A program made the translations under genes and the position numbers. The notes under the pieces are model-generated. The model saw only the letters and a program-made list of their open reading frames with translations, did not search any database and was not told where the DNA came from. A stretch of 64,000 bases of DNA from Bdellovibrio sp. SKB1291214 (GTDB lineage: Bacteria > Bdellovibrionota > Bdellovibrionia > Bdellovibrionales > Bdellovibrionaceae), in the NCBI RefSeq assembly GCF_002209355.2, contig NZ_CP106855.1, forward strand, positions 1,364,001-1,428,000, given 5' to 3'. This document shows positions 1 through 64,000 of this stretch, piece by piece (the stretch's first letter is position 1; every line of letters starts with the position of its first letter).

Positions 1-120
1 CTTTCTTCACGAGCTGGGAACGTGCAAACAAAAGAACAGATGCTAGGCTCCTTAGAGCTGCAAAAGCCTTTGCAGGATTGGTACTTTAAGCAATTAGATT
101 CGTTTTTTCTGCGAACCTAA
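1..120 (+). CDS. C-terminal end of an unidentified protein (cut by window edge)
   Basis: Frame 1 of the + strand is open from the window edge for 39 codons and ends in TAA at 118-120. The encoded tail is ordinary in composition, ending in DSFFLRT, and its stop overlaps the stop of the convergent lipoprotein gene by a few bases. That is a common arrangement in this compact region. Nothing in the 39 residues identifies a family. It could be a chance open frame, but the clean overlap with the neighbour favours a real gene end. Confidence 0.45.
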   Translation, partial: LSSRAGNVQTKEQMLGSLELQKPLQDWYFKQLDSFFLRT

Positions 121-1628
121 TTACACTTGCCGCTGTCATTATAAAAGAACCAATGGAACTCAGCTTTATTAAAACCTGGTAGATGAAAGGAATTATTCTC
201 CTTACAATCTTTCACGCGGTATTCGTCATTCATCTTTAACATGTCTTGGAATGACGGAAGGTAGCCGTTCTTTTTATAAAACTCATTTTCTTTCGCATAG
301 ATGTTTTTTTCTAAAGCACTTGCCACAGCTTCAAACTGAACATTTGTTTTAATGCTCTGAACCGGCATGTATCTCGGAAGCGTATCTTTCGCCACGCCAA
401 ACTGGCGAACCATTTTTGCCAGATATGCTTTGCCCGCGTGCTTGGGCTCCCAGTGGAAATTATAACCTTTTTCAATCATCCAGCTATACACACTTTGCAA
501 AACCGCGTCCTGCATTCGTACTTGGCGCAAAAGTGGAAGGTATCTATATTCAGCGACCAGATCAAAACGTGGGTCGACCTCGATATCATAAGGCGCAAAC
601 AACGACGCTTTCGTTACTCCCAAAGATTTTGGATATTCGTTACCTTTGAATTTCGAAACCGTGCTGCGAAACATAGGTAACATCAATTGGCCATTCGAAG
701 CCCTATCGTAAGCCATGCGTGCAACTTCAGAGCAGAAAAGTGACGAGTAGTCGTCATCATTCATGTAAAAGTCATAGCGAATACCCTGCTTTCTATCCAA
801 GGCAGTTTGCGCATGATCGTACATAAAACGACCCGCTTTTTTGGCCAACGCTTCATCGGGATTTCTAAAAAGCATCACGCGAGAGTCTTCAGCCTGGCGC
901 CATTTCTCAAGCGGCGTCACGATCACACCGTACTGGATCAAGGCTTCAACCACATACTTGCGACCCATTTTATCTTCACTCACTAAGGCAAGATGAGAAA
1001 AATTTCCCTCTTCATCGGCGATACGTGCAATCATCGCTGACACGTAGGATTTGCCACGAATCAACATAATATCGCCCGTCTTTAGCTGAAAACCTTCAAA
1101 TTTTGGATTTGTCCAGGTGCTTGGTTTTTCGTTGGTTAAGATCGGTGTTTTTTTGAAAGTATAAACTTTTTGAACATACAACCAATCCAACAAATATTCT
1201 TCAGCAAAGCGTGCGTACTGGAAGCCCTCGCGGGTTTTGATAATGCACTCTTTGCTAAGTTCTTTACGTGAATCAAACTGTTGAAGCTTTTCATGCAACG
1301 ATACGCGGATTTGAAAAATCGTATCTAAAACTTCCGGGCCGGCTTGTTTTAAGCTTTCGCGCTCTATCGCCGTTTTTGGTATGAAATGATCCGCAGGCAG
1401 ATTGTACAAATAATCTGTCACGTTATTCACGAAAACGGCGCAGGTGTCTGCATTAAACACCTGGGGATTATTGATATCCGTTAAAACTCTTTTGCTACCC
1501 GAGATTAGTTCTGCTGCACTCGCAGGATTTCGATAGCTTAACGACTCAAGCGGTGGAGTTGGCTTATTGGAACAAGCCGCAAGAATTCCAATTACAGCAA
1601 CGGCCAAAGTGAGTGCTAGTTTTCCCAT
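117..1628 (-). CDS. lipoprotein with YiiX-like permuted papain-fold domain
   Basis: The 503-residue product starts with a lipoprotein signal peptide ending in the lipobox ILAAC, so it should be anchored in the envelope. A segment from about residue 183 has the GDIMLIRG motif, followed by FSHLALV with His about 212 and SSLFCSEV with Cys about 299. This order of Gly-Asp, His and then a late Cys is that of the circularly permuted NlpC/P60-like (YiiX/YebB) hydrolases, whose substrates may be lipids or peptides. About 180 residues before and 200 after this core are unassigned. In a predator it could act on prey or self envelope, but that is inference. The family is fairly likely; the substrate is unknown. 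Confidence 0.7.
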   Translation of the reverse strand: MGKLALTLAVAVIGILAACSNKPTPPLESLSYRNPASAAELISGSKRVLTDINNPQVFNADTCAVFVNNVTDYLYNLPADHFIPKTAIERESLKQAGPEVLDTIFQIRVSLHEKLQQFDSRKELSKECIIKTREGFQYARFAEEYLLDWLYVQKVYTFKKTPILTNEKPSTWTNPKFEGFQLKTGDIMLIRGKSYVSAMIARIADEEGNFSHLALVSEDKMGRKYVVEALIQYGVIVTPLEKWRQAEDSRVMLFRNPDEALAKKAGRFMYDHAQTALDRKQGIRYDFYMNDDDYSSLFCSEVARMAYDRASNGQLMLPMFRSTVSKFKGNEYPKSLGVTKASLFAPYDIEVDPRFDLVAEYRYLPLLRQVRMQDAVLQSVYSWMIEKGYNFHWEPKHAGKAYLAKMVRQFGVAKDTLPRYMPVQSIKTNVQFEAVASALEKNIYAKENEFYKKNGYLPSFQDMLKMNDEYRVKDCKENNSFHLPGFNKAEFHWFFYNDSGKCN

Positions 1629-1801
1629 GCAAATCCCCCAGAAATGACCTTATTTATTCGGCATCTCGAGAGCCCGATACAACTCGACCTAGGTCAAAGA
1701 AACTCACTAAATCAACAGGTTAACGCATCAAATCAAGATCGGAATATCACCCAGCTTTTCCCAAACCCGATTCTTGCCTTCAGAAGAACCAACATGCTAT
1801 G

Positions 1802-3478
1802 TTAGCTCCTCTTCAGATCGTTCCCGATGGACAGGTGGCCGAGTGGCTGAAGGCGCACGCCTGGAACGCGTGTGTAGGTCAAAAGCCTACCGAGAGTTCG
1901 AATCTCTCCCTGTCCGCCATTTTTGATAGTAGTCGAACCCTCGATAGGGTGACCCCCATAAATTCCAAGTTTGATCTTAGTCGGATGAATCTCTGCGAAC
2001 TGCAGAACATTCTCAAAGACCTCGCGGTGCTTTTCCTTGGGTGCCTCGTTAAGATGCTTAACTGCATATTCAACACGAGCCCTGATCGAGTTTTCTGAAA
2101 CCCCATGAGTCGTTGTTTTTATTTTCTGTGTTTCTAAATCCAGCTTTTGAGCTTTTAACTCCTGCATCTTTTTATTTATTTCTGTAAGACGCTTATAGAA
2201 TAATTCCGCGGAAAGCTCTGGCGGCAACTCTTCTATTCTTTGCATGATATTTTGAGCCTTCTTTTCATGGCTCTTGATTTCAGCGGCCACAGTTTTAAGT
2301 CGCGATTCCACAAAAGGAAGTTCTTTGTTGTTAGTAGCCTCGTAAGCCCCAATAGCCTGCTCAATTAATGATGGCCGACTCAAAATACTTCTTAGCGAAG
2401 AAAGAATCATATCCTCGAACTTAACCGCACGAACTCGTTGGATCTGGCACTTGTGCTTAGGGATACCGACCGCATTCAAAGTTCTATTGTGATCATAATA
2501 GTGATGCTTTTGAGTTTTGCCATGAGCACTCTTGCCATTTAGATGACGACCACAATCTCCGCAGATCACTTTTCCAGTTAATGGATAAGGGTAGGTCTTC
2601 CAATCGTTCGGCTTGAACCTTCTTCTGTTGGACTCTAGGATTTTTTGAACAGCCTCAAAGTCTTCGGCACTGATAATCGCAGGCCATGATGCTTTCACTT
2701 GGCGGATATCGCCACGCTTCTTATTAATCTCTCGCATACCGATCAAGGTTGCGTTAGTTAACAGGTGATGAAGACTTGCCACTGTAAACTTGTTGCCACC
2801 TCGGGGTTCGCCTTTGGAATTAATGTAGGCTTTCGTGCGAATACCCATGGCATTCAGTTTCAAACAAGTCTGGCGCATGTTCTTTACTTCTAGGAATACC
2901 TTGAAAATCATCTTTATCGACGATGACTCTTGTTCATGGATTAAAAGACTTCCCGGGTTGTCTGGATTGCGCTTGTACCCAAGCGGAATCACGCCGCCAT
3001 TCCAAAGGCCACGTTCCGCACGGCTGGTAAAATTGGCGGTAATACGTTCACCTGTTTGCTTGCGTTCAAATTGATTGAAGTTCACGAGGTTAAACATCAT
3101 CAACTCACCAGCAGCCGTTGTTGTATCGAACTGCTCGCGCAAAGTCACAAGCTTCACTTTGTGCTCTTTGAAAAAATCGAGCAAACTGCAAAAGTCTTTA
3201 ATAGAGCGCGATAGCCTTGACAATTCAGCTGCTAAAACTAAATTGATTCTGCCGACACGGATATCGGAAAGCATTCTTTGGAATTCAGGACGATTCATGT
3301 CCTTGCCGGATTTGGCTTCATCGCAATAGACATCAACGATCATGCCCCAATTAGGTTCTCTGCGATTTTGCCCTTCAATGTATTCCTCAGCTCGGCGTCG
3401 TTGAGAGACCAGAGAGCCTTCCAAAATTTTAGCCTGCTCCTCTGTCGATACACGAAGATAAATAGCGATTCTATTCAT
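1802..3478 (-). CDS. large serine recombinase (integrase), C-terminus swapped by integration
   Basis: The 558-residue protein begins MNRIAIYLRVSTEEQ, with the resolvase catalytic Ser at residue 11, followed by the SRLSRS motif near 88-93. A Recombinase domain (about 155-270) follows, then a zinc ribbon from CGDCG near 306 and a coiled-coil stretch rich in E, K and Q. I place the start at 3478, not 3493, because AAGGAGG sits 5 bases upstream and the ATG overlaps the stop of the preceding small gene (ATGA). The last 36 codons, from QGEIRTLGRL on, are the antisense of the tRNA-Ser gene. They replace an in-frame tail now found at 8408-8623. The enzyme should catalyse site-specific integration and excision of the element. 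Confidence 0.92.
   Translation of the reverse strand: MNRIAIYLRVSTEEQAKILEGSLVSQRRRAEEYIEGQNRREPNWGMIVDVYCDEAKSGKDMNRPEFQRMLSDIRVGRINLVLAAELSRLSRSIKDFCSLLDFFKEHKVKLVTLREQFDTTTAAGELMMFNLVNFNQFERKQTGERITANFTSRAERGLWNGGVIPLGYKRNPDNPGSLLIHEQESSSIKMIFKVFLEVKNMRQTCLKLNAMGIRTKAYINSKGEPRGGNKFTVASLHHLLTNATLIGMREINKKRGDIRQVKASWPAIISAEDFEAVQKILESNRRRFKPNDWKTYPYPLTGKVICGDCGRHLNGKSAHGKTQKHHYYDHNRTLNAVGIPKHKCQIQRVRAVKFEDMILSSLRSILSRPSLIEQAIGAYEATNNKELPFVESRLKTVAAEIKSHEKKAQNIMQRIEELPPELSAELFYKRLTEINKKMQELKAQKLDLETQKIKTTTHGVSENSIRARVEYAVKHLNEAPKEKHREVFENVLQFAEIHPTKIKLGIYGGHPIEGSTTIKNGGQGEIRTLGRLLTYTRVPGVRLQPLGHLSIGNDLKRS
1829..1919 (+). tRNA. tRNA-Ser (anticodon GGA)
   Basis: The acceptor strands GGACAGG (1829-1835) and CCTGTCC (1909-1915) pair, followed by discriminator G and an encoded CCA. 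The anticodon stem CACGC/GCGTG encloses loop CTGGAAC with anticodon GGA. A long variable arm (GTAGGTC..GCCTAC) and the T-arm GAGAGTTCGAATCTCTC complete a class II serine tRNA. Its 3' end serves as the integration site for two mobile elements. The tRNA remains complete because both attachment repeats preserve the 3' end. Confidence 0.97.
1906..1924 (+). repeat. attachment repeat, left copy (tRNA-Ser 3' end)
   Basis: The 19 bases CTCCCTGTCCGCCATTTTT, covering the 3' end of the tRNA and the next five T residues, recur exactly at 15535-15553. A 15-base part of it plus GAT (TCCGCCATTTTTGAT, 1913-1927) recurs at 8609-8623. The first match is read as the tyrosine-integrase satellite repeat and the second as the serine-recombinase crossover region. 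Confidence 0.9.
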
Positions 3479-3666
3479 GCGGCCTCCTTCCAAACGACCT
3501 CTTCTTTTCGGTCATTTTGTATGGTTACTAAAAGCTTTTCCTCCTGGGTTCTTAAGAGTGTTTCAATCTCAAGCAAGGTCGATATCAGCTGGGCACGTCT
3601 GCGATTTAATTCGCTTTCAGTGATGCTGACCTGTAACTGCTCGATCTTTAAATCCTCTATATTCAA
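3475..3666 (-). CDS. 63-residue coiled-coil protein coupled to the recombinase
   Basis: This small gene precedes the serine recombinase and overlaps its start (TGA/ATG as ATGA), so the two are probably translated together. The start is TTG at 3666, which overlaps the stop of a six-codon leader ORF. The product is charged and predicted helical throughout, with regular E/L/Q spacing, and has no membrane segment or cysteine. By position it could be an accessory or directionality protein for the recombinase. That is inference: no family is recognised and it has no clear helix-turn-helix. Confidence 0.55.
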   Translation of the reverse strand: MNIEDLKIEQLQVSITESELNRRRAQLISTLLEIETLLRTQEEKLLVTIQNDRKEEVVWKEAA

Positions 3667-3683
3667 TTAAAACATTCCTTCAT
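3663..3683 (-). CDS. six-codon leader ORF upstream of the 63-residue gene
   Basis: A strong AAAAGGAGG with a 7-base spacer precedes ATG AAG GAA TGT TTT AAT TGA. The stop overlaps the TTG start of the next gene (TTGA), while that TTG lacks its own ribosome site at normal distance. Ribosomes would therefore load at the leader and restart at the gene. A second leader of exactly the same length precedes the Replic_Relax-like gene in the same element. Confidence 0.4.
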   Translation of the reverse strand: MKECFN

Positions 3684-3706
3684 AAAAATACCTCCTTTTA
3701 AAATCT

Positions 3707-3804
3707 GTTACTTAAACTCTTAATTCTACTTCCACTCCTTTCTTCTTCCCTTACTTATACTCTTACCTACCACCACACACTAAACTCACTCATTCCATCC
3801 CCAT
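3707..3804. other. 98-base stretch with no G on the + strand
   Basis: From 3707 to 3804 the + strand holds only A, C and T, so the - strand, which is the sense strand of the recombinase operon, has no C. No reading frame explains this. It lies directly between the large hairpin and the leader of the recombinase operon. On the + strand it resembles a C-rich, G-poor Rho-loading region; as single-stranded DNA it would be unstructured, as seen near some replication origins. Confidence 0.7.
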
Positions 3805-3893
3805 GCATCCTCACTCCTGACCCCTTACCACCACAACGTTGGGGGTGAGGGGTCAGGAGTGAGGATGCCGGCCCGCAGGGCCGTTGGAATGAG
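3789..3893. repeat. large nested inverted repeat (62-nt hairpin plus outer stem)
   Basis: Bases 3806-3825 are the exact reverse complement of 3848-3867 (20 bp), and pairing extends inward to 27 bp with two mismatches around a loop containing AACGTT. Outside it, CTCATTCC (3789-3796) pairs with GGAATGAG (3886-3893). A small hairpin, CGGCCC-GCA-GGGCCG, sits at 3869-3883. No T-run follows on either strand, so a plain intrinsic terminator is unlikely. An origin, transfer-origin or recombination structure, or an RNA element, are the alternatives. Confidence 0.85.
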
Positions 3894-3902
3894 GGAGTTG
3901 GG

Positions 3903-4727
3903 TTATGAAATCAAGGACATAGGTACTTCCCTGATCTCAAATTTTTGGGGTTCAAGCCTGCTCACCCCTTGATCGCCCCTGTGAGCAGGTGAGTAAATTC
4001 TAGAGCGATCAAAGTGAATGCTCGATAATGGCATTGGCTCTTGTTTGTCGGCGAAATAGACTTGCGGGACTTCGTCCTTTAGAAAGTCAGAAACGTCCGA
4101 GAACAAGAGAATTTTTGAATCGAAAAGATAACAGCTCTCTGCAATTCTGCTGATGATCTCTTTGTCTTTGATGCTTCTTACGAAGTACCACACATGATCA
4201 AGGTTGATGTCTCGGTATTCGCGAAAGATGTCCTTGTACCGTGATTCACTTTTTCTTGTAAGCTCAAGCTCGATGGCAATTTCAACATCTTTGCCTCTAA
4301 TGGGCTCGATCAACATTCCATCAGGGATGAGTTGTTCTTTGGCGTGACGATATTTATAATTTTTGAAGGCGTGAGACTTTAAATGGTACTCGGGAGTCCA
4401 ATCGCGTGCCAATCCCATGTCCTCGAATTTCATTCGAACGTCGTTCAAAAGGACATCGTGATAGATTGTGTTGCGATTTGAGAACTGCATCGACTCTTCT
4501 ACTGCGAGTAGTCGTTTTCCCTTGAGGCCAAGAGTCCATGTACTTGTCCCATCATCCAAAGGAACTGAGCGACGGATGAAAGTTCCATGATCTAATGCTC
4601 GTAGACGTCTGAGTGCCGTGGTCTTTGCGATTGATTGGAAGTGAAGTCGGATCACTTGAGGTGTTGAAAGAACACCGTATTTCTTAAGATTTTCCAAGAG
4701 CAATAGATCTCTTGGTTGAAGGATCAT
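3903..4727 (-). CDS. Replic_Relax-like mobile-element protein
   Basis: The 274-residue product has an N-terminal winged-helix region (about 1-75: LRRLRALDHGTFIRRS, then WTLGLKGKRLL). A nuclease-fold-like region follows, with IPDGML near 137 and VEIAIELELTRKS near 148-160. This is the layout of Replic_Relax proteins found on plasmids and integrative elements, thought to act near replication or transfer origins. The D and ExE residues recall PD-(D/E)xK folds, but activity is unproven. It is expressed toward the hairpin and the recombinase operon. Its start follows a six-codon leader ORF by one base, with no ribosome site of its own. It could instead be a transcription factor of the element. Confidence 0.65.
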   Translation of the reverse strand: MILQPRDLLLLENLKKYGVLSTPQVIRLHFQSIAKTTALRRLRALDHGTFIRRSVPLDDGTSTWTLGLKGKRLLAVEESMQFSNRNTIYHDVLLNDVRMKFEDMGLARDWTPEYHLKSHAFKNYKYRHAKEQLIPDGMLIEPIRGKDVEIAIELELTRKSESRYKDIFREYRDINLDHVWYFVRSIKDKEIISRIAESCYLFDSKILLFSDVSDFLKDEVPQVYFADKQEPMPLSSIHFDRSRIYSPAHRGDQGVSRLEPQKFEIREVPMSLIS

Positions 4728-4728
4728 G

Positions 4729-4749
4729 TTAAAATTTAGCTCGATTCAT
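4729..4749 (-). CDS. six-codon leader ORF upstream of the Replic_Relax-like gene
   Basis: AGGAGG, a 6-base spacer and ATG AAT CGA GCT AAA TTT TAA precede the main ATG (4727) by a single base. The main ATG is about 28 bases from the Shine-Dalgarno sequence, too far for direct loading, so re-initiation after the leader is likely. The construction matches the leader at 3663-3683 in length and layout, but the encoded peptides differ (MNRAKF and MKECFN). Confidence 0.4.
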   Translation of the reverse strand: MNRAKF

Positions 4750-5164
4750 GTGTAACCTCCTAGGTTGATTATGTTTGCATTTGGTTCCTCTCGTAAAAAG
4801 CCCTTAGAAAATGATAATGATTTTAAAATTGGCAAGGTCACTTCAAAAAATAAAGGCGCGGTTTTTTAAGCCAGCGCCTTCTAATCAGAATTTTGTAAAA
4901 GAATCTAGTGGTTCTAATCACCGTTGAACATTTTATAGGACCGATACCATTAAGCCATTGCTCTATCATAAAAGAGTTCATCATCACAAGTTCTCTGCTA
5001 AAAAGCCTTTTCGCGAGGGCAAAAATTCGCGAGATATTTTTGCAGGCTATCGAATAAGCGTCCAAAGTCGTTGGCGAGAGTGATGACGAAGAAACTCACG
5101 TATTGAGCATGGATCTCTTTAATATGATCTAATACTAATGGGGCCAAGACCTTCAACCCAACCC
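4750..5164. other. intergenic stretch without a convincing gene
   Basis: About 415 bases separate the Replic_Relax-like gene from the next secreted-protein gene. A 75-codon frame on the - strand (4838-5065) is open, but it has no ribosome site, odd basic composition and no recognisable family; it may be a decayed gene. AAGGCGC (4853-4859) and GCGCCTT (4874-4880) can form a short hairpin. I see nothing else supported here. Confidence 0.5.
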
Positions 5165-6100
5165 TTATTTCCCTTTTTTTGCCGGAACAATCGCGAATCC
5201 CGCCTCTGGTGACGACGCCGTGATATCCACAAATTTACTTTGGAACTTTCCCGTCATCGCAGCTGCACATAAATCAACAGCATCATCCGCCATGCGGTTT
5301 GATGTAACGAAGAACTCTTTGGCTTTTTCCATGCATTGGGCGCTATTCATGCCTTTGAAAACTTCTTTTGCAGGAATAAAGAAGATGCTGCCAATTCTGG
5401 AAACATCATGACCTCCAATACCAAGACTTTCGCTTTGGCAGGTCGCTGCACAGATATAAACATTTTTAACGGTACGATCGAAGATTAATCTATCGCCGTC
5501 ACGACCTGTGACTTCCTCAGCGAAGGTGCCAACGAAGTTCATGGAAGTGCTATAGTCCCGGTCATCGATACCGGCTAGACCCATGTATTCGTGAATCAAG
5601 ATAGAATAGCCTTGCTCTCCACCCGCAGTGATGAGGTCGCAAGCGGTTTTGTCTACGACGATCAATTTGTAGTCTGGAAAGTTAATGGCGTTCTTTTTTT
5701 CCCCTCGCAACAGAGGCAGGCTTTCACCCTGCACAAATGTTGCATTTTGAATTGCAGTTTGCAGTGCAAGCTCCTGATCTCTACTCAAGGAAGCACGCCA
5801 GTGACCTTGATATACAAGATCCTTGGTTAACTTCACGATGCTCATGGCGCAAGTGTTGCCCCCGCCACCCGAGCCCGGACCGAACTGTTTTGAAACTTCA
5901 AATTTACCAGGGGGTAAATCGCCTTGCTTGAAGCTTATTTTTTTGTTGTCCAAAATTTTAGGCATATACTTTGCCGCTTGAATCAGACGGGCCGTCTCAT
6001 TTTGAGACGGTTTCACAACCTGCTGTTGAGCTTCAGAAACAGAGACAAAATTTGTCACCAAAGCCAAGATCAAAGCGTATACGAAAGATCTGTATTTCAT
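5165..6100 (-). CDS. secreted protein with HEYMG motif (possible metallopeptidase relative)
   Basis: A signal peptide ending near SVSEA-QQQ directs the 311-residue product out of the cytoplasm; AGGAG sits 5 bases before the ATG. A glycine-rich patch (GPGSGGGGNTC, about 74-84) and four or more cysteines follow. Around residue 170, LIHEYMGLAGIDDRDYS has the His-Glu spacing of a metallopeptidase helix, but no second zinc His is evident, so catalysis is uncertain. The gene is followed by nothing co-oriented for 400 bases and is preceded by another small secreted protein. It lies inside the serine-recombinase element, so it is probably cargo acting at the cell surface or in prey. Confidence 0.6.
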   Translation of the reverse strand: MKYRSFVYALILALVTNFVSVSEAQQQVVKPSQNETARLIQAAKYMPKILDNKKISFKQGDLPPGKFEVSKQFGPGSGGGGNTCAMSIVKLTKDLVYQGHWRASLSRDQELALQTAIQNATFVQGESLPLLRGEKKNAINFPDYKLIVVDKTACDLITAGGEQGYSILIHEYMGLAGIDDRDYSTSMNFVGTFAEEVTGRDGDRLIFDRTVKNVYICAATCQSESLGIGGHDVSRIGSIFFIPAKEVFKGMNSAQCMEKAKEFFVTSNRMADDAVDLCAAAMTGKFQSKFVDITASSPEAGFAIVPAKKGK

Positions 6101-6157
6101 GGGAACTCCTACGAATTATTCATAGCAACTACGGTGCCGCCGCTACGGGTGCAACGA

Positions 6158-6571
6158 CTAGACGTCGTTGGAGCCAGCGCATTGCATGCGGATCTTGTTT
6201 TTGAATAACCCCTGAGAGCTTTTAACAGCGAATTCAACTTCGGCAGCGCCACGAATTTCGCTTTCCGTGTAGCTCACAGGACCGACTGGTTTTACGATCA
6301 CGTATTGTTCGGCTCGATCGTCTTTAAGAAGAAGCATTGGTTGGTAAGGTGTCGCCAAGGCTCGTTCAGAAGAAACCGTATATTTAACCCCTTTGATCGT
6401 TATATACACATCACTGTGAACATCTTGAACATCGTTTGCGGCATTGTAGTTGATAACATCCCAGGCAATGGAGTTGCCGGACTTGTCTGCACAACGATAG
6501 TCCTTCGTCGGTGGCGTTGCTTGCGCCAAAACGGAAGTACAAAGAACAGAAACAAAAATAAATGCTTTCAT
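6158..6571 (-). CDS. small secreted protein
   Basis: The 137-residue product has a clear signal peptide (MKAFIFVSVLCTSVLAQA) and a mature part of mixed beta-like character with two cysteines (YRCADKS near 27 and RMQCAG near the end). These could form one disulfide spanning the domain. It is followed on the same strand after 57 bases by the HEYMG secreted protein, suggesting an operon of two exported proteins. No family is recognised. It lies within the serine-recombinase element. Confidence 0.6.
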   Translation of the reverse strand: MKAFIFVSVLCTSVLAQATPPTKDYRCADKSGNSIAWDVINYNAANDVQDVHSDVYITIKGVKYTVSSERALATPYQPMLLLKDDRAEQYVIVKPVGPVSYTESEIRGAAEVEFAVKSSQGLFKNKIRMQCAGSNDV

Positions 6572-6686
6572 AAAATCTCCTAAGTTAATCCCGCCCTATT
6601 TTGAGGCAGCTAGTTGTTGGAATAGGTTATAAAGCATCTCAACGCGCAGCTCCATTTATTTAATATTAATTTAGTACTTATATGAT

Positions 6687-6692
6687 TATAAT
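6687..6692 (+). promoter_or_regulatory. -10 box TATAAT just upstream of the TIGR02147-type gene
   Basis: A perfect TATAAT lies 9 bases before the ATG at 6702. Transcription starting 6-8 bases after it would begin at or within a few bases of the start codon, giving a leaderless or nearly leaderless mRNA. This fits the absence of a Shine-Dalgarno sequence. The -35 position (about 6664-6669, TATTAA) is a poor match. Confidence 0.5.
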
Positions 6693-6701
6693 TTATGAAC
6701 A

Positions 6702-7520
6702 ATGGTTTCAGTCTATGAGTTTACGGACTATAAAACGTATCTAAAGAAGCGGGTTTCCCAGTCCGAGCAGCGTGGTTTTGCGACCCGTTTGGCGGAGGCC
6801 GCGGGCTGCCAGCGGTCTTACTTTTCCACGGTTTTAAATGGCAACATCCATCTTTTACCCGAGCATGCCTTTGGCATCAGTGAGTTCTTAGGACTCTCTC
6901 ATGAAGAGCAAGAATATCTGTTCCTGATTTTGGATTATAACCGCGCTGGGAACGCCGCCTTTCGTTCACATCTTTTAAAAAAAATTAAGGAAAAGCAGCT
7001 CGCCTGGAAGGATTTTAAAAATCGTCTGAAGAAGGACAGCATCGCAGAAGTTGAAGACATGTCGGTTCGACAGTTTTATTATTCTTCGTGGCTGTACGCC
7101 GCAATTCATATCGCGGTCAGCATCCCTAAACTTGGAGAGGTTAAACATTTGTCGACTTACTTTGGAATCTCCGAATCAGTCGCCGTATGGCATCTTGAAA
7201 AATTAGCACAAATGGGATTGGTCGAAAAAAAAAGCGGCCGATGGAGCTGGAAAAGCGGCGATCTGCATCTTTCCAAAGATTCTCCGTGGATTGCAACTCA
7301 TCACTCGAACTGGCGCATGCAGGCTTTAAATGATCTGCCGCAAAGAAAAACCGAATCACTGCACTTTTCGGTCGTGCAATCTTTAAGCAAGGACGATATC
7401 GAAAAACTTCGCTTCCGTATTGTGGAGTGGGTAGAGGAATTTAAAAAGATCGCAAGCCCTTCAACCCCGGAAGAGATTGTGTGTTTGAATTTGGATTTCT
7501 TTAAGCCTGGAGCAAATTAA
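6702..7520 (+). CDS. TIGR02147-family (DUF4423-like) regulator
   Basis: The 272-residue product begins with the VYEFTDYKTYLKK segment typical of TIGR02147 proteins. A helix-turn-helix region follows (about 25-60: TRLAEAAGCQRSYFSTVLNG), then a second winged-helix-like segment (about 150-190: YFGISESVAVWHLEKLAQMGLVEK) and a C-terminal domain. The family is strongly expanded in Bdellovibrio and Fibrobacter relatives and is assumed to regulate transcription. It is divergent from the small secreted proteins at 5165-6571, which are natural candidate targets. As one of few regulators inside the serine-recombinase element, it may control the cargo. Confidence 0.8.
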   Translation: MVSVYEFTDYKTYLKKRVSQSEQRGFATRLAEAAGCQRSYFSTVLNGNIHLLPEHAFGISEFLGLSHEEQEYLFLILDYNRAGNAAFRSHLLKKIKEKQLAWKDFKNRLKKDSIAEVEDMSVRQFYYSSWLYAAIHIAVSIPKLGEVKHLSTYFGISESVAVWHLEKLAQMGLVEKKSGRWSWKSGDLHLSKDSPWIATHHSNWRMQALNDLPQRKTESLHFSVVQSLSKDDIEKLRFRIVEWVEEFKKIASPSTPEEIVCLNLDFFKPGAN

Positions 7521-7851
7521 TTAAAATTTCACGTTGGAACTCAGGTCATCAACCAAATCTTTAAGAGCCTTAAAACGTATATATTTGCACTGGCTTCTTT
7601 GTTTCAAATAAGGCCATCTACTAGGGAACGCTTGAAGCAGGGGCTTCGTCTTGTGGGTCGGTCCCTAAATGGCGTCTGTATTAGTTTGCGAGCTATCTTG
7701 ACTCTCCTTAATTGACCGCGATCACTTAGTCAGAACCGAGACTTGTCACAAGGAAGCCAAGCCCATTTAAATCTAGACTGTCATGTTGATATGTAAGAAA
7801 CTCTCTTTGAATAAAAATTATGATTTATGAAAACACTTAAGTGAGGTTTGA
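7521..7851. other. intergenic stretch with a possible structured RNA
   Basis: These 331 bases hold no supported gene. A nested stem is visible: TAGGGA (7622-7627) pairs with TCCCTA (7662-7667), enclosing GAAGC (7634-7638) with GCTTC (7643-7647). It is followed by no T-run. The rest is AT-rich near 7790-7850, where a promoter for the next secreted-protein gene is expected. Confidence 0.35.
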
Positions 7852-8301
7852 ATGAAAGCAATTGGAACGATACTCTTTTTAATGCTTCCCACCGTGTGCC
7901 TAGGAAAAACTTACGATTGCTTGATAGAGCATAAAGATACCAATCCTGAAAAGAATAAAAAAGTGTGGTCCGGAAATCTGACACCTAAAGGGTTAAATGA
8001 GGCGAAAGCTGAAGTTGTAATTGTTAATGCCGATGGGACGGGAACATCTGTCGAGAAGGTTGTCGGGGTTATAAATGACGCCAGCGCTTTAGGTGAAAAA
8101 CTAAAGCCCTATAATACATTACTCGCGATCGGCTTGAAAGAAGAGGCTGGCAAGTTGGTTCTCACTCTCGGGCATGTTGATATTTCCAAAACTGGCAATA
8201 TGATTCCTTTTGATGCGATCTCATGGTCGTCCACCGGCACCACACTTATTGGTGTGAAAGATTTAAGCAGAGACTTGGAAGTTTCTTGTCGTGCTAAATA
8301 G
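7852..8301 (+). CDS. small secreted protein, last cargo gene of the serine-recombinase element
   Basis: A signal peptide (MKAIGTILFLMLPTVCLG) precedes a 130-residue mature part with two cysteines, one near the N-terminus (TYDCLIEH) and one at the extreme C-terminus (EVSCRAK). The same end-to-end cysteine layout is seen in the 137-residue secreted protein at 6158-6571, although the sequences are not obviously related. Alternating polar and hydrophobic residues suggest a beta-sandwich. The gene ends about 107 bases before the stranded recombinase tail and faces it. No family recognised. Confidence 0.6.
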   Translation: MKAIGTILFLMLPTVCLGKTYDCLIEHKDTNPEKNKKVWSGNLTPKGLNEAKAEVVIVNADGTGTSVEKVVGVINDASALGEKLKPYNTLLAIGLKEEAGKLVLTLGHVDISKTGNMIPFDAISWSSTGTTLIGVKDLSRDLEVSCRAK

Positions 8302-8316
8302 CCATCAACCACTAGA

Positions 8317-8358
8317 TTCTGTCCCGTGCTTTGACAAACAATTCACGGGACAACAGAA
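8317..8358. terminator. bidirectional hairpin between convergent frames
   Basis: GTCCCGTG (8321-8328) pairs with CACGGGAC (8344-8351), and TTCT/AGAA extend the stem beyond a three-base bulge. It lies 15 bases after the stop of the secreted-protein gene and before the convergent recombinase tail. The lack of a T-run makes it a weak terminator call. Confidence 0.4.
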
Positions 8359-8407
8359 CCAGGTCAAATCCCTCAAAACCAACAAGGCTTGTTTTCTTAA
8401 AAAGCTC

Positions 8408-8623
8408 TTACTTTCTCCGCTTCTTATCTTCTTTAAGCCGCTGCCAAACATGAGCCTGACTGGCTCCAATATGCTTCGCAACCTTAACCGTGGACCGAAA
8501 GACGCTCATTAGCCCCTCGAGATCTCTTACAGACACTACCTTAGGCTCCGGATAAGCCTCCAGCTCAAAGATAACCACCGCGGAGTGTTCGTCTACTTTA
8601 TGGCTCTCTCCGCCATTTTTGAT
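8408..8623 (-). pseudogene. displaced C-terminal tail of the serine recombinase
   Basis: Read on the - strand from the repeat at 8623, the frame starts IKNGG, exactly where the recombinase at 1802-3478 also reads IKNGG, and in the same phase. It continues 66 more codons to TAA at 8408-8410. The tail contains a helix-turn-helix-like segment (VAKHIGASQAHVWQRLK) and a basic end (KEDKKRRK). It has no start codon or ribosome site of its own, and the frame is closed just upstream at 8648-8650. Joining the two ends, as in a circular form of the element, would give a 588-residue recombinase. It is therefore better called a separated gene part than a decayed gene. Confidence 0.75.
8609..8623 (+). repeat. 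attachment repeat, middle copy (right end of the serine-recombinase element)
   Basis: TCCGCCATTTTTGAT matches 1913-1927 exactly. Upstream, CTCTCC (8604 on) matches the tRNA again if six bases are skipped. To its left is the recombinase tail; to its right begins the satellite. It is the junction of the two elements. Confidence 0.8.
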
Positions 8624-8668
8624 TTTAACCTCAAGAAAATTAGATAGTTAGATTTTATCGGGAAATCT

Positions 8669-8688
8669 ACCCACAAAAAAACCCACAA
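8669..8688 (+). promoter_or_regulatory. paired ACCCACAA motifs, candidate integrase arm sites (left)
   Basis: ACCCACAA occurs at 8669-8676 and 8681-8688, a 12-bp period, about 45 bases inside the left end of the satellite. The related pair ACCTACAA/ACCGACAA with the same period lies near the right end. Such short direct repeats are typical of arm-type sites bound by the N-terminal domain of tyrosine integrases. Confidence 0.55.
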
Positions 8689-8777
8689 CTAAAATTTTTG
8701 AAATATTTTTAAGGGTGCTGCCGACTCAAAATTTGCTCTCGTTAAAGTACCACATCCACTGATGCTTATTTTAAGCT

Positions 8778-9716
8778 CTACAAATCTGGAATAACTTTTT
8801 TTAGACGCTGTGAGATCTCTTTTCTTAATTGAATTTGCGAGAGACCTTGAAGCCTGACTATTTCTGTCTTATCTCCAATCAAAGAAAACAGATCGTTACT
8901 CGCAAGCTTTCGAGATTCTTTTATAACTTCATTATACTTTTTTAGTTCTTCATTGGCCAAAAATGCTGCTACCGCTGCATCTATCTCGTCCACCGATTTA
9001 AAGTTTTTTGCCTTCTGAATAAAGGAATCATTTGCTGCATCAACAACGCCAGCTTTTTTTAGAACTTGTTTTGTGTAGGTTATTAAATCTTTTTGAGTCC
9101 AGTTATGCTCCCCCAGATCACTGGTGGCTACCCTACCATAATAATCAGCAAGCAAAAAACCAACTTTGGCTCTGAACTCACCCTTAAGACTAGCTACTCT
9201 ATGATTTAGAAGCTCTTGATAACAACTCGCTCGAAAAGAGAATGAAACATTTAATAAGGCAACGGAGTCTTCCGGCAAACCTTTAGTCTTCGGAAGAAAG
9301 AATAAATTTTTGGCTTCCGAATTGTTAATTAGACGACTTGTCTTAGATAATGTGGCGTCATATCTTGGGGATGATAGAAGATAAAATCCACTTTTTTTCT
9401 TTGCACCAGAAAATTCAAGCTCTCTTGAAAGTACACTTTGCAGAGGCCTAATAAGACAGATAACCATATGACTGAGGTTCGGCTCTCCTAATTTCCCGGC
9501 TTCACGCTGTGACGGTCTCCTAGCTAAATCACAAGATTGCGAAAGGACCATCGCAAACTTTCGCTCATAAGGTTCGTGATTAATTTTTGGGTAGTAGCAT
9601 TTAAAACGAAGGCGAAAAAGGCCCGTAACCTCAATTATATCCCCTTGAAAAAGAGATCCTAAATCTTCAGGCTCAGCATAAATATACTCGGGAACTTTAT
9701 TCTTGGGATAGCTCAT
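8778..9716 (-). CDS. 312-residue cargo protein of unknown function
   Basis: The product is soluble, with no signal peptide or membrane segment. Residues 20-70 contain GSLFQGDIIEVTG followed by MVLSQSCDLARRP near 57-69, a conserved-looking GDI...SQSCDL pattern that I recall from uncharacterised proteins but cannot tie to a tested function. The C-terminal third is helical and lysine-rich. It lies at the left end of the satellite, where cargo such as anti-phage genes is usual, downstream of a 74-codon gene on the same strand (13-base gap). A role in competition with other phages is inference from position only. Confidence 0.6.
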   Translation of the reverse strand: MSYPKNKVPEYIYAEPEDLGSLFQGDIIEVTGLFRLRFKCYYPKINHEPYERKFAMVLSQSCDLARRPSQREAGKLGEPNLSHMVICLIRPLQSVLSRELEFSGAKKKSGFYLLSSPRYDATLSKTSRLINNSEAKNLFFLPKTKGLPEDSVALLNVSFSFRASCYQELLNHRVASLKGEFRAKVGFLLADYYGRVATSDLGEHNWTQKDLITYTKQVLKKAGVVDAANDSFIQKAKNFKSVDEIDAAVAAFLANEELKKYNEVIKESRKLASNDLFSLIGDKTEIVRLQGLSQIQLRKEISQRLKKVIPDL

Positions 9717-9728
9717 AGTAAGAGTCTA

Positions 9729-9953
9729 TTAGAATGCGAGGCGCTTGCTCCACATTTCGCGCTCTACAAGATTAGAAATACGTTCACGCTCACGTTTAAC
9801 AAGCGCGATTTTGATAGCAGAATGAATTTTAGAAGATTCCGTATGGCTTACACCTGTCTCTTTTTGAGATACGGCCTTCTTTTTAGTCGTTTGCTTCATA
9901 ATCATTTCTATCTGCATGGCAGATCTTCTACTGCCTATCGGTATTGATGGCAA
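9729..9953 (-). CDS. small basic protein paired with the 312-residue cargo gene
   Basis: Up to 74 residues, rich in K, R and E, with a long amphipathic helix toward the end (VKRERERISNLVEREMWSKRL). The start is uncertain: in-frame ATG codons at 9953, 9917, 9905 and 9899 lack a strong ribosome site, and MKQTTKKKAV (9899, 56 residues) looks the most natural. The stop lies 13 bases before the start of the 312-residue gene, so the two should be cotranscribed. An antitoxin- or adaptor-like role is possible, but nothing in the sequence proves it. Confidence 0.5.
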   Translation of the reverse strand: MPSIPIGSRRSAMQIEMIMKQTTKKKAVSQKETGVSHTESSKIHSAIKIALVKRERERISNLVEREMWSKRLAF

Positions 9954-9975
9954 AGAGCTAAATAGAGAATAGCAA

Positions 9976-10482
9976 ATGCATGGTGTCAGGTCAAATTTAT
10001 TTCGCTTTGATAGTATAAAGTACTATCAATTTTACGCCGATAGTCTCGATATGCCGAATCAATCAAACCCAGTACAGGACATAGTTTCAGCCGTTTATGA
10101 CCTTATAAACGCCGGAGCATCCGAAAAATGCAGGCTTATGATAGTAGATACTACTGTCGTTGACCGTTTACTGAAATTTGTTTCCGTTGAAACGATGCAA
10201 AGGTTCATTAGGGCAGAGATGAGCCAAGCCCCCAACCCAGAAAGTCCGCAATTTAAGGTTTGGATTAAGGAATCTCGAAGTCAGACCCGACTTTCGCAAA
10301 GAGACTTCGCCTCTAAGCTTAATGAAATAACAGGATTGAAGATTCACGGAAGCGACATTGGTAACTTAGAAACTGGAGCGAGGCCCGAGGCATATGCGAT
10401 CGAACGCTTGATATCCATTCGATCGACAATCATCACCGCGCTACCCCATATACTTTCAGAATTACGCGAAAGCAGCCTATAA
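9976..10482 (+). CDS. helix-turn-helix (XRE-like) protein of the satellite
   Basis: The C-terminal half (about 95-150) has the XRE pattern: TRLSQRDFASKLNEITGLKI, then SDIGNLETGARP. The N-terminal half is unassigned and may bring subunits together. Two starts are possible, ATG 9976 (168 residues) and ATG 10051 (143 residues). I cannot decide, as neither has a clear ribosome site, but the operator at 10009-10027 would lie in the promoter if 10051 is used. It is divergent from the two-gene cargo, and two 7-5-7 palindromes lie at and just inside its 5' end, pointing to autoregulation and control of the cargo. Confidence 0.65.
   Translation: MHGVRSNLFRFDSIKYYQFYADSLDMPNQSNPVQDIVSAVYDLINAGASEKCRLMIVDTTVVDRLLKFVSVETMQRFIRAEMSQAPNPESPQFKVWIKESRSQTRLSQRDFASKLNEITGLKIHGSDIGNLETGARPEAYAIERLISIRSTIITALPHILSELRESSL
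10009..10027. promoter_or_regulatory. operator palindrome GATAGTA-N5-TACTATC
   Basis: A perfect 7-bp inverted repeat with a 5-base spacer. The same geometry recurs at 10140-10158 (GATAGTA-N5-TACTGTC, one mismatch), and a half site GATAGT lies at 10039-10044. It sits between the divergent cargo pair and the helix-turn-helix gene, a likely binding site for that protein. Confidence 0.6.
10140..10158. promoter_or_regulatory. second operator-like palindrome, inside the helix-turn-helix gene
   Basis: GATAGTA-N5-TACTGTC has the same spacing as the site at 10009-10027 with one mismatch in the right half. It lies 131 bases downstream, within the coding region. A loop or cooperative pair between the two sites would fit a phage-type repressor, but binding is not shown. 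Confidence 0.45.
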
Positions 10483-10524
10483 GAAGAGAAAAGCGAAAGC
10501 ATTAAGTTCGTATTCTAGATTATT

Positions 10525-10914
10525 TCACTTTTCGGTGGCTAATGCGCGCTCCTCAACCACCAAACGAATCACATGAGCCTTTGCATCTTCTACCAACTTT
10601 TTAGAGCGCTCAGAAATGAGTCGAGAGGACTCTTCTTTCCGATTTAAACTGCCTACGCCTGTATTGAGATATCTTAGGGCAGTTCGCTGGTAAGAATTCA
10701 ATTCAGCAAGACAGCCTGCGTGAGCTGCCTCTGCAATTTCCGAGGGAGTGGCGTTAGAAAGAGCTAATCTTGCACCTTCGCTATTAATGCAGTCCGTGTA
10801 TGCCAATAAAGACTTTTTTACTCTTTCAAGCCCTGCATCTTCGGGAGCTCCTACTTTATCCATGCTTGCACAGCTAACCGTGAATAAAATTATAACTGAG
10901 AGAACCCATTTCAT
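10525..10914 (-). CDS. satellite-borne lipoprotein
   Basis: The 129-residue product has a short lipoprotein signal with lipobox FTVSC at residues 11-15, then a largely helical mature part with two further cysteines. It lies between the two repressor-like genes of the satellite and opposite to both. Lipoproteins carried by prophages and satellites often block superinfection at the surface, and this is the best guess here; a predation or envelope role is equally untested. No family is recognised. Confidence 0.65.
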   Translation of the reverse strand: MKWVLSVIILFTVSCASMDKVGAPEDAGLERVKKSLLAYTDCINSEGARLALSNATPSEIAEAAHAGCLAELNSYQRTALRYLNTGVGSLNRKEESSRLISERSKKLVEDAKAHVIRLVVEERALATEK

Positions 10915-10937
10915 TTTCTATCCCTTCAACTTAGGTC

Positions 10938-10970
10938 TAGTTCGGCCTATCGGTTCGGTATGTCGAACTA
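10938..10970. promoter_or_regulatory. repeated GTTCG/CGAAC operator region
   Basis: TAGTTCG (10938-10944) is the reverse complement of CGAACTA (10964-10970), and an inner GTTCG (10953-10957) also pairs with CGAAC (10964-10968). GTTCGG is directly repeated at 10940 and 10953. The cluster lies between the lipoprotein and the Cro/CI-like gene that diverge from it, about 32 bases before the GTG start. It is the expected place for that repressor to bind. Confidence 0.55.
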
Positions 10971-11001
10971 ACTGTCGGTATATTTTAGATATTCCATAGG
11001 G

Positions 11002-11223
11002 GTGAGAGAAAATAAAGATAAGTTGATAGCGCTAGGTTTAAGAATTAGTGATGAACGCAAAAGACGCGGCATCACTATGGAGCGATTAGCCTATGAAATG
11101 GACCTGAGCAAAGGGAACCTTTCAGAGATCGAGCGCGGAATACGTGATCCTAAGTTCTCAACTCTACTGGCGATTGCCGAAGGACTTGATACAACCATTT
11201 CCAAACTACTTAAAGATCTTTGA
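11002..11223 (+). CDS. Cro/CI-type helix-turn-helix repressor
   Basis: The 73-residue protein is almost entirely one XRE domain: LGLRISDERKRRGITMERLA, then MDLSKGNLSEIERG (recognition helix about 33-46), DPKFSTLLAIAEGL and ISKLLKDL. The start codon is GTG at 11002 with only a weak purine stretch before it. Repeated GTTCG/CGAAC sites lie just upstream. Its 3' end overlaps that of the terminase small subunit gene by 14 bases, tail to tail. It probably controls the satellite lytic/lysogenic state. Lacking a C-terminal cleavage domain, it would need another release mechanism, such as binding of a helper-phage protein. Confidence 0.85.
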   Translation: MRENKDKLIALGLRISDERKRRGITMERLAYEMDLSKGNLSEIERGIRDPKFSTLLAIAEGLDTTISKLLKDL

Positions 11224-11719
11224 TTTCCGGCTTATTAATCTGCCCTATTAATTTCGCGAGGCTTGGTTGGCCTACTGGCGATTCTTTTTTAAAGAAACCG
11301 ACATGCTTTCCTAATAGTTCGAGCGCACGAATTTTGCTGTAGAAATTGATCTTGTATGTTCTTTGGCCGAGGCCTGGTCCTTCAATAATTTCGATGGCTG
11401 AAATTGAAGTTGCCAATCCTCTTGGCAAGCTTGCTATTGGTAATAGTTCTCCATTCTTTCCAAAGAGATCTCGTATATCTCGAAAAGCGATATTCTTCAG
11501 TCCATCTACGACTAAATCTGCATTCACTTCGAGACGTGAAGCTCGCTCCTCCATGAGCATCGTCAATTTTGATTGAACTGAAGTTTTCTGAAGTAATTGG
11601 TATCCCTGCTCCATTGCAGTATGGGGACTGTAACCAGCTCTGATAGCAGCCTTCTTAGCATTCAAATCCACCATGTATTCTAAGCAGAAACGTTCTTGTT
11701 TTGAACTTAAGTGACACAT
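11210..11719 (-). CDS. terS: phage terminase small subunit
   Basis: The 169-residue product opens with the Terminase_2 signature: LSSKQERFCLEYMVDLNAKKAAIRAGYS in outline (about 4-32), then a second helical segment and a C-terminal oligomerisation region. In phages this subunit recognises the packaging site and loads the large subunit. Here no large terminase, portal or capsid gene is present, so it would only make sense if it redirects the packaging motor of a helper phage, as TerS of phage-inducible islands does. It is the last gene of the integrase-AlpA-helicase strand, 67 bases after the helicase gene. Confidence 0.88.
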   Translation of the reverse strand: MCHLSSKQERFCLEYMVDLNAKKAAIRAGYSPHTAMEQGYQLLQKTSVQSKLTMLMEERASRLEVNADLVVDGLKNIAFRDIRDLFGKNGELLPIASLPRGLATSISAIEIIEGPGLGQRTYKINFYSKIRALELLGKHVGFFKKESPVGQPSLAKLIGQINKPEIKDL

Positions 11720-11786
11720 AGTGATTCATTCCTTAACTATGAATTACAGAATATTGAAGTTCTCCACTATAAAAGCAAATAATCCT

Positions 11787-13229
11787 TCATGAAGCGTCAT
11801 TATCCGCATGTTCGACTCTAATTTCTCTTTTAGGATGAAAGTCATTGTTCTGCGAATCCAATTTCATAATCTCTATAAAATTGAGGTTTAGACCAAGGTA
11901 AACACTTCCAGCTGAAGTTCTTTTTTGTTTAAAATTTCGTTCTTTTAAGATCTTAGAAAAACTTTTCATGGAACGCCGTCCCTCGCCGCGTTGTTCTTTC
12001 CAACACTGATATGACCTATAAAGGCGTGATGCCGATTCTTGAAAATCTTTTCCTTGAATACAACATTCAGATAACCAAATTCCAAACGTATCTTCTTCTT
12101 CCAAGTATTCAGCTGTTGCTTTAGTAATGACCTCGGGGGGTTGAAGACCGACCTGCTGCCATTCAAGACATCCATCTAATGCCCATTTTAAAATCCCATC
12201 AGACTCTTCTTTCCATTTTTCCTTCAAGGTGGCGTCTCGCTGTGCCGCCTCGATCTTAACTGTAAAGGGAACCAGGTGAAGACGTCTGCGAATCGCATCA
12301 TCGACAGCCCTGAATGACGGCTTATGATTTCCGGCAATAATTAACGTAAATTGAGGGTAAAATTCAAAAAAATCCTTCCTCATGAACCGAGCAGAAATCT
12401 TATCTTTTCCCGTAAGAGTTTTTATGAGCGACTCGTTCCAGCGCTTTCCTTGATCCACCTCTTGCGCGACCACCAAGCGTTTACCGACAAGCTTCGCTAG
12501 TTCGGTTGGATGTCGTGATGTTAAGCTTTCCGTAAATGTATCCATGCTAGCCGTTGCGCTGTAACTACCTAGGGCATGAATTAACCCCTCTAGAAAGGTT
12601 CCTTTTCCATTTCCTCCGCCACCATAGAAAAAGTCGAGACATTCCTCTTTGGGATCACCGACAAGGCAGTATCCAGCTAACCTCTTTAAGTATGCGACTA
12701 AATCCTCATTGCCATTTGTGATATTATTTAAAAAAGCAATCCAGTTTGGACATTCACCTCGTGGTGTTGCGTTGGTCATTTGCATTATTCTGTCTTCTGG
12801 ATCGTGGGGTCGAAGTTCTCCGGTTTTAAGATCAACCGTGCCTCCAGGAGTATTAAGAAGGTATAAGCTCCTGTCCCAAATATCTACCTCGCAGAAATGT
12901 CGCTCGTCACCTCGTGCGAGCCGCTCAACTGCTGCGATTGTGCCTGCGGACGTAATGGCCTTCGCAATCCTATTTCTTTGTTCTTCTCTGAGGGTTGCAT
13001 CCTCTAAAGCACGATGAGCCATATTTCGACATGTATCTCGTACAAATTGTTTAATAACCTCATCCGAAGCTCGGCACCATCTTTGACCGTTATATTTTAT
13101 CCAGCCGAGTTCCGCACAATAGAGAAGTTCGTAATGCCTCAAAGAAAACTCATCGGCAATTGCATCATCAGAGTAACGGACAGTCTCATCCGGTAATTTA
13201 TGTAGATTTGATCTGCCGTTACTATTCAT
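11787..13229 (-). CDS. D5/P4-family SF3 helicase (primase-helicase C-terminal type)
   Basis: The 480-residue product has a D5_N-type region (LYLLNTPGGTVDLKTGEL about 123-140, then the LVAYLKRLAGYCLVGD region). An SF3 ATPase follows, with Walker A GGGGNGKGT (about 203-211), Walker B RLVVAQEVD and sensor IIAGNHKP. It should unwind DNA at the satellite origin. The start at 13229 is chosen because ATGAATAG couples it to the stop of the AlpA-like gene; the longer frame to 13283 has no signal. An N-terminal primase domain, usual in P4 alpha (777 residues), is absent, so priming must come from elsewhere. Confidence 0.9.
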   Translation of the reverse strand: MNSNGRSNLHKLPDETVRYSDDAIADEFSLRHYELLYCAELGWIKYNGQRWCRASDEVIKQFVRDTCRNMAHRALEDATLREEQRNRIAKAITSAGTIAAVERLARGDERHFCEVDIWDRSLYLLNTPGGTVDLKTGELRPHDPEDRIMQMTNATPRGECPNWIAFLNNITNGNEDLVAYLKRLAGYCLVGDPKEECLDFFYGGGGNGKGTFLEGLIHALGSYSATASMDTFTESLTSRHPTELAKLVGKRLVVAQEVDQGKRWNESLIKTLTGKDKISARFMRKDFFEFYPQFTLIIAGNHKPSFRAVDDAIRRRLHLVPFTVKIEAAQRDATLKEKWKEESDGILKWALDGCLEWQQVGLQPPEVITKATAEYLEEEDTFGIWLSECCIQGKDFQESASRLYRSYQCWKEQRGEGRRSMKSFSKILKERNFKQKRTSAGSVYLGLNLNFIEIMKLDSQNNDFHPKREIRVEHADNDAS

Positions 13230-13443
13230 TGTCGGTTCCCTTATCGTTTTTAAGGCAGTCCCTAGCGGCGACCCTCTGCTCAATCCAAAGGTTCACCTCT
13301 GATTCGAGCCATCCAACACTTCGACTACTTAGGTTAATTGGTTTTGGAAAACATCCGGTTTTCAAGAACCGGTAAATTGATGACCGGGTTAGACCGACTT
13401 TATCTGAAACTTCTGACAATCTTAAAATATTATTACTTGGCAT
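13222..13443 (-). CDS. AlpA-family regulator (excisionase-like)
   Basis: The 73-residue protein matches the AlpA/MerR-like pattern: ILRLSEVSDKVGLTRSSIYR, then GCFPKPINLSSRSVGWLESEV and a terminal helix. In P4-like elements such proteins turn on the integrase and act in excision. AGGAGG lies 7 bases before the ATG at 13443, deciding the start over an upstream in-frame ATG. Its stop overlaps the start of the helicase gene (ATGAATAG), so the two are translated in step. It lies on the same strand as integrase, helicase and TerS. Confidence 0.92.
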   Translation of the reverse strand: MPSNNILRLSEVSDKVGLTRSSIYRFLKTGCFPKPINLSSRSVGWLESEVNLWIEQRVAARDCLKNDKGTDNE

Positions 13444-13529
13444 CGCATGACCTCCTGAGAGGCAACATGCGCCCATAAGAGGGTAATTGAAAGCTATGTG
13501 GCGGGGGCACTTGTGCGAATATTAAATGG

Positions 13530-14123
13530 CTAAAACGCCCCTTTTATTTCCTGTGTTGCCTGAATTCTTGCCGTTGGACCAAATTTAACGCCAAGATGAA
13601 ATTCTACACTATCGCAGACTCGATCAAATAACGATCGCTTAGAATATCCTCTTTTCCTTTTTCCTGTTGTCGGTTTCTTTCCGATATTTAGAAAGAAAAT
13701 TGCGATATGCCTCACATAGGCAAGCTCAATATTAACATCACTTCTTATGACGATTTTTTTTAAAACTTTACCCTGTGTCTTCAGTCGATCCTCAGAAATA
13801 TCGAGCATTTCACTCAGGAGTTTCTTAGCATCATTAAGTTTGATTTGCGATTTATCCTCTGCAGCCCATTGTATTTGGCTGGCTATCGGTACAATTGATG
13901 GGCCATTCCGCGTACTGTCGATACGAGCGAGAGCTTTCAAAGCGGCCCGTAAAGAGTTTCTGACTAGTTTTATATCCATATCGTTCTTCAAATATAAATT
14001 ATTCGGAAAACTATCTATCATGCCATCTACAAACTCTTTAACACCCGGCAGGTCGCCCACGATGGATATAACATCTCTTCTAATATCGTTTTTAATTTTC
14101 TGAGTCACTGCAACTTGTTTCAA
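13530..14123 (-). CDS. 197-residue satellite protein of unknown function
   Basis: The start is TTG at 14123, with GAGGA at proper distance and 13 bases after the integrase stop, so it is cotranscribed with the integrase. The product is helical and basic, with no cysteine pair, signal peptide or obvious helix-turn-helix. A short lysine/arginine run (KKPTTGKRKRGYSKR) precedes the C-terminal part. Its location between integrase and alpA suggests an accessory role in recombination or early control, but no family is recognised. Confidence 0.65.
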   Translation of the reverse strand: MKQVAVTQKIKNDIRRDVISIVGDLPGVKEFVDGMIDSFPNNLYLKNDMDIKLVRNSLRAALKALARIDSTRNGPSIVPIASQIQWAAEDKSQIKLNDAKKLLSEMLDISEDRLKTQGKVLKKIVIRSDVNIELAYVRHIAIFFLNIGKKPTTGKRKRGYSKRSLFDRVCDSVEFHLGVKFGPTARIQATQEIKGAF

Positions 14124-14136
14124 ATATGTTCCTCAA

Positions 14137-15375
14137 CTAAAAAGTATTTTTCTCCAAATACGAAATGGTGCTTTTTGCACCTGGCTTAATCATACAGAAG
14201 GTTTCCCAATCCTTCATCAAAACGCGTCTCTTCAAAAGGGAATCTCCTCTCCGATAGGCAGCCTCAGCTTTATCCTTTAAAGTATGTGCCAATGCCGCCT
14301 CCGCAACTTCCCTCGGGTGGTTTGTGAATTCACCCGCCCAGTCTCTAAATGTACTCCGAAAACCATGCGTTGTTACATCATAGCCCATCCGACCAATAAG
14401 TACCAAAAGAGCCATATTTGATAATGGTCTACCAGCTTTATTCGAGGGAAATATATAAATTTCGCCACTACCAATCTCTTTAAGCTTCTTCAATATCTCC
14501 AATGAACGCCTTCCCAATGGAACCCGATGTTCTTTTTTTGCCTTCATTCTAGATGGTGGAATAATCCAGACTTCCTCTTCAAAGGAAATCTCGTCCCACT
14601 TTGCATTTAAGGCCTCTGAAGTTCGAACTGCGTTGAGTATGGTAAACTCTAAAGCCAATGAAGAAACTCCATCTCGCATTCTTAGGTCCTCCATAAACTC
14701 AGGAAGGTCGGCCAATGGAAGTGCTTTATGGTGTTTGATAGGTTGAACCATAGATCTCTTAGGTAGCAGTTTATCAAGCCGCCCCCGCCAACGAGCTGGG
14801 TTGTCTCCTGATCGGTACCCATGAACAGACGCCCAATCCAAAACTAATTCAATACGACTTCGGACCCGGCTTGCAGTTTCGGTTTTGGTTCTCCAAATTT
14901 TGTCTAAACACTCCATGACTGCAGCTGTATCAATTGAATCGACAGATTTAGAACCGACAATAGGGCTGACATATGTCTTTAAGGTATTTGTCCATTGGTC
15001 AGCATGTTTCGCATTTTTCCATCCTGCCCGATGACTTTCGATATAAAGAGCTGCACATTCATCAAAGGTAATTTTCCTTGCGGTATCCAAGGCCCGCTGT
15101 TGGTTTCTTCTGTTTCTTTCCTCGATTGGATCAAGACCGTCAATTAGAAGCTTTCGACAGTCCAAAGACTTGGATCGTGCCTCTGCTAGGGTTATGGTCT
15201 TTACCGACCCCAATCCCATAGAGCGCGATCGTCCATTAAGCATGAAACGAAACAGCCATGACTTACTACCATTTCGACTGACTTGAAGATATAGACCACC
15301 ACCATCAGCGGTCAGGCCCGGCGCCTTAGTGTTTTGAACTTTCAAAGAATTTAATTTTAGCCTTAAGCTTGCCAT
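14137..15375 (-). CDS. P4-type tyrosine integrase
   Basis: The 412-residue protein has an N-terminal DUF4102-type arm-binding domain (about 1-85, GLTADGGGLYLQVS), a SAM-like core-binding domain (about 100-190) and a catalytic domain. The catalytic domain carries R251 (NAVRTSEAL), H337xxR340 (THGFRSTFR), H364 and nucleophile Y374 (AAYRRGD). It integrates the satellite at the tRNA-Ser 3' end. Its start, with AGGAG upstream, lies 160 bases from the right attachment repeat, with candidate arm sites between. Placement at the end away from the tRNA is less usual for P4 types, where the integrase typically abuts the tRNA. Confidence 0.95.
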   Translation of the reverse strand: MASLRLKLNSLKVQNTKAPGLTADGGGLYLQVSRNGSKSWLFRFMLNGRSRSMGLGSVKTITLAEARSKSLDCRKLLIDGLDPIEERNRRNQQRALDTARKITFDECAALYIESHRAGWKNAKHADQWTNTLKTYVSPIVGSKSVDSIDTAAVMECLDKIWRTKTETASRVRSRIELVLDWASVHGYRSGDNPARWRGRLDKLLPKRSMVQPIKHHKALPLADLPEFMEDLRMRDGVSSLALEFTILNAVRTSEALNAKWDEISFEEEVWIIPPSRMKAKKEHRVPLGRRSLEILKKLKEIGSGEIYIFPSNKAGRPLSNMALLVLIGRMGYDVTTHGFRSTFRDWAGEFTNHPREVAEAALAHTLKDKAEAAYRRGDSLLKRRVLMKDWETFCMIKPGAKSTISYLEKNTF

Positions 15376-15385
15376 TCGTTCTCCT

Positions 15386-15405
15386 ACCTACAAACCAACC
15401 GACAA
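15386..15405 (+). promoter_or_regulatory. paired ACCTACAA/ACCGACAA motifs, candidate integrase arm sites (right)
   Basis: ACCTACAA (15386-15393) and ACCGACAA (15398-15405) repeat with a 12-bp period, just upstream of the integrase start. The spacing and ACCNACAA consensus equal those of the pair at 8669-8688 near the other end of the satellite. Confidence 0.55.
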
Positions 15406-15534
15406 AGGGCGGCGAGATTCAATAGAACGGAATGAAACAAATACGGACTTCATTTTCAATGAAATTAAACAAACTTATGTACTTACGATTAAGATAATAT
15501 ATCCTGGGACGCAGTGGGAAGACGCATTGCCGGA

Positions 15535-15553
15535 CTCCCTGTCCGCCATTTTT
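15535..15553 (+). repeat. attachment repeat, right copy (end of the satellite)
   Basis: The 19 bases CTCCCTGTCCGCCATTTTT equal the tRNA-Ser 3' end at 1906-1924. No tRNA surrounds this copy: the sequence to its left is unrelated to a serine tRNA. It marks the return to host chromosome. Confidence 0.9.
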
Positions 15554-15585
15554 TGTAAACGTACCCAAGATAAAATCATATCAAA

Positions 15586-15984
15586 TTAGAACCACAAATC
15601 TTTAACCGTATCGCCATCTGACGGCAGGTCTTCGAACTTATCAAAACCATCGAAGTGATCGATGCGCAGATGTTGGATCTCTTCGGGTTTTTCAACCAGA
15701 CGGAAATTTACCGCGGCCCTAAATTCGCCATTTTCATAGGGCTTATTAGAAATATAATAAGCTAGTCCACCGCAAGTCGTACAAAAATGAAATGAGTTGT
15801 GTTTGTTTGCCCATGCATAGGATGTCGTAGGTCCATCAACTTCAATGCTTGATGGGCTTGCGCCATAGGCCCACAATGCACCATACCTGCGACAAAGCCC
15901 ACAGTTGCATGCCGTGACACTTTCGATAGCGATTTTATATTTCCATTTTACGTTGCCGCAATGACAAGAACCTTGGATCATCAC
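15586..15984 (-). CDS. GFA-family zinc protein
   Basis: The 132-residue product carries the GFA (glutathione-dependent formaldehyde-activating enzyme-like) zinc sites: GSCHCGNVKW near residue 5, CNCGLCRRYG near 27-36 and FCTTCGG near 68-74. Members bind zinc and sometimes glutathione adducts, though most have no proven reaction. It is the first host gene past the satellite. An SRPBCC protein gene lies next on the same strand, 70 bases upstream, and may be cotranscribed. Confidence 0.85.
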   Translation of the reverse strand: MMIQGSCHCGNVKWKYKIAIESVTACNCGLCRRYGALWAYGASPSSIEVDGPTTSYAWANKHNSFHFCTTCGGLAYYISNKPYENGEFRAAVNFRLVEKPEEIQHLRIDHFDGFDKFEDLPSDGDTVKDLWF

Positions 15985-16054
15985 TCACCCTTCCGTAAAA
16001 GGATAGGGTCGCATATTCCAGGCAAGTTTGAAATCATTATCATCAATAGGCCTA

Positions 16055-16453
16055 TTAGCGCTGATTTTCTAAGTAGGTTTTTATTTTATCCCAATTGTAC
16101 TTGCGCCATCCATTTTCAATCGATGGGATCATTTCTTTGGGTACTCCTCGATGAATCAATATAAGTTCAGTGCCGTTCTTGCCTACGGGTTTTAAATTGA
16201 AAGTTGCCATCGAGAATATGCCCTCGGGAAAGCTATGCCCTCTCCATGCTTGGACAATCCTTCTATTTTTAACTAGTTCCACAATTATTCCTGTGGCCTG
16301 ACCACCATAAACTGAAAATGCTGCTCCCGCAGACTTTCCGATCTTGGCTTTCTTACCTGTTAAAGTCGCATATTTTTTGGAGTCCGTAAGCAATCCGTAA
16401 ATCACTTCTGGAGGAGCTTTGAAATGAACTTTTTGTTTTATCGTCTTGCACAT
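16055..16453 (-). CDS. SRPBCC/AHSA1-like protein
   Basis: The 132-residue product has the START-like ligand-cavity pattern: VHFKAPPEVIYGLLTDSKKY at the N-terminus, AFSVYGGQATGIIVEL in the middle, IVQAWRG and a C-terminal amphipathic helix ending WDKIKTYLENQ. Such proteins bind hydrophobic ligands or help Hsp90-type chaperones; the natural ligand here is unknown. It is followed on the same strand by the GFA-type gene. Length and order of elements are normal for the family. Confidence 0.8.
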   Translation of the reverse strand: MCKTIKQKVHFKAPPEVIYGLLTDSKKYATLTGKKAKIGKSAGAAFSVYGGQATGIIVELVKNRRIVQAWRGHSFPEGIFSMATFNLKPVGKNGTELILIHRGVPKEMIPSIENGWRKYNWDKIKTYLENQR

Positions 16454-16543
16454 AATGCCTCCGGTTTAGCAATTATAAATCATTAGATGCACTGGTGCTT
16501 GAAAACACAAGTTAATGAATAGCTCTGTGAAGGTTGGCAGGAT

Positions 16544-17491
16544 TTAAACCACTGAATCTGAAGTTGGCATATCCGATCCGATAATTTTCTTTTTATGTGT
16601 GGCTGGCGGCTGACCGAACAGACGACGATACTCGCGATTAAATTGCGTCACGCTCTCGTACCCAACATGCATGGCACTTGTGGCTGCATCAAGATCCTCG
16701 GTAATCATCAAGCGGCGGGCTTCATGGAGGCGCAAGTTTTTCTGATACTGAATGGGACTCATCGTGGTAATTTCTGAAAAATGGCGATGGAACGTGGACA
16801 CTCCCATATTTGCCATTTTCGCCAAATCTTCAATCGACATTTTTTTTTGAAAGTTGTCACGGATCCAATTTACTGCCTTGCTGACTCTGTTTGTTTGCGA
16901 GCCCAGTTGCGCGAATTGGCGCAAACGATCCCCACTTGGTCCCGATAGCAGACGGTAATAAATTTCTCGCTGAAGAAGTGGGGCCATGATCGAAATATCT
17001 TTTTTTTCTGATGCAAGTATCGCTGCTCTTAACACCGGTTCTAATATGTTTGTGGTGACAGGTCGGATGGCGATCGCCGACTCCGAATGTTCCACTTGTG
17101 TACCAGAAATTTCCATCTCGGCAATGATCGAACGAACCATCTCAAGCTCTAAACGCACGGCAATTCCCATGTATGGAACTTTAGGACTCGCTTTTGCGAT
17201 CGAAATAATTGTGGGCATCTCAATACAGCTTATGAAATAATTTTTCGCGTCGTAATGAACAAAATCTTTGCCAATTAAAACCTTTTTGCGACCTCGTACA
17301 CAAATACAAAGACTTGGTTCATAGATGTGAGCCATGGGGGGAACTGGAGCTATAGTCTTTGCCATACTCAGCCAGGGAATAGGAGTTACGTACGTCTCGT
17401 TGACGGCGGCGAAGTCTGCAATGACCTGATCCAAACGATCCCGAATAGCCTCAAGCTCTTGGGAATGAGATAATTTGGCAACTTTGCTCAT
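16544..17491 (-). CDS. AraC-family transcription regulator
   Basis: The 315-residue product has an AraC_N-type ligand-binding domain (about 20-170, with YEPSLCICVRGRKKVLIG). A C-terminal double helix-turn-helix follows (about 205-300: SIEDLAKMANMGVSTFHRHF and AATSAMHVGYESVTQFNREY). This subfamily often lies next to, and controls, oxidoreductase genes. Here it diverges from an aldo/keto reductase gene across 171 bases, its most probable target, perhaps in response to reactive carbonyls or alcohols. Confidence 0.92.
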   Translation of the reverse strand: MSKVAKLSHSQELEAIRDRLDQVIADFAAVNETYVTPIPWLSMAKTIAPVPPMAHIYEPSLCICVRGRKKVLIGKDFVHYDAKNYFISCIEMPTIISIAKASPKVPYMGIAVRLELEMVRSIIAEMEISGTQVEHSESAIAIRPVTTNILEPVLRAAILASEKKDISIMAPLLQREIYYRLLSGPSGDRLRQFAQLGSQTNRVSKAVNWIRDNFQKKMSIEDLAKMANMGVSTFHRHFSEITTMSPIQYQKNLRLHEARRLMITEDLDAATSAMHVGYESVTQFNREYRRLFGQPPATHKKKIIGSDMPTSDSVV

Positions 17492-17662
17492 ACATTAGTT
17501 CCTTATGTCTTTTTAAACACAATCACGAAAACAAAAGAACGGGAAGTTCCTGCATGGTACTAATTATCAAGGCCGAGAGGATTAGGCAATAAATGAGTAG
17601 GATCAGGCTCACCCTCTGCTGAAGATCCATTTATATTTAATAAGCAGAAAAAAGGAGTTTTT

Positions 17663-18748
17663 ATGTCACTTAATAAATACATCACTTTGGGAAAATCTGG
17701 ATTGCGCGTAAGTCCTTTGGCTTTAGGGACGATGACCTTCGGTGAAGACTTGGGGTGGGGCTCTAGCGTCGAAGAATCCACAAAAATAATGGATCGCTAT
17801 ATCGAAATGGGTGGAAATTTTTTGGATACAGCGAATTTCTATACCAAAAGTCACTCTGAGAAAATCATCGGGGATCATATTGGTCGTCATAAATCTCGTC
17901 GTGACCGCTTAGTTATTGCGACAAAATTCAGTGGCAATCTATATCCAGGAGATCCTAACGGTGGCGGTTCCAGCAGAAAGTCCATTGTCGAACAGGCCGA
18001 AAACTCTCTTCGTCGTCTGCAAACAGATTATATCGATTTGTACTGGTTGCATAACTGGGACGTCCATACTCCAATTGAAGAAACTATGCGCGCGCTTGAT
18101 GACCTAGTTCGCCATGGTAAGATTCGTTATGTCGGCGTTTCCGATACACCCGCTTGGAAAATCGCACAGGCGAATGTGATTTCTAACTTCCGGGGTTGGA
18201 GCCCTTTCATTGGCATGCAGGTCGAATATTCATTACTTGAACGCACCATCGAGCAGGAGCTTGTTCCACTAGCGCTTGAATTTGATATCGGCATTACCCC
18301 GTGGTCTCCCTTGAAAAGCGGAGTCCTTAGCGGAAAATACAATCGCAAAAATGCTGGACAGCAAACTTCTGACAGAGCTGCATTCATAGATGGAATTTGG
18401 ACGGAGCAAACTTTCAAAGTTATCGACGAATTGGAAGCCATCGCGAAAAAACACGACAGCACACCGGCTCGCATTGCTTTGGCATGGGTACGCGCTCAAC
18501 CAGGAGTTACATCAACCATTATCGGTGCACGCCGCATGACTCAACTTGAAGACAATTTAAAGTCTTTGGAAATCAGTTTGTCGAATGATGATTTAAATCG
18601 CTTGGATACTTTGACGAAGCCAAAATTTGGATTCCCTCAAAGTATGCAGCCGATGTTCCCGGCTATTCACAATGGCGGGACATCTGTGAATGGAGTTTCT
18701 GCAGAGTTATCTCCATTCGTCATCGGCAAGGACGATAAACCATACTAG
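17663..18748 (+). CDS. aldo/keto reductase
   Basis: The 361-residue TIM-barrel enzyme has the AKR pattern: LRVSPLALGTMTFG at the N-terminus, FLDTANFY (catalytic Asp and Tyr), VIATKF (Lys) and DLYWLHNWD (His). An NADPH-binding end follows, with TSTIIGARRMTQLEDN. It should reduce aldehydes or ketones in the cytoplasm; the substrate is not evident. It diverges from the AraC-type regulator and is followed by a hairpin terminator. AAAGGAG lies just upstream of the ATG. Confidence 0.93.
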   Translation: MSLNKYITLGKSGLRVSPLALGTMTFGEDLGWGSSVEESTKIMDRYIEMGGNFLDTANFYTKSHSEKIIGDHIGRHKSRRDRLVIATKFSGNLYPGDPNGGGSSRKSIVEQAENSLRRLQTDYIDLYWLHNWDVHTPIEETMRALDDLVRHGKIRYVGVSDTPAWKIAQANVISNFRGWSPFIGMQVEYSLLERTIEQELVPLALEFDIGITPWSPLKSGVLSGKYNRKNAGQQTSDRAAFIDGIWTEQTFKVIDELEAIAKKHDSTPARIALAWVRAQPGVTSTIIGARRMTQLEDNLKSLEISLSNDDLNRLDTLTKPKFGFPQSMQPMFPAIHNGGTSVNGVSAELSPFVIGKDDKPY

Positions 18749-18758
18749 AGAGATCATA

Positions 18759-18788
18759 AAGGGCTAGCTGGCTTAGCTGGCCCTTAAA
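18759..18788 (+). terminator. hairpin terminator after the aldo/keto reductase
   Basis: AGGGCTAGCT (from 18760) pairs with AGCTGGCCCT (to 18784) with one wobble pair, followed by TAAAAT. The U-run is short, so efficiency is uncertain, but the position 12 bases after the stop is as expected. Confidence 0.6.
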
Positions 18789-18848
18789 ATCACTCGAAAC
18801 AGCGTTCTTATTCTTAACTACCGGATGAAAAAGTAGTAAGAAGTAAAT

Positions 18849-19394
18849 ATGACTCAACCAGTTTTCAAATTCCTCTCTTTTCCAGGCAAGATCCATTTAA
18901 TTAAGACAGATCAAGAACTACAGACAGTTGCCAACGCACTAGAGTCTGTTCAAGAATTCGGATTTGATACTGAGACTCGCCCCTCTTTTAAAAAGGGCGA
19001 ATCTTATCCAGTGGCCTTGATACAGCTTGCAACAGAGACCGACGCGTATATCATTCGTCTCAAGCACATTCAGAACTTTGAGGTTTTCAAAAATATTTTT
19101 GAAAATCCAAAAGTGATCAAAGCCGGTGTGGCTATTAGAGACGACATCAAAAACTTGCAGAAAAAATTTTCTTTCACTCCTCACGGATTTATTGAACTTC
19201 AAACTTTAGCTAAGACAAAAAATCTTAAAAATTTCGGTCTAAAGAGTATGACTGAAGAGGTTCTGAACGCCACCATCAGCAAAGGTCCGAAGACCACGAA
19301 TTGGGAAGCCAGTGAACTTACAGAAAAACAGATTATCTATGCCGCAACGGATGCGTGGATTGGATTAAAGCTCTATCAAAAGCTTATGTCTTAA
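18849..19394 (+). CDS. 3'-5' exonuclease, RNase D-like (DEDDy)
   Basis: The 181-residue product is a single DEDD exonuclease domain. FGFDTETRP (about 37-45) provides the first Asp and Glu, IKAGVAIRDDIKNLQ the second Asp region, and IYAATDAWIGLKLY (about 159-172) the YxxxD motif. It lacks the HRDC domain of full RNase D, so it belongs to the short stand-alone type also seen as an accessory to RNA or DNA processing. It is monocistronic by spacing. Confidence 0.88.
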   Translation: MTQPVFKFLSFPGKIHLIKTDQELQTVANALESVQEFGFDTETRPSFKKGESYPVALIQLATETDAYIIRLKHIQNFEVFKNIFENPKVIKAGVAIRDDIKNLQKKFSFTPHGFIELQTLAKTKNLKNFGLKSMTEEVLNATISKGPKTTNWEASELTEKQIIYAATDAWIGLKLYQKLMS

Positions 19395-19553
19395 ATTGAT
19401 TAAATATCACCTCGAGACATTCATATATGACGTTCCCTCACCACCGCAGGTGAATTGGGTCGGTATTTCAGGGGTTTAATCTCCAATGGCTTCAGTTAGC
19501 GTAAGTAAATTTCGATAAGTTGTTAAAGCATTTTGACTGTATCGGAGCGTAAC

Positions 19554-20462
19554 GTGAGCTTTAAAAAACCTCTTCAAGTTCTCCATGTCGATGATTCATC
19601 TATATTGCGTAAGACAGTTGCGCGAAGCATGGAGGGGTTTAAGGAATACTACGAACTCACTCAAGTCGGATCCGTCGATGAGGCATTGGATCTATTGAGT
19701 GCAGGCCAAACATTTGATGTCATTCTTACCGATTGGCAGATGAGTGGAAAAAGTGGTCTCACCTTATTGTGCACTCTGAAAGCAGATCCGAACTATCACT
19801 ATTTGCCTGTTTTCTTTTTGACCTCGGAATACGAAGGCTCAAGTCTGTTGACCGCCGTGACATATGGAGCCGGTGGAATTTTAAAGAAACCCATCACTGG
19901 CGCAGAGATCCATTCTTATCTGACGAAACGTAGATCATTTATAGACGAATCCCATGCAAATAAAGAGAACTCGTTTGTCGCAGATGCTACAGAAATTTTA
20001 AAAAATATAAAGCAAGTCCTTCCTTTAAACAGACAACAAGGTCTTGCCACGTGCTTACAACAAGTGAAAAATCTGAAAACAAAAGCCACCTCTTTAAAAT
20101 GGCCACTTATCGCGGATTATTGTCAAAAAATTGAAGACGCTATTGAGTTAACAATAAAAAAAGAACTGGAACTTCTTTCACCCCTGACGGGACTTGTCGT
20201 CGAGTTTCATTCATTCATCGAAAAATGCGTGAGTGATATTGAAAAAGGAAAGCCTCATCCGTTCTTAACTGAGTTTACAGAAAAGAATCTTAAAAACTAT
20301 CATGAAAACGTAGAGGCAGGATGGTTCGCAGAAAAAGGAAATGAAGATATTTCTGCGGATGGCGTGTTTTTGTCGAACGAGGCCCTAACAGAATTGCGAA
20401 ATCACCTGACGCCTGAAGGGCTTCTCCTCTTAGAAAAGTATTCTAAAAAAAGAAGCGAATAG
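19554..20462 (+). CDS. response regulator with unusual C-terminal domain
   Basis: An N-terminal receiver domain (about 1-125) has the acidic pair in HVDDSS, phosphoacceptor Asp60 in ILTDWQMSG, the switch Thr in LTSEYEG and Lys in LKKPI. The remaining 175 residues are helical and match no output domain I know; they may bind a partner as CheC/CheX- or Hpt-like helices do. I prefer the GTG start at 19554 (GGAG 6 bases upstream) over TTG at 19533. No kinase is adjacent, and it lies alone between the exonuclease and a convergent VOC gene. Confidence 0.85.
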   Translation: MSFKKPLQVLHVDDSSILRKTVARSMEGFKEYYELTQVGSVDEALDLLSAGQTFDVILTDWQMSGKSGLTLLCTLKADPNYHYLPVFFLTSEYEGSSLLTAVTYGAGGILKKPITGAEIHSYLTKRRSFIDESHANKENSFVADATEILKNIKQVLPLNRQQGLATCLQQVKNLKTKATSLKWPLIADYCQKIEDAIELTIKKELELLSPLTGLVVEFHSFIEKCVSDIEKGKPHPFLTEFTEKNLKNYHENVEAGWFAEKGNEDISADGVFLSNEALTELRNHLTPEGLLLLEKYSKKRSE

Positions 20463-20463
20463 C

Positions 20464-20844
20464 TTAATTTTTATCTGGAATACAAACACGGATACGATGT
20501 CCGTCTGGATCTAATGCCACAAAGGTTAAACCAAATACGGCTTTCTTTAGATCCTGTTCAATTTTAATGCCTTGTGTTTTCCACTTATCATGCAAAGCAC
20601 GTACTTGGTCTTCGTCACTGACCATAAATGCCAGTTCTGAGCGATGCCCACTTCCATCGGATACGAAGTCTTTGGCTTGCGTCGACCAAAGACTAAAAGT
20701 TAAGCCATTGGGAAATTGAAAAGCCACATATGTTGGAAAAGCAGCCGCAGGCTTTTGCATAAAAATATTTTCGTAAAACTTCTGACTTGCGATCGGATCT
20801 TTCACATAAAATAGCATGAGATTTGGAACCATCTCCATATACAC
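20464..20844 (-). CDS. VOC-family (glyoxalase-like) protein
   Basis: The 126-residue product shows the paired beta-alpha-beta-beta-beta layout of the vicinal oxygen chelate fold: MLFYVKDPIASQKFYENIF at the N-terminus, ELAFMVSDEDQVRALHDKWK in the middle and VALDPDGHRIRV at the end. Members bind metals or drugs or degrade small molecules, and bleomycin-resistance-like relatives have this length. The substrate is unknown. It is convergent with the response regulator, with one base between stops. Confidence 0.85.
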   Translation of the reverse strand: MYMEMVPNLMLFYVKDPIASQKFYENIFMQKPAAAFPTYVAFQFPNGLTFSLWSTQAKDFVSDGSGHRSELAFMVSDEDQVRALHDKWKTQGIKIEQDLKKAVFGLTFVALDPDGHRIRVCIPDKN

Positions 20845-20940
20845 ATCTCCTTAATAGCAATACCTTACGCTAAAAAATCTTGAAAGATGGATTGTATTAA
20901 ACACGATTGATCTATGACACGAATCCTAGTAATAAGAGTC

Positions 20941-21774
20941 ATGGAAATTGCAAAGTTTGATGTCAGCTACATCGTTATAGCAATTGTTCGGGTTGTGGTT
21001 CTAGCGTATCTGGGCCTTACAATCCTGGCCTATATGTTTCAGGAAAAGATCATTTTCTATCCGTCAGTGCTTCCATCCAACCATAAGTTTAATTTTAATA
21101 GCAAATTTGAGGAGCACGTATCCAAAGTCGACAGCGATGAAATTCACAGCCTTATTTTTCATGCTCCCGATAGCAAAGGCATTATTTTATACTTTCATGG
21201 GAATGCCGGAGCATTAGATGGCTGGGGTGAGGTGGCTCAGGAAATTTCCATGAAGACCTCCATGGATGTGTGGATAGTTGATTATCCAGGATATGGAAAG
21301 AGTACTGGCAAGATATCCTCTCAAGAACAGCTGCTAAAAATAGGTACTCAAATATTAAAGGAACTTAAAGATAGAAATACGGGAAAGAATATTTTCATCT
21401 ATGGACGCTCGATCGGTTCAGGATTAGCGACTTACTTGGGCTCTGACTCCGCGGTTAAGGGTCTGGTATTAGAAACTCCCTATCTCAGCCTCACCGAGCT
21501 AGCGAATAACACCGCACCCTTTTTACCATCATTTATTCTGAAGTATCCCATGCCTAGTAATGAATGGATCACGCAGGTTAAATGTCCCATTTTAATTATC
21601 CATGGGAATCAAGATGAAGTAATCCCATTTTCTCAAGGTTTGGCCCTATCGAAAATACGCGATGACGTGAGACTTGTGGAAATCGACCGAGGAAACCACA
21701 ATGATCTGGATTCATATCCTTTGTATTGGGAGTCCCTCACGAATTTCTTCAAAAGCATCGAGGGCGTAAATTAA
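20941..21774 (+). CDS. membrane-anchored alpha/beta hydrolase (ABHD13/BEM46-like)
   Basis: An N-terminal membrane helix (VSYIVIAIVRVVVLAYLGLT) anchors an alpha/beta hydrolase. Oxyanion motif YFHGNAGALDGW, nucleophile elbow GRSIGSG, acid IHGNQDEVIPF and terminal His in GNHNDLDS are all present, so it should be active as an esterase or peptidase-type hydrolase. The start is either ATG 20914 or ATG 20941; the second has a GAG before it and gives a conventional N-terminus. It is convergent with the secreted protein at 21833, with a shared terminator between. Confidence 0.9.
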   Translation: MEIAKFDVSYIVIAIVRVVVLAYLGLTILAYMFQEKIIFYPSVLPSNHKFNFNSKFEEHVSKVDSDEIHSLIFHAPDSKGIILYFHGNAGALDGWGEVAQEISMKTSMDVWIVDYPGYGKSTGKISSQEQLLKIGTQILKELKDRNTGKNIFIYGRSIGSGLATYLGSDSAVKGLVLETPYLSLTELANNTAPFLPSFILKYPMPSNEWITQVKCPILIIHGNQDEVIPFSQGLALSKIRDDVRLVEIDRGNHNDLDSYPLYWESLTNFFKSIEGVN

Positions 21775-21776
21775 AA

Positions 21777-21812
21777 TAAAAAAGCCGCGGTCGTTGGCAA
21801 CCGCAGCTTCTT
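21777..21812 (-). terminator. bidirectional terminator hairpin
   Basis: AAGC-C-GCGGT (21782-21791) pairs with ACCGC-A-GCTT (21800-21809). On the - strand the stem is followed by TTTTTTATTTT, a good U-run, and it lies just past the stop of the gene ending at 21833. It also lies between convergent genes. Confidence 0.8.
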
Positions 21813-21832
21813 AAATCCGGATTGTGTTCTTA

Positions 21833-23227
21833 TCAGTGGAACAATTTAAATCCGAAAGTTTGTTCCGCAAGGATATTTAAATATCTTTGCGCTACTGCTT
21901 GAGGATATTCACCGTTGGAATTGTATTTGCTTTGGAATTCAACGATCAGTTGATAACGTTGTTCGACGTCCATCATCTTAACTTCGATTTTCAAAGCATT
22001 CTCAGCGACCATAAATGCGTAAGCGCTCATTGATTTGCTGGTTTCCTTAAAGAATTCGCCATCCTTAGATGTCACATACGCGCGGTAATATTTAATTCCT
22101 TCGTTATCGGCGTCACGGAATGACAGATTTGCAGCAGACAATTCTTTACGGTATTGATCTGGCGCATAGTCACGTACTCGTGTCGTCATTTTTTCGAAAA
22201 GGCCCCGTGCACGGGCATCTGGTGGCATTGATTGAAGCTTTTTATAAAACTCGGAAGAAAGCTTAATCAACGTATCGCTTGGGAACTTACGGCAAGGAAG
22301 TTCATTTTGAATAGCGATCATCAAAACGTCGTTACCAGCTTGCAGCAAATCACGGTATGCAGGTTCTGATACCCCACCCACGCGAACAGAGTTGTACTGA
22401 TCCGCAAAAAAGTTAATTAAAGTTACTAGGTATCCCAGCGATGTATATGATCCCCCGGAACGAATTGTGGAAGCGAAATCTCTGACTTGCTCTTTCAATT
22501 GGTTACCAGCAAATTTCTCTTGGACAGAGCCCGGAGCTGAGCTCTCAGCGCGCCCCACCCACAACTGTACTGGATCAAGTTTGTCTTTAAGTAAAGCATC
22601 GATACTGCGTTTGCATGAAAACTCTGGGATACGGTTAGCCAATGCCAAACGTGGAGCTTCTTTCGTAGAGTAAGCTATGATGTCGACAGCCGACTCCCCA
22701 CCCATCGCTTCAGCAAGAATTTCAACAGCAACAATATTAGATGTGTCGCTTAAAATTTCTGAGCTTGTGGGCTGATTGCCATCACTAAGATTGATACCAG
22801 TCAGCTGACGAAGGGGAACACGGTCATTCTTGTCAGTCACTAAACTTGCAGAATAAATTTTAGCGCGCCCCAACTTAGCTTTAAGTTCGACACGCACAAG
22901 TGGAATAGCCTTAACCAATTCCAAACGGTAGACATCACCGCCGGTTTGTCTTGTAACGGCATCAATTTTACCCACACCTGAATATTGATTTTCGGTAGGT
23001 GGCTGAGTCGGTTGCGTTGGCGGCGCTGGTGGTTTTGGCAATTCACCACGCCCCGGATTACCTTTGCCAGGAGCGGGCTTCTCTTTATCTGCTGCCTTTT
23101 CCTGAACCGCAGGTTTGCCGCCGCCGCTAGCACCCTTTTTCGCGTCTGTAGTTGTATGATCCACTGGAGCTGCGCTGGCCATTTGCGCACTCGCTAGTAC
23201 TAATAAAAGTAACTTTCCATAATGCAT
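21833..23227 (-). CDS. large secreted protein with proline-rich linker
   Basis: A signal peptide (LLLVLASAQMASA) is followed by a low-complexity K/G/P-rich stretch to about residue 80 (GGGKPAVQEK, PPAPPTQPTQPP). A beta-rich domain comes next (about 82-200), then a helical C-terminal half with two cysteine positions near 205 and 320. The proline segment probably spans the envelope or holds the domain away from a surface. It follows the L,D-transpeptidase gene on the same strand, 29 bases after its stop, so the two are likely an envelope operon. No family is recognised. Confidence 0.7.
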   Translation of the reverse strand: MHYGKLLLLVLASAQMASAAPVDHTTTDAKKGASGGGKPAVQEKAADKEKPAPGKGNPGRGELPKPPAPPTQPTQPPTENQYSGVGKIDAVTRQTGGDVYRLELVKAIPLVRVELKAKLGRAKIYSASLVTDKNDRVPLRQLTGINLSDGNQPTSSEILSDTSNIVAVEILAEAMGGESAVDIIAYSTKEAPRLALANRIPEFSCKRSIDALLKDKLDPVQLWVGRAESSAPGSVQEKFAGNQLKEQVRDFASTIRSGGSYTSLGYLVTLINFFADQYNSVRVGGVSEPAYRDLLQAGNDVLMIAIQNELPCRKFPSDTLIKLSSEFYKKLQSMPPDARARGLFEKMTTRVRDYAPDQYRKELSAANLSFRDADNEGIKYYRAYVTSKDGEFFKETSKSMSAYAFMVAENALKIEVKMMDVEQRYQLIVEFQSKYNSNGEYPQAVAQRYLNILAEQTFGFKLFH

Positions 23228-23256
23228 TTTGAACCCCTTTTTCCTTCAGTTTGATT

Positions 23257-24855
23257 TTAATTCATTCCCCAGTATGCACTGCTCTCGTTCCCCACAAAAA
23301 GCGGAGACAGATACGATTTGATCGTCGTGTTCTGTCCATAGATATCGTCCACAAAACGAACGACACCATCGGAGCTCATCATGGAGGTTAAGTAAGCTGT
23401 GTACACCGGTGTTTGCTTAGATTTTGGAACTGGTATCTCGGTCGACTTATTTAGGACTTCCCCTGGGCGAGCCACCATCGACTCGATTGTCTTGCGGTCC
23501 CAAGCCGTGTCTTCAAGAAGATATTCTGCAAGATCGAATGGTTTTTCTAAACGCATACAACCTGAACTTAATTGCCGCATTGGAACGTCAAATAGTTCAC
23601 GTTGATTCGTGTCATGCAGATAAATTAAGAAACTATTCGTTAGATCAAACTTGATTACACCCAATGCATTCCCCAAATGAGGAAGCTGACGAATACTGAT
23701 ATCATAGTTTGCTCGGCCCTGACTTAAAGCCATCCAGTCAATCGTCGTTGGATCGATACGACGACGGAAATCACTGGTCCAAACTTCATAGTGGTGCGAA
23801 TCAAAGTATTCGCGTATTTTCTCCTTGCTTAGAACTTTCAGGTCGTTGACTTTGTCTTCACTGAAAATAGTGGGTGGCACTGTCCAGAATGGATTCAGGA
23901 TCACCTTAACAATCATGTCTTTCATCGTTGGTGACTTACGTGAAGGTCTGCCATTCACAGTTCTAAAACTCATCACACGGTGATAGTCAGGATTTGAAGT
24001 ATCCATTAGAATAAAATACGACATCGCCAGATTAACAAAGATATATCGATCTTCGAAATATTGCGGAAACCACCGCATTTTTTCCATATCAACTTGCAAC
24101 TGACGAACCCGTTCAGCACATGGCACACTAAAGAACTGCCATACCTTTCCTTTCGGAGAGATTTCACCGTCAGGCTTAATTCGCAGGTTCCACTGAATGT
24201 CCGTAATAGCATTCAAAAGATCACCATCGAAAACGTCATCAATGTTAGACATCTTATAGCCCAAGATCGCCAAACGACTTTTGATTAAAGAAATCACGGG
24301 ATTTTTTGAATACAGTCTTAACGGTGTGTTCACCGGTACGATTTCTTTCCACGTGCCATCCGTGCATGACGGATAGATTTTCACAAATCCTTCGCGAACC
24401 GATTGATAAGGCGCATTTTGAGGAGCAACCTCATCAACCAAACTTTTCGCATCATTGCCCGTGGCAACCACAACTGCGCGCAACTGTTTCGGTGTTAAAA
24501 AATCCTTCTTAACGAACTTAACATCGTAACCCACATATTGTGGATTCACACTGCCACCATAAAGATGCTGAAGCATGCGCAAAAATGCTTGGTTCGCCGC
24601 CGAACGAACGTTCACTCCCCGCGAATAATTGGACTCCAATGAATCAGTCCAATAAAGTTTTGAGTTTAGACCGTGACGCCAGCTTTGTTTCATTGCTGCG
24701 CGCATGTCCGCTATTGATATTCCCGATATGACCGTGTTGTAGTCCAGTGGCTCCGCTGGCTTAGGTTTGGCATTAGTTTGTAGCTGTGCCCACGCAAGCG
24801 CAGGTAGTACCGATGCGACTACGATACGGTTCGCAAAACGACGAACGACTTCCAT
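23257..24855 (-). CDS. YcbB-type L,D-transpeptidase
   Basis: The 532-residue product has a signal-like N-terminus and a peptidoglycan-binding segment (about 185-235, IKSRLAILGYKMSNIDDVFD). The catalytic domain carries H414 (YLHDTNQRELF) and nucleophile C433 in RQLSSGCMRLEKP. YcbB-type enzymes make 3-3 cross-links or attach proteins to peptidoglycan in the periplasm. Bdellovibrio has many such enzymes, some of which modify the prey wall, so either self or prey wall is possible. The Ser-Ser before GC replaces the commoner Ser-His. The downstream secreted protein may be a partner. Confidence 0.9.
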   Translation of the reverse strand: MEVVRRFANRIVVASVLPALAWAQLQTNAKPKPAEPLDYNTVISGISIADMRAAMKQSWRHGLNSKLYWTDSLESNYSRGVNVRSAANQAFLRMLQHLYGGSVNPQYVGYDVKFVKKDFLTPKQLRAVVVATGNDAKSLVDEVAPQNAPYQSVREGFVKIYPSCTDGTWKEIVPVNTPLRLYSKNPVISLIKSRLAILGYKMSNIDDVFDGDLLNAITDIQWNLRIKPDGEISPKGKVWQFFSVPCAERVRQLQVDMEKMRWFPQYFEDRYIFVNLAMSYFILMDTSNPDYHRVMSFRTVNGRPSRKSPTMKDMIVKVILNPFWTVPPTIFSEDKVNDLKVLSKEKIREYFDSHHYEVWTSDFRRRIDPTTIDWMALSQGRANYDISIRQLPHLGNALGVIKFDLTNSFLIYLHDTNQRELFDVPMRQLSSGCMRLEKPFDLAEYLLEDTAWDRKTIESMVARPGEVLNKSTEIPVPKSKQTPVYTAYLTSMMSSDGVVRFVDDIYGQNTTIKSYLSPLFVGNESSAYWGMN

Positions 24856-25048
24856 GTTGTTGTACCCCTCAGTAAGGACCTCAGCCTAGGCGCCTCCATT
24901 TTAGAAGGGAAAATAAATTGGGTTTACGTGCAAAATCACAAGCGAAGTATGTGCGAGAACAGATGGCTGACATGCGTTTGTGAAAAGTCACCTTGGGTGT
25001 ATGTCAGATATGCGTGATAATTCAGAATGACTAACAACGGAGGCCTTC

Positions 25049-25555
25049 ATGGAAGACAATACTCAAAGCGCTAGCCCAGAAATCAAAAAACTTGGAGAAC
25101 TAATCAAAGACATCAAAACCGCTATGCTGGTCACAGTATCCGGTGGAAACAGTTTGCATAGTGCACCTATGATGACACAAGAAGTAGATTTCGATGGCAG
25201 CCTATGGTTCATCATCGCAAGGAATTCACAGAAAGCCTCAGAAATTCAAAACGAAAATCGTGTGAACATCACTTATTCTGGAAACAATAAGTTTGTGTCT
25301 GTCACGGGCCTTGCTGAGCTCGTCGACAACAATCCAGAAAAAGTTAGAGAACTTTGGTCAAAGGCTTATGAAGCTTGGTTTCCACAAGGACCTAACGATC
25401 CGAACGTACAGCTTTTAAAAATTGATGTGGAACAGGCAGAGTACTGGGAAAGTCACTCCAATCCTGTTTCAAAAATCCTGCAATTCGTAAAAATGGCGAC
25501 CGGATCTCATCATATTAAGATGGGGAACCACGGGGAACTGAACCTTAGACATTAA
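25049..25555 (+). CDS. general-stress pyridoxamine-oxidase-like flavoprotein
   Basis: The 168-residue product has the split-barrel FMN-binding fold of the general stress protein 26 group: IKTAMLVTVSGGNSLHSAPM near residue 25, then LWFIIARNSQKASEIQNENR and VNITYSGNNKFVSVTGLAEL. The C-terminal WFPQGPNDPNVQLLKIDVEQAEYW is also typical. Such proteins bind FMN or F420-like cofactors and respond to stress; the reaction is undefined. GGAGG lies upstream. Its end overlaps the convergent methyltransferase gene by 11 bases. Confidence 0.9.
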   Translation: MEDNTQSASPEIKKLGELIKDIKTAMLVTVSGGNSLHSAPMMTQEVDFDGSLWFIIARNSQKASEIQNENRVNITYSGNNKFVSVTGLAELVDNNPEKVRELWSKAYEAWFPQGPNDPNVQLLKIDVEQAEYWESHSNPVSKILQFVKMATGSHHIKMGNHGELNLRH

Positions 25556-26600
25556 AAGTGTTCGATCCAGCCGTGTGAAACAGACAAAGATTTCCGCTGT
25601 CATATTCTAACGGCCGCGACCACTTTTCACGCACGGCTACATCCAATAACCATTTTCTAGCATTGCCCTTCGTAACGATCACGAAGGGCTTTCTTCTACT
25701 AAGATCTATAAGTTGATGTAAGACATGACTGTAGGTTTCTTCACTAAATGGATCATATAGATAATAGATTTCAGCCTCGGGTATGCTAAAATCCTTCAGC
25801 GACAAATCTTGAACTTGAAATTTAACGTGATCTTGAATTTCAAATCTTTCAGCGGTCTTTGCCGATATTTGGACACGATGTGGAACATATTCATACCCGA
25901 CGAAGTGAATATCCGGTCGCAAGAGTCCAACTACTAAGCCAACGCGGCCATAACCCGAACCTAAATCTACAAACTTAGAAGATCCGGTAATCTGCAAATG
26001 ATTCAACGCCGTTAGAACAGTCGAATATCCAGATTGAACCCCTACACCCGCGCCTTCGTACAGTCGCTCCCCGCCGTCGATCGTTTCGATTTTCATTCCA
26101 TGGTCTGCGTCATAGTTAAGTTCAAAGACCTCATCAAGTCGATCAAAGGTGCGATACAGAGAAATACCCGTTGGCTGCCAGCGTTCTTCCTCTGCAAACA
26201 AGGCGGACATCAAAGTCAGCGCAAATCTTGAAAACTCACGTTGTTCTTGATTGGGTCGACTGCGAATGTACTTGATGGTTTCCTTTTCCAGGCGATCCAA
26301 CTTTTCATCCAGGTCTTTAAATCCTTTCAGTCCAATTTCTTCAAGATAGCCCCTGAAAAAGCAAATGCACGCAAGTTCTTTACGAAATAGGGTTTCTAAG
26401 AATATTGGAAAGATAGGAGCAGCGCCGTGCTGTTTGCGATAAAGCCAATGGGATTCAGTGATAAAAGGAAGTGCTGTTTTAGTGAACGCGGCAAGCACAT
26501 AAATATCTGCCAACTGTTGAGTATTCAAAAGTTGAACGTCAGAAAAAAAAGAAGGACCTCGTCTAACGAGGTCCCCAAATGCCTTTTGTGCTTGGGTCAT
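25545..26600 (-). CDS. SAM-dependent methyltransferase with terminator-like start region
   Basis: A Rossmann methyltransferase domain lies in the C-terminal half: SKFVDLGSGYGRVGLVVGLL (motif I, about 214-232), FVGYEYVPHRVQ (motif II) and EIYYLYDPFSEETY (motif IV region). The N-terminal 190 residues are helical and unassigned. The substrate is unknown. The annotated start at 26600 is doubtful: codons 9-19 coincide with a strong intrinsic terminator (26542-26574) that fits the upstream secreted-protein gene better. A later TTG start near 26533, after the U-run, would avoid this. The overall identity as a methyltransferase does not depend on the start. Confidence 0.8.
   Translation of the reverse strand: MTQAQKAFGDLVRRGPSFFSDVQLLNTQQLADIYVLAAFTKTALPFITESHWLYRKQHGAAPIFPIFLETLFRKELACICFFRGYLEEIGLKGFKDLDEKLDRLEKETIKYIRSRPNQEQREFSRFALTLMSALFAEEERWQPTGISLYRTFDRLDEVFELNYDADHGMKIETIDGGERLYEGAGVGVQSGYSTVLTALNHLQITGSSKFVDLGSGYGRVGLVVGLLRPDIHFVGYEYVPHRVQISAKTAERFEIQDHVKFQVQDLSLKDFSIPEAEIYYLYDPFSEETYSHVLHQLIDLSRRKPFVIVTKGNARKWLLDVAVREKWSRPLEYDSGNLCLFHTAGSNTFNV
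26542..26574 (-). terminator. intrinsic terminator inside the annotated start of the methyltransferase gene
   Basis: On the - strand GGACCTCG and CGAGGTCC form a perfect 8-bp stem around a 5-base loop, followed by TTCTTTTTTTT. It lies 59 bases after the stop of the small secreted-protein gene and is its natural terminator. Confidence 0.8.
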
Positions 26601-26632
26601 TCCAAAAGGCTACGCGATAAAAGAAGTGTTTA

Positions 26633-26878
26633 CTACTTTTTATCTTCGCAAGAAGCTGTGTAATTAACGAATTTGCCACCCATTCTTGAAGAAACAGTGT
26701 CTACACACTCTTTATTAAGGGCATCGCAGTCCTGTTTAACAACAACTTGGCCATCATTTTCAGTAACAACTTTGTTAGCTGAACAGTAAGACAAAACTTT
26801 GATATTGATAGAGTCATCAACAGCAGAAGCCATAGCTGAAGAAGAAACAAGCATAAGTGCAGCAATAATCATTTTCAT
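26633..26878 (-). CDS. small secreted cysteine-containing protein
   Basis: The 81-residue precursor has a signal peptide (MIIAALMLVSSSAMASA) and a mature part of about 62 residues with four cysteines (LSYCSAN, KQDCDAL, KECVDT, ASCEDKK). These could form two disulfides in the periplasm or outside. Expression from a strong site (AAGGGG before ATG) and a strong terminator downstream suggest an abundant product. No family is recognised; small secreted disulfide proteins are common in predators. Confidence 0.7.
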   Translation of the reverse strand: MKMIIAALMLVSSSAMASAVDDSINIKVLSYCSANKVVTENDGQVVVKQDCDALNKECVDTVSSRMGGKFVNYTASCEDKK

Positions 26879-27023
26879 AAGGTACCCCTTTATATTTCAA
26901 TTAATGATCAGAGAGGAGTACTTCTATCCCTGGAAATTTGCAATAGCACACCCATGGAGCGGCCGGGTTTTTGGCAAAGTTCCCTGATCGTCCAAAGTTT
27001 AGACAGGCGTTTTGGGATATTTG

Positions 27024-28748
27024 TTACTCGAAAATCTTCTCGCGGATCGCCCAAAAGCTCTTTTGTTTACGAGCAATAACGAACATAGGGATTCGAAACT
27101 GATCCTTCATCTTAATCGCTTCATCAGCAGATTTGACATAGATCTTTTTGCCAGGAACGCGTAAATGCATCCGGGTAAAATTGAAATAGAACGCGCGACT
27201 GTCCGAAGCGGTGCTTAAATAGAAGTACTCCGTCAGCGCCTTGGCATCAACGTCGTAGTACTTTACTTCCAAACGCTCGTTGCCTTTTTTATCGTACCCC
27301 TTCGAGTACGTCACCGAATCCACTCGTAAAACATGGGCGTCTTTCAGTGACATGGCCTCTTTAAGCTTCTTATCATTATCTACCAAAATGGCCTGACAAC
27401 CCTCGCAGCTTCGGGCTGCGATATCATTTTCATGACCACAATCAGGACAGCGTTTAAAGCGAAATCTAAAGCCACATGGTTCGATATCTCCAGATACAGG
27501 ATCTTGAAAAGCCCCCTTACATCTGCGCCCGAAGTGTTCCTCGACTTCGCCCTCTTTATTCTTGATACCCCAGAAGTTATTCACAGTTCCGCATTCAGGA
27601 CAGGGAACTTCTACAATCACTGTTGATGAATTCGGCTTATCATCGTCAATTTCTGGCGTAAACAAATCATGATCTTGTCCGGTGTAATCTAGGACCAAAC
27701 AATCAGACTTGCCTTCACTTAAACGCAGACCACGTCCCACAATCTGTTGATACAGACTTACAGATTCCGTGGGACGTAAAATCGCAATGACATTCACGTG
27801 AGGCGCATCAAACCCTGTGGTCAGAACAGAGACGTTTACCAGATACTTTAATTTACGCTCTTTGAATGCATTAATGATTTCATCGCGATCTTCGATCTCC
27901 GTGTCACCCACAACCAGTGCAGAAACAAAAGGCGGAAGACTTTTCATAATTTCGATCGCATGATTTACGGAACTGGTAAAAATCATGACTCCGTGACGAT
28001 CCACAGACATATCCACAATGTTTTTTATGATTAATGGCGTGATCCGTTTTTGATCCTTAAGCAAAGCCTCGATCTGAGCCGTCACATAACTTGTTCCATG
28101 CAACTTCAAACTGGAAAAATCATAACAGGCCACTGGCGAATCAATCTTCACCGGAGGCGTCAGATATTTATTTTTAATCATGTATCCAATTGAAAGTTCA
28201 TAAATACATTTTTTAAAAAATCGATTTTCAGTGGTTTGCTGCAATTTCTTTTGTGTATGATATTGATAAATCCAGCCAAATCCCAACCGATAAGGCGTTG
28301 CCGTCAAACCAAGGACGCAGACCTCAGGATTTAACTTTTGCAGTTTAGAGATAACTTGAAAGTATTGAGTCTCGCCTTCCATGGAAACACGATGACATTC
28401 ATCGATGACGACGAGCGAGAAATTTTGAAAGAATTCTTCATCAGCCCGAGCAATAGACTGAATGCTACCAAAAATAACTTTTTGACTGGAATCTTTGCGA
28501 TCAAGCCCTGCAGAAAAAATTCCTGCTTCGAGCCCAAAGGAAATATACTTGGTATGATTCTGCTCAACCAGCTCTTTAACGTGGGCCATGACTAACACAC
28601 GGCCACGCGCTAACCTAGCCAGCTCTGCTATGACTAAACTTTTCCCCGCACCCGTCGGCAGCACAATCACCGCCGGTGATTTCTCTTTACGAAAGTGCTG
28701 AAGCGTCGCTTGAACAGCCTCTTGTTGATACGGGCGCAGTAGATACAT
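27024..28748 (-). CDS. radD: RadD (YejH) DNA-repair helicase
   Basis: The 574-residue SF2 helicase starts with LRPYQQEAVQATLQHF and Walker A LPTGAGKSLVI, then ARLARGRVLVMAHVKELVEQ, DECH box VIDECHRVS and motif III GLTATPYRLGFGWIYQ. Motif VI is QIVGRGLRL, and zinc-finger pairs (CPECG near 385, CPDCG near 435) follow. Order and wording closely follow E. coli RadD, which helps RecA-dependent repair and double-strand break processing. It is followed directly by the DEAD-box RNA helicase on the same strand upstream (9-base gap), so they may share transcripts. Confidence 0.93.
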   Translation of the reverse strand: MYLLRPYQQEAVQATLQHFRKEKSPAVIVLPTGAGKSLVIAELARLARGRVLVMAHVKELVEQNHTKYISFGLEAGIFSAGLDRKDSSQKVIFGSIQSIARADEEFFQNFSLVVIDECHRVSMEGETQYFQVISKLQKLNPEVCVLGLTATPYRLGFGWIYQYHTQKKLQQTTENRFFKKCIYELSIGYMIKNKYLTPPVKIDSPVACYDFSSLKLHGTSYVTAQIEALLKDQKRITPLIIKNIVDMSVDRHGVMIFTSSVNHAIEIMKSLPPFVSALVVGDTEIEDRDEIINAFKERKLKYLVNVSVLTTGFDAPHVNVIAILRPTESVSLYQQIVGRGLRLSEGKSDCLVLDYTGQDHDLFTPEIDDDKPNSSTVIVEVPCPECGTVNNFWGIKNKEGEVEEHFGRRCKGAFQDPVSGDIEPCGFRFRFKRCPDCGHENDIAARSCEGCQAILVDNDKKLKEAMSLKDAHVLRVDSVTYSKGYDKKGNERLEVKYYDVDAKALTEYFYLSTASDSRAFYFNFTRMHLRVPGKKIYVKSADEAIKMKDQFRIPMFVIARKQKSFWAIREKIFE

Positions 28749-28756
28749 GAAAGGGA

Positions 28757-30052
28757 TTATCGGCGCTTCTTGAACGGATTAACAGCAGATTTTTTAGATG
28801 GCGCCGCGCCTTTTTTTGACGGCGAAGCACCTTTGCTTGGTTTACCAGTTCCGCGCAGTCCAGCTTTTTTCGTATCTGAGGCTTTCCCAAATTTCTTAGA
28901 ACGGTCGATAAACTTAAACGACGGGTCCAAAATTTCCTCTTTAGCTCCTTGCAAGTAAACCTTCACCTTATTGTACATGCGGTGATCCGACGGTGTCACA
29001 AAGGTGATCGCTTCGCCATTTCTGCCCGCACGAGCCGTACGACCAATTCTGTGCAAGAAATCTTCTGCTTGGAAAGGTAAATCAAAATTCACCACATGAT
29101 CAACGTGAGGAACATCAAGCCCACGTGCCAATAGATCCGTTGCAACCATGATACGAATTTCACCTTCACGGAAACCACGCACAACACGATTTCTTTGACC
29201 TTGAGATAAACCTCCATGAATCAGGTCCGAATCAAAACCATAAGACTGAAGGTATTCACCCACAGCTTCGCAGCTTTCCTGGCTGCCAGTAAATACAATC
29301 ACACCGCCACGAGTAGCATTAAGTTCATCTAACAGGCGATCATTTTTCATTGTACGATCCAGGAACAAAACTTTTTGCTTCAAACTTTCAACAGGTGATT
29401 CGGCTTGCTCTGAGCGAATCATTACAGCCTTAGGATGCAGGAACATTTGAGCAATCAAATCCACATTGTGGCCAAAGCTTGCAGAAAACATCAAAGTCTG
29501 ACGAGCTCCTCGCAAGGTCGATTGAATAATTTTAAGTTGAGGAGCAAAGCCCATATCCAACATACGGTCTGCTTCATCGATCACGACAAACTCGACGTCT
29601 TTCAGTAGCAGTTTATTTTTTTGTAAATGATCATTCATACGACCTGGCGTTGCGATGATAATCTTTGGATTCTTTTTTAGCTGGTTTTCCTGCTTGGAAC
29701 CTGTCGTTCCCCCAATTGCCAGACATACTGACATTGGAAGCTCCCTACAAAGATCTAAAAACACTTTGTAGATCTGTTGAGCCATTTCACGACTAGGCGC
29801 CAGCACCAGTGCTCGAGCCGTTGGCTTTTTCTCAAGTCCTGTCAAAACCGACAAAGCGTAAGCTAATGTTTTACCGCTGCCAGTCTGTGCAATTCCGATC
29901 AGGTCAGATCCATTTAAAACTGCTGGAATGCCTTGCGCTTGAATAGGAGTAGGTTTTTTGATCGACATATTCTCGAGTGCTGTTAACAACACCGGAGCAA
30001 GGTTCATTTCTGAAAATGAGTTTTGACGGAGAGAAGAGGTTTGAAATTTCAT
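28757..30052 (-). CDS. DEAD-box RNA helicase (RhlE-like)
   Basis: The product (431 residues from ATG 30052) has the Q motif KPTPIQAQGIP, Walker A AQTGSGKT, DEAD box VIDEADRMLDMGF, SAS motif MFSASF and HRIGRTARAG. A basic low-complexity tail rich in K, G, S and P follows (about 395-431) that should bind RNA. It probably remodels rRNA or mRNA structures. The start is uncertain: no Shine-Dalgarno is seen before 30052 because a perfect palindrome (30051-30067) covers the site. A TTG at 30082 would add ten residues. Confidence 0.92.
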   Translation of the reverse strand: MKFQTSSLRQNSFSEMNLAPVLLTALENMSIKKPTPIQAQGIPAVLNGSDLIGIAQTGSGKTLAYALSVLTGLEKKPTARALVLAPSREMAQQIYKVFLDLCRELPMSVCLAIGGTTGSKQENQLKKNPKIIIATPGRMNDHLQKNKLLLKDVEFVVIDEADRMLDMGFAPQLKIIQSTLRGARQTLMFSASFGHNVDLIAQMFLHPKAVMIRSEQAESPVESLKQKVLFLDRTMKNDRLLDELNATRGGVIVFTGSQESCEAVGEYLQSYGFDSDLIHGGLSQGQRNRVVRGFREGEIRIMVATDLLARGLDVPHVDHVVNFDLPFQAEDFLHRIGRTARAGRNGEAITFVTPSDHRMYNKVKVYLQGAKEEILDPSFKFIDRSKKFGKASDTKKAGLRGTGKPSKGASPSKKGAAPSKKSAVNPFKKRR

Positions 30053-30067
30053 AGACCGACGGTCTAT
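30051..30067. promoter_or_regulatory. perfect palindrome over the start codon of the DEAD-box helicase gene
   Basis: ATAGACCG-A-CGGTCTAT (8-bp arms, one-base spacer) covers the ATG at 30052 and the position where a ribosome site should be. As DNA it could be an operator; as RNA it would be a tight hairpin hiding the start codon. Confidence 0.6.
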
Positions 30068-30072
30068 CACAA

Positions 30073-30098
30073 GCGGCCTCAATCTGCACCGAGGCCGC
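30073..30098. terminator. hairpin between tpx and the DEAD-box helicase gene
   Basis: GCGGCCTC (30073-30080) pairs perfectly with GAGGCCGC (30091-30098) around a 10-base loop, 18 bases after the tpx stop on the - strand. The U-run lies on the wrong side for tpx transcripts, so read-through into the helicase gene is likely partial. Confidence 0.5.
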
Positions 30099-30115
30099 GG
30101 ATTTTATAAAAAATA

Positions 30116-30613
30116 CTAGCGAAGCGAGGCCAATGCCGCTTCGTAATTTGGCTCGTGAGCGATTTCAGAAACCTGCTCAGCGTGTAGAACTTTGTTATCT
30201 TCTGACAAAGTGACAACCACTCGTGACAAAAGACCTTTTAGAGGAGAATCGACGATCGACAAGCCCCAATCTTGGCCGAATGAGCTGCGGAACGAAGACA
30301 AAGATTCACAGTTTTTAATACCTTCAGCACCACAGAAGCGAGCCTGAGCAAATGGCAAGTCTGCAGAGATATTCAAAACCACTGTATTCTCAAGTTTAGC
30401 TGCATCTTGGTTGAAATGGCGAACTGAGGCCGCGCATGTCGCAGTGTCTACGCTTGGGAAGATATTCAATACTTTCTTTTTACCATCGAAGTCTTTGAGA
30501 CTGACTTCAGAAAGATCGCTGCGAACCAATCTAAAATCTTTTGCTACAGAACCTTTTGCGGGAATCGTTCCAGATGTATTAACGGGGTTACCTTTAAGTG
30601 TGATTGATGCCAT
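30116..30613 (-). CDS. tpx: thiol peroxidase Tpx
   Basis: The 165-residue product follows the atypical 2-Cys peroxiredoxin pattern. NIFPSVDTATCAASVRHFN places the peroxidatic Cys at about residue 60, and FCGAEGIKNC supplies the resolving Cys region about 93-101. FRSSFGQDWGLSIVDSPLKGLLSRVVVTLSEDNKV is the usual C-terminal half in outline. It reduces peroxides with thioredoxin, in the cytoplasm or periplasm; no signal peptide is visible here. AGGAG lies 4 bases before the ATG. Confidence 0.95.
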   Translation of the reverse strand: MASITLKGNPVNTSGTIPAKGSVAKDFRLVRSDLSEVSLKDFDGKKKVLNIFPSVDTATCAASVRHFNQDAAKLENTVVLNISADLPFAQARFCGAEGIKNCESLSSFRSSFGQDWGLSIVDSPLKGLLSRVVVTLSEDNKVLHAEQVSEIAHEPNYEAALASLR

Positions 30614-30707
30614 TGAGGACTCCTTTGATCATTTGGGTTTACTTCTTTCCCGAAGGCCCGTCACGTCTTGACTTCAAGGGCCGTGAAGTCCTAGTCTTCG
30701 CTCAATT

Positions 30708-31361
30708 ATGAAAAAGATCTTTGCCCTCTTGGGCCTCGTTTTTGCCATCATTACCTTTTGCATGATCTATTTGGTCCGCAAAGGAGTCAGTCTGCGGTCG
30801 GAGCCTCTCATTCGCCCAACTGTCATCAGTGCAGATCAACGCAACATTGCAAGCCATACGGTATTGCGTATTTTTCCTGATCTGCAAAATAATGATTATA
30901 TCCTATGGGGTGTTTTACCCGAGAGTCCTGATACCCAACTTTTGATGACACATTTCTTGGAGGAGTACTTCAAAAAACTACAAATTCCACCCCATATTAT
31001 CCAAGATGGGACAAAGGCATCCCCAGAAGAAATCAAAAACTGCGCGAAGCCTTGCTGGGTTAAAATGCCTCACGATCAGGCCAACACGCTAGCCGGCAAT
31101 AGCCTGATCGAGGAAAAGATCATTCCCACGCACAAGAATTATCTGACTCTGACCGTGATGCCATTTAATGGCGACGAAACCGTGTCCGAATTCTGCGATC
31201 AACAAAAGCGTCTGACTTTGGAGTGCATCACCCCGGTATCCGTGCGGGAGATTCACAGAAAGATGAAGGATCCCAAGCAGTTGTATTTTTTCCTACGTAA
31301 ATACAATGAGCGTGATTTCTTTCTATTCGTGCAAAAGGAACTACCAAAAAACGCTCTTTAA
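30708..31361 (+). CDS. membrane-anchored protein of unknown function
   Basis: The 217-residue product has one N-terminal membrane helix (IFALLGLVFAIITFCMIYLV) and a soluble part, presumably periplasmic, with four cysteines in two close pairs (NCAKPCW near 108 and the FCDQQ/LECIT pair near 163-175). No catalytic motif is recognised. It lies just upstream of rsmG with a 15-base gap, so the two are probably cotranscribed, but a functional link is not implied. Confidence 0.6.
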   Translation: MKKIFALLGLVFAIITFCMIYLVRKGVSLRSEPLIRPTVISADQRNIASHTVLRIFPDLQNNDYILWGVLPESPDTQLLMTHFLEEYFKKLQIPPHIIQDGTKASPEEIKNCAKPCWVKMPHDQANTLAGNSLIEEKIIPTHKNYLTLTVMPFNGDETVSEFCDQQKRLTLECITPVSVREIHRKMKDPKQLYFFLRKYNERDFFLFVQKELPKNAL

Positions 31362-31376
31362 GGTATAAGTGGGCGC

Positions 31377-31988
31377 ATGTCATTCGAACAGCGCATTCCT
31401 ACCATTCTGGAGCTTGGCTTCCGCAAAGAAGCTATCGATCAGCTTAAAAGCTATCTTGATCTTCTTTGGAGCTCCAACGAAGAACTGAATCTTATTAGCC
31501 GCAAAATGACTTTCGATGAGCTTTTGGACAATCACGTTATTGATTGCCTGTTACCTCTTAAATTCTTCCCTCAAGATGCTAAAGCCGTGGCTGATTTTGG
31601 TTCCGGCGGTGGATTGCCCGGCGTGATTTATGCCATTCAATTTCCTGATATTCAGTTTCACCTTTATGAAAAAAGTAATTTGAAACAAAACTTTCTGAAC
31701 AGTTGCAAAAAAATAGCTCCAAACCTAAATGTTCATGGAGAAATTCCTAAAGATCTTGTGAATGTGGATGTTGTCACAGCACGTGGCTTTAAACCTGTTG
31801 ATGTGATCTTAGATGTCAGCCGCAGCTATTATGCAAAAAAAGGAAAGTATTTCCTGTTGAAAGCCCGCAAAGAAAAGATCGACGAAGAGCTATTGCTTGC
31901 ACGCAAAAAGTTTAAAGATCTAAAAGTCGCTATTGAACCGTTGAAGTCCCCAGTGCTGGAGGTCGAACGGCATCTGGTTTTGATCTAA
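31377..31988 (+). CDS. rsmG: 16S rRNA (guanine-527 N7) methyltransferase RsmG
   Basis: The 203-residue product has the GidB layout: NEELNLISRKMTFDELLDNHVIDCL, then motif I DFGSGGGLPGVIYAI, acidic EKSNLKQNFL, VDVVTARGFKPVD and a C-terminal KGKYFLLKARKEKIDEEL strand. It methylates G527 of 16S rRNA with SAM. Its 3' end overlaps a convergent gene by 59 bases, so the last 20 codons are shared on opposite strands. Confidence 0.92.
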   Translation: MSFEQRIPTILELGFRKEAIDQLKSYLDLLWSSNEELNLISRKMTFDELLDNHVIDCLLPLKFFPQDAKAVADFGSGGGLPGVIYAIQFPDIQFHLYEKSNLKQNFLNSCKKIAPNLNVHGEIPKDLVNVDVVTARGFKPVDVILDVSRSYYAKKGKYFLLKARKEKIDEELLLARKKFKDLKVAIEPLKSPVLEVERHLVLI

Positions 31989-32310
31989 GGTTTTCGTAGA
32001 CACAATCTCCATGTTTACCAAAATAGATGACCTTACGGCCCGACAAGTGGATGGTATAACTAACCACTCCACATTCCATCAGCGTTTTTACGAAATCCTT
32101 AAAAGTTAATCGATCCAAATGATTTTCCAAAATCGCCTGACGAATTCCGCCATCATCAAATTGGTCAGCTATTTTACCCTTCAGATCTAGATTGTCGGAA
32201 TAGATATCTCCATCCTCAACGACGAAAATCATTTTTCCTTCCAGAAGATCCACACGGCAATAATCAACCAGTGTTTCCTCCAAAGTTGAAATGAATTCAG
32301 AAAAATTCAT
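31930..32310 (-). CDS. DUF1398-like protein
   Basis: From the ATG at 32310 (AGGAG just upstream) the product has about 126 residues. The section LTFKDFVKTLMECGVVSYTI followed by GRKVIYFGKHGDCVYE matches the DUF1398 pattern (a GV-x-Y-x-h segment followed by an h-x-Y-x-G segment), a family of unknown function related to YbcV. A longer frame starts at 32379 without a ribosome site. The 3' end overlaps rsmG by 59 bases. Expression of both genes could interfere because of the antisense overlap. Confidence 0.65.
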   Translation of the reverse strand: MNFSEFISTLEETLVDYCRVDLLEGKMIFVVEDGDIYSDNLDLKGKIADQFDDGGIRQAILENHLDRLTFKDFVKTLMECGVVSYTIHLSGRKVIYFGKHGDCVYENLRSKPDAVRPPALGTSTVQ

Positions 32311-32415
32311 TGCTCCTGTTGGGGAGGTCAAACCAGATTCATTTTCTTTTTGTGATTCGATGATGATCCTCCTGCACAAAATGGTTATGATCGTTCCTAT
32401 CGATATTTTCAGAAG

Positions 32416-33111
32416 TTATGCTTTGTACAACAAGGCCTTTGTTAAAATCACATGTCCTGCAATCGCACCACCCACGCACACGGGCATTACTAAGAAATAG
32501 GGAATGTGATACAAAAGCAAAAGACGGGGCTCTATATCCCAAGCAAAAGGTAAGGGCGACGACATCACACCGACATAAACTGCATTAAACGCTAGTATAA
32601 TTCCAACGATATTAAAAAACCACACAGCTCCCTTATGACGATTCGCTATGGGGGCAATTACTAAAGCCAAGATACCTGCTAAGACATCAAAATTATATCC
32701 GGTCCACGTCATGGTAAATGGCATAGTTCCTTGCTGGGCCCAACGGTGCAAAATCACTTCAAGAGGCAATCGAAATCCCTGGAATAGCACGAGCGCGGAT
32801 AACGATAAACCCAGTGCCAACCTATTTCCATAAGAGGATAGAGCAACTCCAAACGATACAACCAGCACCAATGTGAAGTAAGCTAAAGCGATCGGATACG
32901 GATAGAATTGAAAGACCTTAGTGTACGTCAGAAAAGTACCAAGTCCTAACCACAGCAATGCTAAGACGCTCGCTTTGATGACTTCACGATTAACAGAAAA
33001 TTCTAAACGTTCACTGACCACACCAACGGCACCGATGAACATGATGCAGATGCCAATCACTACCGCCATAAAGAGCAGCACTGACAGACCTCCGGCGGGT
33101 GTAAAAACCAT
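32416..33111 (-). CDS. polytopic membrane protein of unknown function
   Basis: The 231-residue product has about seven hydrophobic segments: near 5-30, 45-62, 68-95, 98-115, 140-158, 165-185 and 200-225. It is almost without long loops. No transporter or enzyme motif is visible. It lies 15 bases after the quinone-oxidoreductase gene on the same strand and so is probably in one transcript with it. A role in the membrane is all that can be said. Confidence 0.65.
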   Translation of the reverse strand: MVFTPAGGLSVLLFMAVVIGICIMFIGAVGVVSERLEFSVNREVIKASVLALLWLGLGTFLTYTKVFQFYPYPIALAYFTLVLVVSFGVALSSYGNRLALGLSLSALVLFQGFRLPLEVILHRWAQQGTMPFTMTWTGYNFDVLAGILALVIAPIANRHKGAVWFFNIVGIILAFNAVYVGVMSSPLPFAWDIEPRLLLLYHIPYFLVMPVCVGGAIAGHVILTKALLYKA

Positions 33112-33126
33112 AAAGACCTCCGAAAT

Positions 33127-34107
33127 TTAGAGGACGTTCAAAACTATCTTTCCTGTGTGTGCACTTGACTCCATAAGCTCGTGGGCTTCGCGAGCTTGTT
33201 CGAGTTTAAATGTTTTAAAAATCACCGGCTTTAGCCGTCCTTTATTCAAAAGCGGCCAAACATGATCTCTTAAGTTTTTGGCGATACGTGATTTTTCCTC
33301 GACAGAACGAGGACGCAAAGTTGAGCCCGTGATCGTCAGACGCTTTGACATCATTTTGCGAATATCAAAAGAAACGTTTGCACCCTGTAAAGTCGCGATC
33401 TGAACCAAACGCCCCATAGGGGCCAAGCATTCAATATTTCGCGGAAAATATTCCCCGCCGACCATATCCAAAATAACGTCGACACCTCTGCCGCCCGTAG
33501 CGTCTTTAACGGCCGTTACAAAATCTTCTTTCTTATACTGGATTACCTTATCAGCACCCAGATCTAAACAAGGTTGAACCGCTGATTCCTTACCTACCGT
33601 TGTAAATACTTTGGCTCCCATTTGACGGGAAAGCTGAATCGCTGTCGTACCGATTCCGCCAGAGCCACCATGAACTAAAATGATTTCGCCTTTTTTCAAC
33701 TGACCACTTTCAAAAACGTTGGTCCATACAGTGAAAAAAGTTTCCGGCAATGCCGCCGCGTGAACAAAATCTAAATCATAAGGAATCGGTAGACATTGTC
33801 CCTCGGGAGCGACCACGTATTCCGCATAACCACCACCGGAAACCAGAGCACAGACATAGTCCCCTTTACTCCACTGCGTGACTTTGCTGCCGACATCAAC
33901 CACCTCGCCTGAAACTTCCAAACCCAATAAATCTGAAGCCCCTGGAGGCGGAGGATACGTTCCCTGGCGTTGAGCGCAGTCTGGACGGTTAATGCCTGCG
34001 GCATGCACCTTTATTAGAACTTCATTTTCAGCGGGTTTTGGAATCGGACGCTCTGCCACGACAAGAACTTCGGGGCCTCCGGGCTTAGTCATTTCAATAA
34101 CCTTCAT
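33127..34107 (-). CDS. quinone oxidoreductase (PIG3-like, MDR family)
   Basis: The 326-residue zinc-free MDR enzyme has MKVIEMTKPGGPEVLVV at its start, HAAGINRPDCAQRQG, LGLEVSGEVVDVG, then a Rossmann segment HGGSGGIGTTAIQLSRQMGA and GADKVIQYKKEDF. It should reduce quinones or enals with NADPH. The ATG at 34107 is chosen because GAGGT lies upstream; the longer frame to 34164 would add an implausible hydrophobic lead. The likely transcript continues into the membrane protein gene. Confidence 0.92.
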   Translation of the reverse strand: MKVIEMTKPGGPEVLVVAERPIPKPAENEVLIKVHAAGINRPDCAQRQGTYPPPPGASDLLGLEVSGEVVDVGSKVTQWSKGDYVCALVSGGGYAEYVVAPEGQCLPIPYDLDFVHAAALPETFFTVWTNVFESGQLKKGEIILVHGGSGGIGTTAIQLSRQMGAKVFTTVGKESAVQPCLDLGADKVIQYKKEDFVTAVKDATGGRGVDVILDMVGGEYFPRNIECLAPMGRLVQIATLQGANVSFDIRKMMSKRLTITGSTLRPRSVEEKSRIAKNLRDHVWPLLNKGRLKPVIFKTFKLEQAREAHELMESSAHTGKIVLNVL

Positions 34108-34324
34108 CTGCACCTCAGGTATAACCATAAATAAACACAAACCCATAGTAAAGGCTCGTACCAACCTGACAAAACAAAACTTAAAGTTTTAAGGAAGGCC
34201 AAGAATAATAATCAGTTACCCAAAGTGTTGAGGTTCTCCCGTCCTCCGTATGTTAATTATTAAGAATCATGCAAATAAGACAAAGCCTATTGCCTTTTTT
34301 CGTCTTGTGCCTAATATCGGGCCC

Positions 34325-34858
34325 ATGAACATGAACAAAGACCTTATTATCGCATTTGTGTTGGGTATTATGGTTGGCTGGGGAGTTTTTAAATTCACAG
34401 CATCCGATAAATCTCCAGCAGAAACACCAGTTGCTCAAGAAGCACAAGACAACACCGTTAATCAGGCAGATAACTCGGAAGTACCAGGTGGCGATATTGC
34501 TCCCCCTCCACCCTCCCTTCCCGAAAATGGCATGGCAGCTGCGCCATCTGGCGTACCGACTGCGACACCTCCAACGAACTCTGAAGGAATTCATCGCAAT
34601 ATTAATTTGGAGTTAACGGAAGAAGCCGTGGACATGCTTGAAAACAGCATTACCGAGCTTCACCAAGCGGTCACCGTTGAAAGAGACAACGAGGGCTTTA
34701 TTCTTCACTTTGAAAGCAATGATAATTATTTTGCAAGTATTGGGCTTGCGAACAATGATCGGATTCCCTTCACACAATTTGAAGAAATGCGCCAAAACCC
34801 AGAGACTCAAGAACTTGCAAGTCGTATTGAAACAATCCTTTCAAACTTAGAGAAATAA
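34325..34858 (+). CDS. membrane-anchored protein with proline-rich spacer
   Basis: From the ATG at 34325 the product has about 177 residues: one N-terminal membrane helix (LIIAFVLGIMVGWGVFKF), a spacer rich in P, A and Q (PPPPSLPENG) and a C-terminal helical domain of about 75 residues (NLELTEEAVDMLENSITELH). The layout suggests a periplasmic domain tethered to the inner membrane. The domain is not recognised. The gene ends in a strong terminator shared with hmgA. Confidence 0.6.
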   Translation: MNMNKDLIIAFVLGIMVGWGVFKFTASDKSPAETPVAQEAQDNTVNQADNSEVPGGDIAPPPPSLPENGMAAAPSGVPTATPPTNSEGIHRNINLELTEEAVDMLENSITELHQAVTVERDNEGFILHFESNDNYFASIGLANNDRIPFTQFEEMRQNPETQELASRIETILSNLEK

Positions 34859-34859
34859 A

Positions 34860-34888
34860 AAAGGCTCCCTTCGGAGCCTTTTTTTACG
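34860..34888. terminator. bidirectional terminator between the anchored-protein gene and hmgA
   Basis: AAGGCTCC and GGAGCCTT form a stem around CTTC with A-runs on one side and T-runs on the other, so both convergent transcripts end here. Confidence 0.9.
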
Positions 34889-34890
34889 AA

Positions 34891-36174
34891 CTATTTAAAA
34901 TGTTTTTTAAATGCCTGCCAGCAGTCTTGATAATCAGCCTGCATAATTTCTTTACCCATCGCAAAATCACTCACCCGATATGGAGAACGTGATTCAAACA
35001 TGAACGCCATAGTTTGAGAAAGCTTGATCGGTTTTAATTCCGCATTACTGGCTTTTTCAAAAGCATCGACATCGGGTCCGTGTGCTGAATAGAAATTATG
35101 AAGACTGCCACCGCCAGGAACAAAGCCACCAGCAGTTTTTGCGTCGTACTCGCCATAGATCAGACCCATGTATTCACTCATGCAATTGCGATGGAAATAC
35201 GGTGGGCGGAAAGTGTGCTCTGCCACCATCCATCGAGGAGGAAAGATCGCAAAATCCACATTTGCCGTCCCCGGAATTTCACTTGGTGAAGTTAATACTG
35301 TGAAAATGGATGGATCTGGATGATCAAAACTAACTGTATTGATAACGTTGAACTTTCTTAAATCATACTTGTAAGAAACGTAGTTCCCGTGCCAAGCCAC
35401 CACATCAAGAGGTGAATGAGTCATTTCGGCAGACCAAAGCTCACCGGCGAATTTTCCGATCAATTCAAATTGACCTTCCAAATCTTCAAATGCTGCTTTG
35501 GGAGTTAGGAAGTGACGACGGTGCGCCAAACCATTAGCACCGATGGGTCCGAGCTCGGGTAAAACAAAAGGATGACCAAAGTTTTCACCAACATAACCCA
35601 TGCATTTACCAGAGCCCAGCGGGTTCAACTGAAACTTCATACCTCTTGGAACCACAGCAATTTCACCAGGTTCTGCTTCAATCACGCCCACTTCGGTTTT
35701 TAACTGAATAGCGCCAGCTTGAGGCACAAACATGAACTCTGCATCAGCGTTCATGAAATAACGTTTCTCCATACCTTTATCAAAAGCATACAGATGAACG
35801 TGAATACCATTATGGTGTTCAACACCACCAGCTCCACAGACAGTGCGCAATCCATCGACGAAGTCCTGACCTGAACCAGATGTAATCGGATTCCATCGCA
35901 TTTGGTTTGGATTCATGTGTTGAGGTTTTGAAAAAGTTTTTGCAGTCAGATCTTTCATCGGTTTGAAAGCTTTGTGCATCACGGATGGACGAATACGATA
36001 TAGCCAAGAATACAGATTAGAATGACGTGGAGCTGTGAAAGCAGAGCCGCTTAATTGTTCCGCATAAAGTCCCAATGAAACTTTTTGTGGAGAATTTTGA
36101 TCAACTGGCAAAGCACCTGGACGAGCTTCCGATGAAAAGTGATTTCCGAATCCTGACAAATATTGATTTTCCAT
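34891..36174 (-). CDS. hmgA: homogentisate 1,2-dioxygenase
   Basis: The 427-residue product is full length and starts YLSGFGNHFSSEARPGALP, typical of the family. Iron-site motifs are visible in the C-terminal half: FRPPYFHRNCMSEYMGLIYG, with His-His-Glu in order, and FYSAHGPDVDAFEKAS. It opens the ring of homogentisate to maleylacetoacetate, the central step of tyrosine and phenylalanine breakdown. The two following enzymes, a FAH-family hydrolase and maleylacetoacetate isomerase, are encoded 8-11 kb away, so the pathway is complete in the window but not an operon. Confidence 0.96.
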   Translation of the reverse strand: MENQYLSGFGNHFSSEARPGALPVDQNSPQKVSLGLYAEQLSGSAFTAPRHSNLYSWLYRIRPSVMHKAFKPMKDLTAKTFSKPQHMNPNQMRWNPITSGSGQDFVDGLRTVCGAGGVEHHNGIHVHLYAFDKGMEKRYFMNADAEFMFVPQAGAIQLKTEVGVIEAEPGEIAVVPRGMKFQLNPLGSGKCMGYVGENFGHPFVLPELGPIGANGLAHRRHFLTPKAAFEDLEGQFELIGKFAGELWSAEMTHSPLDVVAWHGNYVSYKYDLRKFNVINTVSFDHPDPSIFTVLTSPSEIPGTANVDFAIFPPRWMVAEHTFRPPYFHRNCMSEYMGLIYGEYDAKTAGGFVPGGGSLHNFYSAHGPDVDAFEKASNAELKPIKLSQTMAFMFESRSPYRVSDFAMGKEIMQADYQDCWQAFKKHFK

Positions 36175-36312
36175 AGGCCATGATAATCAGGTTTCACCTA
36201 CCAAAGTCAATAACTGCCGACCACTCCCACCCCGGGTCGAGAGCCAGTGATAAAACACAGTGCGACGTTCCGCCGTCATCAGCAGTAACCTGAACAGGAA
36301 TGGAGGTCCCAA

Positions 36313-36888
36313 ATGAAACATTTAAAACTGGCTTTCGCGGCCGTCCTTTTATTGTTTTCGGTTCAATCGATGGCGGCAGGATTTTATTTTGAACCCGGCG
36401 TATTTTACGAAAGTGGTAAAGCCACTGTTGATCTGGATGAATCCGAGGCTACAACAAAAGGACTTGGAGCGGATCTTAAGTTAGGGATGCACTTCGTGGA
36501 TAGCATGCTGTTTGTGGCACTTGATGGAACCTATTCAAAACCTAAATTCAAACATGATAACACCGGTTACGAAGCCGATGCTGTTTCAAGCACCTACGGC
36601 GGGGTGATCGGCGTGCAGACTCCCCTTTTGGGTTTACGTCTGTGGGCTGGTTATGTTTTCGGCGGAACCTTAGATCCCGATGAGAGTGGCGTATTCGATG
36701 TAAAATTCGAAGAGGCCTCTGGACCGAAAGTGGGAGTGGGAATAAAAATTTTCGTCGTTGCCATTAACTTTGAGTATATGGATCTGAAATACAAAAAAGG
36801 AACCGGCAACTGGGGTTCCTTCCCAAGCCTTGATGATTTCGGAAACAAGGTCAGCATGGTCAGCCTTAGTATTCCGTTTATGTTCTAG
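36313..36888 (+). CDS. outer-membrane beta-barrel protein
   Basis: A signal peptide (LAFAAVLLLFSVQSMA) precedes a 170-residue mature part with about eight amphipathic strands. It ends in an aromatic residue (LSIPFMF), the usual signature for outer-membrane assembly. The composition is rich in G, Y, F and D. It is of the small porin-like or OmpA-barrel class; the ligand is unknown. AGGAATGGAGG lies just upstream of the start. Confidence 0.8.
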   Translation: MKHLKLAFAAVLLLFSVQSMAAGFYFEPGVFYESGKATVDLDESEATTKGLGADLKLGMHFVDSMLFVALDGTYSKPKFKHDNTGYEADAVSSTYGGVIGVQTPLLGLRLWAGYVFGGTLDPDESGVFDVKFEEASGPKVGVGIKIFVVAINFEYMDLKYKKGTGNWGSFPSLDDFGNKVSMVSLSIPFMF

Positions 36889-36890
36889 GG

Positions 36891-37781
36891 CTACTTGATC
36901 AGATCCTGCGCGTTCTTCCCAAGATCGAGCAGGATCTTTCTAACCGGATCAAAAGTTTGATCCGTGCAGTCTTTAAAATTTGTGATGTGATAAAGCTTAC
37001 GTAAAGTCTGCTTACCGTCAGGAGCCTCCGAAAAACTTTTCAGAGCTTGGACAAGCTTCATTTGTAACTCAAGTGGAAATCCTGCACGAAATACAACAGG
37101 GTCACTTGGAATAGAACCCGTCATCGCTATGATTCTTACTTTATCAAAAACATCTGGATACTGAGTTGCCACCAGCTTCCGGGCATCTTGAGGCTTACCA
37201 TCCTCGGGCGGGGTGTGATAAGTAGCGCCCGCATCCACTTGCCCCTGATAGACCATAGAGACCACGCTATCATGTTTTCCGGCGAAGACGATGTCTTTGG
37301 GTTTCACCTGAGCGTCTTTCAATAATTTTGCAGGCAAGACATAACCAGACGTCGACGCCGGATCAACGTAAGCGAATTTCTTTCCGTTGATATCCTTAAC
37401 AGATTTTATTTTTGGATCTTTAGCGATGATCTGCCCCCGGTATTCGGAGCGACCATTATTCTCACCAATTAAAACTGCATTCGCTTGATACTTGTCATGG
37501 GCCAAAATATATCCAAAGGTATTAATGATCGCAAAATCAACGCGCTGTGATCCTAAGCCCTCAATAACAGCGACGAAATTTGATGGAACTTGCACCTTCA
37601 CTGTTAAGCCAGTTTGACTGCGTATCCACTTCTCCAAAATTAGACCGTTTTCCAATAAAACAGCTGCATCTTGTCCAGGAACTAGAGCAAAATGAATGGG
37701 ATTTTGCTCTGTCCCCAACTCTTGTTTTGAGGTGCAGGAAAGAATCGAAATCAGGAATAAAAATACGAGTATTTTCTTCAT
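36891..37781 (-). CDS. PhnD-like substrate-binding lipoprotein
   Basis: The 296-residue product (ATG 37781, GAGG upstream) has lipobox SILSC and a periplasmic-binding fold of the phosphonate/phosphite PhnD type: FAIINTFGYILAH, SVKDINGKKFAYVDPASTSG and VYQGQVDAGATYHTPPEDG. No ABC permease or ATPase gene is nearby. Instead it diverges from Hpt, hybrid-kinase and response-regulator genes. It may therefore present its ligand to the kinase, as PhnD-like proteins do in some sensing systems. Ligand unknown. Confidence 0.88.
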   Translation of the reverse strand: MKKILVFLFLISILSCTSKQELGTEQNPIHFALVPGQDAAVLLENGLILEKWIRSQTGLTVKVQVPSNFVAVIEGLGSQRVDFAIINTFGYILAHDKYQANAVLIGENNGRSEYRGQIIAKDPKIKSVKDINGKKFAYVDPASTSGYVLPAKLLKDAQVKPKDIVFAGKHDSVVSMVYQGQVDAGATYHTPPEDGKPQDARKLVATQYPDVFDKVRIIAMTGSIPSDPVVFRAGFPLELQMKLVQALKSFSEAPDGKQTLRKLYHITNFKDCTDQTFDPVRKILLDLGKNAQDLIK

Positions 37782-37907
37782 CAAGTCAGCCTCACAAAGA
37801 TTGTGCAGAGTGGAATTTACTCTTGATATTAAATCTATGCAATAAAGGCCTTTCTAAACTAAATTTTATTGTAAAGGCCCCTATGAAAAAGGATAACCGA
37901 CTGATCT

Positions 37908-38216
37908 ATGGCAAAAATCAAAGTAGAAATCGACGCTGATCTTCAAGATTTGATTCCTCAGTTTACTGAGAATCGCAAAAAGGACATCCAAGCCCTCGAA
38001 GAACTCATTTCTAAAAATGATCTTCCGGCGATTGCGGCGCTAACTCACAAAATCAAGGGCGCCGCCTCAAGCTATGGATTCATGCAATTAAGCGAAATCG
38101 CAGCACAAATGGAAAAGCTTTCGAAAAACAACGAGTCTGCTCAGCTGGCAGGTCTGGCTCAAGACATGAAGGCTCACTTTGAAAGTATCGAAATTCAATT
38201 TGTTCCGATGTCATAG
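37908..38216 (+). CDS. histidine phosphotransfer (Hpt) protein
   Basis: The 102-residue helical protein has the Hpt motif LTHKIKGAASSYGFMQLSEI, with the phosphate-accepting His at residue 47. It lies 6 bases before the hybrid histidine kinase gene, and the downstream response regulator completes a His-Asp-His-Asp relay on one transcript. It would pass phosphate from the receiver of the kinase to the stand-alone regulator. Confidence 0.88.
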   Translation: MAKIKVEIDADLQDLIPQFTENRKKDIQALEELISKNDLPAIAALTHKIKGAASSYGFMQLSEIAAQMEKLSKNNESAQLAGLAQDMKAHFESIEIQFVPMS

Positions 38217-38222
38217 GCGATA

Positions 38223-41200
38223 ATGACAATCAGGGTTCGAATACTCCTCTTTACACTGCTCATCGTTACCGGAGCCATGATCGCAGCCGGAACCATGGGC
38301 TATAAAGTGGGTACTTCATCACTTCAAAGCGGACATTCGGAACGTTTAGTACAAATTAGGTTGAATCGCGCCCAAGCTTTAAAAACGGATATCGAAAACC
38401 TAGGTAACAACCTTTTAGTTGCTGCCGAAATGGCCCGCGTCCGTGATTCTGTCATTTCATTTCACGCAAATCTTAAAAAAATCAACGATAGCGCGTCAGA
38501 CTCCAATCAGGGTAAAGATTTACGCATCGTCAACACGTTCTATCAAAATAAACCTGGGTTCGAAGAAGAAAAAAATATTGCCGCCCGCTTAAACAGACCT
38601 GCCTTGGTTTTGCAGTCTTTGATATTGCAAGAGGCAGAACGTAACGAAAGCACTCCTCGCAACGTCACAGCCTTAAAAACAGCTGATCCCTACGGCTACT
38701 TTAAAACTCACGGTGATATCCATACCTTTATGTCAGACTATGCGGATCGCTTCCAAATGGCTGACGTGTTGATGATTGATAAAGACGGCGTCGTTGTATA
38801 TTCCGTACAAAAAGGATTAGAGCTAGGTGCAAATTTAAATACTGGAATTTTCAGTGCGACCCGCCTGACGGACGTTTACCGTTGGTCGCAGAGCGCCCCC
38901 CCACAGACGTTCCGCTTTTTTGATTTTGCTGCCTTGTCTGGAGTTTTACCAGAATACGTTTCGTATATCGCTGCGCCGATTTACGATCAGAAAAATTACG
39001 TCGGTACTTTGGTATTCCAAATTGGCTTGGATCGTTTTGATCAAATACTTAGCGATAATTTCCAATGGAAGCGTTCGGGATTGCGCGAGACTGGCGAAGT
39101 CATCGCCTTTGGTTCCGACGGATTTATGCGCAACAACTCGCGGCTGAATTATGAAAATCCCATCGAATTCCAAAAACAGTTTGTAACCTCCAGCAATAAG
39201 TCCCAAGCCGCTCAGACAATTCAAGCTAATGGAACGACGGCTATGTCCGTCAGCCTTCCACAAGATAAAATTCGTCATTATCTTCGTAACGAAGACATCA
39301 TTGAGACAGGAAATGATTACCTGAATGCCGTCAGCCTTATGTCCATCGGGAAAGTACAGCTCCCTGGTGGCGTTGAATGGGTATTAGTAGCTAAATCAAA
39401 TTTCAATGAAACAACCGGGCCGATTAATCACTATCTAATTATCTTTGTGATCATTGGTACGTTCTTTTTAGTGATTTCACTGGTTATAGCGTTCTTCTTT
39501 TCAAAACAATTGACTCAGCCACTAAAATTCTTGCACACGAAAATCAATTCTCAAGGATCAAAAATTCAAGAAGTGAATTATAGCTCTCAAGATGAATTTT
39601 CAAATATCTTTAAGGACTATAATAAACTTGTGAATTCGTTCAGCCAAGAGCAGCAAGAAAAACTTGTTCTGGAACAGGTTGTGCGAACGCTTAACAAGGT
39701 CATGTTCATGATCGAAATCTTGCCAGGATTTAGCGGAGATACCAAAGCCATCATTCGTAAATCTAATGAAATCGCCAACGAGCTGATCGGTACACCTGAG
39801 GCCTCATTGATCGGTTCGGATTTATCACTATGGTTGGAATTTGACTTAAAAGATTTAATCGACCAACACCGCACTGAAGCCTACTTGAAATGTCTGTCGG
39901 GAGAACGCATTCCTCTGGCTGTGACAAAAGTTCCTATGAATAACGTCACTGGTCGCGAAAGATTCGTTATCGTCGGAGATGATTTGCGCTGGAAGCTTGA
40001 TGCCGAACGCGAACTTCGAATGAAGGAAGATTTGCTTAAGGCTTCTCAGGCCATTTCGAAAACCGGCTCCTTCAGGTGGGATTTCCGCACAGGTAAAATG
40101 ATCTGGTCAGACGAGCAGTTCAAACTTTTGGGGCTTAATCCGAATGAAGTTCAACCAAGCTATGACTTATTCAAAGCGATGGTACACCACGAGGACGTGC
40201 ACATTCTAGAAAACGCTTTAAGACAAGCGGGTTCTGGTGTGCGTGAGTTTCATTTTGAAATTCGTGTTCGCCGCGCTGATACCCATGAATTTATTTGGAC
40301 GAATCTTATGGGATTAACAGAGTACGACGACAAGAAAAGTCCGTTATGCACATGGGGTATTAATCAAGATATCACAGTGATGAAAAAGGCCGAGCATGAG
40401 CTCATTTCTATAAAAGATGAAGCCTTGAAATCTTCCCTAGCGAAATCGCAGTTCCTGGCCCACATGAGTCACGAAATCCGCACTCCGATGAATGCGATTA
40501 TGGGTATGGCCGAGTTATTGAAAGATACCAAGCTCGATCCCGATCAACGCTACTATTTGACGATTTTCCAGAAGGCCAGCGACGTATTGATGACCTTAAT
40601 CAACGATATCTTGGACCTTTCTAAAATCGAGGCCGGTGAAGTTTCAATTGAAAACATCTCGTTTGATTTGCACAAGATGATGGCAGATGTTCAGGAAATG
40701 ATGCGTCCTCGTGCGCAACTTAAAGGGGTCGATTATTCCTTTGAAATTGGTGCAGGCGTAAATTCTCATTTAATGGGTGATCCAACAAAATTACGTCAAG
40801 TATTGATTAATTTAGTCAGCAATTCCATCAAGTTCACAGAGCGCGGAGAAATCAAGGTCTCAGTCCTTAAAAACCCGACTAAAAAAGATAGCCTCATGGT
40901 CAGCGTCAGCGACACCGGGGTTGGTATCGCTGCTCATAAGCAGCATTTGATTTTCCAGAAGTTCTCGCAAGCGGATAGCTCTATTACACGTCGATATGGC
41001 GGAACGGGGCTGGGTCTGGCAATTTCTAAAAGCCTTGTGGAACTTATGGGGGGACAAATTTGGTTCAAGAGTCGTGAAAACGCCGGGACGACGTTCTTCT
41101 TTACGGTGCCTTATCGTGAACAGAGCCCGGGTCTGATGATGATTCCTAGTTCTTACCCCGACTCTCACCTGCTTTCATTCGCTGATAAAATGGACCCGCG

Positions 41201-41621
41201 CGAACAAGAAAGAGTCGCACATTCAGGACTTTCAGTCGCCAATCGCAAAGTTCGCATCCTTTTGGCCGACGACACCGAGGATAACCGCATCTTATTTACG
41301 CATTTCTTTAAAAATCAGCCCTTCGAAATAATTGAAGCGGAGAATGGACTTGAAGCCGTAGATAAGATAAAATCAAATGAGTTTGATATTGTCTTTATGG
41401 ACGTTCAAATGCCAGAAATGGATGGTTATGCAGCGACATCGATCATCAGGGAATGGGAACGCGCAACACAGCATTCACATATTCCGATTATCGCCTTAAC
41501 TGCCCACGCCCTTTCTGACGACAAACAAAAATCTTTAAATGCTGGCTGCGACGATCACGTCACGAAGCCATTCAAAAAAGATGTTCTGCTTGGCGTGATT
41601 AACCGTTACACGATGAACTAA
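38223..41621 (+). CDS. hybrid sensor histidine kinase
   Basis: The 1132-residue protein begins with a membrane helix (LLFTLLIVTGAMIAAGTMG), a large extracytoplasmic sensor region (about 35-390) and a second helix (LIIFVIIGTFFLVISLVIAFFF). A HAMP-like segment, PAS-like domains (about 480-730) and HisKA with H750 in HMSHEIRTPMN follow. An HATPase (GVGIAAHKQHLIFQKFSQ and GGTGLGLAISKSLVEL) and a receiver with D1060 (FMDVQMPEMDG) complete it. The sensor region is a candidate to meet the divergent PhnD-like lipoprotein. Output passes by Hpt (upstream gene) to the regulator that follows. Confidence 0.94.
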   Translation: MTIRVRILLFTLLIVTGAMIAAGTMGYKVGTSSLQSGHSERLVQIRLNRAQALKTDIENLGNNLLVAAEMARVRDSVISFHANLKKINDSASDSNQGKDLRIVNTFYQNKPGFEEEKNIAARLNRPALVLQSLILQEAERNESTPRNVTALKTADPYGYFKTHGDIHTFMSDYADRFQMADVLMIDKDGVVVYSVQKGLELGANLNTGIFSATRLTDVYRWSQSAPPQTFRFFDFAALSGVLPEYVSYIAAPIYDQKNYVGTLVFQIGLDRFDQILSDNFQWKRSGLRETGEVIAFGSDGFMRNNSRLNYENPIEFQKQFVTSSNKSQAAQTIQANGTTAMSVSLPQDKIRHYLRNEDIIETGNDYLNAVSLMSIGKVQLPGGVEWVLVAKSNFNETTGPINHYLIIFVIIGTFFLVISLVIAFFFSKQLTQPLKFLHTKINSQGSKIQEVNYSSQDEFSNIFKDYNKLVNSFSQEQQEKLVLEQVVRTLNKVMFMIEILPGFSGDTKAIIRKSNEIANELIGTPEASLIGSDLSLWLEFDLKDLIDQHRTEAYLKCLSGERIPLAVTKVPMNNVTGRERFVIVGDDLRWKLDAERELRMKEDLLKASQAISKTGSFRWDFRTGKMIWSDEQFKLLGLNPNEVQPSYDLFKAMVHHEDVHILENALRQAGSGVREFHFEIRVRRADTHEFIWTNLMGLTEYDDKKSPLCTWGINQDITVMKKAEHELISIKDEALKSSLAKSQFLAHMSHEIRTPMNAIMGMAELLKDTKLDPDQRYYLTIFQKASDVLMTLINDILDLSKIEAGEVSIENISFDLHKMMADVQEMMRPRAQLKGVDYSFEIGAGVNSHLMGDPTKLRQVLINLVSNSIKFTERGEIKVSVLKNPTKKDSLMVSVSDTGVGIAAHKQHLIFQKFSQADSSITRRYGGTGLGLAISKSLVELMGGQIWFKSRENAGTTFFFTVPYREQSPGLMMIPSSYPDSHLLSFADKMDPREQERVAHSGLSVANRKVRILLADDTEDNRILFTHFFKNQPFEIIEAENGLEAVDKIKSNEFDIVFMDVQMPEMDGYAATSIIREWERATQHSHIPIIALTAHALSDDKQKSLNAGCDDHVTKPFKKDVLLGVINRYTMN

Positions 41622-41632
41622 GGATTACTGGA

Positions 41633-42133
41633 ATGAACCCACAAGAAGAAAAAAGCAGATTGCTGATTGTTGAGGACGACGCGGATATTCGCGAGCTCCT
41701 TAAACATTTCTTGAAAGAGTTCGTCGACGAAATCGTTGAAGCCGAAAACGGTGCGGCGGCTTTGCAGTATGTAAAGACAAAGGAATTCGACACGATCCTT
41801 TCCGATATCGAAATGCCACAAATGAATGGCCTTAAGTTTTTGGCCTATGTTCGTTCGTTGGGTCACATGACGCCATTCGTGGTTCTGACAGCCCATGGAG
41901 ATCATGCTCGCGCCTTAGAAGCTCTTTCTTTGGGTGCATTTGACTTCATCACTAAAGATTCAAAACGCAAATTTGTGATCGAGAGCGTTTGCTCGGCAAT
42001 CAAAATCGGTCGTGAGATGAAAGCATCTAAAGGCGATGCTGTTCAGTCCACGCATCTTCGCAAGCTTTACAATGACATGTCTAAATCATCAGAGATGCGT
42101 CTTCGTAAAATCATCGAGCAAATGTCGAACTAA
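41633..42133 (+). CDS. response regulator (receiver with short helical tail)
   Basis: The 166-residue product is a receiver (VEDDADIRELLKHFL, phosphoacceptor Asp in TILSDIEMPQMNG, VVLTAHGDHARAL, FITKDSKRKF) with a short helical tail of about 40 residues. It has no DNA-binding domain, so it should act through protein contacts. It lies 11 bases after the hybrid kinase gene, and is the probable endpoint of the phosphorelay. Confidence 0.92.
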   Translation: MNPQEEKSRLLIVEDDADIRELLKHFLKEFVDEIVEAENGAAALQYVKTKEFDTILSDIEMPQMNGLKFLAYVRSLGHMTPFVVLTAHGDHARALEALSLGAFDFITKDSKRKFVIESVCSAIKIGREMKASKGDAVQSTHLRKLYNDMSKSSEMRLRKIIEQMSN

Positions 42134-42176
42134 GATGACTCCGGCGGAGCCGGAATTATAATATCCGGAAGGTCCC

Positions 42177-42587
42177 ATGGTAAAATCAACGACTCATTAT
42201 CAAGGTGAAAAACACTGCGAGATCACTCATGAACCCTCTAGTGCACGCATCGTGACTGATGCGCCTAAGGATAATCATGGTAAAGGAGAGGCCTTTTCAC
42301 CAACTGATCTGGTGGGTGCAGCTATGGGCAGTTGCATGTTAACGACGATGGCTATTCATTCTGAAAAAGACGGAATTAAGCTGGAAGGCTCTTGGGCTTC
42401 CGTTGAAAAAGAAATGGTCGCGAATCCACGTAGAATTGCAAAGCTGAATATCGTACTTCATTTGCCAATGAACATACCTCACGACTACAGAAAAAAGCTC
42501 GAGGGTTTCGCCTTAGGATGCCCCGTTAAAGAGAGCATGCATCCGGATATGCAAATTCCTGTGTTATTTCACTACGATATGGCTTAA
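42177..42587 (+). CDS. OsmC-family protein
   Basis: The 136-residue product has the OsmC pattern: AFSPTDLVGAAMGSCMLTTM with the reactive Cys about 59, and FALGCPVKESMHPDMQIPV with the second Cys about 115. Such enzymes reduce organic hydroperoxides via a Cys pair and protect against oxidative stress. Length and motifs are normal for the YhfA/OsmC group. It follows the response regulator after 43 bases, possibly by read-through. Confidence 0.92.
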   Translation: MVKSTTHYQGEKHCEITHEPSSARIVTDAPKDNHGKGEAFSPTDLVGAAMGSCMLTTMAIHSEKDGIKLEGSWASVEKEMVANPRRIAKLNIVLHLPMNIPHDYRKKLEGFALGCPVKESMHPDMQIPVLFHYDMA

Positions 42588-42680
42588 ATTAACTATAGTT
42601 AATCTCTATGGGTCCTGTAGATTTAATCGATTGGATCTATGACGGAGAAAGCCCGATACTGAGTATGTAAGGGGGCCACT

Positions 42681-42809
42681 ATGGACACACTCAATACCAG
42701 TAAGAGATCGTTGTTGCAGAAGAAAATGGAGCTTGGGCGCAAAGTTCTGTGGTTTTATGCTATTACTTTTGTCTCCGTCGAGATTATTCGCCATATTTCC
42801 AATCAATAA
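42681..42809 (+). CDS. 42-residue possible small membrane protein
   Basis: An ATG preceded by GGGGG at proper distance opens a 42-codon frame. The product has a basic N-terminus (SKRSLLQKKMELGRK) and a hydrophobic C-terminal segment (VLWFYAITFVSVEII), the form of a small inner-membrane protein. It lies alone between the OsmC and SodC genes. No homologue is recognised and the frame is short, so chance is possible. Confidence 0.4.
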   Translation: MDTLNTSKRSLLQKKMELGRKVLWFYAITFVSVEIIRHISNQ

Positions 42810-42873
42810 ATGACAGCCTAAAAAAAATCTGTGACCATCTTTTCACGTAATACGACGAAAGGAAGTCACGACA

Positions 42874-43419
42874 ATGAAAAGATATCTTGCACCAGTCCTT
42901 GCCGCTCTAGTTATCGGCGCTTGCGCTCACAAAGAAGAAGCTCCAGTAGCACCTGCAGCTCCACCTCCACCTCCGCCACCAACACAAGCTCACGCTGTAT
43001 TGAAAGCTGCGAAAGGTTCAAAAATCGCAGGTACTATTCACTTCACAGAAGCGAATGGCGAAATCACAGTCAAAGCTGATGTTACTGGTTTGAAAAAAGG
43101 TAGCTTCCATGGTTTCCACATCCACGAAGTTGGTACTTGTGAAGGCGATTTCAGCTCTGCTGGTGGTCACTTTAATCCGACTGGAAAAAAACATGGATCT
43201 CCTACTGCTGAAGAAAAACATGTAGGTGACTTGGGCAACGTTAAAGCTGACAAAAAAGGTGTTCTTAACACAACTATCACGTTGAAAGCTCCGTTGAATG
43301 GCCCAGAAGGCATCATCGGTAAATCTATCATTATCCACAAAGGTAAAGACGATTTGAAATCTCAACCAGCTGGTAACTCTGGTCCTCGCGAAGCGTGCGG
43401 CATTATCGAAGCAATGTAA
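42874..43419 (+). CDS. sodC: copper/zinc superoxide dismutase lipoprotein
   Basis: The 181-residue precursor has lipobox VIGAC, a short alanine/proline linker (PPPPPP near 33) and a full Cu,Zn-SOD domain. Copper ligands lie in FHGFHIHEVGTC, the zinc loop in GGHFNPTGKKHG to HVGDLGN, another copper His in IIIHKGKDD, and the catalytic Arg and disulfide Cys in PREACGII. It should detoxify superoxide at the envelope, useful when attacking prey or meeting oxidative bursts. A strong terminator follows. Confidence 0.96.
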   Translation: MKRYLAPVLAALVIGACAHKEEAPVAPAAPPPPPPPTQAHAVLKAAKGSKIAGTIHFTEANGEITVKADVTGLKKGSFHGFHIHEVGTCEGDFSSAGGHFNPTGKKHGSPTAEEKHVGDLGNVKADKKGVLNTTITLKAPLNGPEGIIGKSIIIHKGKDDLKSQPAGNSGPREACGIIEAM

Positions 43420-43442
43420 TTTCGAATTTAAATTTGAAATGA

Positions 43443-43474
43443 AAAATGCCGGGTATTTCCCGGCATTTTTTTTA
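43443..43474. terminator. bidirectional terminator after sodC
   Basis: AAATGCCGGG pairs with CCCGGCATTT around TATTT, followed by a run of T. An A-run on the other side lets it also serve the convergent FAH-family gene. Confidence 0.92.
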
Positions 43475-43515
43475 TTCTCACCCGATCTCCCCCACAGAGG
43501 AGCGGCAAGACAAGC

Positions 43516-44499
43516 CTATTGAACTGAACGAACCTTTTGAGAGATCTGTCCAAAGATACTTTCGCCTTTGGAATTGTTCATCTGCATTTGGATCGTATCG
43601 CCGGACTTCATGAACGAAGTTTTGATGGCTCCCGTTTCAATCTGTTCAATCATGCGTTTTTCCGCCAAACAGCTTGAACCTTTGCCATGATCCTCATTGG
43701 AAACCGTTCCACTTCCAATCAAAGCACCTGCTGGCAAATTACGAGTTCTTGCCGCATGAGCAATCAGCTGACCAAAGTGAAAGTGCATGGCCCCTGCATT
43801 TGCTTTACCAAAGAACTCACCGTTATATGTCACATCCAGTGGCAAATGAATACGGCCATCTTTATAACCATCACCTAGCTCGTCTGCTGTTACAGCAAAC
43901 GGAGACAGTGCTGAGGCTGGTTTACTTTGGAAGAAACCAAAACCGCCAGCCAATTCCTCTGGGATCAAGCCACGCAATGAAACGTCGTTAATCAAAACGA
44001 AAAGCTTAATGTGTTTTAATGCCTCGTCTGGAGTAACACCCATTGGAACGAAATCTGTGATCACGCCGACTTCACCCTCAAAATCAGTGCCATGTGCGAA
44101 ATCACGTTGTGGAATATCTTCAGTCGGAGCCAGGAACTGCCCACACTCCCCTTGATACATCAATGGAACTGTCGTCAAAGTTTCTGGTAATGGAGCATTA
44201 CGAGCCTTACGCACAAGCTTGATGTGATAGATAAAGGCAGATCCATCGGCAAATAACCAGGTTCTTGGAAGTGCCGAGTGAAAATCTTTTTCGTTCACTG
44301 GAAATGCGCCGGAGGCTTTTCCATCATTTAGATCATTGTACAACTTGTTCAAATCAGCTTCTTTCGCTGTCCACTTTTCCATGGCTTCGCGGAGATTTGG
44401 AGCGATGCTTGTTGCCTTAACGGCCATTTTTAAATCACGGCTGATAACACAAAGATCGCCGTCCAAAGAGTGAGCTGATTTTAAAGAACCTAATTTCAC
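43516..44499 (-). CDS. fumarylacetoacetate hydrolase family protein
   Basis: The 327-residue product has a FAA_hydrolase_N-type start (MKLGSLKSAHSLDGDLCVIS) and the catalytic fold with metal-binding EGE in DFEGEVGVITDFVP, NDVSLRGL and GSGTVSNED. It probably cleaves fumarylacetoacetate to fumarate and acetoacetate, the last step of tyrosine breakdown. That assignment rests on hmgA and maiA being within 11 kb, since the family also has other substrates. Confidence 0.88.
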   Translation of the reverse strand: MKLGSLKSAHSLDGDLCVISRDLKMAVKATSIAPNLREAMEKWTAKEADLNKLYNDLNDGKASGAFPVNEKDFHSALPRTWLFADGSAFIYHIKLVRKARNAPLPETLTTVPLMYQGECGQFLAPTEDIPQRDFAHGTDFEGEVGVITDFVPMGVTPDEALKHIKLFVLINDVSLRGLIPEELAGGFGFFQSKPASALSPFAVTADELGDGYKDGRIHLPLDVTYNGEFFGKANAGAMHFHFGQLIAHAARTRNLPAGALIGSGTVSNEDHGKGSSCLAEKRMIEQIETGAIKTSFMKSGDTIQMQMNNSKGESIFGQISQKVRSVQ

Positions 44500-44508
44500 A
44501 AAATATCC

Positions 44509-45078
44509 TTAGTCAAAAGTCAGAATCAAATTTGCGCCAATGGCGCGGTAGTTTTTCAGATCAGAATTGTTAACTGTAACAACTTTTCCAGATGCACTTT
44601 CAAAGTAAAAATTCACTCCAAAATTAGGCGCGAATTTGAATGCCGCACCGACTGTCAGTGGAATCAACGGAGAAGTTACATCACTCATCGTGCAACCAGC
44701 GAGGCTGCATTTTTTATCCATGTTTATGCCCAGGTTCACACCTAGGTAAACGCCGGCATAGTCTTCGAACTTGTACATGATGTTCAGTGGAATATCGACG
44801 TAGTTCATGTCGATATTATTTTCAAGACCTGCGGATTTCACAATCAACGGACGTTGAGTATACAAAAGGCCAGTGCGCAAATTCCAAGCGCCACTGATAG
44901 GCATGATACCAAAAACACCAAACTGCATAGCAGTTTTAGAATCCGTCGATGCAACTGCAGTATCCGTATCACCTGATTGACTGCGTACACCCAGTTCAAC
45001 GCCATAATTTAGATCCGCAAAAGCTGCAGAAGAGAAAAGACCAGAAGCAACAAGTAATGACAGTGCCAGTTTTTTCAT
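44509..45078 (-). CDS. outer-membrane beta-barrel protein (OMP_b-brl type)
   Basis: The 189-residue precursor (ATG 45078 with AAGGAG upstream) has a signal peptide (LALSLLVASGLFSSAAFA) and about eight amphipathic strands, including GVELGVRSQSGD, WNLRTGLLYTQRP and YVDIPLNIMYKF. It ends with LILTFD. Two cysteines (KKCSLAGC) form a likely loop disulfide. This is the small barrel class seen in many Gram-negative surface proteins. It follows a truncated membrane-protein gene on the same strand (38-base gap). Confidence 0.85.
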   Translation of the reverse strand: MKKLALSLLVASGLFSSAAFADLNYGVELGVRSQSGDTDTAVASTDSKTAMQFGVFGIMPISGAWNLRTGLLYTQRPLIVKSAGLENNIDMNYVDIPLNIMYKFEDYAGVYLGVNLGINMDKKCSLAGCTMSDVTSPLIPLTVGAAFKFAPNFGVNFYFESASGKVVTVNNSDLKNYRAIGANLILTFD

Positions 45079-45116
45079 AGGGACTCCTTGTGGGACATAG
45101 TCTCCCACAAGTTTTT

Positions 45117-45842
45117 CTATTTATCAAAACACCAAACGGCATTCAGAGCCATTTCATTCAGTGCACTATTATCAGAAACTTGGCTGTGTTCTAATGCTAA
45201 ATGGTGAGCCTCGACAGTGCCACGGGCTGCCAAAACAATAAGAACCAATGGAAGTACGATGCGCAATGCCAATTCAAGTTTGGAACCCTTTTGGGGTGAG
45301 TATTCATCCTTCCACTGACCGAACTGCAAACCGCGAATCAACATATAACCAAGAACCAACAAAATCACGGTACTGATTGTAAAGAACAGAGCCTGATTCG
45401 TCTGCAACGCTTGCATCTGCTCCCACGTGAGCTCCGGTGTCCAGCTTGAGTATTCAGCGAAACGCATGCGACGGCCGTGATGAGAGTAATGAAAGAAATC
45501 GATGTAAGATAGTAAGCAAATGATTAACCAAATTGAAGCAAAGTAGATCTTATAAAAGATAAAGATCCATTTCGGCCATTTTTCACAGATGGCCTGAATC
45601 AATAAAATAAAGTAGATCGGAATCAACAAGAATCCAAAAATCAAGATATCGAAACGAATCCCCGCACCGAAAGAATGTAGAATTTCTAGAAAAGAATTGT
45701 GCTCAACTTTGGCGAATGCCGAGAGCATAAAAAGATTGAGCCTTAAAAGACTCATGAATAGAACCATGGCAAGCGACAACTTCGCAAGCTTCACCAGAAC
45801 CTTTGATGAAAAGCGCAGCGAGAAGATAAATCTACTTGGCAT
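45117..45842 (-). CDS. membrane domain of an LTA-synthase-like protein, sulfatase domain missing
   Basis: The 241-residue product has about five membrane helices, with FGAGIRFDILIFGFLLIPIY and a final segment reading TVEAHHLALEHSQVSDN, then ALNEMALNAVWCFDK before the stop. The N-terminal domain of LTA-synthase-family phosphoglycerol transferases has this layout (GxRFD near the second helix, then a turn with LN.LALN before the periplasmic sulfatase fold). Here the catalytic domain of about 350 residues is absent and an outer-membrane barrel gene starts 38 bases later. Either the gene was truncated or it encodes a membrane-only relative. Confidence 0.6.
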   Translation of the reverse strand: MPSRFIFSLRFSSKVLVKLAKLSLAMVLFMSLLRLNLFMLSAFAKVEHNSFLEILHSFGAGIRFDILIFGFLLIPIYFILLIQAICEKWPKWIFIFYKIYFASIWLIICLLSYIDFFHYSHHGRRMRFAEYSSWTPELTWEQMQALQTNQALFFTISTVILLVLGYMLIRGLQFGQWKDEYSPQKGSKLELALRIVLPLVLIVLAARGTVEAHHLALEHSQVSDNSALNEMALNAVWCFDK

Positions 45843-45901
45843 TAAAACGCCCTTTGATGAAAATCTGAGTTGTTAAATTTTGTGTCAACAGGAGTCAGTA
45901 T

Positions 45902-46561
45902 ATGTCCTCATTCGTACTTTACAACTATTTTCGAAGCTCTACATCCTTCCGTGCACGTGTGGCTCTTCACTTGAAAAACATCCCGTTCGACTACAAACCG
46001 ATAAATCTTCTGAAAGACGAGCAGCACTCCGCAGAGTATCGCAAACTGAATCCGCTGGGTGGTATTCCGACATTGATTCATGATGGAAAAATCATTCCTG
46101 ATTCAATGGCAATCCTTGAATACATCGAAGAGATCCAACCTTCTCCCTCTTTTTTCCCAAAGGACCACTACCTAAGAGCTCGAGTTCGCCAGGTCTGTGA
46201 GATCGTTAACGCCTCTATGCATCCGTATGGAAACTTGAAGGTGTTGAAACACTTGGGCGAAGCCCATAGCTATTCTCAAGAGCAAAAAGAGCAATGGGTG
46301 CAAAAATGGGTCACCCAAGGTTTGGAAGCTTTGGAAAAAACTTTGCCGGAGTTCGCCGGCAAGTATTGCTTTGGCGATCAGGTAACAATGGCCGATATCG
46401 TACTTTATCCACAGATCATCACTTGCCAACGCTTTAATGTTGATCTTTCAAAGTATCCGACTGTTATGAAGATTTTCGGGAATCTGGATCAGCATCCGAT
46501 GTTCATGAAAGCTCATTTCAGCCGTCAAATCGATACACCCCAAGATTTAAGAAAGCCTTAG
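45902..46561 (+). CDS. maiA: maleylacetoacetate isomerase (zeta-class glutathione transferase)
   Basis: The 219-residue product has the zeta-GST active site YFRSSTSFRARVALHLK near the N-terminus, NPLGGIPTLIHDG and IPDSMAILEYIEE, then an all-helical C-terminal domain with VTMADIVLYPQ. With glutathione it turns maleylacetoacetate into fumarylacetoacetate, between HmgA and the FAH-family enzyme. Its stop overlaps that of the convergent RCC1 gene. Confidence 0.93.
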   Translation: MSSFVLYNYFRSSTSFRARVALHLKNIPFDYKPINLLKDEQHSAEYRKLNPLGGIPTLIHDGKIIPDSMAILEYIEEIQPSPSFFPKDHYLRARVRQVCEIVNASMHPYGNLKVLKHLGEAHSYSQEQKEQWVQKWVTQGLEALEKTLPEFAGKYCFGDQVTMADIVLYPQIITCQRFNVDLSKYPTVMKIFGNLDQHPMFMKAHFSRQIDTPQDLRKP

Positions 46562-49500
46562 TTCGGCGCAACAGGTGCAGGAAAGTAGCTTGAGTTACCC
46601 ATACCAAGCTGCCCCTTGCTATCAAGACCCCAGCATTTAAGAACTCCAGCAGAAGTGATACCGCAAGCGAATGACGTCGAAATCGCTGCATTCATATATG
46701 CAGTTCCACTATCAACAATTGTCGGCGTATTTCGAACCCCTGTCGATCCATCACCGATTGCACCTTCGTTCGGTGTCCCCCAACATTTCAGGGCTCCAGC
46801 CGTCGTAATTGCACAAGTCATTGACGAACCACCGAATACGGAGCCGTATGAAACTCCTGTATCAATGACGGTCGGAACTAACAGTTCTGTCGTGCCACCA
46901 TTACCTAACTGAGAATATGAATTATTTCCCCAGCATTTAAGCACGTTGCCCGTCGTGATTGCGCAGGAATGGGCAATTCCATTTCCAATAAACGAGTAGC
47001 TTACTCCTGAATCAATGACTACCGGCAGATTTCTATCGACTGCAGTCCCATCGCCAAGCCGGCCCGTAAGGTTGCTGCCCCAACATTTTAAAATGCCACT
47101 CGTTGTAATACCGCATGTATGAACGGAGCCTGCAGAAATCTTTGAATAGCTGACGCCACTATCAATAACCACCGGTAAATTTTGATCCGTGTTCGTTCCA
47201 TTACCCACTTGTCCTGACGAATTCGCACCCCAGCATTTCAAAACTCCCGCCGAAGTAATTCCGCAAACGTGGTACAGACCCATCGTGAGTTGATCATAAG
47301 AAACGCCGGGATCAACAACACTAACTGGATAGCGAGTACTGCTGACACTGGAACCTAGGCCCATAGAACCCAACATATTTGTTCCCCGGCACTTCAACAC
47401 ACCTTTATTCGTGATACCGCAAGTCTGCGACACAGATGTCGCAATCTGATTATATGTGACACCCTCTTCCACGACTACCGGAGATGTTCTGGGACTAGTA
47501 CTGCCATCGGCAATTTGATTATACGAATTATCACCCCAGCATTTCAGTGCACCTATCGAACTGATGGCACAGGTATGATTGTAAGCTTTAACTAAGGAGT
47601 ATGTTGAAACCATATCAACCACTGCAGGTGTTAACTTTCTGAGCTCGTTTCCATCCCCTAGTTGACCGAAGGAATTGAATCCCCAACATTTTAAAACACC
47701 AGAATTCGTGATCCCGCAGGAGTGATACTCTCTACCAGATACGAAAGAATAAGCAGTCCCGCTTTCGACAGAACTCGGCGTGGTTTTATTCACTGTATGA
47801 CCAAGTCCCAGTTGCCCATAGGAATTAAACCCCCAGCACTTGATTTCTCCAGGAGTTGTAACCCCACAAACATGTGCCCAACCTGAACTTACACTTGTGT
47901 ACGAGTTTGCCGAGTCAACAACTGTCGGCGATGCTTTGTTCGTCGTAGTTCCATCGCCAAGCTGACCGTAACCATTAGCTCCCCAGCACTTCAGAATGCC
48001 AGAAGAGTTTATTGAACATGTGTTTTGTGTCGAAGCCACGACTCGCGTAACAGTTCCACTATCGATGATAGTAGGAATCAGTCTGTCAGTAGTTGTTCCA
48101 TCTCCAAGCTGTCCATAAATGTTATTACCCCAACACTTTAGAACTCCAAGTGTGGTAATTCCGCAGGAGTGAGAATTTCCCGAGCCCACATGACCGTAAA
48201 ACACGCCCGACTCGATAATCGTTGGCGACGTCGCATCGACCTTTGTTCCATTGCCAAGCTGACCGCTCGAATTCAATCCCCAACACTTCAATACGCCGAC
48301 TGTTGTGACAGCACATGTATGAGAAGAACCTACAGAAACTTCCGAATAAAGAGTTCCTGAGTCAATAACAACCGGTGAGACACGCTTATTTAAACTTGTG
48401 CCGTCCCCCAGCTGTCCGTAATAGTTATATCCCCAGCACTTCAAAATACCTGAAGTCGTAATACCGCAAGAGTGATTTCCGCCAGTTGAAATATCAGAAT
48501 ACGTCACACCACTATCGACGATCGTGGGCAGCAGCCTTCTAGTTGTTGTACCATCACCAATTTGGCCGTTCTCATTTCCACCCCAACACTTCAGAATACC
48601 GCCGGAAAGAATCCCGCAACTGTGGTTTAGAGCTGTTGCAACTTTCACAAAGGACGTCGCTTGATCATCGTCCTGAACTAGTCTGCGCCAGGATTGAGTC
48701 CCATAATTTACAGCTTTGCCAGAAGCTGAAACTCCCCCAATCAACCCGACTTGAATCACTTTAGAGCCATCGACGATATTGTTACCGTTATACTGATAAG
48801 AGATCGTAGCCGTTTGCTGATTTGCTGGAATAACAAGAGTGCCATTCGTTAAATTGAAATCCGTTGTTAAAGCTGTTGTTTGAGGCGATAACACTGCATA
48901 TTTCAAAGTCACATCTATCGTCGGAACTTGATCAAGGGTCACTGTAAAGCTTTGCGTGTTAGCAGCATTGCCCTCGTTCACCACGTCATTTGATTTCGTA
49001 AATGAGGCTGTAAAGACCGTGTTGTTCAAGGTAACCGCATTCGTAGGACCTGCAGCAGGTGCCATATTGCCGGCGGCATCCGATGCGGTCCCGCTGACCA
49101 CACTCATCGTTAGATTTCCATTCCCCGAACAACCACTCACGCTGACAACATACGACAAAGCATTCTGCGGAATAATTTCGGTCACACAGTTTGTCGTTGC
49201 CCCGGTCAAGACGATGTTTGCAGAATTTAACGTCACTACAGCAGCATCACTGTATGTCAGTGGCCAAGTAAACTTTGTCGAAGCGGATCCTAAACTAGTA
49301 TTCGCAGCGCCCAGATTTATGACCGGAGCTATTCGATCGACATTAAAACTCAAAGTATTCGACACCACATTTACTGTGCCTGCAGCGTTGGTAACTTTCC
49401 CCGCGTTCAAAACTAACGAAGCCACTCCATCTGAACTGGGAGTTAAAGTTACGGAATAAACTGAACCAGCCCCAGACAAACCGCTGATCACAGCATTGGT

Positions 49501-50370
49501 CGCAGTAAAATCAGAAAGCTCAAGTCCCGTCACATTGATGCCGTTGAAATTTATGATCACGGATATCGCGCTTGAGTTTGTTACGCTCGAAGTGGAAGAG
49601 CTTAACGCCGGCACTGGAACTGTCGGATCATAAGTTACTGAAACGTTGGCACCTTGAACCAAGTCATTCCCGCCTTTATCCTTCACTGAATTTGGCAGCA
49701 AGGTCAGTTCATAAGTGCCCGCCGCCGCTGTTAATAAGCTGACGCTGTAGGACTTCCCACTTCCTGTGATTGCAGTCACAGAGCCACTATTCGAAACTGT
49801 AAAGTCAGATAAACTCAAACCTTCAACATCTTCCGAGAACACCAACGACACTATCGACGTCGTTTGATTAGTCAGAGTATTTCCCACCACGCGCATCTGT
49901 ACAGTTGGGGGCACATTATCAAACGTAATTCCCAGCGCATCGCCCGATGCTTTCTTTTTGAAAGTAGAACCACCCGGTGATTGGCCCGGAAGATTCTTCG
50001 GAACACTGACTTCAGAAGATTTTAGCTTGATCGAAATCGGCCCATTGGAGGTTGGAGTAACGATAGCCGTGTAAGTGCTAGCAGATCCCGTTAAACTTGA
50101 AAGAGTTCCGTTCGTCACTTCAAAGTCAGAAAGCGACAATCCCTGAATGTCTTCCGAAAATTGAATTTGAATGGGAATGGCATTTTGATTGGTGTTAGTT
50201 CCCGCATTAGAAGAAATAGATACCGCAACAATGCCACCAAGAGTGGAACTTAACATGCTCACTTTAACATTAGCATCACTGCAAGCTGCAAGGGCCAGCA
50301 GTGCGAAAGCTGGTAAAGCCATTCGCCCCAGCCAACGTGCTAAATAAGTAGTGATTCCAATAAAAACCAT
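46558..50370 (-). CDS. giant RCC1-repeat lipoprotein with Ig-like and Calx-beta-like domains
   Basis: The 1270-residue protein has a lipobox LALAACS near residue 30. Four or so Ig-like segments follow to about 460, with repeated FSEDVEGLSLSDF-type motifs. A Calx-beta-like domain (about 460-560: FTVTLDQVPTIDVTLKYAV) comes next, then 14 RCC1-type units of about 48 residues centred on LKCWG-NxxGQLGDG. Fourteen units make two seven-bladed propellers. Each unit carries two cysteines (HSCGIT and LKCWG), which could lock each blade. It should be surface-exposed, attached by lipid, and could bind prey; function is inferred. A later start at 50322 is possible. Confidence 0.85.
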   Translation of the reverse strand: MVFIGITTYLARWLGRMALPAFALLALAACSDANVKVSMLSSTLGGIVAVSISSNAGTNTNQNAIPIQIQFSEDIQGLSLSDFEVTNGTLSSLTGSASTYTAIVTPTSNGPISIKLKSSEVSVPKNLPGQSPGGSTFKKKASGDALGITFDNVPPTVQMRVVGNTLTNQTTSIVSLVFSEDVEGLSLSDFTVSNSGSVTAITGSGKSYSVSLLTAAAGTYELTLLPNSVKDKGGNDLVQGANVSVTYDPTVPVPALSSSTSSVTNSSAISVIINFNGINVTGLELSDFTATNAVISGLSGAGSVYSVTLTPSSDGVASLVLNAGKVTNAAGTVNVVSNTLSFNVDRIAPVINLGAANTSLGSASTKFTWPLTYSDAAVVTLNSANIVLTGATTNCVTEIIPQNALSYVVSVSGCSGNGNLTMSVVSGTASDAAGNMAPAAGPTNAVTLNNTVFTASFTKSNDVVNEGNAANTQSFTVTLDQVPTIDVTLKYAVLSPQTTALTTDFNLTNGTLVIPANQQTATISYQYNGNNIVDGSKVIQVGLIGGVSASGKAVNYGTQSWRRLVQDDDQATSFVKVATALNHSCGILSGGILKCWGGNENGQIGDGTTTRRLLPTIVDSGVTYSDISTGGNHSCGITTSGILKCWGYNYYGQLGDGTSLNKRVSPVVIDSGTLYSEVSVGSSHTCAVTTVGVLKCWGLNSSGQLGNGTKVDATSPTIIESGVFYGHVGSGNSHSCGITTLGVLKCWGNNIYGQLGDGTTTDRLIPTIIDSGTVTRVVASTQNTCSINSSGILKCWGANGYGQLGDGTTTNKASPTVVDSANSYTSVSSGWAHVCGVTTPGEIKCWGFNSYGQLGLGHTVNKTTPSSVESGTAYSFVSGREYHSCGITNSGVLKCWGFNSFGQLGDGNELRKLTPAVVDMVSTYSLVKAYNHTCAISSIGALKCWGDNSYNQIADGSTSPRTSPVVVEEGVTYNQIATSVSQTCGITNKGVLKCRGTNMLGSMGLGSSVSSTRYPVSVVDPGVSYDQLTMGLYHVCGITSAGVLKCWGANSSGQVGNGTNTDQNLPVVIDSGVSYSKISAGSVHTCGITTSGILKCWGSNLTGRLGDGTAVDRNLPVVIDSGVSYSFIGNGIAHSCAITTGNVLKCWGNNSYSQLGNGGTTELLVPTVIDTGVSYGSVFGGSSMTCAITTAGALKCWGTPNEGAIGDGSTGVRNTPTIVDSGTAYMNAAISTSFACGITSAGVLKCWGLDSKGQLGMGNSSYFPAPVAPN

Positions 50371-50474
50371 TACTTATTTATCGGAATTTTGTTCGATCCC
50401 CCAGAGGGAAGTCGGGTCAAATTTGACTTCAGTATACATTTGTAATTCAGTGGAATGTCTCAGATTGAAACAAA

Positions 50475-50496
50475 AAACCCAGCCTTGGCTGGGTCC
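50475..50496 (-). terminator. terminator of the caa3 oxidase operon
   Basis: ACCCAGCC (50477-50484) pairs with GGCTGGGT (50487-50494). On the - strand the stem is followed by TTTTTTG, and it lies just past the ctaB stop. Confidence 0.85.
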
Positions 50497-50527
50497 TATT
50501 TACTGCGACTTCGTCGTGAGTGCAGAC

Positions 50528-51406
50528 CTATCGATTTTCAGTGATTAGAAAGTGCCACTTGTCGATAACTGGGATGATGATGAAAATCAGCATACTGACA
50601 TTGAGCCACATGAAAAACGCCAACCAGCGCTCCGTACCTTTTGATTTATAGTAACGGTAAAGTTCCTGCATAACTTTGAATACGAATGGAAAAGTCAGAA
50701 GGATATAAAGCCAGCTTGCATGAACGAACAACGGCGCAGCCAATGCGACACCCACATATGCAAATGTCCAAAGAGCGATTTGTTCTAAAGTCTTTTCATT
50801 TCCGCGAGCCACTGGAAGAACTGGAATCCCTCCTGCGGCATAGTCATCTTTATAACGAATCGCCAACACCCAAAAGTGCGGCATCTGCCAGATGAACATG
50901 ATCAGGAACAAGTAGATCGATTCAGAATTAAAGATATCAGGATTGGCTGCTGCATAACCAATTGTCACAGGCAATGCACCAGGTAGTGCCCCGGGAACAG
51001 CGCCATACGCCCATTTTTTTTTCAGATATAAAGTGTAGGGGCCGTTATAGAAAACGACGCAGATCAGGCCAACCCATCCTGCCACGGGTTGCACTGTGAA
51101 CAACAATTGCAAACCGACAAACAAGAAAAAGAAAGACAAAATACCCGCCGCCGCTGGCTTTAAACGACCTGCAGGAATGGGACGGTTTTTTGTACGAGGC
51201 ATAAGGGCATCAAGCTTCCAGTCTTGAACTTGGTTCAAGGCCAAAGAGCCCGAGCTCAGAAAGTAAATACCAAGAAGAGTTTCTAGGAAGATTTTCCAGT
51301 CGAAGGGGTTTTCACTCTGAAAACCAGTGGCATAGCCGGCCAATCCTGCCAATACAGAAAAGACGACTATGCCAAACTTAGTAAGATCCGCGTATGTCTT
51401 TAACAC
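50528..51406 (-). CDS. ctaB: protoheme IX farnesyltransferase
   Basis: The 292-residue UbiA-type enzyme has eight or so membrane helices and the two prenyl-diphosphate motifs: NQVQDWKLDALMPRTKNRP (NxxxDxxxD form) and YKDDYAAGGIPVLPV. It converts heme B to heme O by adding the farnesyl tail, the first step to the heme A needed by the oxidase encoded upstream. It is the last gene of the seven-gene operon; a heme A synthase (CtaA) gene is not in the window. Confidence 0.94.
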   Translation of the reverse strand: MLKTYADLTKFGIVVFSVLAGLAGYATGFQSENPFDWKIFLETLLGIYFLSSGSLALNQVQDWKLDALMPRTKNRPIPAGRLKPAAAGILSFFFLFVGLQLLFTVQPVAGWVGLICVVFYNGPYTLYLKKKWAYGAVPGALPGALPVTIGYAAANPDIFNSESIYLFLIMFIWQMPHFWVLAIRYKDDYAAGGIPVLPVARGNEKTLEQIALWTFAYVGVALAAPLFVHASWLYILLTFPFVFKVMQELYRYYKSKGTERWLAFFMWLNVSMLIFIIIPVIDKWHFLITENR

Positions 51407-51413
51407 AGCGGTC

Positions 51414-51755
51414 TTAGAGCGGACTCACTTCTGCAACACGCGTAACGATATCGATAACGCTAAAGAACAGAAGAACTAGCAAGAAAAAGAAGCCAGACGC
51501 GAAGATCACGCGATTCATGTTGTTATCGTCCTTCAAGTGCATGAAGTACAACAAAACCAGAGTCGCCTTAACTGCCGCGATCAAAAATGCGATTGGAGAC
51601 GCCAATACACCCAATACCTCGTGGAATTGGTGGGCTACTACCGTCAAGATAGTTAGACCAAACAAAGCCCCTGCAATCTTCAAGTACATTGAAGTTGGAG
51701 AGATATGTGGATGAAGAACGTTAGGATCGTGTTTGTGATTATTTGCTGCTGCCAT
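51414..51755 (-). CDS. ctaF: cytochrome c oxidase subunit IV
   Basis: The 113-residue product has three membrane helices, with VAHQFHEVLGVLASPIAFLI, the AAVKATLVLLYFMHLKDDNN motif typical of the small subunit IV, and VIFASGFFFLLVLLFFSV. It helps assemble and stabilise the oxidase core. It lies between ctaE and ctaB with gaps of 2 and 7 bases. Confidence 0.9.
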   Translation of the reverse strand: MAAANNHKHDPNVLHPHISPTSMYLKIAGALFGLTILTVVAHQFHEVLGVLASPIAFLIAAVKATLVLLYFMHLKDDNNMNRVIFASGFFFLLVLLFFSVIDIVTRVAEVSPL

Positions 51756-51757
51756 TG

Positions 51758-52420
51758 TTAACCCACCAGATAAAGAAGAGGGAATAGGAAGATCCAGATC
51801 AAGTCGACGATGTGCCAGAAAATACCTACACCCTCAACTGGCAACCAGTATTGGGAGTGGAACTCACCGCGCATAGTTCTGATCAACAACCAAGCGATAC
51901 AACCCATACCAATCAACACGTGAAGACCGTGCAGACCTGTCATGCAGAAATAGAAACCGAAGTACATACCAAGGTTCGCGTGCTCTGCACCCGTTTTTGC
52001 CATATCCAAGAAACGACCTGGATAGAAGCCCAAATGGAATTTATGTGTCCACTCGAAGTATTTGATCACCATGAAGATCGCACCACAAAGAATCGTCGTC
52101 GCCAAAGCAAGAGCCGCTTTCTTTGTTTCGTTACGTTGGATCAGCTGGATCGAGATCGCCATCGTGAAGGAGGAGAAGATAAGAACTAGAGTATTGATGA
52201 AACCTAGCTTCCAATCCAACTGTTTTGCGCCTTCAGCGAACATCTCTGGATAGATAACGTGGAAGATACCATAGCCAACCAAAAGGGCACCGAACATAAG
52301 GATCTCGGTCACCATGAACAACCAAATACCTTGCTTGCCGCTATCGTACTGTTGAGTCGCATCTTTAAAGTGATGCGACACGTGTGCTGCGTGTGGGTGT
52401 GCTACGTTATCTGTACTCAT
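51758..52420 (-). CDS. ctaE: cytochrome c oxidase subunit III
   Basis: The 220-residue product has five membrane helices, fewer than the seven of mitochondrial subunit III but normal for caa3 types. Motifs include GIWLFMVTEILMFGALLVGY, FYFCMTGLHGLHVLIGMG and EGVGIFWHIVDLIWIFLFP. It stabilises subunit I. Its start overlaps the end of ctaD by 14 bases, tying their translation. Confidence 0.95.
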   Translation of the reverse strand: MSTDNVAHPHAAHVSHHFKDATQQYDSGKQGIWLFMVTEILMFGALLVGYGIFHVIYPEMFAEGAKQLDWKLGFINTLVLIFSSFTMAISIQLIQRNETKKAALALATTILCGAIFMVIKYFEWTHKFHLGFYPGRFLDMAKTGAEHANLGMYFGFYFCMTGLHGLHVLIGMGCIAWLLIRTMRGEFHSQYWLPVEGVGIFWHIVDLIWIFLFPLLYLVG

Positions 52421-54029
52421 AAGGCCCCGCTGTTACTACTGGTTCAACATCGAAGTTAAATTGTGGAGGTGGAGAAGACGTCTGCCACTCAAGAGTTTTT
52501 GAACCCCATGGGTTTGCAGAAGCTTTCGGACCTTTCCTGATACCTTGTACGATCACATAAAGACCGATCAAGAAACCAGTTAGGATCAACCAAGAACCAA
52601 CAGTAGAAATTTTGTTCAACTGTTCATAGTTCGGGATGTAGTCGAAATAACGACGTGGCATACCCATCGCACCCAAGATGAATTGAGGGAAGAAAGTCAC
52701 GTTGAAACCGATAAAGATGAATACGAAAGACATGCGGGCCGCAGCTTCGTTAAACATTTTACCGAACATTTTTGGGAACCAGTAATAGAAGCCACCCATC
52801 AATGCCATCAATGTACCACCCACCATCACGTAGTGGAAATGGGCTACCACGAAGTATGTATCGTGGAAGTGAACGTCGATTGGAAGAGTCGCAAGCATGA
52901 TACCCGTCACACCACCGATTGCGAACAGGAACAAGAAACCAAGAGCGAACAACATGGGAGAGTCGAAGCTCACAGAACCTTTATAAATTGTCGCTACCCA
53001 GTTGAACATCTTGATCGCTGTTGGAACCCCAACCAGCATCGTGATGAACGAGAACAAGATACCTGCCGTCGCTGATTGACCAGAAACGAACATGTGATGT
53101 CCCCAAACGAAGAACGATACCGCTGCGATACCTAGAGAAGAGTATGCAATCGCGGTGTAACCGAAGATTACTTTGCGAGAGAAGGTGGCGATCACTTCAG
53201 AGATCACACCCATTGCTGGAAGGATCATGATGTAAACCGCTGGATGCGAATAGAACCAGAAGAAATGTTGGAACAATACTGGGTCACCACCAAGTGCCGG
53301 ATCGAAGATACCAACACCAAAGATTTTCTCAGCAGCCAACAACATCAAAGTAATACCCAAAACTGGAGTCGCAAGCATTTGCAGAATCGCAGTTGAGTAA
53401 AGGGCCCAAACGAACAAAGGCATACGGTGCATTGTCATACCCGGTGCTCTAAGTTTGTGAACCGTTACGATGAAGTTTAGACCTGTCATGATGGAAGACA
53501 TACCCATTACGAAGGCTGCGACCACCATTAGAACAGTCGCGGTACCAGTACGGATGGAGTACGGAGTATAGAACGTCCAACCAGTGTCGATTTTAGTTGT
53601 GAAGAAAGTCGCAACGGCCATCAAAGCACCGATCATGAATACGTACCAACTTGCCAAGTTGATCTTAGGGAAAGCAACGTCGGCTGCTCCCAAATGGATT
53701 GGCAAGAAGAAGTTACCAAGAATAGCTGGGATACCAGGAACGATAACCATGAAGACCATGATCGCGCCGTGATAAGTTAGGACCTGATTGTAAACGTCAC
53801 CGTTTTTCAATACTTGTCCTGCACCCGCAACAACATTCGGAGCGAAAAGTTCCAAACGAAGAAGCAAGGCCATAACCCCGCCGACAAAGAAAAAGAACAT
53901 AACAGCGATCATGTACATAAGACCGATACGTTTATGGTCAACCGTTGTTAACCATGACCAAAGGCCTTTTTCACAATTAATATAGTCTGCGCCGTGAGCT
54001 GATGATGAATGTGCACCCATAAGCTTCAC
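52407..54029 (-). CDS. ctaD: cytochrome c oxidase subunit I (A2-type)
   Basis: The 540-residue heme-copper core subunit has twelve membrane helices. Heme a ligands are His in TYHGAIMVFMV and in HFHYVMVGG; CuB ligands are in FYSHPAVYIMILP and GHHMFVSG. The active-site Tyr lies in the same SHPAVY segment. The YSHPAV form, in place of GHPEV, is the A2 subclass mark. It reduces O2 to water and pumps protons. It is followed by ctaE with overlap. Confidence 0.97.
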   Translation of the reverse strand: MKLMGAHSSSAHGADYINCEKGLWSWLTTVDHKRIGLMYMIAVMFFFFVGGVMALLLRLELFAPNVVAGAGQVLKNGDVYNQVLTYHGAIMVFMVIVPGIPAILGNFFLPIHLGAADVAFPKINLASWYVFMIGALMAVATFFTTKIDTGWTFYTPYSIRTGTATVLMVVAAFVMGMSSIMTGLNFIVTVHKLRAPGMTMHRMPLFVWALYSTAILQMLATPVLGITLMLLAAEKIFGVGIFDPALGGDPVLFQHFFWFYSHPAVYIMILPAMGVISEVIATFSRKVIFGYTAIAYSSLGIAAVSFFVWGHHMFVSGQSATAGILFSFITMLVGVPTAIKMFNWVATIYKGSVSFDSPMLFALGFLFLFAIGGVTGIMLATLPIDVHFHDTYFVVAHFHYVMVGGTLMALMGGFYYWFPKMFGKMFNEAAARMSFVFIFIGFNVTFFPQFILGAMGMPRRYFDYIPNYEQLNKISTVGSWLILTGFLIGLYVIVQGIRKGPKASANPWGSKTLEWQTSSPPPQFNFDVEPVVTAGPYEYR

Positions 54030-54032
54030 TCC

Positions 54033-54989
54033 TTATTTCAAGCTCTTAACGTACTCGATAAGTGCGTTAAGCTCGTTTTCGTTAATCTGACCCTGGAACG
54101 TTGGCATAACGCCTTTAGGGAAACCTTTTACGATTTTTGCATTTGGTTGAAGGATAGATTCACGGATGTAGTTTTCATCCGCAGTAACTTTACCGCCGCC
54201 ATCCAATTCAACTTCGTGACCGAATACTTGGAACAATGATGGACCAACTTTTGCGGCAGGATTGTCGACAGCGTGGCAAGATGCGCACGCTTTCAACGCG
54301 AAAAGTTTTTTACCACGTTCAGCAATTGGCAATTGGCCTTCTTCTTGGCCCTCTTCCATGTATTTGTCGAATTCAGCACGAGTCACAACACGTACTTTAC
54401 CGATCATACCGGAGTGAGTAGTACCGCAGTACTCAGCACAGAATACGTGGAATTCGCCCATTTTTTCTGCGCGGAACCACAATGCTGTGTAACGACCCGG
54501 AACGGCGTCTTGCTTGATACGGAAAGATGGAATGAAGAAAGAGTGGATCACGTCTTGAGAAGTCAAAAGCAACTTCACATCAGTGTTCACTGGAACGACA
54601 AGTTCATTCACGGCTTTAAAACCGTTTTTGTACTCGATCTCCCATGCCCACTGTTTACCAAGGACGTTAATTTCAAGAGCATCTTTCGGCATAGTTCTCA
54701 TGCCGTGATAGATGTACCAACCCCATGCGAACACCGCTAGGAAGATCACAAGTGGAATAAATGACCACAAGAACTCCAACACTGTGCTGTGAGAGATGTA
54801 TGCTGTTTTGTCGTTTTCAGATTTACGTTTGTACTTAAGTACAAAATAAATCATCCCGCCGATAACCAGCACGCAGGCGATGAAACTTGTAATCAGCAAG
54901 AATCCGTAAAGATTGTCCACCTGCTTGGCAATCTCGGTTCCTTGCGTTGGCATGAAGGATTGGGCCTTCGCAATATTAAACCACATCAT
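54033..54989 (-). CDS. ctaC: cytochrome c oxidase subunit II fused to cytochrome c
   Basis: The 318-residue product has two membrane helices (FLLITSFIACVLVIGGMIYF and VLEFLWSFIPLVIFLAVFAW). The CuA domain carries CAEYCGTTHSGMIGKV, and a C-terminal cytochrome c has the heme site CASCHAV near 240 and axial Met in GVMPTFQG. The fusion makes the enzyme caa3-type, taking electrons directly through its own cytochrome. It lies 4 bases before ctaD. Confidence 0.96.
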   Translation of the reverse strand: MMWFNIAKAQSFMPTQGTEIAKQVDNLYGFLLITSFIACVLVIGGMIYFVLKYKRKSENDKTAYISHSTVLEFLWSFIPLVIFLAVFAWGWYIYHGMRTMPKDALEINVLGKQWAWEIEYKNGFKAVNELVVPVNTDVKLLLTSQDVIHSFFIPSFRIKQDAVPGRYTALWFRAEKMGEFHVFCAEYCGTTHSGMIGKVRVVTRAEFDKYMEEGQEEGQLPIAERGKKLFALKACASCHAVDNPAAKVGPSLFQVFGHEVELDGGGKVTADENYIRESILQPNAKIVKGFPKGVMPTFQGQINENELNALIEYVKSLK

Positions 54990-54995
54990 GTACCT

Positions 54996-55877
54996 TTATC
55001 TCCCCGCCACATTCTTCTTCGCTCTGCGGGAGCGAATATAAAGCGGCAATAACCATAAAACCATCACAAGAACCATCACTCCTCCGCCCAGCTTCATCAC
55101 CGAAACTGCAGCAAGGGAGTACTTGCTCTTGTGTGGGTCGTATTTAAAACAATACAGCACTAGGCTATCTACGAACGATCCGATTTTTCCTTCGGTCGCT
55201 TCGTTCAACGCCAATTTAATATCCTGCTGATTAAACATAATCCCAGGAAGATAGCGTGAAACCGTGCCATCAGGAGAAACGACAACTGCTGCTGAAGCAT
55301 GTGCCCACTCCTTTTGAGTTTCATCCCATCTGAACTTAAAACCAATAGACTCTGTCAAAGCTCTTACTTGCTGGTCGTTACCAGTCAAAAAGTGCCAACC
55401 GCCTTCAGATCCCGCGCGATCGTACATCTTCATGTACAACGCCTTTTTCGTAGCGGCGTCCTCAGGTGTTTCTTTCGAGTCAAAACTGATCGCGACAACT
55501 TTAAACTTGTCGCCCACAGTCCAATTTTTTTCCATCACTTTAAGTGCATCTGTCAGACCGTTAAGGTGAAAGTTGCACAAGCCCGGACATTTAAAATACA
55601 CAGGCGAAAGAATGATGGGATGTTTTCCGTCAAAGTAATCGCGAAGTGCGACGTCCTTGCCCGTTTCATCCTTAAAAGTCATTCCCAAGTCGAGTTTGTG
55701 ACCCAACTTTTCATCAATCCCAACACCCTGAAGTTCGCGAGCTTTATCGTTCGCAGCCATCCCTGCTTCAGGGCCATTGTAGGCAAAAGTCTTTGGTGCT
55801 GAAAACAAAACGAGAACGGTTCCAGTTAGAACCATTCCCATTGTTTTTGCTTTCAAAACAAAATGACTTTTCAACAT
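54996..55877 (-). CDS. SCO1/SenC copper-insertion protein
   Basis: The 293-residue product has an N-terminal signal or anchor and a thioredoxin-fold domain with copper site YFKCPGLCNFHLNGL and distal His in KEWAHASAAV. A C-terminal membrane helix (GGGVMVLVMVLWLLPLYI) is not present in classic SCO1. It should load the CuA centre of CtaC, whose gene follows after 6 bases. AGGAAG precedes the ATG. Confidence 0.92.
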   Translation of the reverse strand: MLKSHFVLKAKTMGMVLTGTVLVLFSAPKTFAYNGPEAGMAANDKARELQGVGIDEKLGHKLDLGMTFKDETGKDVALRDYFDGKHPIILSPVYFKCPGLCNFHLNGLTDALKVMEKNWTVGDKFKVVAISFDSKETPEDAATKKALYMKMYDRAGSEGGWHFLTGNDQQVRALTESIGFKFRWDETQKEWAHASAAVVVSPDGTVSRYLPGIMFNQQDIKLALNEATEGKIGSFVDSLVLYCFKYDPHKSKYSLAAVSVMKLGGGVMVLVMVLWLLPLYIRSRRAKKNVAGR

Positions 55878-55892
55878 TAAGTAACTTCCTAA

Positions 55893-56426
55893 TTATTTTG
55901 CGGTTTTTGCAAACTCAGCAACTTTAGCAGGATCGTCTTTAGATTTGTTGTTCGTGATTGAATTGATGAAGTGAGTAACAGCCCAACGATCAGCAACTTT
56001 GAAGTGACCGAAAGCGGCCATTGATGAACCCGGAATACCATTAGTAACGACTTTAAAGTGATTGATGATACCATCACCCTGAGTCCATTTACCTTCAACC
56101 AAGTTACGTGGCTTAGGATTCAAAGCTGCACCCGCAGCACCGTCGCCCAGACCCTTTTCACCGTGGCACATAGCACAGTTTGTTTTGAAGAATTTCTGAC
56201 CGTAAGCGATCATCTCAGGAGTTTCTACCCATGGTTCTTTCACAGTCGTGATATCGAACACAGGACCTGTTGCTGCAGCTGGTGCATTTGGATCTACAAC
56301 GTTCTCTGCCAAATCCACACCTTTATTGATGACAACAAGGTAGAAGAAAAATGCGAAGACGAACACCATAGAAAACATGAATGCGAACAAACCACCGCGG
56401 TTATAATGATCTTTATTTTCAGACAT
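55893..56426 (-). CDS. membrane-anchored cytochrome c
   Basis: The 177-residue product has one N-terminal membrane helix (LFAFMFSMVFVFAFFFYLV) and a periplasmic cytochrome c domain with heme site NCAMCHGEKGLGDG (about 83) and candidate axial Met in PGSSMAAFGHFK. It is the first gene of the oxidase operon and may donate electrons from the bc1-type or alternative complex III to the caa3 enzyme. Confidence 0.92.
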   Translation of the reverse strand: MSENKDHYNRGGLFAFMFSMVFVFAFFFYLVVINKGVDLAENVVDPNAPAAATGPVFDITTVKEPWVETPEMIAYGQKFFKTNCAMCHGEKGLGDGAAGAALNPKPRNLVEGKWTQGDGIINHFKVVTNGIPGSSMAAFGHFKVADRWAVTHFINSITNNKSKDDPAKVAEFAKTAK

Positions 56427-56601
56427 AGGCTGGCACTCCGAAAGGGACGCAAAAAAGTTTTGTCACAGTATTGTAATATAATCTAAGTTAAGTACCGGAA
56501 AACCCTAGGGACCGCAACAAATTACACCCAGATGTCCAGCTGACATTGTTGCGCCGCAAAAGCTGTTTTCGCGGCACTGATACTCGCTCTCAATTTGCAA
56601 A

Positions 56602-57351
56602 TTATAAAGTGATGCCACCATCAACACTTAGAACAGTTGCGTTGATGTAGGCAGCCTGCTCGCTTGCCAAAAACAGAACCGCGTTGGCGATGTCCGATGT
56701 TTCGCCAAGGCGCATCACTGGGATCTTAGCTGCCATAGCATCAATCGCTTCTTTGGGCATGGCTTTGGTCATCGCCGTATTAATAAAGCCCGGAGCAATC
56801 GCATTGGATGTGAACCCCTTCCGTCCCAACTCTTTACCCCACGTTTTAGTCATACCAATAACACCTGACTTAGCAGCCGCATAGTTTGTTTGACCAAAGT
56901 TACCGTAAAGACCCACCACTGAAGAAATATTAATGATGCGTTTGTTGTTCGAATTTGGATTGAATTTTTCCAGCAAAGTTTTTGTGACATTAAACAAACC
57001 CGTTAAGTTTGTATTAATCACGGCATCCCAATCATCTGCACCCATTTTGGCAAAAGATTTATCGCGCGTGATTCCGGCATTATTCACAAGGATATCCACA
57101 GCCCATGGCAAACCTGCTGCGGCTTTCGCAACAGAATCGCGATTGGTGATATCGACTTGAACGTACTGAACTTGGGAACCGAACTTAGAAAGCTCATCCC
57201 TGGCAGCTTCCAAGGCCTTTTCTGAATAATCCCACACGGATACATTTCCACCCGCAGCCAGAAAACTCTGAGAAATCTCTAGACCAATACCAGCAGCGCC
57301 ACCCGTAACCACAGCATTTTTATTAATGAACTTAAAATTTATCATGCCCAT
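56602..57351 (-). CDS. fabG: 3-oxoacyl-ACP reductase (FabG)
   Basis: The 249-residue short-chain dehydrogenase (ATG 57351) has the NADPH motif VTGGAAGIGLEIS, NNAGITRDKSF, catalytic Ser in ISSVVGLYG and YAAAK. The GITRD and SDIANAVLFLAS wording is typical of FabG, which reduces 3-oxoacyl-ACP in fatty-acid synthesis. PhaB-like acetoacetyl-CoA reductases are close relatives and cannot be excluded from sequence. Several in-frame starts exist. It stands alone, divergent from a matrixin-like protease gene. Confidence 0.85.
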   Translation of the reverse strand: MGMINFKFINKNAVVTGGAAGIGLEISQSFLAAGGNVSVWDYSEKALEAARDELSKFGSQVQYVQVDITNRDSVAKAAAGLPWAVDILVNNAGITRDKSFAKMGADDWDAVINTNLTGLFNVTKTLLEKFNPNSNNKRIINISSVVGLYGNFGQTNYAAAKSGVIGMTKTWGKELGRKGFTSNAIAPGFINTAMTKAMPKEAIDAMAAKIPVMRLGETSDIANAVLFLASEQAAYINATVLSVDGGITL

Positions 57352-57463
57352 GAGCCTACGCCCCACGACCCCACGAGGCAAGGAGGGACACAGGACCCGT
57401 CAAAGGTCGAGAACAAGAATGGAGTGTTCTTTGAACTGACTATTCAATGGTAAATTGGAGGAT

Positions 57464-58099
57464 ATGTACAAATTTTTAGTATTCACATTGTTGAGCTTTT
57501 TAGTAAGTGGATGTCAGCAGGGAGTAACTTTGGGCCCTGGGTCCGAGACGACGCTTGCAAGCGCTGCTCAAGAAGACTGCGGATTTGTACAAAACGTTTA
57601 CGGCCAAAGAGTTTCTTGGAAAACAACTTTGCCAGTTCGCATGTTCATTTCTAAAAATGTTCCCCAAGAGTATGAATCTATTGTGCGCTCTGCTGCCCAG
57701 GTATGGGAAGACGCCGCCGGAATGACTTTGTTTAATATCGCTAATGAGGACGATATTTCTTACGATGGCAGCAAAGACGGTCGCAGCGGAATCTATTGGA
57801 ATACAAATTGGACTAAATCACCCAATCTGCAAGCCGTAACCTCTCTGTATTGGAACAATAATAAAATGACGGAAGCTGACCTGACAGTAGATGCAAAATA
57901 CTTCCGCTTTTATATCGAGCACCCGGAACTGACTTCAGATTTGCATTTGCACAGCTTGATGGTGCATGAATTCGGACACGTATTAGGATTAAAACATCGT
58001 TCCACTCTCTCGACTGTGATGTGGCCTGTATTGAACGCGGGAACGAAGCGTGATGTATTAACAGATGCAGACCGCAAAGCACTGAAATGCGAGTACTAA
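57464..58099 (+). CDS. matrixin-like zinc metalloprotease lipoprotein
   Basis: The 211-residue product (ATG 57464, GGAGG just upstream) has lipobox FLVSGC and a metzincin domain with HEFGHVLGLKHR (zinc His three times and catalytic Glu) and Met-turn STVMWPVLNAG. It should cleave proteins at the cell surface or in the periplasm. It is upstream of a 197-residue anchored protein with a 1-base gap, and that protein could be its inhibitor or partner. A secreted protease is natural for a predator. Confidence 0.9.
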   Translation: MYKFLVFTLLSFLVSGCQQGVTLGPGSETTLASAAQEDCGFVQNVYGQRVSWKTTLPVRMFISKNVPQEYESIVRSAAQVWEDAAGMTLFNIANEDDISYDGSKDGRSGIYWNTNWTKSPNLQAVTSLYWNNNKMTEADLTVDAKYFRFYIEHPELTSDLHLHSLMVHEFGHVLGLKHRSTLSTVMWPVLNAGTKRDVLTDADRKALKCEY

Positions 58100-58100
58100 A

Positions 58101-58694
58101 ATGAGTGAAGAAAAAAAGCCCGTTCAGATTAATAAACAACGCAGAGTCACTGTTATCCTGCTGTTGCTGGCATTTCCAGTCATCATCACTTACTTGAATA
58201 ATCGCGCAACAAGCAGTCGCAAGATTGCTTCCACCGAACAGGAAGCTCAAATGGATACGGCAATGGCAAGTTCAGACTTGTCAGGGTCAAATCCCATAGC
58301 TTTTCAAAAAGCGTTTAAGTATCAACTCTTGAAAGATTCCAAAGTTACTGATTTTAGCGACGGCAAAAGACTTCACTTGGGCCATTTCTTTATGAAAGAC
58401 CAAGACGGCACCAAGATCTCCGTCTGCCAACGCTATCCACATATTGAATTGAATTTTTCAGCCGATGGCGTTGCTGTTTCCGGTGATATTCCTCATACAG
58501 TGATTCAAGGTCATTGCACTGTCGCTGCAGATGGTCTGCACTTAGAAGGGATACTTGTAGATCTTCCTCCGGGCGACTACCAGTGGGTATGGACTGGAAT
58601 AAAACTCTATAATAGCGACAAAACCGATTACCTAGAGGTAACCGGTTACGAAATCATTTCTGTCTTAGGAACTCCGCTAAGTTTTAGCGAATAG
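58101..58694 (+). CDS. membrane-anchored protein cotranscribed with the matrixin-like protease
   Basis: The 197-residue product has a single N-terminal membrane helix (VTVILLLLAFPVIITYL) and a beta-rich outer domain of about 140 residues (SVCQRYPHIELNFSADGVAV, YQWVWTGIKLYNSDKT). It starts 1 base after the protease stop, so the two form an operon. The beta-sandwich form and position fit a partner or substrate-presenting protein, but no family is recognised. Its end overlaps a convergent gene by 11 bases. Confidence 0.65.
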   Translation: MSEEKKPVQINKQRRVTVILLLLAFPVIITYLNNRATSSRKIASTEQEAQMDTAMASSDLSGSNPIAFQKAFKYQLLKDSKVTDFSDGKRLHLGHFFMKDQDGTKISVCQRYPHIELNFSADGVAVSGDIPHTVIQGHCTVAADGLHLEGILVDLPPGDYQWVWTGIKLYNSDKTDYLEVTGYEIISVLGTPLSFSE

Positions 58695-59127
58695 GTTCAA
58701 ACGTAGGCAAGTAACGAACTTTATCTGTGCCCTTAGTTTGCGCTTCGTAAGCGTCATACGCCTTACGATTTTCAATCACTTCTTTTTTCGCCTGCTCATC
58801 AAGAGATTTATTGCGTTCTTCATTTCGTGCATCAACTGCTACCGCTGTTTGATCTGCTGGGGGCTGATATACTTCTCCGATGTAAATTGCGGTGTTATCA
58901 ACGAACTGCACCTCTTTTTGAAAACGGATGCGTTTGTCATAGAACGTGTAATACCAGCGGTCTTTACCGGAAACACGTTGAGTTTGGTTGGGGCTTCCCA
59001 TGAGATCAAGAACATCATCTTTTTCCATGCCCGGCTTGATAGACTCAAACTGCTTTAGCATAGAGGTCTGACAAGCTGATGTGAACAGCCCAATAACGAC
59101 GATCGGAATCGACATCAGTCGGTACAT
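58684..59127 (-). CDS. BamE/SmpA-like lipoprotein
   Basis: From ATG 59127 (GGGGG upstream) the product has about 147 residues, with lipobox FTSAC and the BamE-type pattern FESIKPGMEKDDVLDLMGSP, then RWYYTFYD and VQFVDNTAIYIGEV. A charged helical tail of about 60 residues follows. BamE assists outer-membrane protein assembly; the longer tail here may mean a distinct role. Its 3' end overlaps that of the anchored protein. Confidence 0.75.
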   Translation of the reverse strand: MYRLMSIPIVVIGLFTSACQTSMLKQFESIKPGMEKDDVLDLMGSPNQTQRVSGKDRWYYTFYDKRIRFQKEVQFVDNTAIYIGEVYQPPADQTAVAVDARNEERNKSLDEQAKKEVIENRKAYDAYEAQTKGTDKVRYLPTFEPIR

Positions 59128-59206
59128 GATTTCCCCCACCCTTTTAGAATAGCAGTTCTGGTTTAGGAGCGGAAGGACCCCGAAGCCCTTGTATCAGTTT
59201 GAAACA

Positions 59207-59845
59207 CTATTTCTTAAGAATGACGGGTTCCGTAAGCTCAGGCTCTTTCTTTTTCTTTTTAGAGCCTTCTGCGTGCCCCGCGACCTCTGCTTCTTTACGC
59301 GCTTTCGCCTGGTCGGGAGTATCATATTGTGTGCGAACCTTTTTCATCGTGCGTTTTACTGACGAAGAAAGGCTCATCTGAGATTCCATATCATCTAGGG
59401 ATTTTACTTCGATGCGCTCGTATTCTCGCTTTGTGGCCAAGCCCTTTTCCGGGTAACGATATTTCATTAAACCGCGAACTTGGTCATATTCTTCGACGTT
59501 CTTTTTCAGCTCTTTGTGAAGCGTCAGCATCTGCTTCACGATCTCATTAATTCTGGCAGGATCTTTCGTGTGAGCTTTTTCTTCGATAAGTTTTTCGATT
59601 TCCTCTTGGCCAGAGTGAACTTTGGCTTCAAGGGCTGCAACTTTTGCGGCGACTTTGTCATAGCTTTCTTCAGCAGATTTAACGGGCTTTTCCTCGGCGC
59701 CGCCTTCGCCCTCTTTCTTCTCTCCGCCTTCGGCTTTCTTTTCTTCACCACCGCCATGACCACCGCCTTCATTTGCGTAGGCAGCCATCGCAACTGACAT
59801 CACTGTGATTAATATAAGAATGGATCTAAGAACCAGAGAGAACAT
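59207..59845 (-). CDS. secreted coiled-coil protein
   Basis: A signal peptide (ILILITVMSVAMAAYA) is followed by a glycine/glutamate/lysine-rich stretch (GGGHGGGEEKKAEGGEKK). A long charged helix with heptad spacing (about 60-135) and a lysine-rich tail complete it. It should be a periplasmic rod-like or linker protein. Its start overlaps the end of the zinc-ribbon gene by 20 bases, and the operon begins with secA. No family is recognised. Confidence 0.65.
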   Translation of the reverse strand: MFSLVLRSILILITVMSVAMAAYANEGGGHGGGEEKKAEGGEKKEGEGGAEEKPVKSAEESYDKVAAKVAALEAKVHSGQEEIEKLIEEKAHTKDPARINEIVKQMLTLHKELKKNVEEYDQVRGLMKYRYPEKGLATKREYERIEVKSLDDMESQMSLSSSVKRTMKKVRTQYDTPDQAKARKEAEVAGHAEGSKKKKKEPELTEPVILKK

Positions 59846-60623
59846 CTTGCCTCCAAGAAACCTTAAATGGCAGATACTTAATTCGGTTGATGAAGACGGA
59901 AGCTTTAGCCGGGCTTAAGCCTGTAATCACCAATCTCCCCCCGCCAATGTGAGTTAAGAGTTCACTCACGTTCCAGCCAAATTTAGAGTCCGTCATGGCC
60001 TCTCTAAGCTGATGAACCAAATGACTGCTATCAATACCTTCCACGATCACGGCATAAGAAAAGTTACCGGAGTTCGTATTGGCATTGGCAAACTCAAGAA
60101 CATCAGCGAAATTTGAATCGTCTGAGGTTTTTGGTTCCACAATAGGTTCAACGGGTTGGTTTAAGTTATCTGTGTAATCAAAGTTTTCAGAGGAATTCAT
60201 CTCGTAAGCGGGCTCTGACTCGGACGCCGCTTCAGAAAGACCTTCAGAGTATTGCTCTGACAAAGGTGTTTCATTGAAGCCACCACCGGCTTGATCCACG
60301 TTGTATTCACCGAATGAATCAGCGCTTTCTTGTGGTTGATAGCCTTGCTCTTGTGTCGGCTCGATATATTGATCTGAGTTAGAAAAATCCGGAGCAGGAA
60401 CTCCGTAATTTGTTTCGGTCGATGGTTGAGCAAAAGCGTTTTCGTTTTGCTCAACTGATCCAAAGCTGGCATCCGGTGCTTGTTCGACTTCGTGAGAAGC
60501 CATTTCCGGTTGGCCCTCGTAATTTACAAAGAAAACCGCCGCACAAAAGGGACACGTAAATAGAGTCCCTAAGTGCTTATCCAGAATCTCAACTGGTTGT
60601 TGGCAGTTCGGACATTGGGCCAA
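59826..60623 (-). CDS. zinc-ribbon protein encoded next to secA
   Basis: The 265-residue product starts with an MJ0042-like zinc ribbon (QCPNCQQPVE and FTCPFCAAVFF, four Cys at about 4, 7, 24 and 27). A long acidic low-complexity middle (E, Q, S, N, P, about 45-170) follows, and a C-terminal alpha/beta domain of about 90 residues (FSYAVIVEGIDSSHLVHQLR). It starts directly after the secA stop. A role with secretion is suggested only by the operon. Confidence 0.7.
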   Translation of the reverse strand: MAQCPNCQQPVEILDKHLGTLFTCPFCAAVFFVNYEGQPEMASHEVEQAPDASFGSVEQNENAFAQPSTETNYGVPAPDFSNSDQYIEPTQEQGYQPQESADSFGEYNVDQAGGGFNETPLSEQYSEGLSEAASESEPAYEMNSSENFDYTDNLNQPVEPIVEPKTSDDSNFADVLEFANANTNSGNFSYAVIVEGIDSSHLVHQLREAMTDSKFGWNVSELLTHIGGGRLVITGLSPAKASVFINRIKYLPFKVSWRQDVLSGS

Positions 60624-63299
60624 TTACTTTTTCCCTTTGCCTGATTTTTCAATACGACGGCGCTCTTCACGATTCATCGGACGATCTTCAACAGGGCCGC
60701 TTTGGAACGTCATTTTACGTTTCTGAGGCTCTTCAGATCCACCAACTTCAGGCAATGAATGACCGATGTCAGCTTCTGACGGAGAAGAATAATCAAGCTC
60801 TTCCAAATCAGTTTCATCCGGGCGAAGGCTCTCTAGCATTTCTTCTTCAGATTGCTGAGGAACCAACTGAACTCGCATGATTTTTTCAATAGCGTCAGCT
60901 TTGATCGTGTTGTTCAAAGTCTCAAAAGCTGCAAAAGCTTCTTTTTTGTATTCGATCAAAGGATCTTTCTGAGCATATCCGCGCAGACCGATACCTTCTT
61001 TCAACTTATCGATAACGGCCAAGTGCATTTTCCAGTGATGGTCAATGGATTGAAGCAAAACCATTTTCTGAACTTGCTCAAAGAAAGGACCCATGGATTC
61101 TTTTTGGCGATCGTAAACGGCTTTAACACCGTTACGAACTTGCTCGATGATCATTTCAGAATTTACCGCTTTGCCGTCAAAATCGATTTTGAAACCGAAA
61201 GTTTGCGCCAACGAGTTATTCAAACCCTCAACGTTAAACTCTTCTTTTTTGCCGTCTTCTGGAACGTATGTATCAAGGATGTTTGAAACAACATCACCCA
61301 ACATATCCAATACAGAACGCTCAACGTCTTTACCTTCAAGGAGGTTACGGCGCATTCCATAGATAGCGTTACGTTGGTTGTTCATCACTGTATCATAGTC
61401 CATCAAGTTCTTACGGATATCGAATTGGTGACCCTCGACTTTACGTTGAGCACCCTCAACTGCATTCGTCACCATTTTAGCTGTAATCGGCTCGTCCTCA
61501 GGGATGTTCAACATTTCCATGATTTTTTGGATGCGTTCACCGTTGAAGATTCTCATCAAATTATCTTCCAAAGAAAGATAGAAGCGAGATTCACCCGGGT
61601 CACCTTGACGACCCGAACGACCACGTAGCTGATTGTCGATACGACGCGATTCATGGCGTTCTGTACCGATGATGTACAAACCACCCAATTCACGAACTTG
61701 GTTACGTTCAGCTTCGACTTGGCCTTTAACTTTCGCCAAAGCCTCTTGGTACTCTGGGGAATCGTCGTTTCCAACAGCGGCTTTTGCCAACATCTCGGCG
61801 TTACCACCAAGCATGATGTCAGTACCACGACCCGCCATATTTGTGGCGATAGTTACTGAACCCTTACGACCTGCTTGCGCGATAATTTCAGCTTCGCGTT
61901 CGTGGTGTTTTGCATTTAGAACTTCGTGTTTAATACCTTCGTTACGAAGGAAGCGGCTCAAAGCCTCAGATTTCTCGATAGAGGCTGTCCCCACAAGGAT
62001 CGGTTGACCTTTTGAAGAACGCTCTTTGATATCTGCAGTGATAGCTTTGTATTTTGCTTTTTCAGATTTATAAACCACATCCTCTTCGTCTAAACGACGG
62101 ATGGGTTTATTTGTCGGGATCACGTTCACTTCAAGATTGTAGATTTTTTTGAACTCTACAGCTTCTGTGTCAGCAGTACCCGTCATGCCTGAAAGTTTAT
62201 CGTACATGCGGAAATAGTTTTGGAACGTGATGGTCGCCAAAGTTTGGTTTTCAGATTTAACTTCAACACCTTCTTTAGCTTCGATTGCTTGGTGAAGACC
62301 GTCTGACCAACGACGACCTGGCATCAAACGGCCTGTAAACTCATCCACGATCACGATTTCGCCGTCTTTGATCATGTATTCAACATCAAGGCGGTACAAG
62401 TAATGAGCTTTCAAACCTTGGTAAACATGGTGAAGAAGTTCGATGTTTTGTGGATCGTAAAGATTGCCTACGCCCAACAACTCTTCAACTTTTGCGTTCC
62501 CTTCATCTGTCAAAGAAGCCGTTTTAGACTTTTCTTCCATGGTGAAGTGAACGTCACGTTTCAAATGCGGGATGATGGAGTTTACGATTTGGTATTTTTC
62601 GGTAGAAGCTTCCGCAGGACCCGAGATAATCAACGGCGTACGTGCTTCGTCAACTAAGATAGAGTCACACTCGTCCACAATCGCATAGTTGTGACCACGT
62701 TGAACGTAATCAGCAAGATCGAACTTCATATTGTCACGAAGATAATCGAAACCAAGTTCATTGTTCGTGCAGTAAGTGATATCGCAACCGTACATTTCTT
62801 TACGTTGTTGATCATTCAAACCGTGAACGATGATACCTGTTGTAAGACCCAGCCAGCCGTACAGACGACCCATGTGTTCAGAGTCACGACGAACCAAGTA
62901 GTCATTCACCGTAACAACGTGAACGCCTTTACCTGTAAGTGCATTCAGGTAAACGGGCAAAGTCGCCACGAGAGTTTTACCTTCACCCGTTCTCATCTCG
63001 GCGATTTTACCGCTATTAAGAACGATACCACCGATCAACTGAACGTCGTAATGGCGCATGCCTAAAACACGAACCGAAGCTTCACGGCAAACTGCAAATG
63101 CTTCTGGCAAGATGTCGTTAACTGTCTCGCCTTTTTTCAAACGCTCCTGGAACTCAGGAGTTTTTGCTTTTAGTTGTTCGTCCGTGAGTGCCTTCATTTG
63201 AGGTTCCAAGGCATTGATACGATCCACCATAGGTTGGATCTTTTTCATTTCACGATCGTGCTTAGTTCCGAATATTTTTGTAAGTATTTGCGTTACCAT
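60624..63299 (-). CDS. secA: preprotein translocase ATPase SecA
   Basis: The 891-residue motor has Walker [15 protein letters not shown], the DEAD-like [19 protein letters not shown], preprotein-binding and helical scaffold regions, and [22 protein letters not shown]. It drives export through SecYEG. The usual C-terminal zinc motif (CxCxSGxxxxxC(H/C)) is absent: the protein ends [11 protein letters not shown] after an acidic linker, so SecB or ribosome docking may differ. The gene immediately downstream encodes a separate zinc-ribbon protein. Confidence 0.97.
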
Positions 63300-63520
63300 A
63301 GTGGCTAAGGATAGCTCGAAACAGATGTGAGCTGCAAGGCAAGGGGGGAATATATCGGCGCGTCATTAAGGCGAGATCACTCGGAAATTTGTAAACCAAG
63401 ACTAAGGACCAACACAGTTGTAGGAGAGGGAAAATAAATCGAAAAAAAATGAAATGCCCTTACTTGCATTAAACCAATTTAATTACCATATTCCGCACGC
63501 GGATTCGCAACACGAAATAC

Positions 63521-63997
63521 TTATGTGTATTTAATTTGTCTCACACCCTCATAGGCGGCGATCGCAACACTCGTTGCTAGATTCAAACTGCGTGAGCCCT
63601 CCCCGATCATCGGAATAGTCACAGTTTGCGATGGAAATTTCGCCAAAAGATCTGGATCCAAACCTTTTGTTTCCTTACCAAACACCAACCAATCACCTGC
63701 TTGGAATTTCGGCTCGAAATAAGTGCGTTTTGTTTTTGTTGTAAAGAACCAAGCGCGCGACGGGTCCTCGACCAGTTTCCACCAATCTTCGAACGTCGCA
63801 TGGTGATGCCACGTCAGATGAGGCCAGTAATCCAGCCCCGCACGTTTTACATTGGTATTATTAATTTCAAAACCCATCTTGCCGACAATGTGCAATTCGC
63901 AATTAGTAGCCACACACGTGCGCCCGATATTACCTGTGTTTTGAGGAATTTCGGGCTCAATCAATACAATGCGGAAGATTTTCTTCGAATTATCCAA
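63521..63997 (-). CDS. trmL: tRNA (cytidine-34 2'-O)-methyltransferase TrmL (start at window edge)
   Basis: The 158-residue product has the SPOUT motifs of TrmL: IEPEIPQNTGNIGRTCVATN, LVFGKETKGLDPDLL and IPMIGEGSRSLNLATSVAIA, with the trefoil-knot SAM site in the last two. It methylates the wobble base of some leucine tRNAs. The visible start is TTG at 63997, three bases from the edge, so the true start may lie outside. Confidence 0.93.
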   Translation of the reverse strand: MDNSKKIFRIVLIEPEIPQNTGNIGRTCVATNCELHIVGKMGFEINNTNVKRAGLDYWPHLTWHHHATFEDWWKLVEDPSRAWFFTTKTKRTYFEPKFQAGDWLVFGKETKGLDPDLLAKFPSQTVTIPMIGEGSRSLNLATSVAIAAYEGVRQIKYT

Positions 63998-64000
63998 GAT

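What the first reader, a model, noticed from the sequence alone, without database searches (positions are those of the whole stretch)
8609..15553. PICI/P4-like phage satellite in a Bdellovibrio-like genome
P4-type integrase, AlpA, SF3 helicase and terminase small subunit lie on one strand, with phage-type repressors and cargo, and no virion genes. In Enterobacteria and Firmicutes this set defines phage satellites that steal helper particles. I know of no well-studied satellite from predatory bacteria, so a helper phage of Bdellovibrio and effects on predation are open questions.
Basis: partly seen in the sequence, partly recalled or inferred. Interest (0 to 1): 0.85.

Follow-up and report, generated by a model that had tools for sequence, protein, structure and literature searches.

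The report
TerS-carrying phage satellite at tRNA-Ser
A 6.9-kb piece of DNA inserted behind a serine tRNA gene has the parts of a phage parasite (it can insert itself, probably copy itself, and carries a packaging "key" protein, but makes no virus particle of its own), and similar packaging-key islands recur in several related genomes of this bacterial phylum, which makes a predator-phage-satellite system testable.

Summary
Window 8606-15553 is a discrete island with int, a 197-aa ORFan, alpA, an SF3 helicase and terS on the minus strand, all open, plus repressor-like genes and cargo; no virion or lysis genes. Its right att is a 19-bp perfect copy of the 3' end of tRNA-Ser(GGA) at 1829-1919; its left att is the distal att of a second island (element 1) lying between it and the tRNA. 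Same-genus genomes give the series: empty tRNA site (G012), element 1 alone (G022), both (this genome).
The decisive new evidence is phylum-wide. Of 12 strong TerS loci in 369 genomes, none has a detectable large terminase or portal nearby, and eight have a tyrosine integrase and a tRNA within about 10 kb. Five of these, the window included, are 5.9-10.3 kb islands bounded by repeats of the tRNA 3' end. This argues against a one-off decayed prophage.
Best reading: a small PICI-type satellite that supplies its own pac-type TerS to a helper's TerL. It is not P4-like (no sid/psu/delta, no primase domain) and small for a PICI; its gene order is that of PICMI plus terS. Helper, packaging and effects on predation are unproven.

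The parts
1829..1919 (+). tRNA-Ser(GGA), the attachment gene of the tandem array
   Evidence: ARAGORN; 3' end CTCCCTGTCCGCCATTTTT at 1906-1924 repeated exactly at 15535-15553
1925..8605 (.). Element 1: neighbouring island with large serine recombinase (1802-3493 -) and a MobC-like protein (3903-4727 -); context, not part of the satellite
   Evidence: about 80% identical over 1-4919 in G022; its end 8444-8620 conserved in G022 and 8312-8620 in G020
8606..8620 (+). Left attachment site CTCTCCGCCATTTTT (distal att of element 1)
   Evidence: homology to G022 and G020 stops here
8778..9716 (-). 312-aa cargo ORF, function unknown (contains VLSQSCDL)
   Evidence: no Pfam/NCBIfam; weak phrog_4575; two distant relatives in the phylum
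9729..9953 (-). 74-aa ORF, unknown, may not be a gene
   Evidence: no family
9976..10482 (+). 168-aa protein with weak C-terminal HTH
   Evidence: HTH_31 E 0.04, below cut-off
10525..10914 (-). 129-aa protein with lipoprotein-like signal, cargo
   Evidence: sequence; no family
11002..11223 (+). 73-aa XRE/Cro-type regulator, convergent with terS
   Evidence: HTH_3 E 2e-11
11210..11719 (-). Terminase small subunit (TerS), SF6/SPP1 type
   Evidence: Terminase_2 E 8e-34, phrog_51 E 1e-32; PDB 3zqp/2cmp
11787..13283 (-). SF3 replicative helicase without primase domain (likely start ATG near 13232)
   Evidence: D5_N, DUF5906; TIGR01613 and helicase-only NF011296; PDB 7ola
13222..13476 (-). AlpA: excisionase/activator
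   Evidence: PF05930 E 6e-20
13530..14123 (-). 197-aa ORFan between int and alpA, 13 bp downstream of int (position of PICMI iolg/icg)
   Evidence: no family; no relative in 369 phylum genomes, phages or viral contigs
14137..15375 (-). Tyrosine integrase with Arm-DNA-bind_3, targets tRNA-Ser 3' ends
   Evidence: relatives up to 59% identical, several with CT[CG]TCCGCCA upstream of int
15376..15534 (-). Region between int start and att: probable int promoter and arm sites
   Evidence: position only
15535..15553 (+). Right attachment site, 19 bp identical to the tRNA-Ser(GGA) 3' end
   Evidence: G012 shows the empty site

Best explanation
It is an integrated phage satellite of PICI type. Shown from sequence: a 6.9-kb unit bounded by tRNA-Ser-derived att sites, with its own integrase, AlpA, SF3 helicase and TerS, and no virion genes. 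Inferred: a helper phage or its product raises AlpA; AlpA with the integrase excises the circle (the 197-aa protein may assist, as iolg does in PICMI); the helicase drives replication into concatemers using host or helper primase and polymerase; the element's SF6-type TerS marks a pac site on satellite DNA and hands it to the helper's TerL for headful packaging into helper particles; the DNA then re-enters at tRNA-Ser 3' ends in a new cell. The XRE-type and 168-aa proteins would keep it quiet or act on the helper; the 312-aa protein and lipoprotein are cargo of unknown use.
For: Gene set and intact frames. Exact att to the tRNA, empty sites in relatives. Lone TerS recurs: 12 strong TerS loci among 369 phylum genomes; 0 of 12 with TerL or portal nearby by HMMs whose TerL model finds 9 of 11 held-out phage TerLs; 8 of 12 with integrase and tRNA within about 10 kb; 5 with both att ends. 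One of them (G337, 10.3 kb, tRNA-Glu) has int-AlpA-Rep-TerS with other replication genes. A phrog_2 TerL search finds none in this genome, and none in 9 of 12 TerS genomes searched. The integrase family is used by 9-11 kb capsid-forming islands at tRNA-Ser. TerL of the Bdellovibrio phage phi1422 is 40-42% identical to TerLs whose partner TerS are relatives of this one.
Against: No helper, excision, replication or packaging has been observed. No ori iterons or pac site were recognised. Size is half that of a typical PICI, and the integrase lineage and att motif are also used by a phage-like contig (L112). No whole-element relative was found. The TerL of phi1422 is of the right family, but its own TerS is unrelated.
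Confidence: 0.8

Rival explanations
1. Decayed prophage: a temperate phage lost everything after terS and kept the early region by chance.
For: The order int-alpA-helicase-terS is also that of prophage early genes ending at the start of the late operon; helicase, int and terS all have phage relatives; relatives of the helicase sit in true phages.
Against: All frames are open and both att ends are intact; no fragments of terL, portal or capsid remain; lone TerS in tRNA islands recurs in unrelated genomes with other replication genes; no TerL found in the genome.
Confidence: 0.1
2. A relic of a capsid-forming satellite (cf-PICI) that lost its capsid genes and now depends fully on a helper, or cannot move.
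For: Integrase relatives ride in 9-11 kb islands with capsid, portal and terminase at tRNA-Ser; L117 even has int - 188-aa ORF - alpA - AAA_25 - capsid - portal - TerS.
Against: Its TerS groups with free phage TerS rather than with the long-branched one of L117, though that tree is weak; no trace of capsid genes; helicase module differs.
Confidence: 0.07
3. Plain integrative island whose TerS-like protein serves as a DNA-binding regulator, moved without phages (for example by the neighbouring element 1 with its MobC-like protein).
For: Tandem position next to element 1 at the same tRNA; TerS N-terminus is a DNA-binding HTH.
Against: TerS matches the Terminase_2 family almost full length, including the part after the HTH; no conjugation genes in the element.
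Confidence: 0.03

Closest known systems
PICMI (Phage-Inducible Chromosomal Minimalist Islands, Vibrionaceae; PMC10803314)
   Same: Small size class; order int - unknown ORF next to int - alpA - DUF5906 replication protein; no capsid remodelling genes
   Different: PICMI sits at fis, lacks terS, and its protein is a primase; here the site is tRNA-Ser(GGA), the protein is helicase only, and terS is present
Gram-negative PICIs such as EcCICFT073 and PmCI172 (PMC6092414)
   Same: Integrase, AlpA, replication gene; no lysis genes; some carry terS
   Different: 12-15 kb, own att sites not used by prophages, capsid-like or interference genes; here 6.9 kb, tRNA-Ser, none of these recognised
SaPIs that carry terS
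   Same: Own TerS expected to redirect the helper's TerL; SF3 helicase (best PDB match 7ola; recalled, not checked, as a SaPI5 protein)
   Different: SaPIs have stl/xis, a primase and often capsid-size genes and occur in Gram-positive cocci
Capsid-forming satellites in IMG/VR with the same integrase type (L117, L127, L113)
   Same: 46-51% identical integrase, tRNA-Ser 3' end att upstream of int; in L117 the same int - ORF - alpA order
   Different: They carry capsid, with portal genes in L117 and L127; the window element has terS only
P4
   Same: Arm-DNA-bind_3 integrase, AlpA/Vis-like protein, P4-family SF3 helicase domain
   Different: No sid, psu or delta; helicase lacks the primase domain; TerS present, which P4 lacks

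Membership tests
PICI (criteria of PMC6092414) | Integrase, replication module and master regulator in conserved order | tested here: met
   int, AlpA, SF3 helicase on one strand
PICI (criteria of PMC6092414) | No phage structural or lytic genes | tested here: met
   Pfam and PHROGs scan of the main ORFs; TerS is the only packaging gene
PICI (criteria of PMC6092414) | Att site never occupied by prophages | tested here: inconclusive
   tRNA-Ser 3' end; same integrase type with the same motif in L112, which has tail genes
PICI (criteria of PMC6092414) | Size typically 12-15 kb | tested here: not met
   8606-15553 = 6.9 kb
PICI (criteria of PMC6092414) | Helper-dependent induction and packaging | not testable with these tools
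   needs a helper phage and lysates
PICMI (model of PMC10803314) | Co-located int (PF00589), AlpA (PF05930) and DUF5906 protein | tested here: met
   all three Pfam families hit above cut-off
PICMI (model of PMC10803314) | Integration next to fis | tested here: not met
   attachment gene is tRNA-Ser(GGA)
PICMI (model of PMC10803314) | No packaging-redirection gene such as terS | tested here: not met
   terS at 11210-11719
P4-like satellite | sid/psu/delta capsid and regulatory genes | tested here: not met
   no such family in Pfam or PHROGs
P4-like satellite | Alpha protein with primase plus helicase | tested here: not met
   helicase part only; relatives are about 700-1000 aa
cf-PICI | Own capsid, portal and TerL | tested here: not met
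   none in the island
Phage satellite in general | Integration and replication genes, complete boundaries, no virion set | tested here: met
   replication and helper use not tested in vivo

The most novel reading that the evidence does not exclude
Bdellovibrionota carry a recurring class of very small 'TerS-key' satellites: tRNA-integrated islands of about 6-10 kb whose only packaging gene is an SF6/SPP1-type TerS, with interchangeable replication and cargo modules, which ride in phages of predatory bacteria. That would make a four-level chain of prey, predator, phage and satellite.
Probability: 0.4. Interest if true: 0.75.

Novelty: new variant of a known kind. Interest (0 to 1): 0.62.

Why it matters
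I found no paper in the open library that describes a phage satellite of Bdellovibrio or Bdellovibrionota. If the element is packaged by a phage of its host, predatory bacteria would have the same satellite-helper conflict as their prey, and satellites could change phage load, gene flow and so predation. The minimal gene set (int, ORFan, alpA, helicase, terS) is a tractable test of how little a satellite needs. The recurrent lone TerS gives a simple search handle for satellites in poorly studied phyla.

Tried and rejected
Helper in the same genome: no TerL by phrog_2. A TerL-like HMM hit at 28757-30082 proved to be a DEAD-box RNA helicase. phi1422 as direct source of the TerS: its small ORF before terL is unrelated and there is no DNA or translated similarity to the element. 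DNA-level relatives of the element in phage records: none. Structures of the 197-aa and 312-aa proteins: single-sequence models, mean pLDDT 42 and 44, unusable. Relatives of the 197-aa protein: none in 369 genomes, phages or viral contigs. Defence-system models: only generic HTH hits. Iterons, ori or pac in the intergenic regions: nothing convincing. A TerS tree to test one satellite lineage: mostly unresolved; only G089 and G133 join firmly. Most weak TerS-profile hits (E about 1e-4 to 1e-8, matching only the HTH part in ORFs of about 100-140 aa) were treated as an unrelated conserved HTH protein. SatelliteFinder itself could not be run.

Full report
What is there. The minus-strand block 11210-15375 encodes, in transcription order, a P4-type tyrosine integrase, a 197-aa ORFan, AlpA, an SF3 helicase and a terminase small subunit, all intact. 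To the left lie an XRE regulator (+), a lipoprotein-like gene (-), a weak HTH protein (+), a 74-aa ORF and a 312-aa gene (-), none with a known virion or lysis function. The helicase has D5_N and DUF5906 domains but no primase domain. It matches a helicase-only NCBI family end to end (NF011296, positions 29-461 of 469), so it need not be a truncation.

Boundaries. The only tRNA in the window is tRNA-Ser(GGA) at 1829-1919. Its 3' end, CTCCCTGTCCGCCATTTTT (1906-1924), recurs perfectly at 15535-15553 and nowhere else in the window; a 12-bp core recurs at 8609-8620. Three genomes of the genus show the stages. In G012 the tRNA is followed within 14 bp by the window's right flank (window 16061 on), with neither island. 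G022 has tRNA and element 1 (about 80% identical over the first 4.9 kb) and its terminal att, without element 2. This genome has both. In G020 and G022 the homology stops exactly at the left att. The stretch 15554-16050 (a GFA-like gene) is not in these relatives, so the right edge is less tightly pinned than the left.

Is it a decayed prophage? The helicase, integrase and TerS all have phage relatives, so this had to be tested. I searched 369 genomes of the phylum with the TerS sequence and then with a profile. Counting this element, 12 loci are strong. I fetched the surroundings and searched them with HMMs for TerL and portal built from phages whose TerS is related; the TerL model found 9 of 11 held-out phage TerLs, and none of the 12 TerS loci has TerL or portal nearby. 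At least two of the loci lie on short contigs, one with TerS at its very start, so absence is weaker there. Eight of the 12 (window, G337, G089, G133, G273, G247, G121, G266) have a tyrosine integrase and a tRNA within about 10 kb. In five, both att ends are visible: tRNA-Ser (window), tRNA-Glu 54 bp (G337), tRNA-Pro 21 bp (G089), tRNA-Pro 19 bp (G133), tRNA-Met 45 bp (G273). The G337 island (10.3 kb) has int - ORF - AlpA - replication initiator - ORF - radical SAM - TerS, the same plan with other parts. G247 has RepB-like primase and DUF927 genes before TerS at tRNA-Ser(GGA). Cargo of the others includes an AAA_15/AAA_21 ATPase and DUF559 nucleases. A genome-wide search finds no TerL of phrog_2 type in 9 of the 12 genomes searched, and in the other three the hit is on another contig than the TerS. 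Repeated retention of TerS without TerL is hard to explain by decay and is what TerS-carrying satellites do.

The integrase lineage. The integrase (relatives in IMG/VR up to 59% identical) recognises tRNA-Ser 3' ends. In seven of the twelve relatives that have sequence upstream of int, CT[CG]TCCGCCA lies there in the same orientation as in the window, about 100-400 bp away (counted by hand from those outputs). Three of these are islands bounded on both sides with the tRNA-Ser 3' end at the far side (L113, L117, L127; 9-11 kb). They carry capsid, and L117 and L127 also portal, with no tail genes found among the ORFs scanned: capsid-forming satellites by content. L117 shares int - ORF of 188 aa - alpA. 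At least one other relative (L112) has tail sheath and baseplate genes. So the integrase is shared between phages and satellites.

How it probably works. Excision needs Int and AlpA; in PICMI and EcCICFT073 AlpA is the switch (PMC10803314, PMC6092414). Replication would use the SF3 helicase with borrowed primase. Packaging would use the element's own TerS. The TerS is of the SF6/SPP1 type (PDB 3zqp and 2cmp; the phage names are recalled), which by general knowledge is a pac-type headful packager. A candidate helper type exists: the TerL of the Bdellovibrio phage phi1422 is 40-42% identical to TerLs of phi297, Midgardsormr38 and a Mannheimia phage, whose TerS are related to this one. phi1422's own TerS is different, so a fit is possible but unproven. 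Excision, replication, packaging and helper are inferences.

What it is not. It is not P4 (no sid, psu, delta; no primase domain). By the published PICI criteria it meets organisation and absence of virion genes, fails typical size, and is doubtful on an exclusive att site. By the PICMI model it meets the three gene families but not the fis site, and it has terS. I therefore call it a PICI-type phage satellite, a small variant between PICMI and TerS-carrying PICIs, and do not file it under either name.

Limits. One genome per species is held, so strain-level mobility could not be tested. The TerS tree is unresolved, so a single origin of the phylum's TerS islands is not shown. No defence function was found for the cargo.

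Noticed in passing
window 1925-8605: A second island in tandem at the same tRNA-Ser, with a CcrB/XisF-like large serine recombinase whose frame reads through the tRNA antisense, and a MobC-like protein; about 80% conserved over its first part in G022.
   Followed up: partly
L002 1417-1564 (G000:1547317-1547464): tRNA-Ser(GCT) carries at its 3' end a 64-bp, 98% copy of the right end of element 1 including the att core; the acceptor stem looks mismatched. Possibly a scar of an excised element.
   Followed up: partly
L183 1562, 7565, 9711, 13630: Four near-identical direct repeats of about 122 bp spaced along 12 kb around a lone TerS gene in G256; cassette-array-like.
   Followed up: no
L117, L127, L113, L114, L118, L129: IMG/VR contigs with the window-type integrase plus capsid and mostly portal and TerL in 9-12 kb: likely capsid-forming satellites, several at tRNA-Ser.
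   Followed up: partly
L088 4845-15241: 10.3-kb TerS/AlpA island at tRNA-Glu with a radical SAM protein and DUF6575 as cargo in another family of the same phylum.
   Followed up: partly
L090 9902-11473: Bd3614-like cytidine deaminase directly after a lone TerS in G355.
   Followed up: no
L100 (G010:C299): Same-genus contig with a TerL gene followed by a portal-sized ORF: a possible prophage or phage of the genus and candidate helper type.
   Followed up: partly
window 8778-9716: 312-aa cargo protein with a VLSQSCDL motif and a weak phrog_4575 match, a family also matched by a 175-aa protein in the G273 island (L094 10434-10961).
   Followed up: partly
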